A stretch of 64,000 bases of DNA. It comes from Bombyx mori (lineage: Eukaryota > Arthropoda > Insecta > Lepidoptera > Bombycidae). The position numbers were made by a program, and so were the translations under genes. The notes under the pieces are model-generated. The model had not been told where the DNA came from, ran no database searches, and saw nothing but the letters and a program-made list of their open reading frames with translations. The stretch lies in contig NC_085126.1 of assembly GCF_030269925.1 (NCBI RefSeq), positions 7,380,501 through 7,444,500 of the forward strand, given 5' to 3'. Positions 1-64,000 of this stretch are shown one piece after another; the stretch's first letter is position 1; the number at the start of each line of letters is the position of its first letter.

Positions 1-344
1 ATCCTTAGTAGCTTTGTGGCAGTTAGTACACTGGAGTTCGAATTGCGCCATTTATCCCAAGACGTCAACGTGTCTATTATGTCTAAAGCTAAATCTGAAA
101 ATTGAAATATTTTTTTATTAAATTATCTAGAACCCATAATTCTGTCCACTCAATTCTGAGTACATCATCGGAGTTCGTTATTTTTTAAATTTGTAGTTTA
201 CGTGTGACGTCATTTGGGGGCAAAATTTACGATGATCTCACCATATACTGCATACTACCAGTTACACAACCAAACAAAACCGCGTTAATATTTTTTACTC
301 TACCCATTCCCTGGTCGCTTATGGGACTATTCCAGCTAAGCGCG

Positions 345-712
345 AACGGGTAGGTGAGCCCACGAGCTCGACCTGTGAGAGTTTGCTAACATTAGCCCTA
401 GCAAGAGCAGATTTTTTCTTACCTATGCTGATAGCCTAGAGAGGCTATTTCAGCTTCTCCTTGACGTGTAGGTGAGCTCACGGGGCTCAAGCCCTAGCAA
501 GAGCAGTGCTTCGCAGAATCTACCACCGGATCGGAAACGCGACCCGCTGAGAAGATCCAGCGAAAAACTCAGTGGGCTGTTTCTGTGGGTTAATTCACTC
601 GTGGAGCCCTTCGTCGCAAGCGACGGGTTCGACGAGAACGGTGACCGGCAAGAGTAGTGCTTCGCAGAATCTACCATTGGAACGAAATCGCGACCCACTA
701 AGAAGATACAGT
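345..712 (+). repeat. Bm1 SINE, composite of two copies
   Basis: A partial Bm1 (345-415) is followed by a fuller one from about 420 (AGCCTAGAGAGGCTATTTCAG, then CCACCGGATCGGAAACGCGACCC). The segment GTGCTTCGCAGAATCTACCA recurs near 655, so the block is chimeric. Confidence 0.8.
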
Positions 713-1142
713 TAGAGGGCAGCCACGTTGAAAAATTATATCAAGTCCCAAAAATACAGTAAGACGACAATTATCGGAATTAAAATTGGAACGCATGGGA
801 TTTAATAGGTCTCTAGAGGATGCGAACGAATTGATCGGGACCCTAAAGCAATATTAAGTACACAATCTAATATATATCATAATTAGTTTGATGGACTAAA
901 CAAGAATATAGTTTTGGCAAGGAAACTTTCTTTCTCTCACTTCTGTAGACATCCATCGCTTCTACTGAGACGATTGAAAATTCCCATTAATTATTATTGC
1001 TTCATTTAGGTACAGTGCAAAAACTCATACGTTTATTGTGTTAACAATGATGGGCACCATCACATAAATCGTTTTTTGGTAATGCCCACAATACGCTGAT
1101 CTATTTGTATGGTTACTCACTAAGCAAACGTATCCAACTAAC

Positions 1143-4100
1143 CGGCGGTGGCCATGACAATAATGAAAAAATCCAGCTTGTTCCAGTTCGAGTCAAAATA
1201 TCCATAGATACCGAACCCAAGCATCTTGATTACCATTTCTAAGAAATATATTATGTAGAAGACGCTGGAAATAATCACGCATACAAATGATATAATAACT
1301 TTACTGTAATTATTTTAATAGTTTTAAATATTATTTTTTTATGATTGAAAGATTACTGGTGGCCCGAAGGCCTTTCCAGTTTCACCAGAACAGGTGGGCG
1401 AGCAAAGGCTCAGCCAGGAGGGGTGGGATTTGCTAACAACTGCCCGAGCGCCTCCGAAGGAGACCTAACAACTCAAGAGCAATTGCTTCGCGAATGAATC
1501 TACTACCGGATTGGAATCGCGACTCGCTGAGAAGATCCGGCGAGAAACTCAGCGGGCTGATGCATGGGTTAGGTTGCACGTCGACCTCTTTGTCGAGTTC
1601 GACGAGTACGGTTACCGGGGTCCCTAAGCCTGCTCCTGGTATTAGAGCTGAAGGCGTCTAATGCAAAGGTTATTGGATCTGATCGAAGTTTTAAATATGT
1701 TGAACGGTCGATTCGTTCTTTGTCTGGTTTAGGAAGGTATTGAAAATAGTGACTGACGCCAGTCACATCCGTCCTTGTTCCATTTCTTTTGTTTCTCTTC
1801 GAATCCCTGTCAAGTCTCTGTCTTAGTCTATGTCTAGTCGTTGTAAGCCTTATGTCCTGTCAAAGAGGTTTGCACGACACGACACTTGTCTATGACTGGA
1901 GAAATTGCTTTACACACACGTTGATGTTTCATGAATGAGAAGCAAACAGAAGGAGATTAGAGAGAACTCCTAACTTCATATATTCAGTCTTTAGTCTACC
2001 CATGACCACGGCGCTTGAAACACGCCGATATTACGGTAATCGATATAGCAGTTAAAGTATATATATTTTTTTTATGATTGAAGGATTACTGGTGGCCCGG
2101 AAGCCTTTCCAGTTTCACCAGGACAGGTGGGCGAGCAAAGGCTCAGCCAGGAACACGTTAAAGTATAATTATAGGAGTTAAGTCAACGCACTTACAAGTT
2201 CAAAATCTTGACGGTATGAATGACAGTGATTGGTACAGGCGGCGGTATGGCTACTTCGCACAAAATCACCGGAGTGTTACACAGTATAACGATGTATATG
2301 AACACGTCGAACCACACACTGGAGGCCATCTCGTAGCAAACTTGCCGTCCGTACGTGTGCGGTATTTGGAACGTACTGGTTTCTGTGGCGAGCATATCCA
2401 CTAATTTCCGACGTAGCCATTCCGCTGGAGGCTTGAGAGAAATAAATAAGGACCCAATAATCTTATGATAAACTAGATGTACCCGTCCGCTTCGATGGGC
2501 ATTTAAAATTAACATTATTATTTCTCACCCCCACAAAGATTCTCATCATTAACGCCCCCGCAACTGGTGTAGGGAGTCCAGCACTCATATAAATATTAGC
2601 TTATCCATTAAGTACATGACGTATTTTCTACATGGATACCAAGCTGCAAGTTAATCGGACGCACGGTTCAGTAGTTATAACGGAACATCCGTAAAAACCA
2701 CTGTAGATTTAAATTAGTATAAATGATATTTATGAGTCGATCACAAAACGTTATTGACATTTAAATCCATTACCTTTTTTTTTTATTTATTGATGCACAA
2801 AACAAATTACAATCATTACAGTACCTATTAGCTAAATCATACAAGTAGTACCTAGATCTAATCTGGATTGCAATCTAAATAGTATGTGCACTCAGCAAAA
2901 CCATATTAATTTGCATAGCTTTGGCTATTGAAAACACAATTGAAATTACAAATATTGATAACTAGCCATTGTTAAATAGGATATCCTTCACACATTTGAC
3001 AAATCCCCTGTGTCTAGGTTCAAGGCTACGGTGACATTTAGCCAAAATCATTACACTGCCTGACCATTCTTACCATAGGGCTATAGTATGATATGATATC
3101 ATATGATTATATCTTTACCTTAGGTCTCCACAGCGTCCCTAGCTGCTCCAAATTGACTCTTCCATCTTCAGAGTCGGCAGCTACCTCCACTGCCTGTATA
3201 AGAGTTCTGACTCCATCTTTACTGATTTTACCGTGCTCGTATTGTCTCCAGTAGGATATCTTCATAGCTTTTAACACGCGTTGGTTGGCTTCTCTATAAC
3301 ATCATAAATTTTTAGTGTTACCTATGGTTTCCTGTTTTTTTTCTTTTCTTAATATTGGTATCTAATTTATCTGTGGTTGTGAAACTATTAAAAGAGCTCT
3401 AATCCTGTGAATGTATACCTTGAAAATATGAAATTAATTCGTGACAGATTCATTAGTTCGAAGGTTAGGATAAGTGAATACTCCTATTTCATTTTCAAGA
3501 CTCCAAGAGCTTTCGAGAGAGATTTTCAAGATTTTATCCTTAGGTTGCAAAGCAGTATATATTCACTTCGCTAAGTAACCGCTTTAAGGCAATTCGATCT
3601 ATTGATGAGATTCGCATTATTCATTCTAACAGCCAATTTGATAAATTAGGGTGGCCCTAATTGATCGCTTCATACTTATTCAACATGTCCTAACTACCCA
3701 CCCTACCTATAAAACGCCAATGAAACTATGTAGTATATAATAATATGTTACGGTAAATGTACACTCTTGGGAAATGTACACTTTTACCGGTAAATGTGCA
3801 CATTTGCCAAAAAGTTAGGTATATGTGAACTGAATATAATGTATATGTACATTTCCTGACTTTGAAATTGTAAATGTGTGTGTTTTTTTTATTGCTTAGA
3901 TGGGGGACGAGCTCACAGCCCACCTGGTGTTAAGTGGTTACTGGAGCCCATAGACATCTAGAACGTAAAATGCGCCACCCACCTTGAGATATAAGTTCTA
4001 GGGTCTCAAGTATAGTTACAACGGCTGCCCCACCATTCAAACCGAAACGCATTACTGCTTCACGGCAGAAATAGGCAGGGTGGTGGTACCCACCCGCGCG

Positions 4101-7100
4101 GACTCACAAGAGATCCTACCACCAGTACAATGGTTGAATGCACATTGCCCAAACGAGGAGGCAAATGTGCACACTTACCGGAAAATGTGTACATTTGCCG
4201 CAATATCTACATAACATAGGTATATGTGCATACACAACAGGAATCTAAATGCTGTGACATTACTTTTTGATAATTTAAATAAAATAGATTTTTCGTGTTT
4301 ACAATTGACATTAAAATTCTGTGAATTTCCTTAATTCTGAGTAGGTAGATGTTAATTTCGGCGTTCGTGGGTTTGATTTTTTTTATTTTAAATCACGTGA
4401 ATTTTCAGGCAGCAGCTCTGGAGTTCCGCACATTCACACTTAATACGAATAAAACGAACAAATGATACGGAACCTCATCATTTCTGCGAATTCCTTCTTT
4501 GTCGGCTCGTTCGGTATCTCCCTTTCGCAATCTGGACAGGTGGTGTACCGGTACCCCATGTACGTCTCATCGTCGCTGTCGCCTTCCCGACCAGACATCT
4601 GCTGCTGATACGGGTGTTTTATCGTCGTGCCTAATAAATAAATAAAACATGTGTGCAATTCACACGTGGTAGAAGTGAAACCTTCAAAAATTAAAATACA
4701 ATTATCCTAAATGTCCAAGTATATGTAAAATTTTGTCATTAGTAAATAATTGTAAATCATCTTTTATAGTATGAGGCAGCGCCCTCTGTGAATTGATATT
4801 TGAACTTCGCGTATGATTCACTATAAGAGGTTTCATACAGACGTTAGTATTAAAAAATCTCATAGATGGCGTTGTATTAAAAAAAACACTACACTGAGAA
4901 TGTCTAATGTGTTCTATCTCATTCTCTCGCCGGCTGAATCCCATACATTTATGTGTTTGTGTCTCTATGGACTTATTTTTTCGTTTCATCGAGTTTGAAA
5001 TCACAACGATTCTAAGGAACTTTCACTTTAAAAAATCTTCGGTGATTCAATACGTTGACTGCCATGTCACCGGTGCCCTACGCGACGCACTGAAGTAATT
5101 ACGTCGATTTCTGTCTTCGATCTTCTTACTATAGCGCCGGAATAACTAGTTTACTCTATTAAAGACGAATCCGAAGATACTGAGAATGAATTGCTGAAGT
5201 ACATCCAGACTGCCGTCTACCGTATAAGACTCCTTTCAAATCTGCTTTGAATGCAGACTGGTAATCCTGGTGGTAGGGTGTCTTGTGAGTCCGCACGGGT
5301 AAGTACCACCACCCTGCCTATTTCTGCCGTGAAGCAGTAATGCGTTTCGGTTTGAAGGGTAGGGTACTGTAAAAACTGAGACCTTGACCTTGTTGTAAAT
5401 GTCTATGGGCTCTGGTAACCACCTAACACGAGGTGGACCGTGAGATCGTCCTCCCGTGTAAGCAAAAATTTTTTTTTACTGTCGTTAGGAAAATGAGCAT
5501 GAGATGATGTTATGAACAGCCCGACACTTCAACCTGGCATATAGCTTAAGACACGTCTCTGGTAAGCATATCGTTAGCATCATATATATAGCAAGCTGTA
5601 TTAATCAATCGACTAACCCGCATGAACAAGGTCCCAATTAGCATCGGCCAGGAACCTGTCCATTTTCAGCATAGAAATGCACCGGTCCCGGGTGACCATT
5701 ATGCGTTTCACACAATTCGTCATGTTGGCTTTCTTGGCCAATGAAATTTCAGTGAGGCCAAGCAGTTTTAGCACTTTCTGCATCAACGTGGCGTTGATTA
5801 TAAGCGACAGAATCACCAGACCGGTAGTCTGGATCAAAAATATCTGAAATCATTTAATCGTAATCGTAATGAGGCATATAAACGCTTAATTTTGTCATTG
5901 GACTGTGGACCATACTATTACCATACTGTGTTTAAAACAATACCTTATATTTAATCAACAATTAACATTATTAAAACTTTAACTGATGATAAGTAAAAAA
6001 TTGATTCTGCGAAATAATCGAATCGTTTTGGCGGGAACGCGAGAAGCGAAGTTGTTGTTTTGTTAGTTTTTAAGGTTATTGTCCGCTTAGCATCTGTAAA
6101 GGGTATAAGAGGGAAAATGAAACGAAGACGCTAGACGTAGCTTCCGGGTTTCTCCAAAAAGGCCACTGAGGACTCAGTAAATAACCATAATTTTACTCAT
6201 ATAATGTCACCCCAATTCATTACGTTTAATTCGATCCATGTCATATATCTAACGTTATGAAAGTATTTAACAATAAAAGGTTTTTATAAACTGTACACTG
6301 GAAATAATGGCATCACGGAAAGAAAAATAATACTTAACAAACAAAACAATAATATCGTAAATTCGTTTTAAAATATAATATGTTGTTTGCCAAGGGACCT
6401 TCGGGCTCAACGCGCCACTCACGGCCAAACAGAAGTATTATATTCTATTGATCAATTCTAAGATGGACGGACGAGCTCACAGCCCACTCGGTGTTAAGTG
6501 GTTACTGGAGCCCATAGACAACTACAACGTAAATGCGCCACCCACCTTGAGATATAAGTTCTAAGTTCTCAGTATAGTTACAACGGCTACCCCACCCTTC
6601 AAACCGAAACGCATTACTGCTTCACGGTAGAAATAGGCAGGGCGGTGGTACCTACCCGTGCGGACTCACAAGAGGTCCTAAAACCAGTAATTACGCAAAT
6701 TATAATTTTGCGGGTTTGATTTTTATTACACGATGTTATTCCTTCACCGTGGAAGTCAATCGTGAACATTTGTTAAGTACGTATTTCATTAGAAAAATTG
6801 GTACCCGCGTGCGGGATCATCTCTCACGATTCATGTAATTTCGGATCATCCCCATCCACTAACGGTGCTTTTAGCTAGGTGTGTAGGTACCTCAAACACC
6901 GGTCACCGCCCTCTTCACCGAACCCACCGAACCCTTCGTCGCGTTCGACGAGCGAACCAATAGACACAGCCCACTGAGTTTCTCGCTGGATCTTCTCAGT
7001 GGATCGCGTTTGCGATCCGGTGGTAGATTTTGCGTAGCACTGCTCTTGCTAGGGCTAGTGTTAGCAACGACGTCAGGCTTGAACTCCGTGAGCTCATCTA

Positions 7101-10100
7101 CTTATTAGGGCTACGCTGATATAGCCTCTCAAGGCTATCAGGTTAGGTAGGTTTTTTTTTTAAATTAGCACGATTTCGCACAAGAGGGGACTTTCTAGGT
7201 GTGTATCTACCGTAATCAATGAGGGTAGTAGTATCTACCTGTAGTATACATTTTTCATACACGAAGCGGTCATAGGCATACCTACAACATACCTCTCCAG
7301 CATCAGCGACGGCCGGCGTTTGTAAGACCGTCAGAGCTAAGCACAAGCACAAAGGACCTCTCAAGCCTCCCCAAACACAGGCCATGCAGTGTTGCCATGT
7401 CATACCGTATCCGATATGGCGTAGTATAGGTGTCATTGCAGAATATACTAGCAGCCTGAAAACGAAATGATCTTTTAAATTATCTTTTTTTTTTATTGCT
7501 TAGATGGATGGACGAGCTCATAGCCCACCTGGTGTTAAGTGGTTACTGGAGCTCATAGACATCTACAACGTCAATGCGCCACCCACCTCGAGATATAAGC
7601 TCTAAGGTCTCAGTATAGTTACAACGGCTACCCCACCCTTCGAACCGAAACTCATTACTGCTTCACGGCGGAAATAGGCGGGGTGGTGGTACAAAATGCT
7701 GGGAGTCCTCAACAGAGCGAAGCGGTACTTCACGCCTGGACAAAGACTTTTGCTTTATAAAGCACAAGTCCGGCCTCGCATGGAGTACTGCTCCCATCTC
7801 TGGGCCGGGGCTCCCAAATACCAGCTTCTTCCATTTGACTCCATACAGAGGAGGGCCGTTCGGATTGTCGATAAACCCATTCTCTCGGATCGTTTGAAGC
7901 CTCTGGGTCTGCGGAGGGACTTCGGTTCCCTCTGTATTTTATACCGTATGTTCCATGGGGAGTGTTCTGAGGAATTGTTCGAGATGATACCAGCATCTCG
8001 TTTTTACCATCGCACCGCCCGCCACCGGAGTAGAGTTCATCCATACTACCTGGAGCCACTGCGGTCATCCACAGTGCGTTTCCAGAGATCTTTTTTGCCA
8101 CGTACCATCCGGCTATGGAATGAGCTCCCCTCCTCGGTGTTTCCCGAGCGCTATGACATGTCCTTCTTCAAACGAGGCTTGTGGAGAGTATTAAGCGGTA
8201 GGCAGCGGCTTGGCTCTGCCCCTGGCATTGCTGAAGTCCATGGGCGACGGTAACCACTCACCATCAGGTGGGCTGTATGCCCGTCTGCCTACAAAGGCAA
8301 TAAAAAAAAAAAAAAAAAAACCTACCCGTGCGGACTCACAAGAGGTCCTACCACCAGTGATTACGCAAATTATAATTTTGTGGATTTGGTTTTTATTACA
8401 CGATGTTATTTCTTCACCGTGGAAGTCAATCGTGAACATTTGTTGAGTACATATTTCATTAGAAAAATTGGTACCCGCCTGCGGGATTCGAACACCGGTG
8501 CATCGCTATATACGAATGCACCGGACGTCTTATCCTTTAGGCCACGACGACTTATAAAATCTAATATATATAAAATCTAATAATCTAAAAAAATATTATT
8601 CAAAGGGGCTGTCAGTATCTTCGGAACCTTGCCTAAAGGGATTCCTTTCCATAATATATTTTAGTTATAAAATTATTATTATCATTTAATATTATTTTGT
8701 TATTTATTAACGAAAAACTAAATAACATTCTTTTTCATCTTATTAATTACAATTATCTACCATATATAAAAGAGAATAGGTACAATATGTTCATAAATCT
8801 GTGAACGTTACGGGCTGGGGTTCGGGATAACTAAAAAATACTTTTAACGCATAAATCTGTAAGCGTCCGAGGTCCAGCTGTCTATGGTCACATACCATCA
8901 CCACCACATTGATAAATGATGTCTAAATCTTAATTTTCCTGTATCAAGGCTTTACCACGCTTCAAATTCGTTCGAAAACTACTTCGTCGCTGAAATAATT
9001 TACTGGGCACTATGACCTTCGATCAACAAGAAGACTATGGACATACCCTCTTTTTTTTCTATTCCAGCTACATTCGGACAGCTATCCGTTAGAGATTTTG
9101 TACAGATTGATACAATCTGTAAGAATTGCTAAAACTGGCCCTAACAAGACCACTGCTTCCCTGAACCTACCACCGGATCGGAGTCGTTACCCACTGCGAA
9201 AATCCAACCTGAAACTTAGTAAATTAATTAAAAAATACCACCAAATTCACTCACCTCGAACAGTAAACAGTCGTATAAGTCACGAAAATCAGCGAAACTT
9301 GCTTCACGCTGATCACGTAGGGCAGTTTCTCGAAGACGACCACCCCTACCATCGTAAAGATAACAGTGTTGGTCGCATGTGCCATTATTAGCCAAAAATT
9401 CGTAACGACTTGTTCGACGTCGCCTGCCACCGCTGACTTCTTAGTGCTCACCAGTATCCCGGTTATGACCGTCGCCAGCAAACCGGAGACGTATAAGAAC
9501 TTCTCGCCAATATAATAAGTCAAATACGCACCGGCCAACGTCACTGTTACTGCACACAGCATATCATAATACACTATAGACAGGAGTGCTCCTGCAGTCT
9601 TTCCCATCACAACTCCCAAGAGTATTCCCCCTCCCGCATACCGGATAAGCAACAACAATATCTGAGACGCATTAGACAAAGCGAACGCCAAATAGCCGTA
9701 CAGAGCTGTAAATTCGATCATAACCGTCGCATCTCCGACGAGACCCTCGCCTAGAAGCAGTACGCTTATGTATTTCCCTTTGCTCGTTTCCTTCAGCTGT
9801 TTGACCACTTCGACCGGATAAATCGGAGAGCAAATAACGCCGAATAGTAGAGCCGTCGCGAAGTTCCACGACGACTCTATCAGGTAATAGGCCATAAAGG
9901 CCACTATTAAGGACGTTAATAACGACCCTGGCGCGCTCACGAGCAGGATCTGAGGTAGACTCTTCAAGAACGAATGCGAATCCACTGAATACGACGTGCA
10001 AAACAGTAAAGTGGGCAGATAAATCAGCAGCATTAAGTCTATGTCGATGTAGCAGACATTGACGAGGGGCCTGAAGCTGGGGTAGCGATTCGCGCAGAAT

Positions 10101-10303
10101 CCAACCAAACCGCCTACGAAAAACATTACGACCCTATGCGGGAAGCTCGTCTTCATCCAGTGCATTAGAGTTCTTGCTATGACTCCGACCAATAATGTCG
10201 TGAAGATGAACAGTATGCCAAGGTACGATGGATAGGCTAACGTCGGCCGCCCTGGATCGTCAAAACGTACCGATTCTTCCGTTATATTTGTGTTTTCAAC
10301 CAT
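1143..10303 (-). CDS. SLC9C1: SLC9C / sperm-type Na+/H+ exchanger (NHE10-like), 5' seven exons
   Basis: Exons read from splice sites: 9255-10303 (ATG at 10303), 7293-7455, 5618-5843, 4474-4630, 3119-3293, 2196-2431 and 1143-1264; reading phase is kept across every junction (about 709 codons). Exon 1 is a multi-span exchanger domain. Exon 2 carries GYGMTWQHCMACVWGGLRG, the late-membrane signature of the family. Exon 3 ends with ISMLKMDRFLADANWDLV, and exon 5 has NQRVLKAMKISYWRQYEHGK; both are typical of sperm NHE. Exons 6-7 begin a voltage-sensor-like membrane domain (FLEMVIKMLGFG, then NWNKLDFFIIVMA). In the family this protein couples voltage and cyclic nucleotides to proton export in the sperm flagellum; that role is inferred here. 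The S4 segment, cyclic-nucleotide domain and stop lie beyond base 1. Odd points: the usual TM4 Asp-Pro is Tyr-Pro (residue 162), and the usual Asn-Asp is Gly-Asp (D191). The donor of exon 4 (GTTCCG) is weak. Confidence 0.85.
1329..1640 (+). repeat. Bm1-related SINE with alternative head
   Basis: Begins TTTTTTTATGATTGAAAGATTACTGG, a head different from Bm1. It then joins Bm1-like sequence (CGCGACTCGCTGAGAAGATCC). It lies in the intron between the 6th and 7th SLC9C exons. Confidence 0.75.
2068..2152 (+). repeat. Bm1-related SINE head fragment
   Basis: Same alternative head as at 1329, truncated after CAAAGGCTCAGCCAGGA. Confidence 0.7.
2472..2724 (-). mobile_element. Non-autonomous Helitron, family H3
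   Basis: Ends CTAG at the left (2472-2476 reads actag on the plus strand). It contains CGGAACATCCGTAAAAACCAC and GTAGATTTAAATTAGT, which match the copies at 33579 and 63926. Confidence 0.6.
2732..3110. other. No gene seen
   Basis: AT-rich intron of the SLC9C gene with a T-run at 2773; no recognised repeat or frame. Confidence 0.5.
3882..4132 (-). repeat. SINE-B
   Basis: T-run, then TTGCTTAGATGGGGGACGAG through CTACCACCAGTAC; lacks the tRNA head. In an SLC9C intron. Confidence 0.8.
5255..5478 (+). repeat. SINE-B
   Basis: GGTGGTAGGGTGTCTTGTGA to a T-rich tail; truncated head, diverged. Confidence 0.75.
6028..6215 (+). repeat. Interspersed repeat R-X, partial
   Basis: Starts TTTTGGCGGGAACGCGAGAAG and keeps the AAAAAGGCCACTGAGGACTC part. 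Same family as 20702-21109 and 60500-60900. Class unknown. Confidence 0.6.
6460..6835 (-). repeat. SINE-B
   Basis: Longer copy, from the TGGACGGACGAGCTC tail to GGTACCCGCGTGCGGGAT near the tRNA-like head. In an SLC9C intron. Confidence 0.8.
6838..7161 (-). repeat. Bm1 SINE
   Basis: Near full-length Bm1 on the minus strand, from TCGGATCATCCCCATCCACT to GCCTCTCAAGGCTATCAG and a T-run. It ends about 130 bp from the SLC9C exon 2 donor. Confidence 0.85.
7488..8553 (-). repeat. SINE-B split by LINE insertion
   Basis: Two parts, 7488-7692 and 8320-8553. Removing the LINE at 7693-8319 restores GGTGGTAC/CTACCCG continuity. The right part reaches the tRNA-like head (CGAACACCGGTGCATCGC, AAAGGATAAG complement). 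Confidence 0.85.
7693..8319 (+). mobile_element. 5'-truncated jockey/CR1-like LINE, inserted in a SINE-B
   Basis: The open frame 7696-8253 encodes the C-terminal end of a non-LTR reverse transcriptase (YKAQVRPRMEYCSHLWAG, RTIRLWNELPSSVFP), followed by a 3' UTR with GGGCGACGGTAACCACTCAC and an A-tail at 8300-8319. The same 3' UTR recurs alone at four other places in the window. The element splits an older minus-strand SINE-B. Confidence 0.85.
8560..9120. other. No gene seen
   Basis: AT-rich intronic DNA of the SLC9C gene; no feature recognised. Confidence 0.5.
9125..9226 (+). repeat. Bm1 SINE fragment
   Basis: Old copy: GGCCCTAACAAGACCACTGC and CCACCGGATCGGAGTCGT align with Bm1. It lies 30 bp downstream of the SLC9C exon 1 donor. 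Confidence 0.65.
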
Positions 10304-10596
10304 GATCGATTTTTTATTTGTGCTATATAAAACGCGTCAACGCCGTGGCCACGTAGATATCGCGATTTAGTTTATGTTATTATCGATCTCGTTTGAAATT
10401 TACCATAGTACCTAATTGTTTGTCCGGTTTTTCACTAGATCAAGGATGTTTACGGCCTAAAAATAGTAAGTGTAAATATTGCGAGTCTGAACGGACAATT
10501 TTAATTATTAGTTTAGGTACAATAATTTACAGTTTCATGAAAATGATATTTAACTAACCACTAACGGATATTTTTCATCGTGTCAAACAAAAATGC

Positions 10597-11042
10597 TTTC
10601 GAGGGGTGAAAGGCTATTTGGTTTAAGCGACATTTATCTTTGTAATTAAAGGCGGTAACGTGGTAAAGGTGGTACTTACCCGTGCGGACTCACAATAGGT
10701 CCTGCCACCAGTGATTACACAAATTATAATTTTGCGGATTTGATTTTTATTACACGATGATAATCCCACACCGTGGAAGTCAATCGTGAACATTTGTCAA
10801 GTACGTATTTCATTAGAAAAATTGGTACCCGCCTGCAGAATTCAAACACCGTTGTATCGCTCAACACGAATGCACCGGACATCTTATCCTTTAGGCCACG
10901 ACGACTTCCATTCAAATAGCTGAAGAAGTATTTTTTAAGATATTTTGTCCAAATCATCATCAGTCATTTCCAATTAATCTTTAAAAGGATCTTCTGTAAA
11001 GTTGCAAAAATATCGGTAAATCAAATTGCCTTTCACCCCTCG
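10597..11042. mobile_element. MITE-B interrupted by SINE-B
   Basis: Inverted ends CGAGGGGTGAAAGG (10600) and CCTTTCACCCCTCG (11029-11042) match copies at 51474 and 52423. A SINE-B (10665-10908) sits in the middle. Confidence 0.75.
10665..10908 (-). repeat. SINE-B inside MITE-B
   Basis: GTACTTACCCGTGCGGACTC to the tRNA-like head (TTTAGGCCACGACGACTT); its 3' part is missing. Confidence 0.8.
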
Positions 11043-11081
11043 TTATAATTTAGCGCTAAACTCAAGCTAAGCCACATTCTT

Positions 11082-11312
11082 TTTTTATGTTTGAGAGATT
11101 ACTGGTGGCTCGGAGGCCCTTCCAGTTTCATCAGGACAGGTGGGCGAGCAGGGGCTCAGCCAGGAGGGGTGGGATTTGCTAACAGCTGCCCGAGCGCCTC
11201 CAAAGGATACCTGACAACTCAAGAGCAGCTGCTTCGCTAATGAATCTATTACCGGATCGGAATCGCGACTCTCTGAGAAGATCCGACGAGAAACTCACCG
11301 GGCTGATATTAG
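11082..11312 (+). repeat. Bm1-related SINE with alternative head
   Basis: TTTTTTTATGTTTGAGAGATTACTGG head joined to CGACTCTCTGAGAAGATCC, like the copy at 1329. Confidence 0.75.
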
Positions 11313-11480
11313 GTTACCTAGGTGCCACATTCTCTCACCGATCGAACAGTACCCAACATCCTTCAATAGAAAAAAACCCAACAAATAATAATAATAATAA
11401 TAAGCCCATTTTATTTCCAAAACACAAATAGAAAAAAGAAAAAAAAAGAAAAAACACCTTATCAAATAAAAATTACAAAA

Positions 11481-14420
11481 TTAAATATAAATTTGTGCTT
11501 GAAACCCCATTCGGGTATAGGCCTCCTCCAGCTTGCTCCACTCTTCCCTATCCTTGGCTTTGTTTCTCCATTCTTTTCCAGTTGCTGCTGTTATTTCGTC
11601 GATCCATCTGCTTCTTGGTCGTCCTCTTCTTCTTTTGCCCGCTGGTCCTTCCCATGTTGTAATTTCTAATGTCCATCTTTTATCCGTATATCTCGCAAGA
11701 TGTCCTGCCCAGCGCCACTTTTGTGTCAGAGCGTACCTGAGAGCATCTATCAGCTTTGTTTTTTCTCTAATGTATTCGCTTCTTATCCTTTGTATTTTTC
11801 TTATATTCAATATACTTCTTTCCATCGCTTTCTGACAGGTCGCTAATTTTGTTTTTATTTTTGTGTTGTAAGTCCATTTTTGGCACCCATATAAGAGAGT
11901 CGGAAGAATACAGGTATCCATCACAGTCTTTTTCAGATGAAGAGGGAAGGACCCTTTTAGAATTTCCTTTAAGCTCCAGAATTTTCTCCAAGTTATATTG
12001 ATTCGGCGTTCGACTTCTTCTTCATCGTTGTTGTCTTTAAATGAAATTAATTTTCCGAGATATATATAGCTGTTTACGTACTCTAACGGTTTGCCATACA
12101 AGCTGATTTTATCAGTACTACTGTTTGTCATTACTTTGGTTTTGTCTTGGTTCATTTTGAGACCGACTTTTTCGCTTTCCTCGCTTAAAATATTTATCAT
12201 TTTTTCGAGTTTTTCGTTTGTTTCAGCGAAGAGAACGATATCATCAGCAAATCTCAAATGTGTAAGTCGCTTCCCATTTACTTTGATTCCGTTCGATGGC
12301 CAGTGTACATTTTCAAAGATAAGCTGCAGTACTGCTATAAACAGCTTAGGCGACAAAGGATCACCCTGTCTTACTCCTCGGCAGATTTTTATGTCCTCTC
12401 CCCGTTTTTCCAGTTTGACTCTGCTGATACTTCCATCATAGATGTTTTTTAATATTTTTATGTATTTATCATGAACGTGACATTTATCTAGGGCTTTCCA
12501 TATGAAATTATGTACGATTGTATCGAAGGCTTTAGCATAGTCGATGAAAGCTATGTACAGTGGTCTATTGAACTCTTTATATTTCTCTATAACTTGTTGT
12601 ATAACATGTATATGATCTATTGTGGAAAAACCCGAACGGAAACCTGCTTGTTCGATCGGCTGGTGTTCATCAATTTTTGGAGTCATTCTGCTTTGTAAAA
12701 TTGATGTAAATAGCTTGTACATACTCGAAAGGAGGCTAATAGGCCTGTAGTTGCCTATGTCATTTGGATCTCCCTTTTTGAGCAGTAAGATTATATCGGA
12801 TCTTTTCCACTGTTCTGGCACTTCCCCAGTATCGAGTACTTTGTTAAACAAGTAAGTAAGAGGGTGAACTAACAAAGTAGAACCAGTCTTTATAGCCTCA
12901 TTTTGTAAACCATCGGGTCCTGGGCTTTTGTCTTGCTTCATCTTTTTAATGTGTTTGATAATTTCCTTACCGCTTATTGGTGCTATATCAACCTTCTCCG
13001 AAGCGATTTTACAATACTTGCAATCCTTACTAGAATAATAAGCAATTGAACTCGAAGAGATGTCAGCTTTCATGCCATATAGTACTTTAAAAAATTCTGT
13101 AGCACAATTTATTACACTGTCTCTAGTTTTGGTCTCTTTGGTGCTTGTTTTTAGGGTTTGGATCCAGTTTTTGTGTGTTGTTAGCTGTTTGTATGCTCTT
13201 TTGGAACTTCTAAATTTATGTAGGTTCTCCTCTATTATTCTATTTCTATGATTTTGGTAATCTTTTTTTATGGCCTTGCTTGTTGATTTATACAAAGTAC
13301 TTAATTCCTTTTTCATTTCCTCAGTTTTTGGTTTTTTTTGTACTAGTTCTGTTCGTTTTCTGAGCATATCCAGTGTATGTTTACTGAGAATTTTTCCAAC
13401 AGTATCTACTTTTGGCTCCTTCTTTTTTGATGGCATGCTCTTATTAATAACATTTTCTAATGTATTGTAGTATGTTTGTACATCGTGTTCGTCGTTTTGT
13501 GTGTTCAATTCTTGTATGTTTTGTTTTAAGTTCTGCAAATAGCAGCTAATATCTTCTTCTGTTTTGAGGGGCTTAGGTTGTGATTTAAATGTTGTTCTGC
13601 TTTCCTTTTCTTTTTTTAGCATGTATGTAACTCTGACTAGGCGATGGTCTGATCTAAATCCTAAGGCGTTGAGAACATCTAACTTCCTTATCTTTTTTGG
13701 TTCGTTCGATAGAATAAAATCTACTTGATTTTTAGTATTTTCATCGGGAGACAGCCATGTCCATTTACGATTTTTCCTGGCTTTAAAAAATGTATTCATG
13801 ATCGATAGTTTGTTTTCCAAGGCATATTGCACAAGCCTTTCCCCTCTCTCGCTTCGTTTTCCGTATCCGAATTTTCCCATGACTATACTATCGTTCGTGC
13901 TTGTCTGACCTACCTGAGCGTTAAAGTCGCCGATAAGAAGAACATGTTTGCCTGCCTGGCTTAGCGCTGTTTCTAGAGTTTCGTAGAATAGGTTGATATC
14001 CTCCTCTGGTGCTCTCTCTGTAGGGGCGTAGGCTTGTATTATTGACAGTGTCGTATTGTTACATTTAATCTGCAGCATAGCCACGCGTTCGGATAGGCCT
14101 GAGAAGCTTAGTATCTTGTTTTTATGCTCTTTCTTAACTAAGAAGCCCACACCATACAAGCCTGGCGTTTCTCCTTTGTAGCAGAAGATATAATCTTCAT
14201 GTTCTTCAATATTGCATCCCATTCTCCTGACTTCTGCCAAGCCTAATACGTCTATTTTTATTTTCTGTAGCGAGTATATCAATTCTACATATCTATGTTC
14301 TGATCTTAATGATCTAACGTTGAATGTGCCAATGTTGAGAGATGTATTTTTTTCTTTTAAGTTAGCTGGAGGGTTGCAGTCTACTGCTCCCACGGTGACT
14401 GGCCGGATTGGGAGAGTCAA
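11481..14420 (-). CDS. LINE ORF2: endonuclease-reverse transcriptase
   Basis: A 979-codon protein with an AP-type endonuclease followed by a reverse transcriptase; it nicks target DNA and copies the element RNA there. Endonuclease blocks: LNIGTFNVRSLR, LGLAEVRRMG, LIGDFNAQVG and SDHRLVRV (around residue 258). RT blocks: SPGPDGLQNE, NYRPISLLSS, FIDYAKAFDT, GVRQGDPLSP and the catalytic FADD (around residue 723). The C-terminus has WRWAGHLAR and GRPRSRW, the tail seen in RTE-type and CFDP2-like proteins. No RNase H was found. There is no internal stop. It starts 18 bp after ORF1 stops, suggesting reinitiation or coupled translation. Confidence 0.88.
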   Translation of the reverse strand: MTLPIRPVTVGAVDCNPPANLKEKNTSLNIGTFNVRSLRSEHRYVELIYSLQKIKIDVLGLAEVRRMGCNIEEHEDYIFCYKGETPGLYGVGFLVKKEHKNKILSFSGLSERVAMLQIKCNNTTLSIIQAYAPTERAPEEDINLFYETLETALSQAGKHVLLIGDFNAQVGQTSTNDSIVMGKFGYGKRSERGERLVQYALENKLSIMNTFFKARKNRKWTWLSPDENTKNQVDFILSNEPKKIRKLDVLNALGFRSDHRLVRVTYMLKKEKESRTTFKSQPKPLKTEEDISCYLQNLKQNIQELNTQNDEHDVQTYYNTLENVINKSMPSKKKEPKVDTVGKILSKHTLDMLRKRTELVQKKPKTEEMKKELSTLYKSTSKAIKKDYQNHRNRIIEENLHKFRSSKRAYKQLTTHKNWIQTLKTSTKETKTRDSVINCATEFFKVLYGMKADISSSSIAYYSSKDCKYCKIASEKVDIAPISGKEIIKHIKKMKQDKSPGPDGLQNEAIKTGSTLLVHPLTYLFNKVLDTGEVPEQWKRSDIILLLKKGDPNDIGNYRPISLLSSMYKLFTSILQSRMTPKIDEHQPIEQAGFRSGFSTIDHIHVIQQVIEKYKEFNRPLYIAFIDYAKAFDTIVHNFIWKALDKCHVHDKYIKILKNIYDGSISRVKLEKRGEDIKICRGVRQGDPLSPKLFIAVLQLIFENVHWPSNGIKVNGKRLTHLRFADDIVLFAETNEKLEKMINILSEESEKVGLKMNQDKTKVMTNSSTDKISLYGKPLEYVNSYIYLGKLISFKDNNDEEEVERRINITWRKFWSLKEILKGSFPLHLKKTVMDTCILPTLLYGCQKWTYNTKIKTKLATCQKAMERSILNIRKIQRIRSEYIREKTKLIDALRYALTQKWRWAGHLARYTDKRWTLEITTWEGPAGKRRRGRPRSRWIDEITAATGKEWRNKAKDREEWSKLEEAYTRMGFQAQIYI

Positions 14421-14438
14421 AGAGGGCAGGGCTCGTTG

Positions 14439-15209
14439 CTAATGATTTCTAGAATCGCTTACCTGAGAGGGCTTCTCATTGTCGGTTTGTGGAACGAAGA
14501 AACTAGCTATATCTGACCTGCTTAACTTATTCTGCTCTCTATTTTTTTTATATTTTGCGTTATTTTGAGTAACTGGAGACGGTGTGAGCATTCTCTTTTT
14601 GGACTGTTGATGTTGTTTTGATAGTTTATCCTCTAAAATTATTAACTTATCGTATTTAATGATTGCAGCCTTTCCTTCCTGTCTGAGTTCTTCCACTGTA
14701 ACTTTCAAAGATTTTCTTGTCTCCAAAACTTTTTTGGGATAATCTTCTTGTATATAATATGACGTGCTTGCTAGAGATTTTTTATTCTTCAGGATCTCTA
14801 TCTTTTTTCCTAGTGTTGTAAGGGTTACTATAACGGGCCTAACTTTGTTTCCTTTCTTACCGATACGTTTAATGTTCTCTATATCGTATTTCTCACAAGA
14901 TAACTTCATGTTCATCGTTATTATGTAAGTTACTTTTGTATAAAGCTGGAAGTAACTTCTCTCTTCTTCTTCTATCCCGAAAAAAACTAAATTTCTCCTT
15001 TTGTTTTCTCTCTCTAAGTAATCTATTTGTTTTTCTTGAATATCCAATTTTTCAACCAAGTGTTTGTACTTGAGATCCATTTCGTTAAATTTTTCATTTA
15101 TGTTATTGTTAATACTCTTTGTTATATTTTTTTGCATTTCTCTCATCTCTTCCTTTTGGAGTTTTTGTTCAATTTGAATAGATTCCAACAAACTTGTAAT
15201 TTTATCCAT
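14439..15209 (-). CDS. LINE ORF1: coiled-coil RNA-binding-like protein
   Basis: A 256-aa protein upstream of ORF2. Residues 1 to about 75 are a predicted coiled coil (many K/E/Q/L, heptad-like). Next is ERENKRRNLVFFGIEEEE and a region resembling the RNA-recognition/transposase_22 part of L1 ORF1 proteins (IENIKRIGKK, RPVIVTL). The C-terminus is polar and basic. It probably coats the element RNA. The frame is uninterrupted. Confidence 0.7.
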   Translation of the reverse strand: MDKITSLLESIQIEQKLQKEEMREMQKNITKSINNNINEKFNEMDLKYKHLVEKLDIQEKQIDYLERENKRRNLVFFGIEEEERSYFQLYTKVTYIITMNMKLSCEKYDIENIKRIGKKGNKVRPVIVTLTTLGKKIEILKNKKSLASTSYYIQEDYPKKVLETRKSLKVTVEELRQEGKAAIIKYDKLIILEDKLSKQHQQSKKRMLTPSPVTQNNAKYKKNREQNKLSRSDIASFFVPQTDNEKPSQVSDSRNH

Positions 15210-15869
15210 TTTTAGTTATTCTTATCGTCGCTAGATGGCGCAATGTCGGTAGTGAGATGTTGTATCGATCTGTGATACCAAGTTTTCAGTACTATAGCAC
15301 CTCTCAACAGATGGCGCTGAATTCAAATGAGACTAGTGACTTTGCTTATTTGATTATGTTTTAGATTATGATATTCTAAGAATATAGCACTTAACTTTAA
15401 TTCTTCTGTAAGTATATTCTTCCACTAGTTCCTCATTTAAATTATTTTTAAATTTTTCTTGATTTGTAAGTTTTCTTGCAGTGCAAAGTAACCGCTTTGC
15501 CACCGAGCACTTGGTTGCATTTAGAACCTTGTTTAGCGAATTTACTGTAACGTTTTGTATTTTTCACTTAGTTTCTGAACTGATTTAAGCATTTACGTTC
15601 ACTTCACAATGTTTTACACACTATTTCTGCAGTAATTTATTTTTGAAAACAGATCGAACTTCTGTAGATGTTAACAAGGCGACGTCTACCCTCAATCCCA
15701 ACAAATATTTTCACATATTTTAATAATATGTAATTGTAAGCGACTTTATAAATAAACATTTTTATTTTATTTGTATTCCTACACTTCTTCTCTTTAATAC
15801 GCCAAACACACAAAAGTAGCAAGTTGTTTGAACAGCCCTACCAGAAAAATAACTATGCAAATCTACTTT

Positions 15870-16112
15870 ACTGGTGGTAGGACCACTTGTGAGTCCGCGC
15901 GGATAGGTACTACCACCCTGCCTATTTCAGCCGTGAAGCAGTAATGCGTTTCGGTTTGAATGGTGGGACAGCCGTTGTAACTATACTGAGACCTTAGAAC
16001 TTATCTCAAGGTGGGTGGCGCATTTACGTTGTAGATGTCTATGGGCTCCAATAACCACTTAACACCAGGTGGGCTGTAAGATCGTCCACACATCTAAGCA
16101 ATAAAAATAAAA
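15870..16112 (+). repeat. SINE-B
   Basis: TACTGGTGGTAGGACCACTTG through CATCTAAGCAATAAAAATAAAA; near-consensus. Confidence 0.85.
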
Positions 16113-17428
16113 AAACTTGTCAAATTATTTTTAAAATAGAAATCCATACAATAAACATTTTAATGCATACATAATTATAGATAAAACTTATTTTATACGC
16201 TATAGCAATACATATTATATATTTGTAATTTCATTATTACATTTGCGTGTCCAATATATAAATAATACTAAATAATCAAGACCTAGGTCACTTATAACTC
16301 ATAACTCGGTTAACTCATCAGTAAGTTTAAGATCCAGCCAATGTGGAAAAACTAAGTGTCAGCTATGAGAAGCTTATCCCTATATGTTCATGAAATGTTA
16401 ATACAATAGTTATAGGGACAAAGTCAGCAAAATTATAATTTACTTCCAGATTAACTTTTGTTTGACGATTGAAAAAAAATACGACCAGTGAATCTTGTTT
16501 TAAATTTTCACATTATTTTCCCAAAATCATAAACAACGTTTTTCTTTAAAAAATATTTTATTAAGCTCTTAAAATTACATTAATAAATTAAATACATACA
16601 ACGCTTAATTGAACAATTTACAATTTGAATCCATACAAAAATTAACGTATTTATGTCAAAAACAACACAGAATTTAATATTAAGTTTTTACTAATGGCAA
16701 CATGTAAAAAAAAGTTTAATGTAGATAATTAACTAAAATTGGCGGGATAAATTCGCTAAATTAAAAACAAAAATTCGAAACCCTTTTATCTGACTCAACT
16801 TTAAAATAACATTCAAAAACAGTCTCAAACTTGAATTTGAACTTAAAACCTAAAGTTCCAACCAAACAATGTCATTCATTAAATCACTAAACTAACAACT
16901 AAAATTCAGTGCCATGCCACTTGCTAGAGTCAAAATAAGTATAATTTGAAGGGTTGGGTCTGAAATTTAAAACCCGTTTAAGCTATACAAAGATTGGCTT
17001 GGATGCACCCCAAAATAAAATATAGCCATGTCACTCAGGATGATGTTAAGATTCTAATGATAATTCATATACTCATTCATGCGATTAATTGTGGAATAAA
17101 TACAAAATTAATACCCTCGAAAAATACTTCTTTTTTTGGCAAGTCGTGTAATAAATTATTGAGTAAAGTACTAAGTGGAACAACATAGAAAGATCCGAGG
17201 CCTTACCAGCAAAATTGTGACAGAAACTATCTGTTATGACTTTGGTTAAAACCATCATTTTATCTGGAGAAGCCAATTAGTAGCAATTTTAAACTCTTTT
17301 AACAGAGTTTTAGGGATGTCAAATGAAGAATTAATTAATAAATCCAAAGTCAATAATTAAAAAATCTACTTGAGTACCTATTTATGTTACGTATGTATGT
17401 GAGGGTATGGTATATACAGTTCATTCGT
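16113..17428. other. No coding sequence seen; Orc6 3' flank
   Basis: Very AT-rich; the part next to 17429 should include the Orc6 3' UTR. No clear frame or repeat. Confidence 0.4.
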
Positions 17429-20400
17429 TTAGTTACTTTCAATGGGAAAAAGCAGCCGCACACTACCTTTTGTATTCAAACTTTTATACGGAGAATACTT
17501 TTGTGGTGTTTTACGTGGAGACCTTCTTGGTGACATCACCATATCCTTCAACTTGTCGCTTTGTGATTTCTCTAGCTCCTTTAACTCTGAATACGCAGAA
17601 TCGAGCATTCGTTTCTTCCACTGTTCGTACGGTTCAAATGTTTCAATTGGCTCCTCTTGTTTACTACTGTCCACTTCCATTGGTACATTTTCTTCGACTG
17701 TAAAACAATTAAGAATAAGAAAATCTAAATTTAAACATGAAAACCTCAAGCCGAACAGGTGTCAGGTGAGCAATCATATTGTGGTGCCTATAAGTAGTAA
17801 CTGCATCTTCTTTTTTTTTCCTGTATAAACTGATAGCCTTGAGAAGCTATATCAGCGTCGCCTTAACTAGTAGGTGAGCTCACGGGGCTTAAGCCTGATG
17901 ACGTTGCTAACACGAACCCTAGCAAGAGCCGTGCTTCGCAGAATCTACCACCGGATCGGAAACGCGACCGCCTGAAAAGATCCGGCGAGAAACTCAGTGA
18001 GCTGTGTCTAAGGGTTTAACTGCATCACTTACCGCATAAAAAAAAAGGTTTTTTTTTAATATTGTCTAACTCACCGTTTTCAATAGAATTTTTAACTTCT
18101 TTCTTGCCTCTCTTTTTGACCGCAAAGTGTGTATCGGCAAATTGACTCCAGTCAGCTTCTAATTTATTCCACTGGGCTGGCTTTAATCTAGCCTTTTCAA
18201 TTATTTTACTCTTTGATACTTTAACTTTGCTTATCCTGTACAAAATTAGCAGTTTATTAGTGACATCATTAACTGTTTATTTCAGCTCCAACATTTCACT
18301 TAAGTGACAAACATAATGCAGTTAACCACATGGATTTGAAACCAACATGGTATTTTTGAAAGGGGAGATAGATCTGATTCTTTTGTGCACAGAAAGGACA
18401 GTATTCATTGAAAAAATCATAATTTTAAATTACCTGCAAGCTTGGTAAACAGCCATACACACATACTGAGGAAGACTCATATCCAATTCCTGAAATAATG
18501 ACAATACATAAATTTAATAAATACCTTATAGACCCGTTAAGGAGACTGTTCACTCTGCAAAGATTGAAACAGCAAGAATTGGTAAGCAAAAATACAGGAA
18601 AAACAATATGCTATTGAAAAGTATTCCAAAACATACTGAAAAAAAAGTCAGACAATACTGAAAATATCAGGGCAAATTTTCTCAGACTACAACAGTTTTA
18701 TAGCTCTACTGTAGTCTTTTTTTGTATGACCATATTGGAGTGGTGGGAAATACAACAAACTTGAACCCAATAAACAAATCCTCCCAGTGATTGGTCCACC
18801 AAAACATCAAACCTAAAGGTAGAACTAGAAAAGGTTAGTGCAGTGAGATATACTATGCAACCATTGCCGATCCTGCGGAAAGAAAGGGAAAGCAGTCGAC
18901 GTCACCCTAAACACGTCATTTCGGATCCTCCAGATCCACTAACGGTGCTTTTAGGTACCTCAAGCACTGGTCATCGTTCTCGTCGAACCCATCGAACGAG
19001 TAAATTAACCCTCAGACACAGCCCACTGAGTTTCTCGCCGGATCTTCTCAGTGGGTCGCGTTTCCGATCCGGTGGTAGATTCTGCGAAAATCGGCTCTTG
19101 CTAGGGTTCGTGTTAGCAACGTCGTCAGGTTTGAGCCCCGTGATCTCACCTACTAGTTAAAGCGATGCTGATATAGCCTCTCAAGGCTATCAGCTCAGGG
19201 AAGGAAAAAAAAAAAAACTATGCAACTAATGGTCAATATTAAATCATTTCTTTAAAACTCACTACTTTACTGTACTGCTTGTACTGCTCAAGTATTTTCT
19301 CAGCTAGCGCCTGAACACCACTGTTTTGTAAGCTAGCACAAAGAACTGCAACACTGAGTCTATCGACATCCAATTCTAGTCGATTTGATATTATTTTCTT
19401 GCTGTTTGCATACACTGTTGGCCTCAGACCAGAATACTTAATTGCTTGCTTCTGAAAAAAGATGTTTAATTGAAAATCAGTTGCTTTCACGGAGTGTTTT
19501 ACATGTGAAAACATAATTACGACTATTGTTATGAGACTGATGTGGCTATAACAAATTGTTAAACATTTGAATCGTCATAAATAATAAAATTATAATAATG
19601 AATGTGAGGACAAAACGGTAATATTAATCCTGAGCAAATCATACTGACAAATGATAATGGCTTTCTACTAATAAAAACAAATATTTTTTATTTTTAGTTC
19701 AAAGCTATAGAATACATAAATCAACTAAAACCAATCAACTAAAAGAAGATCTTCAAACTATATAAATTTGGGACTACTAGTTTAGGTGTTTTTTAAGGTC
19801 TTCTAAATTGAAATTTATAAAACAAGAAGACATAAAATATAATATCTCTTCATAATCAACTAAGCTTGTAATGTAAATCACCAAATATTTTAAGTCAAAA
19901 TTGTAAGCAAATCAGCTAGAGAATCAGGAAGCTTGGTCCATTTCAGATGAACAAATCTAATAGTAAGCACCGATTATACTTACAACATCAAATTCAGTAC
20001 CATACAAACTAGCAGCCAAGTCCAAGCATATAACAACTTTACTTGTATCAGTAATGTTGCTGCCAGCCGTAGATTTTGTTTCTAAGAGTCGTTCAAACTC
20101 AGCTGCTTTCCTGCAACAATTTTGTGTCAAAAAATTGGGAGTTCATATCGGTATATTATTACTTATTATTTACAAAGAAGCGGTAAGAAGCCTCCATTAA
20201 TGGACTTTTTAAATGAGCTCTGACAGTATAGTTTCTTTAAACTAAAGGCAAAGCAGATGCGATGTTTGGCAAAATAACTTCTATGTTTCAAAAGGAGGAT
20301 ATTAATGCTACACTGATGAAGGAGAAACCGAAATAATTGCTGGGTCTAGCGATCTCTTCTACTTAAATAACTTGATCAACTATCGTCTGATAATTACATC

Positions 20401-20554
20401 TAAAAGAACAATATTAAGAATAATAATGCTTTTATGTTAAAATTTTAGTTAAAAACAGTGTACATGTTTTCGAAATTTACCTTAAAACTTTTTCTTCGTC
20501 ACTGATACCAAGTTTGGAAGCTATGAGATGTAAAGTTTTATTGTACTTCGCCAT
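17429..20554 (-). CDS. Orc6: Origin recognition complex subunit 6
   Basis: Six exons: 20481-20554, 19984-20110, 19263-19451, 18434-18489, 18075-18235 and 17429-17697. All have GT/AG borders, phases join exactly, and the total is 876 nt (291 aa). Orc6 belongs to the origin recognition complex, which loads the MCM helicase at replication origins. Residues 1 to about 190 form the TFIIB/cyclin-like helical region, with the recognisable block QAIKYSGLRPTVYANSKK (exon 3) and MSLPQYVCMAVYQACR (exon 4). The C-terminal helix that docks on Orc3 is present as FEPYEQWKKRMLDSAY (residues 223-238). After it come four S/T-P-x-K/R sites at S258, S262, T266 and S271, in a basic tail. The protein is somewhat longer than fly or human Orc6 because of this tail. 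A Bm1 SINE sits in the last intron (17811-18016) and another in the intron at 18905-19217. The gene appears intact. Confidence 0.92.
17811..18016 (+). repeat. Bm1 SINE in last Orc6 intron
   Basis: TTTTTTTTTCCTGTATAAACTGATAGCC to AACTCAGTGAGCTGTGTCT; 3'-truncated, antisense to Orc6, 58 bp from the exon 5 end. Confidence 0.85.
18905..19217 (-). repeat. Bm1 SINE in Orc6 intron 3
   Basis: Near full-length on the minus strand, from ACGTCATTTCGGATCCTCC to the A-run at 19204-19217 (T-run on the element strand). Confidence 0.85.
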
Positions 20555-20701
20555 TATTGCACCATTTATTTTACTATCTTCTACATTGAAGAATATATTA
20601 TATATTTTAGAGAAATTTTATGATCATAACCAAAACAATACTTGATAAAGAAAAGATTTGAATTTTGTTGAACCAATTTACTGTAATTTATTTGAATGAA
20701 C

Positions 20702-21109
20702 AGGTTTTTTTTTTGGGATTTTATGACCTGGTAACTAAGACCTTTACGTCAAGTCTTATTTTAATTTTTAATCTTATTTTTATGAAAAATGATAATATGA
20801 AGTGAAATTAAATGAAATGAAATAAAATAAAAATAAATAGGATGAGATTATATGGTATGAAATATAGTATAAAATATAATCTCAGTAAAAAGGTAGTCAT
20901 TTATTGAGACTTTTTCAGTGGACTGTTTGGAGGATTCCGAGAAGTTACGTTCAGTGGCTTTGTTTGATTTTCCCACGTTAGTGCACTTTCACAGATACTA
21001 AACAGTTAATAAGCCACGGTTATTACACCTTTAAACCTGAAGAAACATTAAATAGACAAAATAAAACAAATCACACAACTTCACTCCTCGCGTTCCCGCC
21101 AAAAAGTTG
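20702..21109 (-). repeat. Interspersed repeat R-X upstream of Orc6
   Basis: About 400 bp. The minus strand starts at TTTTTGGCGGGAACGCGAGGA (21103 downwards) and ends in AT-rich GAAAT repeats and CCAGGTCATAAAA. The same unit is inverted at 60500-60900. Coding capacity and class are unknown. Confidence 0.7.
21093..21103 (-). promoter_or_regulatory. E2F-like site in repeat R-X
   Basis: Minus strand reads TTTGGCGGGAA, a perfect match to the E2F consensus, about 540 bp upstream of the Orc6 start codon. It is carried by a repeated element. Confidence 0.35.
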
Positions 21110-22600
21110 AATGAACAGGATGTATAGCTAGGGATGATCTATCTCGAATAAAAAACCATATGTAACATAAAAGATCGATAGTTACTCGACAGAAGTATTA
21201 ATATTATTGATCTCAATCTGCAAAAAATCAATATTAAACTTTTTCTGTTTCTTTATAAATACAATTAAAAAAAAATTGGGTAATATAAAAAAATCTGCCA
21301 AAGCCTCGTATGAATAAAAATATCGCATTCCTTGATTTTACTCTAATATCTTTTTAATTTTCTAAATAAAAGATCTAACAATCAAATCTAATATATAATA
21401 GACCTCAATTTAATTTTCAGCAAATTCGGCAATTCATTCGATTCTTAATTTCGATTCAGATCGATTTAAAAATTTACTGCGAATAAATCATAAATATTTG
21501 CGTGATTCAAAACAAGTACAATATTTTAAAATATTATGTATATGCATGTAGATCTAAGGATTACAAGATCTATAGTGCCTATTATTTTTTTGCCTAAAAA
21601 GCTAGTATTTCTCTCACTCACCATCAGATCCGTAATTATTTACATAATTTTGTCCTAAGCTTCATTTTCGATGTGGCATAATAATATATTAGACAAATAA
21701 AACGATACTTAAAAATGAGTATTCAGTCAGATCTTCATAAAGCACAATAATTATTGTCTATTTTGTTTGCCCTCAGATTTTATAAACATTTACGTAATTT
21801 TAAGTTACCGTTTATATTCGATTCAATTCAGCTTTATGTCTAATTTTCTTGTGGGTTAAATCTATCAAATCACACGTCGCCGCGACGTATCGAAATTAAA
21901 TGACTAAAATGAATCTCGAAAATAATATCGTTGATAAACACTCCTAGAATAATCTATTTTTCTGTAGAGCTAGAAATCCTTAGGTCAAAAAGATATATAA
22001 ATCTCTCTTTTGTTTCAATGCTATGTTTTACGCAGCTCTGCACCTTAACACGATCGAACGTGTGTGTTGGTCACTGAAGTATGAAACCTATAGGTCTATG
22101 GTGTAGGTCTCTTAACCGACGTTTAATGATTTGACATTGACATTTCATTAGTTAGAGAGAATGTGTGGTATGTGGATGTGGTATATGAAGTATGGACAAT
22201 GTATAGGGGTGTTGTTAGTATAGTGCAGTGTAACATTTAAAGGTCATAATTTCATATGTACACTTATCATTTAGTTCTACTTATCTGGAGTTTTACAAAC
22301 ACATAGACACCGCACAAGGTTCTGAGGAAATTGTGCCAACATTCGATACAATGTAAGAATCAACTAGTGCCAACCGAGATTATTGTTATCAAAATAATCA
22401 GACCGCTTAAAAACATATTTTCTTATAAATTGCATTTTTAAGATACGCCTTTAGTTTTGCAATTTTAGCAATGATGGGTGATCTTTTATGTTTTATATAA
22501 ACGATTTGATTACAAAACTGTAATATAACGGGTCGCACAAGCGAAGGTGTCATATAGCTTGTTTGGATGCAGGTACCTGTAATCACTAGTGATAAGTGGG
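21110..22600. other. No gene seen
   Basis: AT-rich, no long frame, no repeat recognised. Confidence 0.5.
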
Positions 22601-22639
22601 CGTGATATCAGCTGTAGTGATTGTCAAGTGAGTGTCAAG

Positions 22640-22870
22640 GAGCGAAGACGCCTCGGACTTGAGTTGTGGATACTTTGTGGCTAGATTTGCAATGAATTCA
22701 TGTGCCGATGAAACAACAGTAGCGTAGCTAATATGCCGACGGAGTAAGACTGGAGCGCAGTACCACGGCCTCTTCGGAGAGGGAGAGCGCGCAGGGAGCC
22801 GAATCTCTCCCTCACGCCGACCAGGACGCGGTAGAACCCGCCACTCCTACCTGTTGGTGAGTCATTCGAT
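22640..22870 (-). other. GC-rich island, unidentified
   Basis: A GC-rich patch in AT-rich surroundings with a minus-strand open frame containing GGFYRVLVGVRERFGSLRAL. It may be a fragment of an unrecognised repeat or an exon; no splice partner was found. Confidence 0.25.
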
Positions 22871-23501
22871 CTAAAAGAACTTACCAACTATCTCATAGTT
22901 CCAGATGCTAAATTTATATCATAAATAATCTTTCTATAAGAACTCGTTTAATATCAGTTTTGGAGATTTAAATTTTCAAGTAAAAGTATTAATGGTCTCT
23001 CATTTTGATGATTTATCTCCAAACTTATATCCAATATACACCAGGACAAGCTGGTAATATAATATAGTATTAATTCACTCTTGTGCTGCTGTTTTCTCTA
23101 TCTATAAAACTAGAACCTAATCATTTCAGTCAAAATCCAAAGTCAAACCATAATCCTATACTAATGGATATTATCTTAAGATTGATTAAAACACTCATCA
23201 ACACTATTATTATGAAGGAGACGAAATATCTAGAAATGAAAACTGAAGTCGTTAAAAAGACATTAAAAATCCATTTAATCAATAACACATAGTATTAATA
23301 GAACATGTTTATAAAACATTTCAAGCAATTAATGATAAGAAAAGGTTGGGTCTATAATGAAATACATAACAGGAAATTAATATAATTAATAATCTAATTT
23401 TGTATCACCTATATACCATAACTCATAAAATGTAATAATGATGCACTAATTATATATATTATGTATTACACCTGCTAAATCCTACTAAATATATATATGT
23501 T

Positions 23502-23792
23502 ACTAGCTGACCCGGCAGACTTTGTAGTGCCTCAATCGATAAATAAAAGACCTAAACTTTTGTATAAAATAAACTTAAAACAAACAAAAGGAATCCGTCT
23601 GACAGGGGACACCTCAAAGGAGAAACAAAATTGTTATTTTTATTTAATTCCAAGCACTTTCATATTTATCTACCTATTAAACCTTCTCTGGACTTCCACA
23701 AATAATTCAAGACCAAAATTAGCCAAATCGGTTCAGCCATTCTTGAGTTTTAGCGAGACTAACAAACAGCAATTCATTTTTATATATATAGA
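23502..23792 (-). mobile_element. Lep1-like non-autonomous Helitron (H1)
   Basis: On the minus strand starts TCTATATATATAAAAATGAATTGC and ends GGGTCAGCTAGT (5' TC, 3' CTAG). It matches copies at 32970 and 36248. Confidence 0.8.
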
Positions 23793-24049
23793 TAAATATG
23801 TTTGTAATTATTATATGAATAGAGAGTAGAGAATTAGTCCAACGATAGAAGGTCAACCATAGTCTGCAACCTCAAGATGTACAATATTTAGATGTATTAT
23901 ATTTTCTCTTATTCAAAAAAGGAGAAGATTCTCAATTTGAATGTGTTCTGTTATATCTGTTACTTCACAATTTTTTCTAGGATAGAACCTATTGATGATT
24001 CTTTTTTTATTTGCAAGCTGGTGCTTCTCATTTCAATTTTATCAAGTTT

Positions 24050-24304
24050 TTTTTATTTTATTTTTTAAATTTGATTAGGTGGGTGGACAAGCTCACAGCC
24101 CATCTGGTGTTAAGTGGTTACTGGAGCCCATGGACATCTATATCGTAAATGCTCCACCCACCTTGAGATATAAGTTTTAAGATCTCAGTATAGTTACAAT
24201 GGCTGCCCCACCCTTCAAACCGAAACGCATTACTGCTTCACGGCAGAAATAGGCAGGGCGGTGGTACCTACCTGCGCGGACTCACAAGAGGTCCTACCAC
24301 CAGT
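24050..24304 (-). repeat. SINE-B
   Basis: TTGATTAGGTGGGTGGACAAG to CCTACCACCAGTAAT; near-consensus, no tRNA head. Confidence 0.85.
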
Positions 24305-24553
24305 AATATCCAGATCTGATGAGTAATTTTTGAGTTATCCTCAACAATGCATAGTTGACTCCAATACATTGATGATAGGTTTATTTTGTTATAGTCTCTA
24401 ATTATTATCTATTAATTATAAATTATCCTTATTATTAAAGACCATTTAGCTGTAGTCTTGAGTCTAGGATTCCTAATGGAATATCTTTGAGCTACTAGTT
24501 GTATCAGAGTACGCAGGTTCGTAATTGTCTCTGCAGTGTAATGTCATATTTAA

Positions 24554-24812
24554 ACGGCCGTCTGGTGTAGTGGTAAGTGACATGGTCACTACACAAGGGG
24601 GTCTCCCGCCAAAGGAAGATATTTATATGATAAATATAAATGTCTTTTCCAGGGTTATGGATGTATATTAAATATATGTATGTGTATAATAAAAATCTTA
24701 CATTTATTTCCGTTATCTGGTACCTGTAACACAAGTTCTTTACGAACTTATCACGGGACCAGTTAACGTGGCGTGATTGTTAGTAAATATTTATTTATTT
24801 ATTTATTTATTG
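24554..24812 (+). repeat. tRNA-headed SINE with TATT tail
   Basis: Head GGCCGTCTGGTGTAGTGGTAA resembles a tRNA A-box. The body follows, and the end is a TATT/ATTT microsatellite (24789-24812). Only one copy of this family is in the window. The short-repeat tail suggests RTE-type mobilisation. Confidence 0.65.
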
Positions 24813-25664
24813 AATGGGATCACAAAATGATATATTAGAAATAGGAAACAATGAAACAACTGTTTGATATGTGTGTTTTTATTTAATACTACGATTTTAG
24901 TGAGTACCTCAACTATTACAATGTTAATAAGTAAATGTATTTTTTCATATATCGATTTTCACTTGAAGAATTTTTCATAACGAGTATTGTTATGCAGTAT
25001 TGTAAGTACTAATAAATTGTATGTTCAAGTCAAAATTAAAATGGTCTTATAAATATCGTTATGTTTTTCGCAAACTACTTCAAAAAGTGCATGCAAGGGT
25101 ATTAGGATCTCATAACTCTTTCACAACTAGCATTGACTTGTGATTTGGTGTCACAATAGTTCCTTAAATTACATAGATGCAGAAAGACTCACTTATGACC
25201 CGTCAGGTGTTAAAGGGTTACCGGATCCCATAATATATAATCTGATAATTTTGAGTAATGGGGTTTTTAAGTCTCAATTTTATAGGGAAATGGTTGTAGG
25301 AGCGTTGTTAATAATAATTTTGAGCTGACAGGACGCACTACCACTTGTAAAATGCTGAAATGCTTAAATATGTACAATGAAATATATAAATAACAATAAG
25401 CTTATTATGTGTGAAGCATCAGCATACTGATGTGAGTGGATATTTCAGATGCAAAAAGATTCAGGGTTGAATAAAATTAAGCAAAAGTCGGCCTAAATAA
25501 TGTCGACCGCAAAATTATTCATTTCTAGTTCTCATTCTCAACAAAATAACTTTGCTGCAAAGAAATACATAAGTAGTTTTGTTTTGTCGGAAATTATTTT
25601 GGCATTGGAAAATCTTGTGAACTGTTTGGAAAGTCTTCGAGCTTTGGTTAATTGATAAAAATAC
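24813..25664. other. No gene seen
   Basis: AT-rich flank of the gypsy element; nothing recognised. Confidence 0.5.
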
Positions 25665-25668
25665 TTTG

Positions 25669-26023
25669 TGTAAGGTTTATGATTATTTATATTAATATGA
25701 TTATATAGAGTGTAAGGTTTCTGATTATTTATATGATTATATAGAGTCCTGTACATATTAAGAATTATTATTAAATATGAGGTTTATATTGCAAACCATT
25801 AAAATATTGTTAAGTAATAAATCCAACAGTTGACAAATGTCGTCAATAGATGTCACAGGCTAACAAAATTACATCGCGGTAGCGTTGTGTGTAAAAATTT
25901 GTATAAGAAGTCCAAAGTAATTATGAATAAATCAAGAACCAAACGCATCAATGTAAAATTGGCAGATTAAAGCAAAGTGTGAACAAAGTTAGCCTGTTTA
26001 ATTTATATGTCTGACACCCAAAA
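25669..26023 (+). repeat. 5' LTR of gypsy element
   Basis: 355 bp starting TGTAAGGTTTATGATT and ending GACACCCAAAA. By eye it matches the 3' LTR base for base. The first 40 bp are themselves tandemly duplicated with small changes (second copy starts at 25711). Confidence 0.92.
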
Positions 26024-26828
26024 GGTCAGAAGCGGGATAAATAAGGCTCTAGAAAACTAACCTTACTACGCCCACGGATCGGTAAAACGTAAGTTATTAT
26101 TAATTATTTACATCTGATTCAGTGATATTGAAAATTCTGATGGTTGTGATTTTTTTTTTTTTTTATATGAATTTTCTTTGTCTTGTTCCTCTTCATAATA
26201 CAAACCCGCACTGAGTCATTTTTTATTATTGCCTTGTAACCGATCAGTGCAAGCGCACTGAACAATCGACCACGTAATGATCACATGTGCGTTGGGTTGA
26301 ATAAACCAATGACGAAGAACCAATGAAGAAATCAATGACGATTATAACTTTGACTTAATATAAGTAATTAAACTTAAAACAACAAATTCATTCTACCCAC
26401 CTGCCGTTTTATTTACATGGTGACGAAAAAGTTAAGGGTTTTATAGGCTCTATTAGAATCTAACGACACTCGTTATTGCATTGGTTTAAATGTTTACATA
26501 AATATATTAGAGTGCGTCAGGTCTTTGGAAATACATGATTTTCGATGAATGCACATGCATAATAAAGTTTATTTTCTTTTCTGTTCCCCGTTCCACGAGG
26601 AGTCCTCTTCTAGCTTTTCGGAATGTACCCGATATTATGCCATTTAAATTACCCTATTCTACTTTTTGCAATTATTAAACCCGGTTAAAGCAGTTTATAA
26701 TTATCATCATTCTAAGCTCCACAATGTGAGTTTCAGTTACGCTCATCATCTGTGACGTGGAGGACGACACTAGCCGAGGAGAAGGGTCTGGTGCTCGGCT
26801 AGTAAGAGGAAGTGGCTTAATGATAAAA

Positions 26829-27235
26829 GGAGCCCATGTGCTTAGTCGAGGGGAAGGACTAACACATAGGGAATGACCAAGGAGCATCCGAGGCTGAGGA
26901 TGTAGGTCACATGTGCTTAGTCGAGGGGAAGGGCTAACACATGGGAGTGACCAAGGAGCATCCAAGGCTGAGGGTGTAGGTCAACAGGGAAGGATTGGGA
27001 GGATGAGCTCGCGGATAGAGCAAGGAGCATCCGAGGTTAGGATGTAGGGTCCATGTGCTTAGTCGAGGGGAAGGACTAACACATGGGAGTGACCAAGGAG
27101 CATCCGAGGTTAAGGATGTAGGTCAACAGGAAAGGATTAGGAGGATGTGCTCGAGGATAGAGCATGGAGCATCCGAGGTTGAGGATGTAGGGCGACAGGA
27201 AAGAATTAGAAGGAGGAGCTCGAGCATAGAGCAAT
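26829..27235 (+). repeat. Tandem repeats in gypsy leader
   Basis: Three units starting CATGTGCTTAGTCGAGGGGA (near 26833, 26909 and 27052), each followed by CTAACACAT and GACCAAGGAGCATCC. The third unit is followed by further copies of a shorter GAGCATCCGAGGTTGAGGATG motif. The array lies between the 5' LTR and gag. Confidence 0.8.
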
Positions 27236-27253
27236 ATGTAACATTTGATAAAA

Positions 27254-28257
27254 TGGACAAGGACACGATGATTCGAAGAGAACGGTTGCGTGGAAAGCGA
27301 TCGAGTGAACGACGATCGCGTAAGCAGCGGTCGAGCAGGCAACAATCAAGCGGCTCTGATGACAGGGACGAATACGAAAGAAGGAGATGGAAAACAAGGA
27401 CAAGGACAGGACAGAGGAGACGGCATGTGTCTTCCTCTTCAGGATCTGATATGGGGTCACCGCAGCTTCCGCGCAAGGTTGAGCGTGGTAAGGAGGACGA
27501 CGGTTCAGATACAAAGGTATTAGTAGATAAATTCTTGAATATTCTTGACAAAATAAAAGGTTCAGATAAGCCCAAACTTACGTTCAACACAAATGTTATC
27601 CCCGAATTTGACCCAATGGCAAAGGAACAAACTATCCTTACTTGGCTGACGAAAGTGGAAGAATGAGCTCACATATATGGGTGGGAAGACAGGGAAATTA
27701 TCCACTATTCCTTGCCCAAGCTTTCTGGTGTCGCTAAAACTTGGTATCAGGGCTTATCTAGCCTATTATTTTACATGGACTGAGTGGAAACAAAAACTTA
27801 TAGAATCTTTTCCCCAAAGCGAGAACTATGCTGAGTTATTGCATAAAATGTTAGCAAAAACAGTTAGATACGGTGAGTCGTTTGAACATTACTATCATGC
27901 GAAAATGAACTTGTTAAATCGTTGCAAAATTTATGGCAAGGAAGTGGTAGACTGTTTGCTGTACGGGGTTGAAGATCGTGCCGTTAAAGTGGGTGCTCAA
28001 GCCGCTCAATTTAAGCAACCTGAGCAAGTGCTCAAATACTTTAGAACCGTGAAGGTAGGCAAAGTTCGTGACTCCATTAACGATGCCAACCTGAAAAAAA
28101 CAAATCAATCTGGCACGAGCAGGGCGGGCCCTAGTAATAACGGAATCCGTTGCTTCAATTGCAACGAAATAGGTCACCCTAGCTTTAAATGTACAAAACT
28201 TATCGCGAAGTGTACGACCTGCGGGAGGATTGGTCATTAGGCGATTAACTGTTTAAA
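27254..28257 (+). pseudogene. Gypsy gag, broken
   Basis: Capsid-type protein with a basic Arg/Ser-rich N-terminus (from about 27254), a capsid-like domain and CCHC zinc knuckles at the C-terminus (CFNCNEIGHPSFKC at 28153-28194). Breaks: TGA at 27664-27666, a frameshift near 27770, and TAG at 28238-28240 inside the second knuckle. The fragments remain recognisable in successive frames. Confidence 0.75.
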
Positions 28258-28349
28258 AAAATAAAACTCCGATTAATAAAGACGATAGTCAGGCCTTAGA
28301 TAAAAATAATGAACAAAAACAAGTATCTAATGTAACTGGCGATGATAGT

Positions 28350-28600
28350 GCTATTGATAAATATATACTGGATATAAAGATTAACAACTCAGGGGTCAAG
28401 TGTCATGTAGATTTAGGGAGTCAATGCTCGTTAATTAGACAGAGTACCGCTAAGGAGTTGAACCTGAATATCGATGTGAGGGAAAGTATGCCGGTATTAA
28501 GAGGAATAGGAGGAAACCTGACTTGCCCTTTAGGTGTAGCTACCGTGAGTGTAGAAGTTCAAGGGTTAAAAAAAAACTATTGAAATATATGTAGTAGAAG
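28350..28600 (+). pseudogene. Gypsy aspartic protease region
   Basis: A retroviral-type protease fold is suggested by HVDLGSQCSLI (around 28407) and LRGIGG. The catalytic triplet reads Asp-Leu-Gly where Asp-Ser/Thr-Gly is usual. The frame is broken by an A-run near 28570. Confidence 0.55.
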
Positions 28601-28662
28601 ATTATGTACTAAGTTACTCTGCATTACTTGGACATTCCTTTACAGAGAAGCCTGATATTATA

Positions 28663-30020
28663 ATGACTAAAACGCCGACTAAGATCGTATTTGAAAGACT
28701 CGCGTGTACTAAAATAAGACTCATAGTGGAAGATGACACGGAAATAGATGGTAACGTTGTACGTCCCATAATTGTTAATGCTGATGGGCAGGGAAACGGT
28801 AGCATCTACGTCCATGGCTCGTTAAGGGGTGCTGAAGGAAAAGAGTACTATCTTTTTCCCGGTACGTACGAGATAAAAGACAGCCGCACAGCGCTTTTAA
28901 TTTATAATGCCTCGTCAAACAAGGTTTGTATAAAGAAGGACACTCTCTTAACACGAGCACTGCGTAATACGCATCCAACACCTTTTTTCCAATCTTGTAG
29001 CGTTCTTACCGATAGGGGACTGGATGAAGAGATCAGTTGCAATCCTGAGCTAACAAAACAGCAGCCCGAAGAACTACAAAAGTTATTATTTCAGCATAGC
29101 GATTGCTTCTCAAGTGGGCTCAAGGACCTTGGGTTTACCAACATCACTGAGATGGTTATCGACCTTAACGACACGGAACCAGTCGTGTATCGCCCATGCC
29201 GTATGTCACATACTGAGCGACAATTAGTAAGAGACATGGTTAAGGAGATGGTAGATAATGGTAGAGCTAGGGAGTCATCTTCATCATATGCCAGTCCTAT
29301 AGTCCTGGTACAAAAAAAAGAATAGTGAGAAACGATTGTATGTGGACTATCGAGCTCTAAACAGAAAGCCCAAAAAGGAACACTACCCCCTACCAAGAGT
29401 CGAGGATCAGTTGGACCTATTATCCGGTAACACCCTATTTACGTCATTGGACCTTGCTTCCGGGTACTATCAAACACCAGTCGCCGAGGCCTCCCGTAGT
29501 AAAACTGCCTTTGTAACACTTGATGGGCAGTATGAATACAACCGCATGCCTTTCGGACTAGTTAATGCACCATCTGTGTTCCAAAGGACAATCCATAAAA
29601 TATTAAAGGAGGCCCAAATTAAATATGCTGTTGTCTACATGGATGACATACTGATACCATCCAAGGATTTTAGGGAAGGCATCCAAAGACTAGGCGAAGT
29701 TCTCACACTGAAATTAAGTAAGTGCTATTTCTTTTTGAATGTCATAGACTTTCTAGGGTTTGAAGTGAGTGCTAATGGTATCCGCCCAGGTAGTAAAGAA
29801 AAAACTGAAGCCGTCTCAAAATTCCCAACACCTACCAATCAGCACGAATTGCGTCAATTTCTGGGTCTGTCTGGGTTCTTCAGACGGTTTATACAGGGAT
29901 ATGTTACGATAACTGCACCGTTAACGGATTTACTGAAGAAAGACGCTAACTGGGGTTGGCCGAACAGGATCAGGCGTTCACAGGCACTAAAAGCGCTCTG
30001 GTGGAGTGACCGGTGCTAGC
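28663..30020 (+). pseudogene. Gypsy reverse transcriptase, frameshifted
   Basis: Reverse transcriptase with LDLASGYYQ, MPFGLVNAPSVFQR and the catalytic YMDD (around 29637-29648). The frame is lost in an A-run near 29315, where one extra A would explain the shift, and again near 29970 before RNase H. Confidence 0.85.
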
Positions 30021-30501
30021 TCTATACGATCCTAAGTCCGAAACCGAGCTACATACGGACGCTTGCAAAGAAGGCCTAGCGGGTATTTTACTGCAGCGTA
30101 ACTGTAATGGTGCATTGCAACCAGTTTCCTACTTCAGCAGGAAAACTACCGCTGACGAACGCAAGTTTCATTCGTACGAGCTCGAAACTTTGGCGGTCAT
30201 TGCATCTCTCAATCAGTTTAGGGTTTATTTAGTGGGAATACCATTTAAAATCTTGACCGATTGCAATGCACTCAGGTCCACTCTAACTAAGCGTGACTTG
30301 ATACCTCGCATAGCTAGGTGGTGGGTCCAACTTCAGAAGTACGACTGTACAATCGAGTACCGGCCTGGTGTTAGCATGGCACACGCGAATGCCCTAAGCA
30401 GAAACCCAGTCAATTCTTCTTCAGGTAACACATGTACTAGATGTTTTACAAATACAGCAAATCGAACAGGACTGGATTACGACGGTACAAACTGCAGATG
30501 A
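30013..30501 (+). pseudogene. Gypsy RNase H domain
   Basis: RNase H with LHTDACKEGLAGILLQ, FHSYELETLAVI and ILTDCNALRS, the order seen in Ty3/gypsy pol. It ends in a stop at about 30501 before the integrase zinc finger. Confidence 0.8.
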
Positions 30502-30601
30502 CGAGATAAATAAAATCAAAAGGATTCTTTCTGACCCTTCATCGGCGGAGGTAGCGGACATACACAAAAACTACAGACTGAAGAATGTCCATGTTTACCG
30601 C

Positions 30602-31551
30602 GTGGTAGGTGACGAAATAAAATGGCTGGTACCCAAAAGTGTACGCTGGCAAATTTTAAAAATGAACCACGATGACGTTGGCCATTGTGGTTTTGAAAGA
30701 ACCCTACAGCGCATCCGAGGCCATTATTGGTTCGCGAAAATGCGGCGTCTCGTCCGGAAGTATGTTACCTCCTGCCTTGAGTGCGCGTACCACAAAGCTC
30801 CAGGTGATAAACGAGAAGGAGAACTCCACCCAATCGAAAAGATAAAGGTACGAGTTTCACCAGTAAGGCGTTTCAAGATTTTACGACCTCTTACGGGATC
30901 AAACATATTGTAAATGCCGTTGCAACGCCTCGAGCAAACGGGCAAGTAGAAAGGTTTAATAGAACGATTTTAGATACTCTATCGACAGCCAATCACGGCG
31001 GCGACGACAAGTCGTGGGACAACCACATCACTGATATACAGGTTGGTATGAACACAGCTCGACATAAAACTACCCAAAAGAGCCCCTCTGAGCTACTATT
31101 TGGATTTAACATAATTAATAGAACGGAAAGCATACTTAGTACGGTAATCAATGACACCCTAAATAGGACTCCCATTGAGGAATTGGCGGAAGTCAGACAA
31201 CAGGCTAGTAAAAAAAAAAAAAAAAAACAGCAACAAGTTAAAGATGCAGTCAATTTTAATAAGCATAGGAAACCAGCGAGGCAGTACCAAGAAGGGGATT
31301 TAGTACGCTTAGCAAGGCAGGCTCCGCACGATGGAAAATCTCAAAAGCTCTCTGTTAAGTACCAAGGCCCTTATCGTATACTAAAGGTTCTTCCCAATGA
31401 TAGGTTCGTGGTAGAAGATATACCAATGACTCGCAAAAAAGGTAGAAGGTATGAAGCAGTTGTATCTATTGATAAGATTCAGCCTTGGATGTCGTTCTGT
31501 AGAGAATTAGAATCTGATGAATCTAGTTATAGTGTTGATGACAGTGATTAG
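30602..31551 (+). pseudogene. Gypsy integrase with core deletion
   Basis: The N-terminal HHCC zinc finger is present (HDDVGHCGF, then SCLECAYHK). Shortly after, the frame jumps to the late part of the core (YGIKHIVNAVATPRANGQVE from about 30890). The segment holding the first two acidic catalytic residues is missing. The C-terminal region (31048-31551) is open and includes an A18 run at about 31209. Confidence 0.75.
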
Positions 31552-31849
31552 ATACTTGATTACTCAGTTTATGTTTGACATTTAGTTACTTAAGAAAGAA
31601 ATTGTTATTTTAATTATTATTTTGATAGAACTTAAAACCATGGAAACGATTTAGCGATAGATATGTGTATGTACTTAGTATTTATAGCAAAAAAAATGTT
31701 AAAAAAAAATGTTACACGTCATATATAAACCTAGTGTATAATTAATTGCATTTATTATTATTATTTTTTTTTTGTTTGTAACATATATATTTTGTTTTTT
31801 TTTCTTGATCTCAAAGCGAAGGGTCTCGCTTTAGGTAGGATGGCCGAGC

Positions 31850-32204
31850 TGTAAGGTTTATGATTATTTATATTAATATGATTATATAGAGTGTAAGGTT
31901 TCTGATTATTTATATGATTATATAGAGTCCTGTACATATTAAGAATTATTATTAAATATGAGGTTTATATTGCAAACCATTAAAATATTGTTAAGTAATA
32001 AATCCAACAGTTGACAAATGTCGTCAATAGATGTCACAGGCTAACAAAATTACATCGCGGTAGCGTTGTGTGTAAAAATTTGTATAAGAAGTCCAAAGTA
32101 ATTATGAATAAATCAAGAACCAAACGCATCAATGTAAAATTGGCAGATTAAAGCAAAGTGTGAACAAAGTTAGCCTGTTTAATTTATATGTCTGACACCC
32201 AAAA
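31850..32204 (+). repeat. 3' LTR of gypsy element
   Basis: 355 bp, same start and end as the 5' LTR, with no difference seen by eye. Followed by TTTG, the same 4 bp that precede the 5' LTR. Confidence 0.92.
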
Positions 32205-32718
32205 TTTGTTTTATGACACACTTTTGTTGGCTTGGTTTGCATGATATGTTTGCTTGTAACGGAATCTTTTACTACACTATGCTATTTCTAGTGGCCAGTA
32301 CATTCGAAGTCTGGTACTGTGGTATGATTCGATAGGAATACGAATGCACCGGACGTTTTACCTATTAAGCCGCGGACGGTTCGATTTCAAATGTTTGTAA
32401 TATATTACAACATTAGTGGTCTCACGGATGACGCGACATTCAAAACCGCAAAAGTGTTTTAATCATTGGACGAGCCTTGAAAAACTCTGACAACTAATTA
32501 ATAGTGAAGGAATGATCGAAATGGAAAACTATAATAATAGTATTGATATTTCTTATTCTTCGTCCTAGTTGTTCCGTCATTACTGAGGATTTCGACAACA
32601 CGTATGTAAGTAAGTCTTTCCATGAAGATCGGTCCGCTGCGAGGTGGATCGCCTGTTAGATGCTGCTTCCAACTGTTCTCTTTATGATGTATGACCATCT
32701 TGTTTTGGCCCTATAGAA

Positions 32719-33336
32719 CAGGGGTGGCCAACTTGATTAGAACCAAGATCTACTGTTTACTGACGAAATACTCTACGATCTACTAATGACATTTCTTGAA
32801 AATTAATAAAACAATGTAATTCCAATATAAGTACAAATAAGTAGTATAATTTCTTTTATTACTATTGTGTGGAATAGAGGATAAATAATGTGACATAATG
32901 GTCATTAACAAATGATACAAGATGAAGATGATGCCTGCAGCAATTGTTTAATATGTAGCGCAGTCTGTTCTATGTATATATTTATATAAAAACGAATTGC
33001 TGTTCGTCAGTCTCGCTAAAACTCGAGAACGGCCGGACCGATTTGGCTAATTTTGGTCTAGAATTATTTGTGGAAGTCCAGAGAAGGTTTAAAATGTAAA
33101 TAAATATGAAAATGTTCGGAATTAAATATAAATAACAATTTTGTTTTTCCTTTTGATGTGTCCCCCGTCGGACGGATTCCTTTTGTTTGTTATAAGTTTA
33201 TTTTATACAAAAGTTTAGGTCTTTTATTTATGGATTGAGGCACTACTAAGTCTGCCGGGTCAGCTAGTGTATTTATATATTTTTTGTCTCGCCATGATCG
33301 ACCGGTCAATCGCGATCTACCGGTTGGCCACTCTTG
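32719..33336. mobile_element. hAT-like element interrupted by a Helitron
   Basis: Inverted ends CAGGGGTGGCCAAC and GTTGGCCACTCTTG are flanked by 8-bp duplications CTATAGAA/CTATAGAC (7 of 8). A Lep1-like Helitron lies inside at about 32970-33268. No transposase frame. Confidence 0.8.
32970..33268 (+). mobile_element. Lep1-like Helitron nested in hAT-like element
   Basis: Contains GAATTGCTGTTCGTCAGTC and ends GGGTCAGCTAGT. The exact 5' end is unclear. Confidence 0.75.
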
Positions 33337-33460
33337 CTATAGACTATGCCCTGGAGACCGCACGATATGCCCAAAAAAAGCTGAGCCCTTGATCTTGGCA
33401 AATGGTGGAGAACTGGAGAACCTTCTTCTATTTCACATACTCCCACTAATATTATTCAGT

Positions 33461-33571
33461 AGTAGGCAGCTGCTTGATCTTGCCTCTGGCATTGATGACT
33501 TTTATAAGCGACGGTAACCACTCGCCATCAGATGGGCCGTATGCTCTTCTGCCTATAAGGGTGTAAAAAAA
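33461..33571 (+). repeat. Jockey/CR1-like LINE 3' end
   Basis: Diverged copy of the 3' UTR seen at 8195-8319 (GTAGGCAGCTGCTTG, then CGACGGTAACCACTCGCC), with an A-run at its end. Confidence 0.75.
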
Positions 33572-33578
33572 ACCGAAA

Positions 33579-33789
33579 TCTGTACTAATATATAAATCTA
33601 CAGTGGTTTTTACGGATATTCCGTTATAACTACTGAACCACATCCTATTGACTTGAAACTTGATATCCATGTAGAAAATACATGTATTTAATGGATAGGC
33701 ATATATTTATATGAGTGTTCCTAATAATAATGACAATAAATAATAATGTTAATTTTAATTGCCCAGCGAAGCGGGTGAGTACGGCTAGT
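33579..33789 (+). mobile_element. Non-autonomous Helitron H3
   Basis: TCTGTACTAATATATAAATC to GAGTACGGCTAGT; related to 2472-2724 and 63926-64000. Confidence 0.65.
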
Positions 33790-34298
33790 ATTATAATACG
33801 AATGTCAATAATCAGATATATTAAACAAAGTTTAATGTATTGTGACAATCGTATGTATTGTGACTTGAACTCATTAAAATGTACTTTTAAGGCATTTTAT
33901 AGGTAAACCAGCCAGGGTGAAGCTTTGTTGTGTTCACGTATACACTGATTGATCCCTTGATACCCGATGTCTAAGTCTCGATGGGAATAAACAGCAGTCC
34001 CGAACTCCCAATCTGATATCTACTCACATAGTTCAAGAAAACGCATTAACAACATTTAAATTGCATCGATATTTCGATATATTTTTTATTTTATTTTTTC
34101 GTTTTTAATAAACTTTCTCGCAATTAAGAATGAACGATCGTAGCTGTCATTTTGATTATCATATTGTTGATTGACAAATGTTTACTTTTCCGTCGAGATA
34201 GTTGGCGATAGTGTAACGTTTTGTGTAAAATTAGCAGTGAAATGTCATGTTTTAAATCTATATATTAATATTACAATATGATTTATATATTTATATTT

Positions 34299-34742
34299 AC
34301 TAGTGGTCCCACAGTAGTCGAAATTCGACTATAATTAATTGAAATTGTAAGTTTGTACACTATTATGATTCTATTTTCAAAGACTATTCTATATACTTCT
34401 ATAATCACAAATATCGCCAAGACTACACTATAGAAAAATATTAATAAAGACAAACAATATTTAATCTATTCTCAATTTGACCACAGACGTCAAGAACGAA
34501 AGTTTGACAATAAATAAAGAGTATGCATGCGTGTGTGCGTCAAATACATGGTATGTAGTGTGTGTATTGTTTTTTTTATTGATTTAATGTATTTTTAGGC
34601 ATAATTTAAAAAAAATATTAACATTCGGCACTCTTTCTCTGTATTCTCTATAAGTGTGGGAAATTTCATACTCCTCCGTCCACGCAATTTTCGTAAAAAG
34701 GGATACATAGTTTTTCCTTCACGTATTATATTAATATATAGA
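34299..34742 (-). mobile_element. Non-autonomous Helitron H2
   Basis: On the minus strand starts TCTATATATTAATATAATACG and ends GGGACCACTAGT. Two other copies lie in Gs-alpha introns (41754, 59384). Confidence 0.7.
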
Positions 34743-35169
34743 TATAAATTTTTGCACGCACCTATTGCATAACACTGACCCCGCATGCACAGGAGTTTTC
34801 GAACAACATACATTGTGTGCAGTGTGAACTAATCAATTTTTGTATAATTTTTATGGTATCCATTACGGCTTCTCCTTAGTGCTGAGAAGCATCTTTCACT
34901 TGGACCCTCTATGAGAAGATTTCCTCTACTCCCTTTGAACCATTGTTAGTAATTTACACAAACTTGATGATTTGCGTGTTAGCTACCCTGCAGTATCAAT
35001 CTGCCATTGCCACTAAGATCACAGTTTTCATGGTCACGAATGACCAATATGAAATTGTTATATTTTAATTAATTACGGGATGGTAGAAGAGTACCTAGTA
35101 TTTTAAATCCGACGTGCTTAAGTTACTCTTTTGTCCAATGTTCCAAAAGATAGTCTGCGCATCCTTGTC

Positions 35170-35400
35170 CACTGGTGGCAGGAAGTCTTGTGTGCCCGCA
35201 CGGGTAGGTACCACCATCCTGCCTATTTCTGCCGTGAAGCAGTAATAGGTAGGGTAGAGCGTTTCGGTTTAAAGAGCGGAACAGCCGTTGTACTATAAAA
35301 CTGAGATTTACAACTCAGGTCTTAAGGTGGGTGGCGGAATTTACGGTGTCGATGTCTTTGGGCTCCGCTAACCACTCAAAATGCCATATAAGTAATTAAA
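35170..35400 (+). repeat. SINE-B, diverged
   Basis: CACTGGTGGCAGGAAGTCTTG through GGGCTCCGCTAACCACT; tail lost. Confidence 0.7.
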
Positions 35401-35654
35401 AAACCTAGAATTCGGTAAAAGGACTGCCCTTACTAGGGCCGGTTTTAGCTAATTCTCTCAGGTTGGGTCCGCGAGCTCATGGCACGAGCTCATGGCACGC
35501 ATAACGATAACTTAATGGCACGACCTCTGGTCTTGGAGAAGAGGCATGGCGCAAAAACTATCATACCACATAGGATGCTTGACCGGTGTCTGAATCTCAC
35601 TAACGATATTATCAAGATAAGTTAGCATATATACAAGTTACGTTACATTTGTAC

Positions 35655-35848
35655 CTTAGCCCACTGAGTTTCTCGCCGGATCTTCTCAGTGGGTCGCTTT
35701 TCCGATTCGGTGTTAGATTCTGCGAAGCACGGCTCTTGCTAGGATTCGTGTTAGCAACGTGACCAGGTTTGAGTCCCGTTAGCTCACCTACTAGCCCGGT
35801 GATGCTGATATGATCTCTCTAGACCATCAGCTTCGGTAGGAAAAGAAT
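35655..35848 (-). repeat. Bm1 SINE
   Basis: AGCCCACTGAGTTTCTCGCCG to CATCAGCTTCGGTAGG; truncated 3' part. Confidence 0.85.
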
Positions 35849-35851
35849 TGA

Positions 35852-36005
35852 AACCAGATTCATTCGCGAAGCAGCTGCCCTTTTTGAGTTGCTAGTTCTC
35901 CGAAGGCGCTCGGGCGGCTGTCATCCCTTCCGTCCTGGTTGAGCCCTTGCTCGCCCAGCTGTACTGGTCAAACTGGAAATACCTTCGGGCTAGCGGTAAA
36001 CCGTC
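35852..36005 (-). repeat. Bm1-related SINE with alternative head
   Basis: Complement of the 1329 type (GAAGGCGCTCGGGCGGCTG, GGTTGAGCCCTTGCTCGCCC), placed directly after a Bm1 in the same orientation. Confidence 0.75.
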
Positions 36006-36247
36006 CTCTCAAAACAAAAACATTTGGAGCATCGGTCTACCGAGTAATTCCAAATGCTCGATTGAAGATTTTCCCTTTGCCTTTACCTCGATTTAGATGG
36101 GGTTTTTTTAAAGCTAGTACTTCTCACGTGATCCCATTTAAATGTTATCATGATCTGACCAGTAGTTCTTGAGTTGTACTTGATAATGCTTATTTAACTG
36201 ACTTCGATTACTAATATCTCTATATATAAAAATGATTTGAAATGTAG

Positions 36248-36539
36248 TCTATATATATAAAAATGAATTGCTGTTCGGTAGTCTCGCTAAAACTCTAGAA
36301 CGACTGGACCGATTTGGCTAATTTTGGTCTTGAATTATTTGTGGAAGTCCAGAGAAGGTTTAAAATGTAGATAAATATAAAAATACTTGGAATTAAATAA
36401 AAATAACAATTTTGTTTTTCCCTTTGATGTGTCCCCCGTCGGACGGATTCCTTTTGTTTGTTTTAAGTTTATTTTGTACAAAAGTTTAGGTCTTTTATTT
36501 ATCGATTGAGGCACTACGAAGTCTGCCGGGTCAGCTAGT
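36248..36539 (+). mobile_element. Lep1-like non-autonomous Helitron (H1)
   Basis: TCTATATATATAAAAATGAATTG to GGGTCAGCTAGT; complete ends. Confidence 0.85.
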
Positions 36540-36599
36540 ATCTTTATTAATTTTTTTTGTCAAAAATTTGAGTTGATATTTATTTTATTTTATTTATTA

Positions 36600-37500
36600 T
36601 CTGTACAACAATTTTGTATATAATTATTACAATAGTTTATCCTTGTCACAAATGTTTTCGCTAGACAAATTTCCCCTTAACAAGATTTATAACTCAGATA
36701 AAAAATATCTTATTGTTCACGCTGCTTGGTATAGTACGTATATAATAATAATATGATTCACTTAAAATACTTATTGTTTGTCAATGAGGAAAATCACATA
36801 TGTAGGTATACTGCCGTGTATTATATATTGTAATAGTAACGAAAATACTATAATTCTGTTTCATTTACGGGCATGTGGCGTTTTAATTTTTTAATTTTTA
36901 CGTGCTTGTTATTCAGATGCACGTGTCTTTTGGAAGTAGCAAATAAATTTGTGTAAAAAAAGAAAAAGTATCTTGCGACATTATTTGCGTTCATTGGCTC
37001 AGGTAGGCATACCTAAGAGACGTTCTAAAATGTACAATGCATGTCTTGAGTGAGCACTAGGTAACCGAAGCTCGGTCTAGAAAATGATGTAGTACTATTT
37101 GAAATATAATTTTTATTCGTCGCTGTCAGACCAAAATCTGCTATGTGCAAAAACTCTATTTTGAATTAACGAATAAAAACATTGTCGTATAAAATTTTAT
37201 ATGAAAGTGAATTTTTCAGAACTATATCAAATTAAAACTATAGATAAATATTAAAGGTATAGACACATAACAGTTTTATACGGTAGATAGGGCTGTCAAC
37301 TATACAAAAGGTCACAAAGTAAAGATCTCAAAAATTGCACATAGCTGATTTTGGTTTTGACAACGACGTATTGCTATTATTATAGGCAGAAGTTGGCCTA
37401 TCTCGTGGTGATTTGTCGCCGTCGATCACGAACTTGAGAGATGCGAGAGGCATAGCCGACCAAAAATCGAGTTTTCACTCGTAACCGTTGACGAGAATCA
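36600..37500. other. No gene seen; 5' flank of Gs-alpha paralogue
   Basis: AT-rich, no clear core promoter. GC content rises from about 37380 towards the start codon at 37544. Confidence 0.4.
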
Positions 37501-37543
37501 GCAATGAGTTCTTTTATCCAAAAGGTGGGGCAAGTGGTCATCA

Positions 37544-40500
37544 ATGGGCTGTTTCAAGTCGTTAGGAGGTCACAGGAACGAAAGCGAAGACGCGAAGGAG
37601 CAGAGAAGACGGAACCATGCCATAAATCAACAGCTCAAACAAGATAGAGAGGTTTGAGTCCTTTAAACAAATTGTGTGTGACCGTGTGACGGGACTTAGT
37701 GATGGATGCGTAGTAGTTAAATGCTGCCTATGAATGAATGCTTCTTCGGCTATATTATTATTATTATTATTTTAATTGCTTAGATGGGTGGACGAGATCA
37801 CAGCCTACCTGGTATTCAGTGGTTAGTGGTGTAATAAAAATGAAACCCGCAAAATTATAATTTGCGTAATTACTGATGGTAGGATCTCTGGTGAGTCCAC
37901 GCGGGTAGGTACCATCGCCCTGCCTATTTCTGCCGTTGTAACCATACTGAGACCTTAGAACTTATATCTCAAGGTTGGTGGCGCATTTACGTTGTAGATT
38001 TCTATGGGCTCCAGTAACCACTTAATATGAGGTGGGCTGTGAGCTCATCCACCCATCTAAGCAATAAAAAAAGGGTGCGTGTACTTATGTACGCGCGTAA
38101 GAAGTTATACTTGATTTTTATTAAATTTATGTCTTTTTTTTGTTTAAATATTAAATAATTAATAATAAATATTTAACGTTACAAAATGAATGCTAATAAC
38201 ACTTTTTTTACGAGTGTACACGCGCGAAAGTTCACCTCCGGCTATATTCAGACTCGCCAAGTTACGTCGGTCGTATTGTAATGAGCGATTTAGTGGGCAA
38301 CTTCATTTCTGTTAATTTTGTGTCACGGTGCGCGCGCATCGTAAAATTTCACTCTCATCAAATTTTCATAACGCGCCTAAAGAAGTATAACTTCAAAATT
38401 GTTAAACTTTAAATGGCTCTCGTGTAAAGTTTCAAAAGTGTTGTTTAAATAGTCTTTCACCCCTCGATATGGAATTGTATTATTTAGGTCCGTTTCTGCT
38501 AGGCTAGTGATCGCATTGCGGTCTTCTGAATTGTAGCTGTACCAAGCGACGCACCGGCTTCTCCTGCTGGGCGCCGGCGAGTCCGGGAAGTCGACGATCG
38601 TGAAGCAGATGCGCATCCTGCACGTCAACGGCTTCTCCGACAAGGAGCGCAAGGAGAAGATCGAGGACATCAAGAAGAACGTTCGAGATGCCATCATTGT
38701 GAGTGTACACAACGCCTGTAATTAATACGCTTTTATTAACTTCAGACGTACGTATGTTTGTAACGGAATCTTTGAACATGATTTTGACCCCCTTCAAAAC
38801 GTGGGATTAACTCGAAATTTGGTATACTTATTAAGGACCGATGAGAAAACAATATTAAAAAAAAAATTGGAAAAAAATATATTGAAAAAGTTGAAATTCA
38901 ACTAAAAAATAGAAAATACATTTTAATAAATTTGAATTAATAATAGTGTAAGAAAAAATGATTTCATTGTAAAAAAAAACAGCGTGGGGTGCATGGTATC
39001 AGTAGTTATAAATATTTTATGAACAGATATGAGTAGAAGAGTTATTTTGATAATATCCTGAAAACAGCCCACGCTTTTTTTTACAATAAAATCATTTTTT
39101 CTTACACTATTGGTTTTTCTATAAAAACGTATTTTCTTGTTTTTTTTTTAAACTATTATTTATTTTCGCAACAAGATTTCTGTGCAGATAAAGCCTTATC
39201 TCGTAAATAATTGCAAATTAAATAAAGGCGTTTTGTTATACGCGCGATATACGTAAGTCATTTTATACACTAATTCCGCGGCAGGGAAACTGAACAATGC
39301 TTATGTTATTTTAATTAAATTTGATTATGGAGATTACTGAATTGTTTTCTTTTAATTTTTTCCTATATAAACGTTTGAATTTCAGACGATCACCGGTGCC
39401 ATGAGTACCTTAACACCTCCGATTCCTCTCGAGAAACCGGAGAATAAACCACGCGTGGATTACATTCAGGTGAGATTGTCTCGAGACGCTGGGAGATTGG
39501 TGAATGTATAAGGAACTGGATTTACTAGGACTAGGGTGAACTAGGATAGCTTCTACCAGTGAATGTAGTTTCTTGATATGTGACGTGAAAAGTTTATGGG
39601 AAGTATAAGCGAGATATAGATTTACAGTGGTGGTAGGAGCTCTTGTGAGTCCGCGCGGGTAGGTACCACCGCCCTGCCTATTTCTGCCGTGAAGCATAAT
39701 GCGTTTCGGTGTGAAGGGTGGGGCAGCCGTAGTAACTAAACTTGAGACCTTAGTTATATCTTATCTTAACTTATATCTTAATATGAGTGGCGCATTTACG
39801 TCGTCGTGGTCTAAAGGATAAGACGTCCGGTGCATTCGTGTTGAGCGATGCACCGGTGTTCGAATCTCAGGCGGGTATCAAATTTTCTAATGAAATACGT
39901 ACTCAACAAATGTTCACGATTGACTTCCACGGTGAACGAATAACATCGTTTAATAAAAATCAAACCCGCAAATTTATAATTTGCGTAATTACTGGTGGTA
40001 GGACCTCTTGTGAATCCGCGCGGGTAGGTACCACCGCCCTGCCTATTTCTGCCGTGAAGCATAATGCGTTTTGGTTTGAAGGGTGGGGCAGTCGTTGTAA
40101 CTATACTTGAGACCTTAGAACTTATATCTTAAGGTTGGTGGCGCATTTACGTCGTAGATGTCTATAGGCTCCACTAACCACTTAACACTTAACAACGGGC
40201 TGTGAGCTCGTGCACCCATCTAAGCAATATAGTATAAGACACTCACCGTTTGGTGCGTGTTAGCTGGTTGTAGCTGGACTGTGAGAGTGGTCACACGAGA
40301 CTGAGTCGTTGTGAGTGCGAGTCACGGCGAGGACGTAGCTAGGGCCGGGGGTACGGAGAGGGAAGCGGCTTGAGGATTGCCGTCGTATAGTTGAGGGTGA
40401 GGGAGTGGCCAAGGTCAGCGCCACGCGGGTCGGCTCGAGAAACTGACCGTGCGGTTGCCGGGCGCAGGACGTGGCGTCGCAGCCGGACTTCGACTACCCT

Positions 40501-43500
40501 TCGGAGTTCTACGAGCACACGGAGGCGCTGTGGAAGGACCAGGGCGTGCAGCGCACCTACGAGCGCAGCAACGAGTACCAGCTCATCGACAGTGCCAAAT
40601 AGTAAGCTAATATGTAACTTAGTACAAGAACGAAACCGTTCATCGTAAAATTGATCCGTTCACAGCTTTATTCCAGTGTTTTTTGATAAAAATGTAAGAT
40701 TAAAAGAATAAAAATCTACCAATCACATGAGTCGACTATTATCAAAGCCGGCAATGTGACTTTTGGACAATTATTGGTAAATCAGAAAAAAGAATTATTG
40801 ACTTTGTATTCCATTGGCAGTCACAAAACTCTTCTGAACGACATCTTAGATAAATAACAGGTTAAGTTAATACTTTATTTAATGCAGGTTTTGAACCGTA
40901 TTCTTTGAAGGAGACGATTATATTCAAATCAATCTGTATTGACATATCAATAACATTTTTTTGTCCAAATGCACAGATTGCCACCTTTGATAATAGACGA
41001 CTCATCTTATTCAACTAGCTACCCGCCCTCGCTTTGCTTCGGAAACATTAAATTTGATAGCAGAGTCCCGCGATGTTACCTGCGATTATTGTTGTACCGC
41101 GGGTGAGGCCGCGGGGCGAAGCTAATCTAAAAAAAGTAGCCTCAGTTACTCTCCTTATATCATCAGCTACCTATCAGTGAAAGTCTCGTCAAAATCGGTC
41201 CAGCCGTTCCAGAGATTACCCGGAACAAACAGACAGACAGACACAAAAATTGTAAAAAATGTTATTTTGGTGTATGTACCATGGAGCCCATAGACATCTA
41301 CAACGTAAATGCGCCACCCATCTTGAGATAAGTTGTAAAGTCTCAAGTATAGTTACAACGGCTGCCCCGCCCTTCAAACCGAAACGCATTACTGCTTCAC
41401 GGCAGAAATAGGCAGGGTGGTGGTACCTACCCGCGTGGCAATACAAGAGGTCCTACCACCAGTAAATGTATATGATAATAATTAGCTCGTCCCACACATC
41501 TTCACGGAATCTGTTTAGATCGTAATTGTTCAACAATCACGTCGCGTAATTACCCTAAGCGTCATCGGGCAGACGATGGAGGAGCGTACTAATACCGATC
41601 TCCTGTAGCTTCCTGGACAAGATCCACGTGATCAGACAGCCGGGCTACACGCCCACCGAGCAGGACGTCCTCCGCTGCCGGGTCCTCACATCCGGAATCT
41701 ACCAGACGCAGTTCGTCGTGGACAAAGTTCACTTCCAGTGAGTGCCTTAGTTATCTATATATTAATACGTGAAGCAAAAAACTTTGTATCCCTTTTTACG
41801 AAAATTGCGCGGACGGAGGAGTATGAAATTTTCCACACTTATAGAGGATATAGAGAAGAAGTGCACAATGCTAATATTTTTTTTTAAATAATGCATAAAA
41901 GATACATTAAATCAATAAAGAAAACATTACACACACTACCATGTATTTGACACACACACACCACACACGCATGCATAATATTGGTTTATTGTCAACCTTT
42001 CGTTATTTCTTAAAGTCTGTGGTCAAATCGACAATAGGTTAATATTGTTTGTCTTTATTAATATTTGTCTAAAGTGTAGTCTTGGTGAAATCTCGAAGTT
42101 ATAATAAATGAGTCGTCTATTATCAAAGGTGGCAATCTGTGCATTTGGACAAAAAAAATATATTGATATGTCAATACAGATTGATTTGAATATAATCGTC
42201 TCCTTCAAAGAATACGGTTCAAAACCTGCATTAAATAAAGTATTAACTTAACCTGTTATTTATCTAAGATGTCGTTCCGAAGAGTTTTGTGACTGCCAAT
42301 GGAATACAAAGTCAATAATTCGTTTTTCTGATTTACCAATAATTGTCCAAAAGTCAGATTGCCGGCTTTGATAATAGTCGACTCAAATAGTCTTTGACAA
42401 TTGAATCATATTAATGTACAAACTTATAATTTCAATTAATTATAGTCGATTTTCGACTACCAAGGGCGATCACCGCCCCCCGACCAGATGCCCAGAGATG
42501 CCCATCTGCGGCAATAACAAAGACGATTCCAGCGCGCTGTGAGGATGTGGATCGCACGGACCCAAAACTTATACAGGTTACGCGAAAGATTGAGGTTCTA
42601 CAAATCTTAATTACAGCTTCAAAAAATTGTCGATAGAGCCATCTTGCGTCAAATAGCGGAGCTATGTAAAGGTGACGCACGATATCTAAGTTTCTAGAAA
42701 GATCGGCTAGGGCCGTATTTAGGCTTTAGGGCTCAATGAATAGTGTAGTGCAGTATAGATTAGGATATTTTGAAATTAACAACACACACTAGTGATAAGT
42801 GGAATGCTTTTGTCGCGTATACAAATCTTGTCTGAGTTCATTCTTCTGATATCAGAAGTCGGTTTCAATCAAATCCAAAATTCGACCTTATGCGTCGTGT
42901 TGTGGCCGTGGACACCAGAACACGCCACAGTTGTTCCAGTAACCACTTAATACCAAACAGTCCGCACACTCATCTAAGAAAATTCATTTCTGTTTTTTAC
43001 TACTTACTGCGCATGGATTGCTAAAGCTATGCTGAAAACCACAATATCGTCTATATAAACCCAAGCTTATTTCGCTTCCAGTATATTCGATGTCGGCGGA
43101 CAACGCGACGAAAGACGCAAATGGATCCAGTGCTTCAACGATGTTACCGCGATCATCTTCGTGGCGGCCTGCTCCGCCTACAACATGGTGCTGCGCGAGG
43201 ACCCCACGCAGAACCGGCTGCGCGAGTCCCTGGATCTGTTCAAGAGCATCTGGAACAACCGGTGGCTGCGGACCATCTCCGTCATCCTGTTCCTCAACAA
43301 GCAGGACCTGCTCGCCGAGAAGGTGCTGGCGGGGAAGTCTCGGCTCGAGGACTACTTCCACGAGTTCGCCCAGTACCAGACCCCGACTGACATGAAGCCA
43401 GACCCCAAAGATCACCCTGAAGTGACCCGCGCCAAGTTCTTCATTCGTGAGGAGTTTCTGGTTGGTGAATGAAAAGTTTGATCTTGTAGGAATTAATATG

Positions 43501-44375
43501 CAAGGTTGGTAGGTGGCGGTTTGGCTGTGCCCGTGGCTTTGTTGATGTCCACGAACAATGGTTACTGTTAACCGTCAAGCTACCTTACTTGTCCAATTTC
43601 TATTGTAAAAAAAAATTAAAATCCAGACAGTTTTTTCTCACTATGGAAATATCACTAACAGATGGAAATATCATGCTCAATTTTCTTCATTGCATTAAAA
43701 ACCATTCAAAACCTTATATTTGGTTTAAAAAAAAACATAACCTAAATCATGACGTACGTAATTAAAACATAGCTTACACTATATACATATAAATCACGTG
43801 TTTTAAAATACTTTTTACAATTTTACCACAATTCGTAAACTTTACCGTTTACGGTGGTGGTCACGGATGACGAAAAACATACATCTTATATATAAAATTC
43901 TCGTGTCACAATGCTACTTACTATACTCCTCTGAAACGGTTTGACCTATTTTAATGAAGTTTTATATGCATTTTCAGTAGGTCTAGGTCTAGGTATTTTT
44001 CATACCCCTAAGTGATTTTATTTTTTGAACAATTTTTTTTTGTTATAATGAGGCGTTATGTGGTTGAATGAGGTTTTGTTATTTTTATATTCCCTCATCG
44101 TTCACAGCGCTACATGCCTCTTTCACTCATTTATCACATCCTTGTACACTTATACTTACACTTATATGTATAATATATGTAAAAACGTTTTTAATCTACG
44201 TTTTTAATCTCTCCGGGTGGTGTTTCAGCGCATCAGCACCGCCACGGGCGACGGCAAGCACGACTGCTACGCTCACTTCACGTGCGCCGTCGACACCGAC
44301 AACATCCAACGAGTGTTCAACGGCTGCCGGAACATCATCCAGCGGTGGCATTTGAAGCAATACGAACTACTATAG
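37544..44375 (+). CDS. Divergent G-protein alpha-s paralogue, complete
   Basis: Seven exons: 37544-37651, 38537-38698, 39386-39469, 40468-40601, 41609-41737, 43082-43460 and 44229-44375. They sum to 1143 nt (380 aa), close to the usual insect Gs-alpha length. Begins [10 protein letters not shown], keeping the palmitoylated Cys3 position. GTPase motifs are intact: P-loop GAGESGKST (exon 2), switch I with the toxin-modified Arg in LRCRVLTSG (exon 5), switch [14 protein letters not shown] and NKQD (exon 6), and TCAVDT (exon 7). The family couples receptors to adenylyl cyclase. Unusual residues compared with the minus-strand copy: LIDSAKY for [16 protein letters not shown] for [16 protein letters not shown] for NDCRDII, and a C-terminal helix ending [11 protein letters not shown] for [11 protein letters not shown]. 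No stop or frameshift is seen, so it is probably functional. Exon 1 was found only by its frame and a GTTTGA donor, which makes it the least certain part. Confidence 0.88.
37770..38072. repeat. Two SINE-B pieces in opposite orientation
   Basis: Minus piece 37770-37828 is joined to a plus copy 37829-38072 (AATAAAAATGAAACCCGC to CATCTAAGCAATAAAAAAA). In intron 1 of the Gs-alpha paralogue. Confidence 0.8.
38360..38475 (+). repeat. MITE-B half copy
   Basis: TTTAAATGGCTCTCGTGTAA and AGTCTTTCACCCCTCGATAT match the right half of MITE-B; the left end is missing. It ends 60 bp before exon 2 of the paralogue. Confidence 0.6.
38943..39110. mobile_element. Foldback MITE with about 43-bp inverted repeats
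   Basis: ATAGTGTAAGAAAAAATGAT at the left is mirrored by ATCATTTTTTCTTACACTAT at the right, and CAGCGTGGG by CCCACGC. In intron 2 of the Gs-alpha paralogue. Confidence 0.75.
39622..39799 (+). repeat. SINE-B, interrupted
   Basis: GTGGTGGTAGGAGCTCTTGTG to GCGCATTTACGTC, where the next SINE-B starts. Confidence 0.75.
39800..40230 (+). repeat. Full-length SINE-B with tRNA-like head
   Basis: The only full-length copy. The head has a tRNA A-box-like GTGGTCTAAAGGATAAGAC and a B-box GGTGTTCGAATC (39855-39866), and the end is CACCCATCTAAGCAATA. The head is tRNA-derived but is not a tRNA gene. Intron 3 of the paralogue. Confidence 0.85.
40278..40467 (+). other. Intron block shared with canonical Gs-alpha
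   Basis: About 190 bp of intron 3 next to exon 4 matches the complement of 62407-62596 with about 5 differences (near 97%). Confidence 0.85.
40727..41005 (+). mobile_element. MITE-A
   Basis: 279 bp with ends ATGAGTCGACTATTATCAAAG and CTTTGATAATAGACGACTCAT. In intron 4 of the Gs-alpha paralogue. Confidence 0.85.
41012..41275 (-). mobile_element. Helitron-like repeat, truncated
   Basis: ACTAGCTACCCGCCCTCGC at the left gives a CTAG(T) end on the minus strand. It contains GGTCCAGCCGTTCCAGAGATT. Cut by the SINE-B at 41277. Confidence 0.5.
41277..41466 (-). repeat. SINE-B, tail missing
   Basis: GGAGCCCATAGACATCTAC to GTCCTACCACCAGTAA. Confidence 0.8.
41754..42463 (+). mobile_element. Helitron H2 split by MITE-A
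   Basis: TCTATATATTAATACGTGAAG starts it. After the MITE-A (42108-42386) the H2 sequence resumes (AATAGTCTTTGACAATTG to TAGTCGATTTTCGACTAC). The 3' CTAG is lost. Intron 5 of the paralogue. Confidence 0.75.
42108..42386 (-). mobile_element. MITE-A inside Helitron
   Basis: 279 bp, inverted relative to the 40727 copy, with the same terminal repeats. Confidence 0.85.
43882..44020 (+). repeat. Possible Helitron-type fragment
   Basis: TATATAAAATTCTCGTGTCAC and AACGGTTTGACCTATTTTAATG resemble short non-autonomous Helitrons of moths; ends not resolved. Intron 6 of the paralogue. Confidence 0.35.
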
Positions 44376-44509
44376 CGGACATACGCGTACTGAGTACTTT
44401 AGAGCTAACCAATGTGATTGCATGTGAGTATACTATACTATTCGTCTTCTGTATAACTTTTATAATCCCAAAACTTTTTTACAGGAGAGTGTTTTAATAG
44501 TTTAACTGT

Positions 44510-44640
44510 TTAAATGTGTAATAGCGATGGTTTATTAACTGTTTAATATCTGTGAAAGTGCAACAATGTGGGAAAATAAAGCAAAGCCGCTGGACGTAAC
44601 TCGGGATCCTGAAGTCCACTGAAAAAGTCTCAGTAAATAG
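44510..44640 (+). repeat. Repeat R-X, partial
   Basis: GGTTTATTAACTGTTTAATATC and AAGCCGCTGGACGTAACTC match 60580-60680. Lies 130 bp past the paralogue stop. Confidence 0.65.
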
Positions 44641-44649
44641 GATAATAGG

Positions 44650-44892
44650 AGTAATGATAGGACTTCTTGTGAGTCCGCACGGATAGGTACCACCACCCTG
44701 CCTATTTCTGCCTTGAAGCAGTAATGCGTTTCGGTTTGAAGGGTAGGGCAGCCGTTGTAATTATACTTAAGACCTTAGACCTTATATCTCGAGGTGGGTG
44801 GCGCATTTACGTTGTAGATGTCTATGGGCTCCAGTAACCACTTAACGCCAGGTAGGCTGTGAGTTCGTCCACCCATATAAGCAATTAAAAAA
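44650..44892 (+). repeat. SINE-B
   Basis: GATAGGACTTCTTGTGAGTC to ATATAAGCAATTAAAAAAT. Confidence 0.85.
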
Positions 44893-45770
44893 TAAACATG
44901 TAATATCTTTAATAATAATCATATTTGCAACATTTCATATTTTCATTTTTTACCAGTCACATTATCTGTATTTTAAAGTAAGATAAAATTGTGTGTTAAT
45001 TTTGTTAATAGTAGTGAAAACATAGGTAAAATAAATAAAAAAAGAACTAAAACAAGACTACGCTCTTTTAACAGTATTTATGAGAAAAATACCGGTGATA
45101 CTAAATGTTTACGCATATTAACTCAATTGCGAATATTTTTGGAAATTGTACACTTTTAATGTGAAAAGGCGTATTGTGTTATTTATTAAATAAATTAATG
45201 TTTTGAAATACATATTTTTTTTAAAACAAAGCAAGCATTGGGAAATTCGTGCAAGTAGCTGTCTAAAACAATAAATGGGATCGACTATTATATATAATTG
45301 ATTATTAAAATAATTTTTACACTTTATTTTCGTTTAGTAACTTTGACTATATTCATCTCTAAATTAACAGCCATCAAGATTGATGAGTCTTGAATAATAA
45401 AAAATAATTAAAATTAATTTTACGATTTTCATCTTTCGTAAAAATAGCTTTAATAATTCCCACGGCTAATTATTACATACTAAATGTAATTTCGAATCAT
45501 GTCAGTAAAAGTCTATTGAAGAATAAATTAGTGTGCCTTTGTGAACATTTAGATTCTTTTTTTCCCAATATTCTTGGTAAATTAATAGAATAAAAATTGA
45601 TTTCCACAGTTACGTCTGTTTCGAACCGTCCACAGCAAAAACACAAACGGACAGACAAACCAACAGACACGACACGGACATAGCTTCGCTCGCGACCTCC
45701 CTGCCCTTTGTTAACCATGAAAATACAACGTAAGTACATAATATAACTAGTATTATTTTTATTGATTAAG
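44893..45770. other. No gene seen
   Basis: AT-rich, nothing recognised. Confidence 0.5.
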
Positions 45771-45994
45771 AAACTTAATACGGGCAGAGGCGTATCGAGG
45801 GGGACAAGGGGGACATGATGCCCCGGGCGCTACTCACAAAGGGGCGCCAAATGGTACTACGCAAAACAAAAAATTGCTGGTTTTTTTTAATTATTATTTT
45901 ATTATTTATTATATATATAAAAATCAAATCCAATAGAATTATAATTTGCGCATGTAATTATCTTATATAATTGCTAGTTTCGTTTTGTGAGACC

Positions 45995-46178
45995 CAAAAG
46001 GGCGGTGACTATAATCACCGAGAAGCAGTAATGCGTTTTTAGGCACTGGGCAGCAGTCGTACAATTTGGTACTTATACCTCAAGCCTCATGCCCCAAAAC
46101 GGCGTCCTATATCTGTTGTGTACAAGCTTCGGGAGCCCCTTTCCATCAAGTTGGCCGTAAGCTCGTCCAGCCATTAAT
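45995..46178 (+). repeat. SINE-B, very old
   Basis: GAAGCAGTAATGCG and AGCTCGTCCAGCCATT align with the consensus in order, with many changes. Preceded by a GC-rich stretch (45790-45860) of unknown origin. Confidence 0.55.
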
Positions 46179-46199
46179 TAGTCGTATATTTAGAAGCCA

Positions 46200-47020
46200 T
46201 TGATTTCCATTAACACGTCATAGTTAATATCACCAATACCTATGAAAGAGTCTTTAATAAATTTTATTATATAATAAATAATATTTAATAATAATAAAAT
46301 AAATAATATTTTAATTTCCAGGTCGAATTTGACGATGTTTTGGAGTTAGCTGCACAAAGTGCTATTTTTGTTATTAAATTTTTTATGAACTTTTTTTTTA
46401 TAGAAGAAATATATTTTTAATACTAACGTAATTATTTAACGAATGGAATTATTTTTCGAATATTTTATGAGAAGTGGTCCACGCTCGCCTTACTATCGTT
46501 AAGTGTTTAAATTAATCTAAGTGATAATATATTGTTTTTTATTTATATTATATTATGTAATATTTTATATGACTTGTTGTTTAAGTGAATAAAGTATATT
46601 TTTAGAGTTACTTTTTTTTTTTTATCCGTCTTCTAACTTATTTGCGTTGATTATTTCTTGCACTTTTTTTAAGTATGGCGATTGATTTCTCGTGATACCA
46701 GTGTTGCCAGTGTCAAGCTTGTAAATATCTTTGTAAATACATACTTGATTAGGTGGTGCGTGGTTAGTTAGATTTTTTTTTTAATTGGCGCACTGTCATT
46801 ATAGCCCGGCTGAAGTTAGCTTCACTAAGCGTGACGTGATTTATCGCCAAAATGCACGAGCTAAGCATTGTTTTTAAAATGAATGAACATCGCAAATAAC
46901 ATATTATTGGAGTTCGCTATGAAAAATTACAGAATTACTAGATTTTATTCAGTGATTTAAAATAAAAAGGTTACGTCTTAACAAGAAGTCGCAGTTTAGA
47001 AAGTTGTGTTTTTTATTAAA
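46200..47020. other. No gene seen
   Basis: AT-rich sequence with several homopolymer runs; no frame or repeat. Confidence 0.5.
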
Positions 47021-47108
47021 AAAAAACTCCTACCTACGCCGAAAGTTCGGTTTTCCTCCCGCTGTACAGGGAAGAAAGTGTAACTTTTCCTCCCTGGGTA
47101 CTGACAAG

Positions 47109-47120
47109 TGCGCATGCGCG
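47109..47120. promoter_or_regulatory. NRF-1-like palindrome TGCGCATGCGCG
   Basis: A perfect palindromic core GCGCATGCGC in a locally GC-rich 47040-47170 block, 130 bp before an ATG (47254) followed by a Ser-rich 17-codon frame. This motif marks housekeeping promoters in animals, and it also occurs in transposon ends. Confidence 0.3.
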
Positions 47121-47309
47121 TTAGTGTCTACGTCTGCTCTCATGCACCTAAAAGTCTCCGCCATTATGCTCGGGTAATTTGCAATATTGTGTTTAGTGTA
47201 AAAGTGAAATAAACAAAAGGCAATAAAATTTAATAGTGAAGTATTAAACAAAGATGAGTTCATCAGACAGTTCTTATTCAATTAGTAGTAGTTTATTTAA
47301 AAATTAAAA

Positions 47310-48890
47310 AACAGTTCAATTGCTTTTTTATGAGTATTCAGTAATTTAAAATATAAATATTTGGTTTTTACAAGAACCTTTGCTGCTTACAAAGTTAAAG
47401 CCATTTTTTTCTTCTATCAATCAAAATATGCAGACATGTTATCGAAGCATCCTTGCTAGTGCAGTTATAGTCCTTCAATGCCCTTCTTGAAGAAGTCAGG
47501 TGTACGGGAGCGAACAAACTCTTCAAGGCCTTTTGTACTGCCTCTCGGATGTTAAATTTCTTCCATTGTCAAATCTTCCAAACTTTGGAAAAAGATACAA
47601 ATGTAGAAAAAAAATATACCAATCAATAAACAAATCATCGAATTTGAAAATAAAATTTCAATTTTTATTTATTAAAATTCAATTAAATTTGAATTAAATG
47701 CTAGCCATATGCAATTTACCTTTGAAATGACCATTATTGTGAAATCAGTAGGTATAAATCTAGCTGTTGCTTTGTGGTGGTAAATGAGAGTGGACTATAT
47801 TTATTTGTTTTGATATCTTTATTAGTCCTTTTGTGACAAATTAAAGATATATGAATGTATGAAATCGATGTGTCGCCCTTCGCGGTTGGATTTGAAAAAA
47901 GGGGGAAAGTGTCATGGCGGACGTCGCTCGTTGACACTTTTGACGTTCCGAATTCAAACACTATCTTTTAATAAATTTCACAGTCGTTGTGATTCAATTA
48001 ATAAAATTAGGATTCCATATCAAACAAATTTTTTCTATAGTTTCTGTCTTAAGGTTCCTTTGCAACACATTCGGTCCGCTCAATAAAAAACGAAAACTTT
48101 TAAAACAACATTTATTTTTTTACATACATTAAGTCGGATTCAAAATGCCAGAAACAAACTGATTTTGTACACATCAGTTACATATTTAAATTTCATGGAC
48201 AGTGAAACGATATATTCTGTATACCTCGAGACAATAAATTACAAGCAATTATGTTACTTTTACGACCACCTCGCGTTACACACTAAATATACACGTAAAT
48301 ATTAAAATTTATTCATTATTATTATTATTATTATTATTTTTAATCTTTAGGAATTTCATTAATTAGGTATATTTAAAAAAAAATCGTTAAAAATATAGAA
48401 CTTTTTTTTTTTTAATTCAGTATATTATAATTATAAACGTAGGTAGTTAAGTTTTTTTTTTTGAAATATTTTTTTTAAATACAAGACAGTTCACGATCTC
48501 CACGGCGAAATACTAAAGTGTGCTGATATTACATACCGTTCTTCTAAGCTGAGTGTTGAGCTATGCTACGCGATTACTATACAGCAATTAAAAAAAAAAA
48601 AAAAAAATGTATATATATATATATATATATATATAATACCTAAGAAGAAATTCGAGTAATCACATGATTGTGCTAAGTTAAAAACATATTATGAGTACTA
48701 TATAAATGCAAACACAATTATGATTCGTTTCATTATGCATATAATATATCTCACGGTTTGTACCAACGGCTGTAGTGATGAGAATACCGTAAATCAAATT
48801 TTAAATCGGCACAGACAAAATCGTACAAAGACATCTAATCGAAAACCGGTAAAAGACGGTGTTGTTCGTAATGTGACGTAATTTCAGATC
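47310..48890. other. No gene seen
   Basis: AT-rich; includes a GC-rich island at 47868-47950 and a TA microsatellite at 48607-48636. No convincing coding frame. Confidence 0.45.
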
Positions 48891-48895
48891 CATTT

Positions 48896-49033
48896 TTCTT
48901 TTATTGCTTAGATGGGTGGAGGTGCTCACACAGCCCACCTGGTGTTAAGTGGTTACTGGAGCCCATAGACATCTACAACGTAAATGCGCCACCCATCTTG
49001 AGATACAAGTTCTAAGGTCTCAAGTATAGTTGC
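48896..49033 (-). repeat. SINE-B, truncated
   Basis: TTTTATTGCTTAGATGGGTGG to CTCAAGTATAGTTG. Confidence 0.8.
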
Positions 49034-49318
49034 CGCTCGCGATCCGCTGTTTTTAGGGAAGCTGCCTACGGCCTATGCTAGGTTAGTTGGCTTCATCATA
49101 CATGAACCCATCACGAGATGAATCAATCATTATTTCAGTAGACGAACTCATATCGTATCGACATTTGCCAGGATCGTACGACATTGTTTCAAAACTCCAA
49201 GATCATACACGTCTGTGCCTCAAAATTGTATGCAACACGAAGAAAGCAACGCCAAGCCAACGAACATGAAATTCGTGTTTTTTGCCTATTTCCGGGAAAA
49301 CTCGACTATTGTTAATGA

Positions 49319-49706
49319 ACATCATCATTCTCCTGCCCTTCTCCCAGTCACCTGGGGTCGGCGCAACATGTTTTCTCCTTCCATACTCCTCTATCATATA
49401 CCATTTCTTTGGTCACTCCCCTCTTACACATATCGTCTTTCACGCAATCCATCCATTTCTTCTTAGGTCTACCTCTTCCTCTATATCCTTCCACATTCAT
49501 AGTTAACACTCTCTTACCAACCTCATTTTCATTTCGTCTCATCACATGTCCATACCATCCCAAACGCGCACTCCTCAGCTTCTCTGTCACAGGTGCCACT
49601 TTCAGACCTCCTCTAACATATTCATTCCGTATTCTATCCATTCTCGTTACTCCACACATCCATCGCAACATTCGCATCTCTGCTGCACGCAATCGCCTTT
49701 CCTCCT
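49319..49706 (-). mobile_element. Truncated RTE-like LINE with 14-bp target duplication
   Basis: Encodes only the RT C-terminus (MLRWMCGVTRMDRIRNEY, LGWYGHVMRR, GRGRPKKKWMDC). A perfect 14-bp direct repeat ACTATTGTTAATGA flanks it (49305-49318 and 49707-49720). The 3' end is an ATG-rich short repeat. Confidence 0.85.
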
Positions 49707-50010
49707 ACTATTGTTAATGATTTTTTTTTTTTTAAATTGCCGGACATCTTGATGTGAAATTGAATGGTCGAAATCTATATGTGCCTTCTTCTCCCTAAAC
49801 TTTTCGCTTATAGGTCGCATCGCCTGCAGATTGGTATCGCTAATTGCGACATTGTGCGCTGGTCAATACATAACTAATCATTATTCATATCATGATTTTT
49901 TTTTTGGAACGAAGTTCCTTATCGCGCATTGAGAAAGGGGGCTCTAGACGGAAAAATATTAAGACCAAAAGTTGTAACGACACTTTTTGCGTGTTTCTCT
50001 GTCTGTTTGT

Positions 50011-50032
50011 CTCTCTCTCTCTCTCTCTCTCT
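50011..50032. repeat. TC microsatellite
   Basis: Uninterrupted CT repeats. Confidence 0.85.
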
Positions 50033-50570
50033 ATAGAAAGCAAGCCAGTTATTTTCGTTTCGTCTTTCTATTTCGCATTGAACAGTGGTGTCGCGACGAT
50101 TATTTTTGTTGAGTGTTTACAGGTTTTTTGTACATAAAAAAATACTATAACTTAAAAAAATTTTTATTACAATTCCTTCACTAATTAATCGAAAAGAAAC
50201 TTCGTTCCATCCGGGTGTCCCTTGACACCTCTCAAACTTTTATTGGCAACGAACAAGACAGTTCATGATCGCGGCTATCGACCGACCCTTAGCTATATTT
50301 AAATAAAAACCGAGATGCTGTTTTTTTTTTTAAATTACATTAAATATATAATATACATATATATTTCATTAATATTTTATTTCAATGAAAGCTCCTACAT
50401 TTTTACATCTCACCGATCACGACACAGGCGAATCAACTATATATTAATATATCGAATGAAAATAACGAACAAATAAAATGATAATAATTAAAAATGTATA
50501 ATTTTTTAATCTAATCTACGTATTTTATTTATTATTAATAAAAAATGTTTTTTATTATTATATGACTCAC

Positions 50571-51200
50571 ATGTTATTGCATTTATCTATGAAAATACAC
50601 CAAAACACACTAAAAGGACAGGTTTCGGGCGTTGCATTAACGTCTTTAGAATGAAAAAAAAAAAAAACTATGATTCGAAAATTGAAAATAAAAACTTTCT
50701 TCTTTACGTGCAAATTATTAAATTTTGATGAAACATTCAAAACTCGACACATCCATACAAAGTTATGTGCTTAGAGAACTGACATACAGTAGGCAGCCGC
50801 TTGGCTCTGTCCCTGGAATTGCTGACGTCCATGGGCGACGGTGTAACCACTCACCATCAGGTGGGCCGTACGCTCGTTTGCCTACAAGAACATAAAAAAA
50901 AATAACATTTGTTGATATGACACCCTAATACTGACGCATTCATTTAATATGTCTGTAAATTAAAAAAGGGAATTAAAAAAACATTAACAAAAAAGTCAAC
51001 CATATGATCGCGGTTTTAGACAAACCATAGGCATTACCTTTATGGAGAATTGTGTGTCCATAATTATACGCAGAAGTTCGGATAACTTGATCGATATCAA
51101 CATTGTCATTGTGAATTTTCTGACAGTCCCCATTTATTGCCTCCTGTACATTTAAATCCGTCAATTTCTTCTGGTAATAAAAGAAAAATCGCGTATTCAT
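50571..51200 (-). CDS. Candidate small gene, first two exons, unknown function
   Basis: Exon 1 would be 51038-51200, starting MNTRFFFYYQKKLTDLNVQE and ending ...YGHTILHK at donor GTAATG. A second exon, 50571-50643, follows a long pyrimidine tract and AAAG acceptor. It reads in phase as DVNATPETCPFSVFWCIF and so on, and reaches a good donor (GTGAGT, 50565-50570). Reading through that donor would instead stop at 50567. Two TATCGATA boxes lie 80-100 bp upstream, as in DREF-regulated housekeeping promoters of insects. I do not recognise the protein, and further exons to the left were not found. It may be a real short gene or a chance frame. Confidence 0.35.
50789..50903 (+). repeat. Jockey/CR1-like LINE 3' end
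   Basis: GTAGGCAGCCGCTTGGCTCT to an A-rich tail; the same 3' UTR as at 8195-8319, with no coding part. Confidence 0.8.
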
Positions 51201-51277
51201 TTTCCTTTTAAAATATCAATTAAAAAATAATTTAAATAAAGGATAAACTCGATACAGTTTTCGATAAAAAAAGTTAC

Positions 51278-51301
51278 TATCGATAAAATTAATTATCGAT
51301 A
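51278..51301 (-). promoter_or_regulatory. Two DRE (TATCGATA) motifs
   Basis: TATCGATA occurs at 51278-51285 and 51294-51301, 78-101 bp upstream of the candidate start codon at 51200. This palindrome is the binding site of the insect factor DREF, common in promoters of growth and replication genes. Two copies 8 bp apart in AT-rich DNA suggest a core promoter, but not decisively. Confidence 0.4.
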
Positions 51302-51473
51302 ATTTTAAATCGATTATTCACATTTATAAAAACTACATAACAAAGAATTGCCTGATTTAGCTGCCTGCATTATTGGATGTTAAGTATAGGGTTTAAATAG
51401 ATACTCAAAAAGTAAAATATAATTCAAAAGCTGCATTAAAAGCTAAAAAGCTCTTAAATTGCCTGTCAGATTA

Positions 51474-51691
51474 TATATCGAGGAGTGAAAGGCATTTATC
51501 TTTGTAATTAAATGTGCGTTTTATTTGGTAATTAGCATCAACAGTTCGTCATTTTTAATTGAACCTCAATTAAGTTTCAAACAGCTGATGAAGTTATTTT
51601 GTTAAGATATTTTTTTCCAAATTTTTAACTTTAAATGGCTCTTCTGAAATCACTTAAACCAAATTTCCTTAGCCTTTCACCCATCGATATA
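51474..51691. mobile_element. MITE-B
   Basis: TATATCGAGGAGTGAAAGGC at the left and GCCTTTCACCCATCGATATA at the right; about 218 bp, uninterrupted. Confidence 0.8.
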
Positions 51692-51993
51692 TACATATAT
51701 ATATCGCACATACGGTGCTATAAAGTCACTTAAGCAATTTTTGTTAAAACTGAACTAAATATGAGAAAACATATTTTTTAATTAGTTATTAGTGAGACGG
51801 AGAGAGATGTTTACTTTTACTGATGAAGTTTAAAGTTGTAGTTTAAAAGAATTATATAATAAGATGTTTAATTTTCCAACGTATCTCATGAAAAGTTACA
51901 TAATTCGCATGAGTGACGTTATCGCACTGTATGCGCGATATATAGACTTCCAAACGCGTCCGTCTTCTAGGCACAGAGCTTGCAGAGACTCTT

Positions 51994-52140
51994 GCAGGTA
52001 TGTCTCTTTCTCGCACGCAAACTCGAGTGAACGAGACGGATATACTATCTAGTTTTGTTCAGCTCATGCAGTCGTCTCTTTCTTGCACGCTAACTCGAGT
52101 GAACGAGACAGATATATTCTCGAGCTTTCTTCAGTTTTAA
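51994..52140 (+). repeat. Two-unit tandem repeat
   Basis: GTCTCTTTCTCGCACGCAAA at 51994 recurs as GTCTCTTTCTTGCACGCTAA at about 52073, each followed by CTCGAGTGAACGAGAC; period near 78 bp. Confidence 0.75.
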
Positions 52141-52422
52141 TGAAACATTAGCCGCACGTACTAAGTCATGACGCCACAGATTACATTAATACATTGTACG
52201 CCTATTTAATAAAGAAAACAATGACGGGAGGGCGCCATTACAAGGTTTTTACTTACATCATTATTATTATTACATTAAATGGAGATAAAATTAAGTCAGT
52301 TATCACTAGACCTAAGCGGACAGCGTCTAAGTCTGAAGCACACGTCTACATTATCTCTTATTATATACGAATGTAGGAATTTCGAAACATAAAGACTCGT
52401 TAATTCTCATTTTTGTTCACAA

Positions 52423-52941
52423 TATATCGAGGGGTAAAAATACTGTTTGGTTTAAGCCAGGGGTTCCCAAACTTATTTTGTCAACTGCCCACTCTGAGAA
52501 TAGATTATTTTTTAGCGCCCCCCATTTTTTCACCTACTTAGAAACCACTATAGGGAGAGTTCAGTCGGCGTCTAAGAGTGAAATTACAAATCGCCTCAAA
52601 AGCCTCTATCTACACAACGCCTCCTTCTCTGGGTTCTCTTACCGCCCCCCTTTAGGCTTGCAGCGCCCATAAGGGGGCGTTATCGCCCACTTTGGGAAAG
52701 GCTGGTTTATGCGATATATCCCTTAACACGCGACATTTATCTTTGCAATTAAAGTACTTTGTAATTTGATATTCCGTCATCAACAAGTTCGATATCTTTA
52801 AAGAAACTTCCCCATTCAAATACCCGAAAAACATTTTAATACTATGATAATCTTTTTTTCCAAATTTTAAACTATAGATGGTGTCCTGGAAAGTTACCAA
52901 AAATGTCACTTAAACGAAATAACTTTTCACCCCTCGATATA
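52423..52941. mobile_element. MITE-B interrupted by a hAT MITE
   Basis: TATATCGAGGGGT at the left and CACCCCTCGATATA at the right; the internal part matches other MITE-B copies on both sides of 52458-52704. Confidence 0.8.
52458..52704 (+). mobile_element. hAT-type MITE
   Basis: CAGGGGTTCCCAAACTT and CACTTTGGGAAAGGCTG ends, flanked by 8-bp GTTTAAGC/GTTTATGC (7 of 8). Confidence 0.85.
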
Positions 52942-53151
52942 TATATATATATATTTTAAGGTTTTTTCACATACTTCAGTGTTTAAGGTCGAAATTCCTG
53001 ACACGGAAACCTGATCAAGGAAAGTAATGTTAATGATAGACAATATGGACAATAGATTAGCCGACTGTCAAAAGGCGAGAACTGTCGATAGATTTCGTTA
53101 GCGAATTAAAGAGATTATGACGACCTCCGGACGCAATGAGATGACTTCGAA

Positions 53152-53169
53152 ACATACATACATACATAC

Positions 53170-53211
<42 letters not shown>
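53152..53211. repeat. CATA and TA microsatellites
   Basis: CATA repeats followed by a long TA run. Confidence 0.9.
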
Positions 53212-53214
<3 letters not shown>

Positions 53215-54770
53215 TAAAATTACGTTACATTTGCTTTTACTACATACATTAAAAAAAAAACTTAAAAACGAGAAAAAACTTCATAGTTAATAATAATAAT
53301 AAATGTTAACAAATATAGTGTGTGGTTACGTTTAAAAAGGAAGCGAAAAATAGCATACGTTATCTGTGGTAAACTAAAATAAACTTAATCTTTCATATAT
53401 GGTAACATTAGGAATATGGTGTTTCCGCTGGCAACACACAATTTATGGCACATTCAACAGAAAACGAGCTTAGAACCTAGAAAACTATTAAAAAGAAACA
53501 AAAAAAAATTAACAAGATAACTAGTGATGTGACATTCGATTATATGGTTACAGTTTCGTTAATATCGATTATCGAATATAAGGAGAAAAAAAATAAAACA
53601 TTTTAAAAATAAATTAGATCATAATTAATTTAAAAACTAAAATTATAAGTACGCAAAACGAAATTTTATAACATAATTTTAGACTTAAAGATGAATATCA
53701 AATGAAATAAGTTTTTTTTTTTAAAACTGAAATTAGTTTATAAATAAAAATAGGAAAATACAATTAACAGTGATGTTGTTTTTCTTATTCTTTTCTAAAC
53801 GAGTCAATAATGTAAAAAATCATTAACAATTTAAGCGTTACGTCACGCTTCTAGTCGATGCGTGGGCGGGGGGAGGTGTGGGGGGGTGACAAACGCTTTC
53901 AAGCGAGCTTTTCCCAATTTAATTTCGTTAATTATGCATCGAATACGCGACATTACATTAAAAACCTCTTTATTAGTACCGCGAATAATACTAGTTACTA
54001 ATGTCGAAAATAAAATGCAAACAAACAAACAAAGATGTATCTTTTGAAAACGATATGCATAAAACAGTGCTTATGCCAATGTCAATAGGTAGAAGGAAGC
54101 CAAGGTTGAACCCATCAATAAACAGTATTGTAGCATTAATGCGAGTCACGGTAAGTGACGAACAAACTATATTACATTTTGGTGGCTTGTGCATACATCT
54201 AATGGAGAAGATAATTCGATAAACTGAAAATTTGGTTATCTTCATCATCAGCCTAGAGGTTCTTGTTTAGTAGACCTCTACCAAGGTTCACGACAATGGC
54301 AGCCTGTTCCAAGACCTTTATTTCTTTATTTATTTAGCACTATCACTACATAGTAGAAAACAAAGTCGCTTTCTCTGTCCCTATATCCCTATGTATGCTT
54401 AAATCTTTAAAACTACGCAACGGATTTTGGTGCGGTTTTTTTAATAGATAGCGTGATTGAAGAGGAAGGTTTATATGTATAATAACATCCATTAAATAGT
54501 GGAGAAATCAATAATAAATTACAGTTTCTGAAACGAAGCGAGGACGGGTCGGTAGTTAAATATATTTTGTACAAACATCTGTTAGAAGAAACACGACAAT
54601 AAGGATACAGAGTACAAGGGCACTACTTATTTCATGTCGAAATCTCTTCCAGTAGGCCCGCAGAAGGAATGAAGAATTAACCGTCAACAGATTCACTTAA
54701 AGAAAACCCAAATGTGACGATTAAACTAACTCCCAAACTACAAAGCTGACGCAGATGAAACTCTTTGATG
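53212..54770. other. No gene seen
   Basis: AT-rich with a G-rich patch at 53856-53890. 54355-54560 resembles a Helitron-type repeat (ACTACGCAACGGATTTTGGTG), but its ends are unclear. Confidence 0.4.
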
Positions 54771-54778
54771 TAATTTAG

Positions 54779-54893
54779 CGGTAGGCAGCGGCTTGGCTCT
54801 GCCCTTGGCATTGCTGAAGTCCATGGGCGACGGTAACCACTCACCATCAGGTGGGCCGTATGCTCTTCTGCCTACAAAGGCAATAAAAAAAAA
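54779..54893 (+). repeat. Jockey/CR1-like LINE 3' end
   Basis: Near-identical to the 3' UTR of the 7693-8319 element, ending AAAGGCAATAAAAAAAAA. Confidence 0.85.
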
Positions 54894-55082
54894 ATCTATT
54901 TCGTATTACATAACAAACATGAAATATATCAGATCTATGTATGTATATATTTCTGAAGCGTTGGAGATTATTCCGTTTTTTTTTCATCGTTTAGAACTTT
55001 GATTGATTCGACTTTTGCGATTCTAATAATTAGTACTGTTATCATCATCAAAGTTCTCCTTCAGAGGAGACAATATTTGTGA

Positions 55083-55084
<2 letters not shown>

Positions 55085-55115
<31 letters not shown>
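55085..55115. repeat. TA microsatellite
   Basis: Uninterrupted TA repeats. Confidence 0.9.
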
Positions 55116-55118
<3 letters not shown>

Positions 55119-56048
55119 TAACATTTATATAGAAAATGTTTTTGGGAAATTATATATATATATTTACAGATTTGATAAAGAATAAAATACAATTGAAAAA
55201 TTCGTGTTTGTTGCGTTTTAAGGAATTTGTGCGAACGACAATTAATTATTGATACAACTGTCCGAATAAAATGGAAGAATTTATGTATTTAAATAAAATC
55301 TTAAAAACTATTAGGATCTTAAAAAAGGATAAACAACATAAATCCTTTATTATAGATTCAGATAAATAAAATGATTCATTAACTTGAGCTTAAGAACGAT
55401 GCTAATATTACATAAACAATAATAAGTCCTTTAAAACTAGCTGCTTGTGATTAATATAGCCTCGATTAAAGATTGAGAAAAAAAAATAACGCGGCAAGTG
55501 CTCTTAGCCGCATCTCTATTATCGACAATGGTTATTGTGTTACAACACTACGCTAAAACGATACCGTCGTCCGGTATCTCGATTCGCGAATCAACAAAAT
55601 ATAAACATATCTTTCATTTATAATCTTTTTAAACTTTCAAATAAAATATATTTAAAAAAACGATAAAATTAACTAAAAAAAAAAAAAAAAATTGAATCGT
55701 CACAACCAAAAATAAGACTAAATAAAGTAAGTATTAAAATGACTAAACAAAATTGTGATTTGAAAACGGTTAGTTGCCAGCTTCGTGCAAAAGCGAATAT
55801 TCGGAAACACCATTCGAATACGTACTTGTGAAAATCGATTTTAAAATTTCAACTTCATTCGAATTTCGCACCCTAAGATCTACGATTATTTATTGACAAT
55901 AATCAAATTGCAATCGATTCTCACGTGTCAAAGTAAAATTGATTAACGTTAAACTCAAGATGACAAGTAAAATGGATCACCCTAAGTCATTGGATCTATT
56001 CAGCGAATACTATCGATAGTGAAATCGAATAATCGATTCTGTCACTCG

Positions 56049-56151
56049 TTAACGGAACACGGGTCGAATGAAGTGTTTGAAAATGCGCTTGACGCGTGTC
56101 CACGGTGGAGCCCGGGCAGCGGGGCAGACCCTTTGCTTTTTTGTATTTATT
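56049..56151 (-). CDS. Possible orphan terminal exon
   Basis: On the minus strand, ATTCTGTTTCAG ends at 56152 and is followed by a GC-rich reading frame (after one phase base) of 33 codons to TAA at 56049-56051. It ends in a basic amphipathic stretch, TRVKRIFKHFIRPVFR. GC content and the clean acceptor are exon-like. An upstream partner exon was not found. It lies 1.2 kb past the G-alpha-s stop, so it could be an alternative 3' exon of that gene or part of another gene. A second frame through the same acceptor is also open, which weakens the case. Confidence 0.2.
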
Positions 56152-56275
56152 CTGAAACAGAATTAATATCGATACAGTTCGATACATAATCTCTCGTAGT
56201 GCGGTCATATTACGATCGATTTTTGGAACTACTCATTTATTATATAAGAGTGATTTTAGGTACTGGTAGGATTTT

Positions 56276-56525
56276 TACTGGTGGTAGGACCTCTTGTAAG
56301 TCCGCACGGATAGGTACCACCGCCCCGCCTATTTTCTGCCATGAAGCAGTAATGCGTTTCGGTTTGAAGGGTGGGGCAGCCGTTGTAACTATACCTGAGA
56401 CCTTAGAACTTATGTCTCAAGGTGGGTGGCGTATTTACGTTGTAGATGTCTATGGGCTCCAGTAACCACTTAACATCAGGTGGGCTGTGAGCTCTTCCAC
56501 CCACCTAAGCAATAAATAAATAAAA
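56276..56525 (+). repeat. SINE-B
   Basis: TTACTGGTGGTAGGACCTCTTG to CACCTAAGCAATAAATAAA. Confidence 0.85.
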
Positions 56526-56743
56526 AAATTACTTTCCGACTTATGAAGCAATACATAAGAACGGTTTTTACCTGAACGGTAAAGGTAATGTGGAGAATTC
56601 AACCCTCTTTCTACCCCGCAGGATTCTTACTAACAAATGACCCCGACACGGATATCATAATATCAATGCCACTAACTCTGAGCTTCGAGATCGTAAGCTC
56701 AAGTATCGATATACTTCACGACTGGTTTGAGGTTGAACTAGAC

Positions 56744-57364
56744 ATGAGTGTAGCACGTCCTACTAGATGTCCGGCTTCCGAATTCAAAAACAACTAAGAC
56801 CACACTATCACTGAGTGCAGTCCGTCCCTTTCTTTACCTAGTCAAGAGAAGGGGACAGTCGACCGACCGGTGGCTGGTATATGAGTGTAGCACGTCCTAT
56901 TAAATGTCCGGCTTCCAAATTCAAAACTCAAAACAACTAAGACTACACTATCACTCAGCGCAGTCCGTCTCTTTCGTTACCTAGTCAAGAGAAGGGGATA
57001 GTCGACCGACCGGTGGCTGGTACATGAGTGCAGCACGTCCTACTAGATGTCCAGCTTCCGAATTCAAAAGCAACTAAGACTATTACTGAGCGCAGTCCGT
57101 CTCTTTCGTTACCTAGTCAAGAGAAAGGGACAGTCGACCGGCCGGTGGCTGGTACTTGAGTGTAGTACGTCTTACTAGATGTCCGGCTTCCAAATTCAAA
57201 AACAACTAAGACCACACTATTACCGAGCGCAGTCCGTCTCTTTCGTTACCTAGTCAAGAGAAGGGGACAGTCGACCGGTCGGTGGCTGTACACTATTACC
57301 GAGGGCAGTCCGTCTCTTTCTTTACCTAGTCAAGAGAAGGGGACAGTCGACCGGCCGATGGCTG
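56744..57364. repeat. Minisatellite beside the Gs-alpha stop codon
   Basis: Units start ATGAGTGTAGCACGTCCTA at 56744, 56881, 57024 and 57156 (periods 137, 143, 132), plus a partial unit at 57289-57364. Each ends with AGAAGGGGACAGTCGACCG and GGTGGCTGGTA. The array reaches 8 bp from the TAA at 57373, so it falls in the 3' UTR or immediate flank. Confidence 0.9.
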
Positions 57365-57372
57365 GTGCCCGG

Positions 57373-62406
<5,034 letters not shown>

Positions 62407-62596
62407 CTGCGCCCGGCAACCGCACGGTCAGTGTCTCGAGCCAACCCGCGTGGCGCTGACCTTGGCCACTCTCTCACCCTCAACTATACGACGGCAATCC
62501 TCAAGCCGCTTCCCTCTCCATACCCCCGGCCCTAGCTACGTCCTCACCGTGACTCGCACTCACAACGACTCAGTCTCGTGTGACCACTCTCACAGT
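62407..62596 (-). other. Intron block shared with Gs-alpha paralogue
   Basis: Complement of 40278-40467 with about five differences; similarity stops at 62597, before the LINE fragment. Confidence 0.85.
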
Positions 62597-62664
62597 CCAG
62601 CTACACCTGTGGTACCTCGCTTATACTTTCCATATGCTGCTACTACCCTTTCCATATACTCCCA

Positions 62665-62940
62665 TAAGCTGAGAAGTGCGTTTTTGGGATGGTATGGACA
62701 TGTGATGAGACGAATTGAAAATAAGGTTAGTAAGAGAGTGTTAACTGTGTGGATAGGATAGGAATGTGGAAGGATATAGAGGAAGGGGTAGACCTGAGAA
62801 GAAATGGATGAATTGCATGAAAGATGATATGTGTAAGAGGGGAGTGAGCGAAGAAATAGTATATGATAGAGGAGTATGGAAGAAGAAAACATGTTGCGCC
62901 GACCCCAGGTGACTGGGAGAAGAGCAGGAGAGAAAAAACA
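62665..62940 (+). mobile_element. RTE-like LINE 3' fragment, second copy
   Basis: Same family as 49319-49706: LGWYGHVMRR, GRGRP and KTCCADPR can be read, with a frameshift near 62755. It abuts the conserved intron block of the canonical Gs-alpha gene. Confidence 0.75.
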
Positions 62941-63595
62941 CTTCATTTTCTGATATCTAAAACTATACATTTAACTACTGCAGTAGAATATTAATAGGGG
63001 ATGTATAGAAACCTTTCCCGAGCAAGCACGGACCTTAACATGAGCATAGAATATACTATATGCATCAATTTATTAAACGCGTTTCGAGAATCCGCAATGT
63101 AACGAGTGGGTAGTTGCTACCGCCACGTTGTTATCCATTGCGGGCAATGTAATACACATTTCGTGCTTAACAGTACCGGGCTAATCAAATCTACCTAACG
63201 TAGCCTGTCGCATATTAATGGAAGCTACATATTCAATCAAGATACAATTAAGTTCTTATACTTCCCAAATACTCTTCATTTTCTGATATCTAAAACTATA
63301 CATTTAACTATTGAAGTAGATATATTAATAGGGATTGCATAGAAATCTTTCTCGCGCCTTACTTTACCGACCTTAACACGAGCATAAAATATACTATATG
63401 CATCAATTTATTAAACGCGTTTCGAGAAACCGCAATGTAACGAGTAGGTAGTTGCGACCACCACGTTGTTATCCATTGCGGGCAATGTAATACGCATTTG
63501 GTTGCTTAACAGTACTGGGCTAATCAAATCTACCTAAAGTAGCTTTGTGGAATTAATGGAAGCTACATATTCAATCAAGATAAAATAAAGTTTTT
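62941..63595 (+). repeat. 333-bp tandem duplication
   Basis: CTTCATTTTCTGATATCTAA at 62941 recurs at 63274. Both units share TTAAACGCGTTTCGAGAA and TTATCCATTGCGGGCAATGT and differ by scattered changes. Confidence 0.9.
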
Positions 63596-63925
63596 TGTAC
63601 GTACCATGTTAAAAATACTAAGTTTTGGACCCCATTCGCACTAAACATAATTTGAAATATTAAAACTATGGACACGTTTAATGAACAACGTCGTCAAGCA
63701 ATCCACATCTTCCTTATACAGTGAACTGCAAAAGCGTTTTGATGGTACAGTCGTAAAAAAAATAACACCATCTATTATCAATTCGGCATTACTAATTTAT
63801 TGGTATTATTATTTAACTGGAGGCCACGTTGTGTAATCACACTGTTATATTATTCGTGGTTATGACTGTAATTTGGACGATTTATTTATTGTATTGTAAA
63901 TATGTATTGTTGATGTAATCTATAC

Positions 63926-64000
63926 TCTATACTAATATATAAATCTACAGTGATTTTTACGGATGTTCCGTTATAACTACTGAACCGTGCATCCGATTGA
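63926..64000 (+). mobile_element. Helitron H3, start only
   Basis: TCTATACTAATATATAAATC and TTACGGATGTTCCGTTATAAC; runs off the window. Confidence 0.6.

Follow-up and report, generated by a model that had tools for sequence, protein, structure and literature searches.

A Tail-to-Tail Pair of Gs-Alpha Genes in Bombyx mori, One of Them Diverged in a Mosaic Manner

Introduction

Few signalling proteins are as conserved as Gs-alpha, for which insects are generally taken to have a single gene. In Bombyx mori, two such genes face each other in a stretch of 64,000 nt (the window), which lies within a 12.7 Mb contig; the assembly comprises 30 contigs and 461.7 Mb in total. The plus-strand copy is divergent (PAR) and the minus-strand copy is canonical (CAN). 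The locus raises the question of whether PAR is a second working Gs-class subunit, and of how a copy of so conserved a gene came to differ from its neighbour.

The literature searched, which took in few subscription papers, yielded no description of a second gene for Gs-alpha in a moth or another lepidopteran. Among the references of PMC3072409 is a 2005 study of Go, Gq and Gs in the antennae of silkmoths. A word search of the main text of PMC5896119, devoted to G-alpha evolution, returned none of the words Bombyx, Lepidoptera, insect and arthropod. Judged by its letters, the pair is a duplicated Gs-alpha gene, as an earlier note on this DNA had described it; the facts added here are the leader exon, the full CAN gene, three tracts of near identity, a constraint that varies along the gene and the replacements close to the C-terminus.

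If a second copy whose receptor end is altered has indeed been kept for long, this would bear on the way in which cAMP signalling is split among moth receptors, for example in the prothoracic gland, the antenna and pheromone systems. A conversion mosaic would also be a natural experiment, in which the surface for effectors and that for receptors evolve under different regimes within a single protein.

Anatomy of the Gene Pair

The seven coding exons of PAR occupy positions 37544–44375 of the plus strand (Table 1) and join into 1143 nt, forming one open frame of 380 amino acids and a stop codon with no internal stop or indel. The product matches the Pfam G-alpha profile (PF00503) over residues 22–369 of 380 with an E-value of 2.1e-118 (395.7 bits against a cut-off of 48.8). 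GT/AG is kept at every splice site. The GTPase motifs G1–G5 are intact in the protein together with the switch I arginine. The complete, open seven-exon gene with retained GTPase motifs, which the earlier note had claimed for the plus strand, is thus present.

The opposing canonical gene, of which the 3' four exons had been seen, was found at 62406–57373 with these exons in place. Its exons 1–3 follow just past the window end and are 108, 162 and 84 nt long, the same as in PAR. The exact agreement of lengths and phases claimed for the exons of 134, 129, 379 and 147 nt holds, and the agreement of lengths extends to 7/7 coding exons. The two proteins are identical at 325 of 380 amino acids. The layout is tail to tail, with the stop codons ending at 44375 (PAR) and 57373 (CAN), about 13 kb apart.

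Table 1. Coordinates of the features of the PAR/CAN locus. Positions are those of the window; "window-extended" numbers are counted on into adjoining DNA
Feature	Position	Strand	Remarks
PAR leader exon (exon 0)	about 22744..22856	+	found by tblastn of the relatives' N-terminal extension, E 2.8e-9; 5' limit provisional; donor TTG/GTGAGT
PAR exon 1	37525..37651	+	19 nt leader, then coding from ATG 37544 (MGCF...); coding part 37544-37651, 108 nt
PAR exon 2	38537..38698	+	162 nt; P-loop GAGESGKST; probable conversion tract 1 at 38561-38677
PAR exon 3	39386..39469	+	84 nt
Probable conversion tract 2	40269..40606 vs 62605-62268	+ vs -	part of intron 3 and exon 4, 97%
PAR exon 4	40468..40601	+	134 nt; initial 123 nt identical to CAN
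PAR exon 5	41609..41737	+	129 nt; switch segment
PAR exon 6	43082..43460	+	379 nt; DVGGQ, switch II, NKQD; probable conversion tract 3 at 43155-43382; weak donor CTG/GTTGGT
PAR exon 7	44229..44375	+	147 nt; TCAVDT, helix alpha-5, stop; several replacements, some at receptor-facing positions of human Gs
CAN exon 7	57373..57519	-	147 nt
CAN exon 6	58516..58894	-	379 nt; tract 3 at 58821-58594
CAN exon 5	60135..60263	-	129 nt
CAN exon 4	62273..62406	-	134 nt; tract 2 at 62605-62268
CAN exons 3, 2, 1	window-extended 64435-64352, 64969-64808, 66124-66017	-	adjoining DNA, same contig
CAN leader exon	window-extended 89272-89160	-	found in a further 40 kb of adjoining DNA

Both genes proved larger than the earlier note had them. 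Their coding exons are as it stated, but each has in addition a homologous leader exon, 14.7 kb upstream of exon 1 in PAR and about 23 kb beyond exon 1 in CAN. The leader exons of the two copies are 73% identical over 138 nt. Joined to exon 1, the leader amounts in each copy to 132 nt, is free of indels and stops, and ends in ...TPTCWW..WS(S/A)-MGCF. An N-terminal extension before MGCF is present in three related proteins, P0001, P0002 (Mythimna separata) and P0004, of which P0001 and P0004 are taken as moths by similarity, and in all three it is ATG-initiated. In the leader frame of PAR and CAN, no in-frame ATG was found after the nearest upstream stop, and hence no ATG-initiated extension in either copy of this genome. 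The leader differences fall 12/10/16 at codon positions 1/2/3, with 19 amino-acid and 10 synonymous codon differences; the PAR/CAN codon differences over these 44 codons give no sign of coding constraint. Exon 0 is treated as leader sequence, an extended Gs initiated at a non-ATG codon being possible.

Origin of the Pair

PAR and CAN share the leader intron and all six coding introns, the coding introns lying at identical positions. Since the duplicated unit is the whole gene with its leader and introns, PAR is excluded as a retrocopy or processed pseudogene, and the DNA-level duplication proposed earlier is supported, the equal lengths of 7/7 coding exons included. As read from this shared structure, the pair is an inverted DNA duplication of the whole Gs-alpha gene, leader included.

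The duplication is not recent, as the synonymous divergence outside the near-identical tracts described below is at least 1.1. The same divergence rules out PAR as an allele or an assembly duplicate. The suggestion that two haplotypes were placed side by side, or that the pair is otherwise an assembly artefact, has nothing in its favour beyond the similarity of PAR and CAN itself; with near-saturated synonymous sites, 11 conserved residues changed in PAR, intron lengths that differ between the copies, and a position inside a 12.7 Mb contig, its probability is negligible.

A G-alpha profile search of the genome gave 29 exon-level matches on six contigs. Eight G-alpha loci were fetched, two of which are PAR and CAN and six are other G-alpha places. 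These six match by 34–49% over most stretches and by 62–69% over two short ones (39 and 42 amino acids). In a protein tree built without the tracts, PAR falls outside a group of CAN and four moth-like relatives with 58% support; with all sites, it stands beside CAN (54%).

The neighbour of PAR is ORC6 (17432–20554, minus strand, coding start at 20554), which lies head to head with the PAR leader (22744, plus strand) at a distance of about 2.2 kb. Gs and ORC6 of Aphomia sociella are both listed with a longest contig of length 4588820. For Arctia plantaginis, this length is 18763174 with Gs and with one of the two listed ORC6 proteins, and 11513929 with the other ORC6. This suggests an old linkage, with the place beside ORC6 being ancestral for Gs, so that PAR may occupy the original location.

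Several repeats and a further gene piece were seen around the pair. The long first intron of PAR holds LTR-retrotransposon-like frames (27019–31551, plus strand) with a reverse transcriptase at 29303–30019 and, near 28200, a stretch which we take to be zinc-knuckle-like. A LINE-like element on the minus strand (11481–15215) has a 985-aa frame with endonuclease and reverse transcriptase and an upstream 258-aa frame. An element of about 290 nt occurs at 40728–41016, 42097–42385 and 61403–61693, in introns of both Gs copies; the three copies are 96–98% alike and probably represent recent mobile element insertions outside the duplication. Tandem arrays (a 143-bp unit four times and a 76-bp unit twice) lie at 56742–57364, directly behind the CAN stop, in the presumed 3' untranslated region. 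A piece of a sodium/hydrogen exchanger gene (PF00999) was found at 9251–10336 on the minus strand.

Mosaic Divergence and Probable Gene Conversion

The plus-strand copy is divergent, as the earlier note had it, but not uniformly so along the gene: three coding tracts are near-identical to CAN. Among degenerate codons encoding the same amino acid in both copies, 81 of 317 differ, and these are spread unevenly. A two-state hidden Markov model with two rates over the 317 synonymous codons was preferred over a single rate by 38 AIC units. It placed low-divergence tracts at approximately codons 45–83, 115–158 and 231–306, with the HMM-high codons 64–65 merged into tract 1 and the HMM-low codons 346–348, which include two informative codons, ignored. 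Synonymous codons are identical in an unbroken series of up to 44 (p = 1e-4, 20,000 shuffles). Nucleotide differences number 3/117, 0/132 and 8/228 in tracts 1, 2 and 3 (11/477 in total) and 159/663 elsewhere.

Tract 2 is not confined to coding sequence, as its part in intron 3 is identical at 194 of 199 nt. When 36–48 kb of the plus strand was aligned with 56–64 kb of the minus strand, a comparison that covers the locus up to CAN introns 1 and 2, the other non-coding matches amounted to a few exon-flanking bases and to elements judged to be repeats, as most of them match several places.

The tracts are also rich in GC. In PAR, 154 of 159 third codon positions within tracts (97%) are G or C, against 154 of 221 (70%) outside; in CAN, the counts are 152/159 and 172/221. 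One might therefore ascribe the tracts to a strong constraint that acts on codons or nucleotides where exons are rich in GC, since a GC3 of 96–97% in both copies is alone enough to make two-fold codons agree. The choice between G and C at fourfold codons speaks against this. Where both copies have such a codon ending in G or C, it is identical in 61/62 cases in tracts and in 30/43 outside (p = 2.6e-5, a value which, like those of the tract nucleotide and GC3 comparisons, is optimistic because the same data had served to set the borders of the tracts). Codon bias is ruled out by this test as the cause of the tracts, and the extension of tract 2 for 199 nt into intron 3 at 97% identity likewise counts against constraint, which we consider quite improbable. 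The simplest reading of the tracts is gene conversion, probably GC-biased, as codon bias does not explain them.

The inverted arms at 40269–40606 and 62268–62605 are 97% complementary and 21.7 kb apart, and it could be supposed that the locus serves, also or instead, as a source of hairpin RNA, read-through pairing the 338-nt arms to yield small RNAs against Gs-alpha. The loops of known hairpin precursors are far shorter than 21.7 kb, and pairwise omega, being low outside the tracts, suggests that the gene acts through its protein; a hairpin role is highly improbable.

Conversion between the copies, named above as the best reading, would fit the following course. An inverted DNA duplication copied the whole Gs-alpha gene with its leader long enough ago for synonymous sites to approach saturation. 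Conversion between the inverted copies then would have overwritten at least three stretches: exon 2 with the P-loop and the start of the helical domain; part of intron 3 with exon 4; and the central part of exon 6 with the alpha-3 helix, the alpha3-beta5 loop and NKQD. The high GC content at third positions of these stretches is what GC-biased conversion would produce. Between the tracts, PAR would have evolved alone, mostly under purifying selection.

Selection on the Divergent Copy

The earlier note had proposed a dN/dS comparison, and pairwise omega outside the tracts is low: over 221 codons, dS is 1.75 (lower bootstrap bound 1.09), dN is 0.13 and omega is 0.074 (bootstrap 0–0.13). For the non-tract part of exons 4–7, the values are 1.11, 0.106 and 0.095, respectively. 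All omega values are pairwise and thus average the PAR and CAN branches. In a neutral simulation of PAR (834 nt outside the tracts as then delimited) at half of the dS of 1.11, none of 3000 runs remained free of stops. On short branches, 7% of 3000 runs were stop-free at 0.1 substitutions per site and 23% at 0.05. A long neutral history of PAR is thereby excluded; recent decay could go unseen.

Constraint is uneven along the gene. Codons 208–230, with DVGGQ and switch II, carry 13 synonymous and no amino-acid differences, whereas codons 307–380 carry 24 and 16 (Fisher p = 0.005, for segments bounded after the alignment was inspected). Tract 3 (codons 231–306) has five amino-acid and two synonymous differences, which gives an omega of about 0.68 from few changes. 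Four of these five (234, 238, 299 and 303) lie within 8 codons of the tract borders and may fall outside the converted stretch; a recent relaxation of constraint in tract 3 is also possible. The 55 amino-acid differences between the copies, when polarised by the relatives P0001–P0004, comprise 45 derived in PAR, 2 derived in CAN and 8 ambiguous ones.

Changed Residues and Gs-Class Identity

By its matches, PAR belongs to the Gs class. Among the best 120 of 6946 protein matches, all telling names are Gs (one being GNAL), and the others are hypothetical or plain G-alpha. The best 60 of 367 solved chains are mostly Gs, the top one being named G-protein alpha subunit, the second miniGq and two Golf. 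Among the matches listed, identity to PAR is 84% for the Gs proteins of both Mythimna separata and Aphomia sociella, and 83–85% for those of two close relatives.

Conservation was assessed on 134 of 169 retrieved proteins, namely those of 360–560 amino acids, excluding P0095, the C-terminus of which is out of frame with the rest. At 191 positions conserved in at least 97% of these relatives, PAR differs at 11 (194, 195, 204, 207, 329, 347, 356, 364, 367, 372 and 375), six of which fall in the last 37 residues. CAN, compared over exons 4–7, shows no change at the conserved positions. Residue 344, which is Y in 129 and F in 5 relatives, is D in PAR. The changes at near-invariant C-terminal residues are thus Y344D, P347A, D364G, D367N, M372W and R375K in PAR numbering. 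The last five residues, QYELL, are kept, yet the receptor-facing C-terminus does not hold up as conserved.

At the C-terminal end, the number in the human long form (394 residues in the solved structure) equals the PAR number plus 14. In human numbering, the changes include Y358D, D378G, D381N, M386W and R389K. We take R38 (Q in PAR), M386 and R389 to lie in or beside the receptor interface, and switch II and the alpha3-beta5 loop presumably face adenylyl cyclase. Y358 and D381 of human Gs are named as receptor contacts (PMC9950150, PMC10721165), D381 also in PMC9668914. The amino acids of PAR and CAN are the same at codons 208–230 and in NNRWLRTIS, the presumed cyclase-facing parts.

The PAR product would be an alpha subunit of the Gs class, anchored to the membrane and able to bind GTP; since its switch II and alpha3-beta5 loop show no change, it would also be expected to activate adenylyl cyclase. 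Its range of receptors is probably different or narrower, as suggested by the altered receptor-facing positions Y358D, D378G, D381N, M386W and R389K. The losses of near-invariant residues at the C-terminus could equally reflect relaxed constraint. From the sequence evidence as a whole, we favour, with a probability of roughly 0.6, an old inverted duplication with a conversion mosaic in which PAR would be an expressed, working Gs-class subunit with an intact cyclase face and altered receptor coupling.

Possible Signs of Decay and the Protein Record

The main competing explanation, which appears unlikely to us, is that PAR was functional for long and is now decaying or silent, conversion keeping parts of it intact-looking. 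Its intron-6 donor, CTG/GTTGGT, agrees with the consensus at 6/9 positions (7/9 in the CAN counterpart), and a GT 4 nt downstream scores equally and would shift the frame towards a 422-residue product with an unrelated end. This donor is suggestive of decay only, because the intron-1 donors of CAN (CAG/GTACTC, 6/9) and PAR (5/9) are also weak. The changed near-invariant residues and the excess of amino-acid over synonymous differences in tract 3 (5 vs 2) would also suit decay, as would the share of neutral runs that stay stop-free on short branches (23% or 7% at 0.05 or 0.1 substitutions per site). Against these stand 1143 nt without stop or indel, GT/AG at all splice sites and the kept leader frame.

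Decay would likewise fit the protein record, where the closest protein is at most 85% identical to PAR among the matches listed. In a collection of 5.8 billion proteins, no protein more than 85% identical to PAR was found (7974 and 4164 candidates; best 120 of 6946 and best 120 of 4095 matches), the best listed matches being lepidopteran Gs. ORC6 of the same window served as a control and gave 54 matches, none of them with a Bombyx name. The top one, P0170 (source "lgn", 16 members, taken as sequence-archive assemblies), is 88% identical to a rough exon join. Compared with the window, it reaches 98.9% and 98.2% in two stretches and 75–86% in four others, which are thought to be matches running past exon ends. 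This species or one very close to it thus seems to be represented in the collection, so the missing PAR is mild evidence against its strong expression.

Comparison with Known Systems

In comparison with insect Gs-alpha proteins (Drosophila Gs60A and the lepidopteran orthologues), PAR shares the MGCF start, the P-loop, the arginine of switch I, DVGGQ, NKQD, TCAVDT and the ...QYELL end. It differs in the 11 of 191 conserved positions that are altered and in being a second gene beside a normal one.

Neighbouring gene pairs homogenised by gene conversion share with PAR and CAN the near-identical/old mosaic and GC-rich converted tracts. The present pair differs from them in that a very conserved signalling gene is concerned, the putatively converted parts being nucleotide- and effector-binding segments and the receptor end having diverged.

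Vertebrates likewise possess two Gs-class genes per genome, Gs and Golf, both of which drive adenylyl cyclase, as PAR is predicted to do. The two are presumably the retained copies GNAS and GNAL, which are unlinked. According to PMC5896119, GNAS retained two copies after the vertebrate genome duplication. PAR and CAN arose independently of these; they lie next to each other in inverted orientation, and sequence seems to pass between them. It can be tentatively proposed, although we lean somewhat against it, that PAR is an insect lineage's own counterpart of vertebrate Golf: a second Gs subunit with a re-tuned receptor end, the nucleotide and cyclase core of which would be kept synchronised with the parent by GC-biased conversion, while only the receptor-facing and N-terminal parts would be free to diverge.
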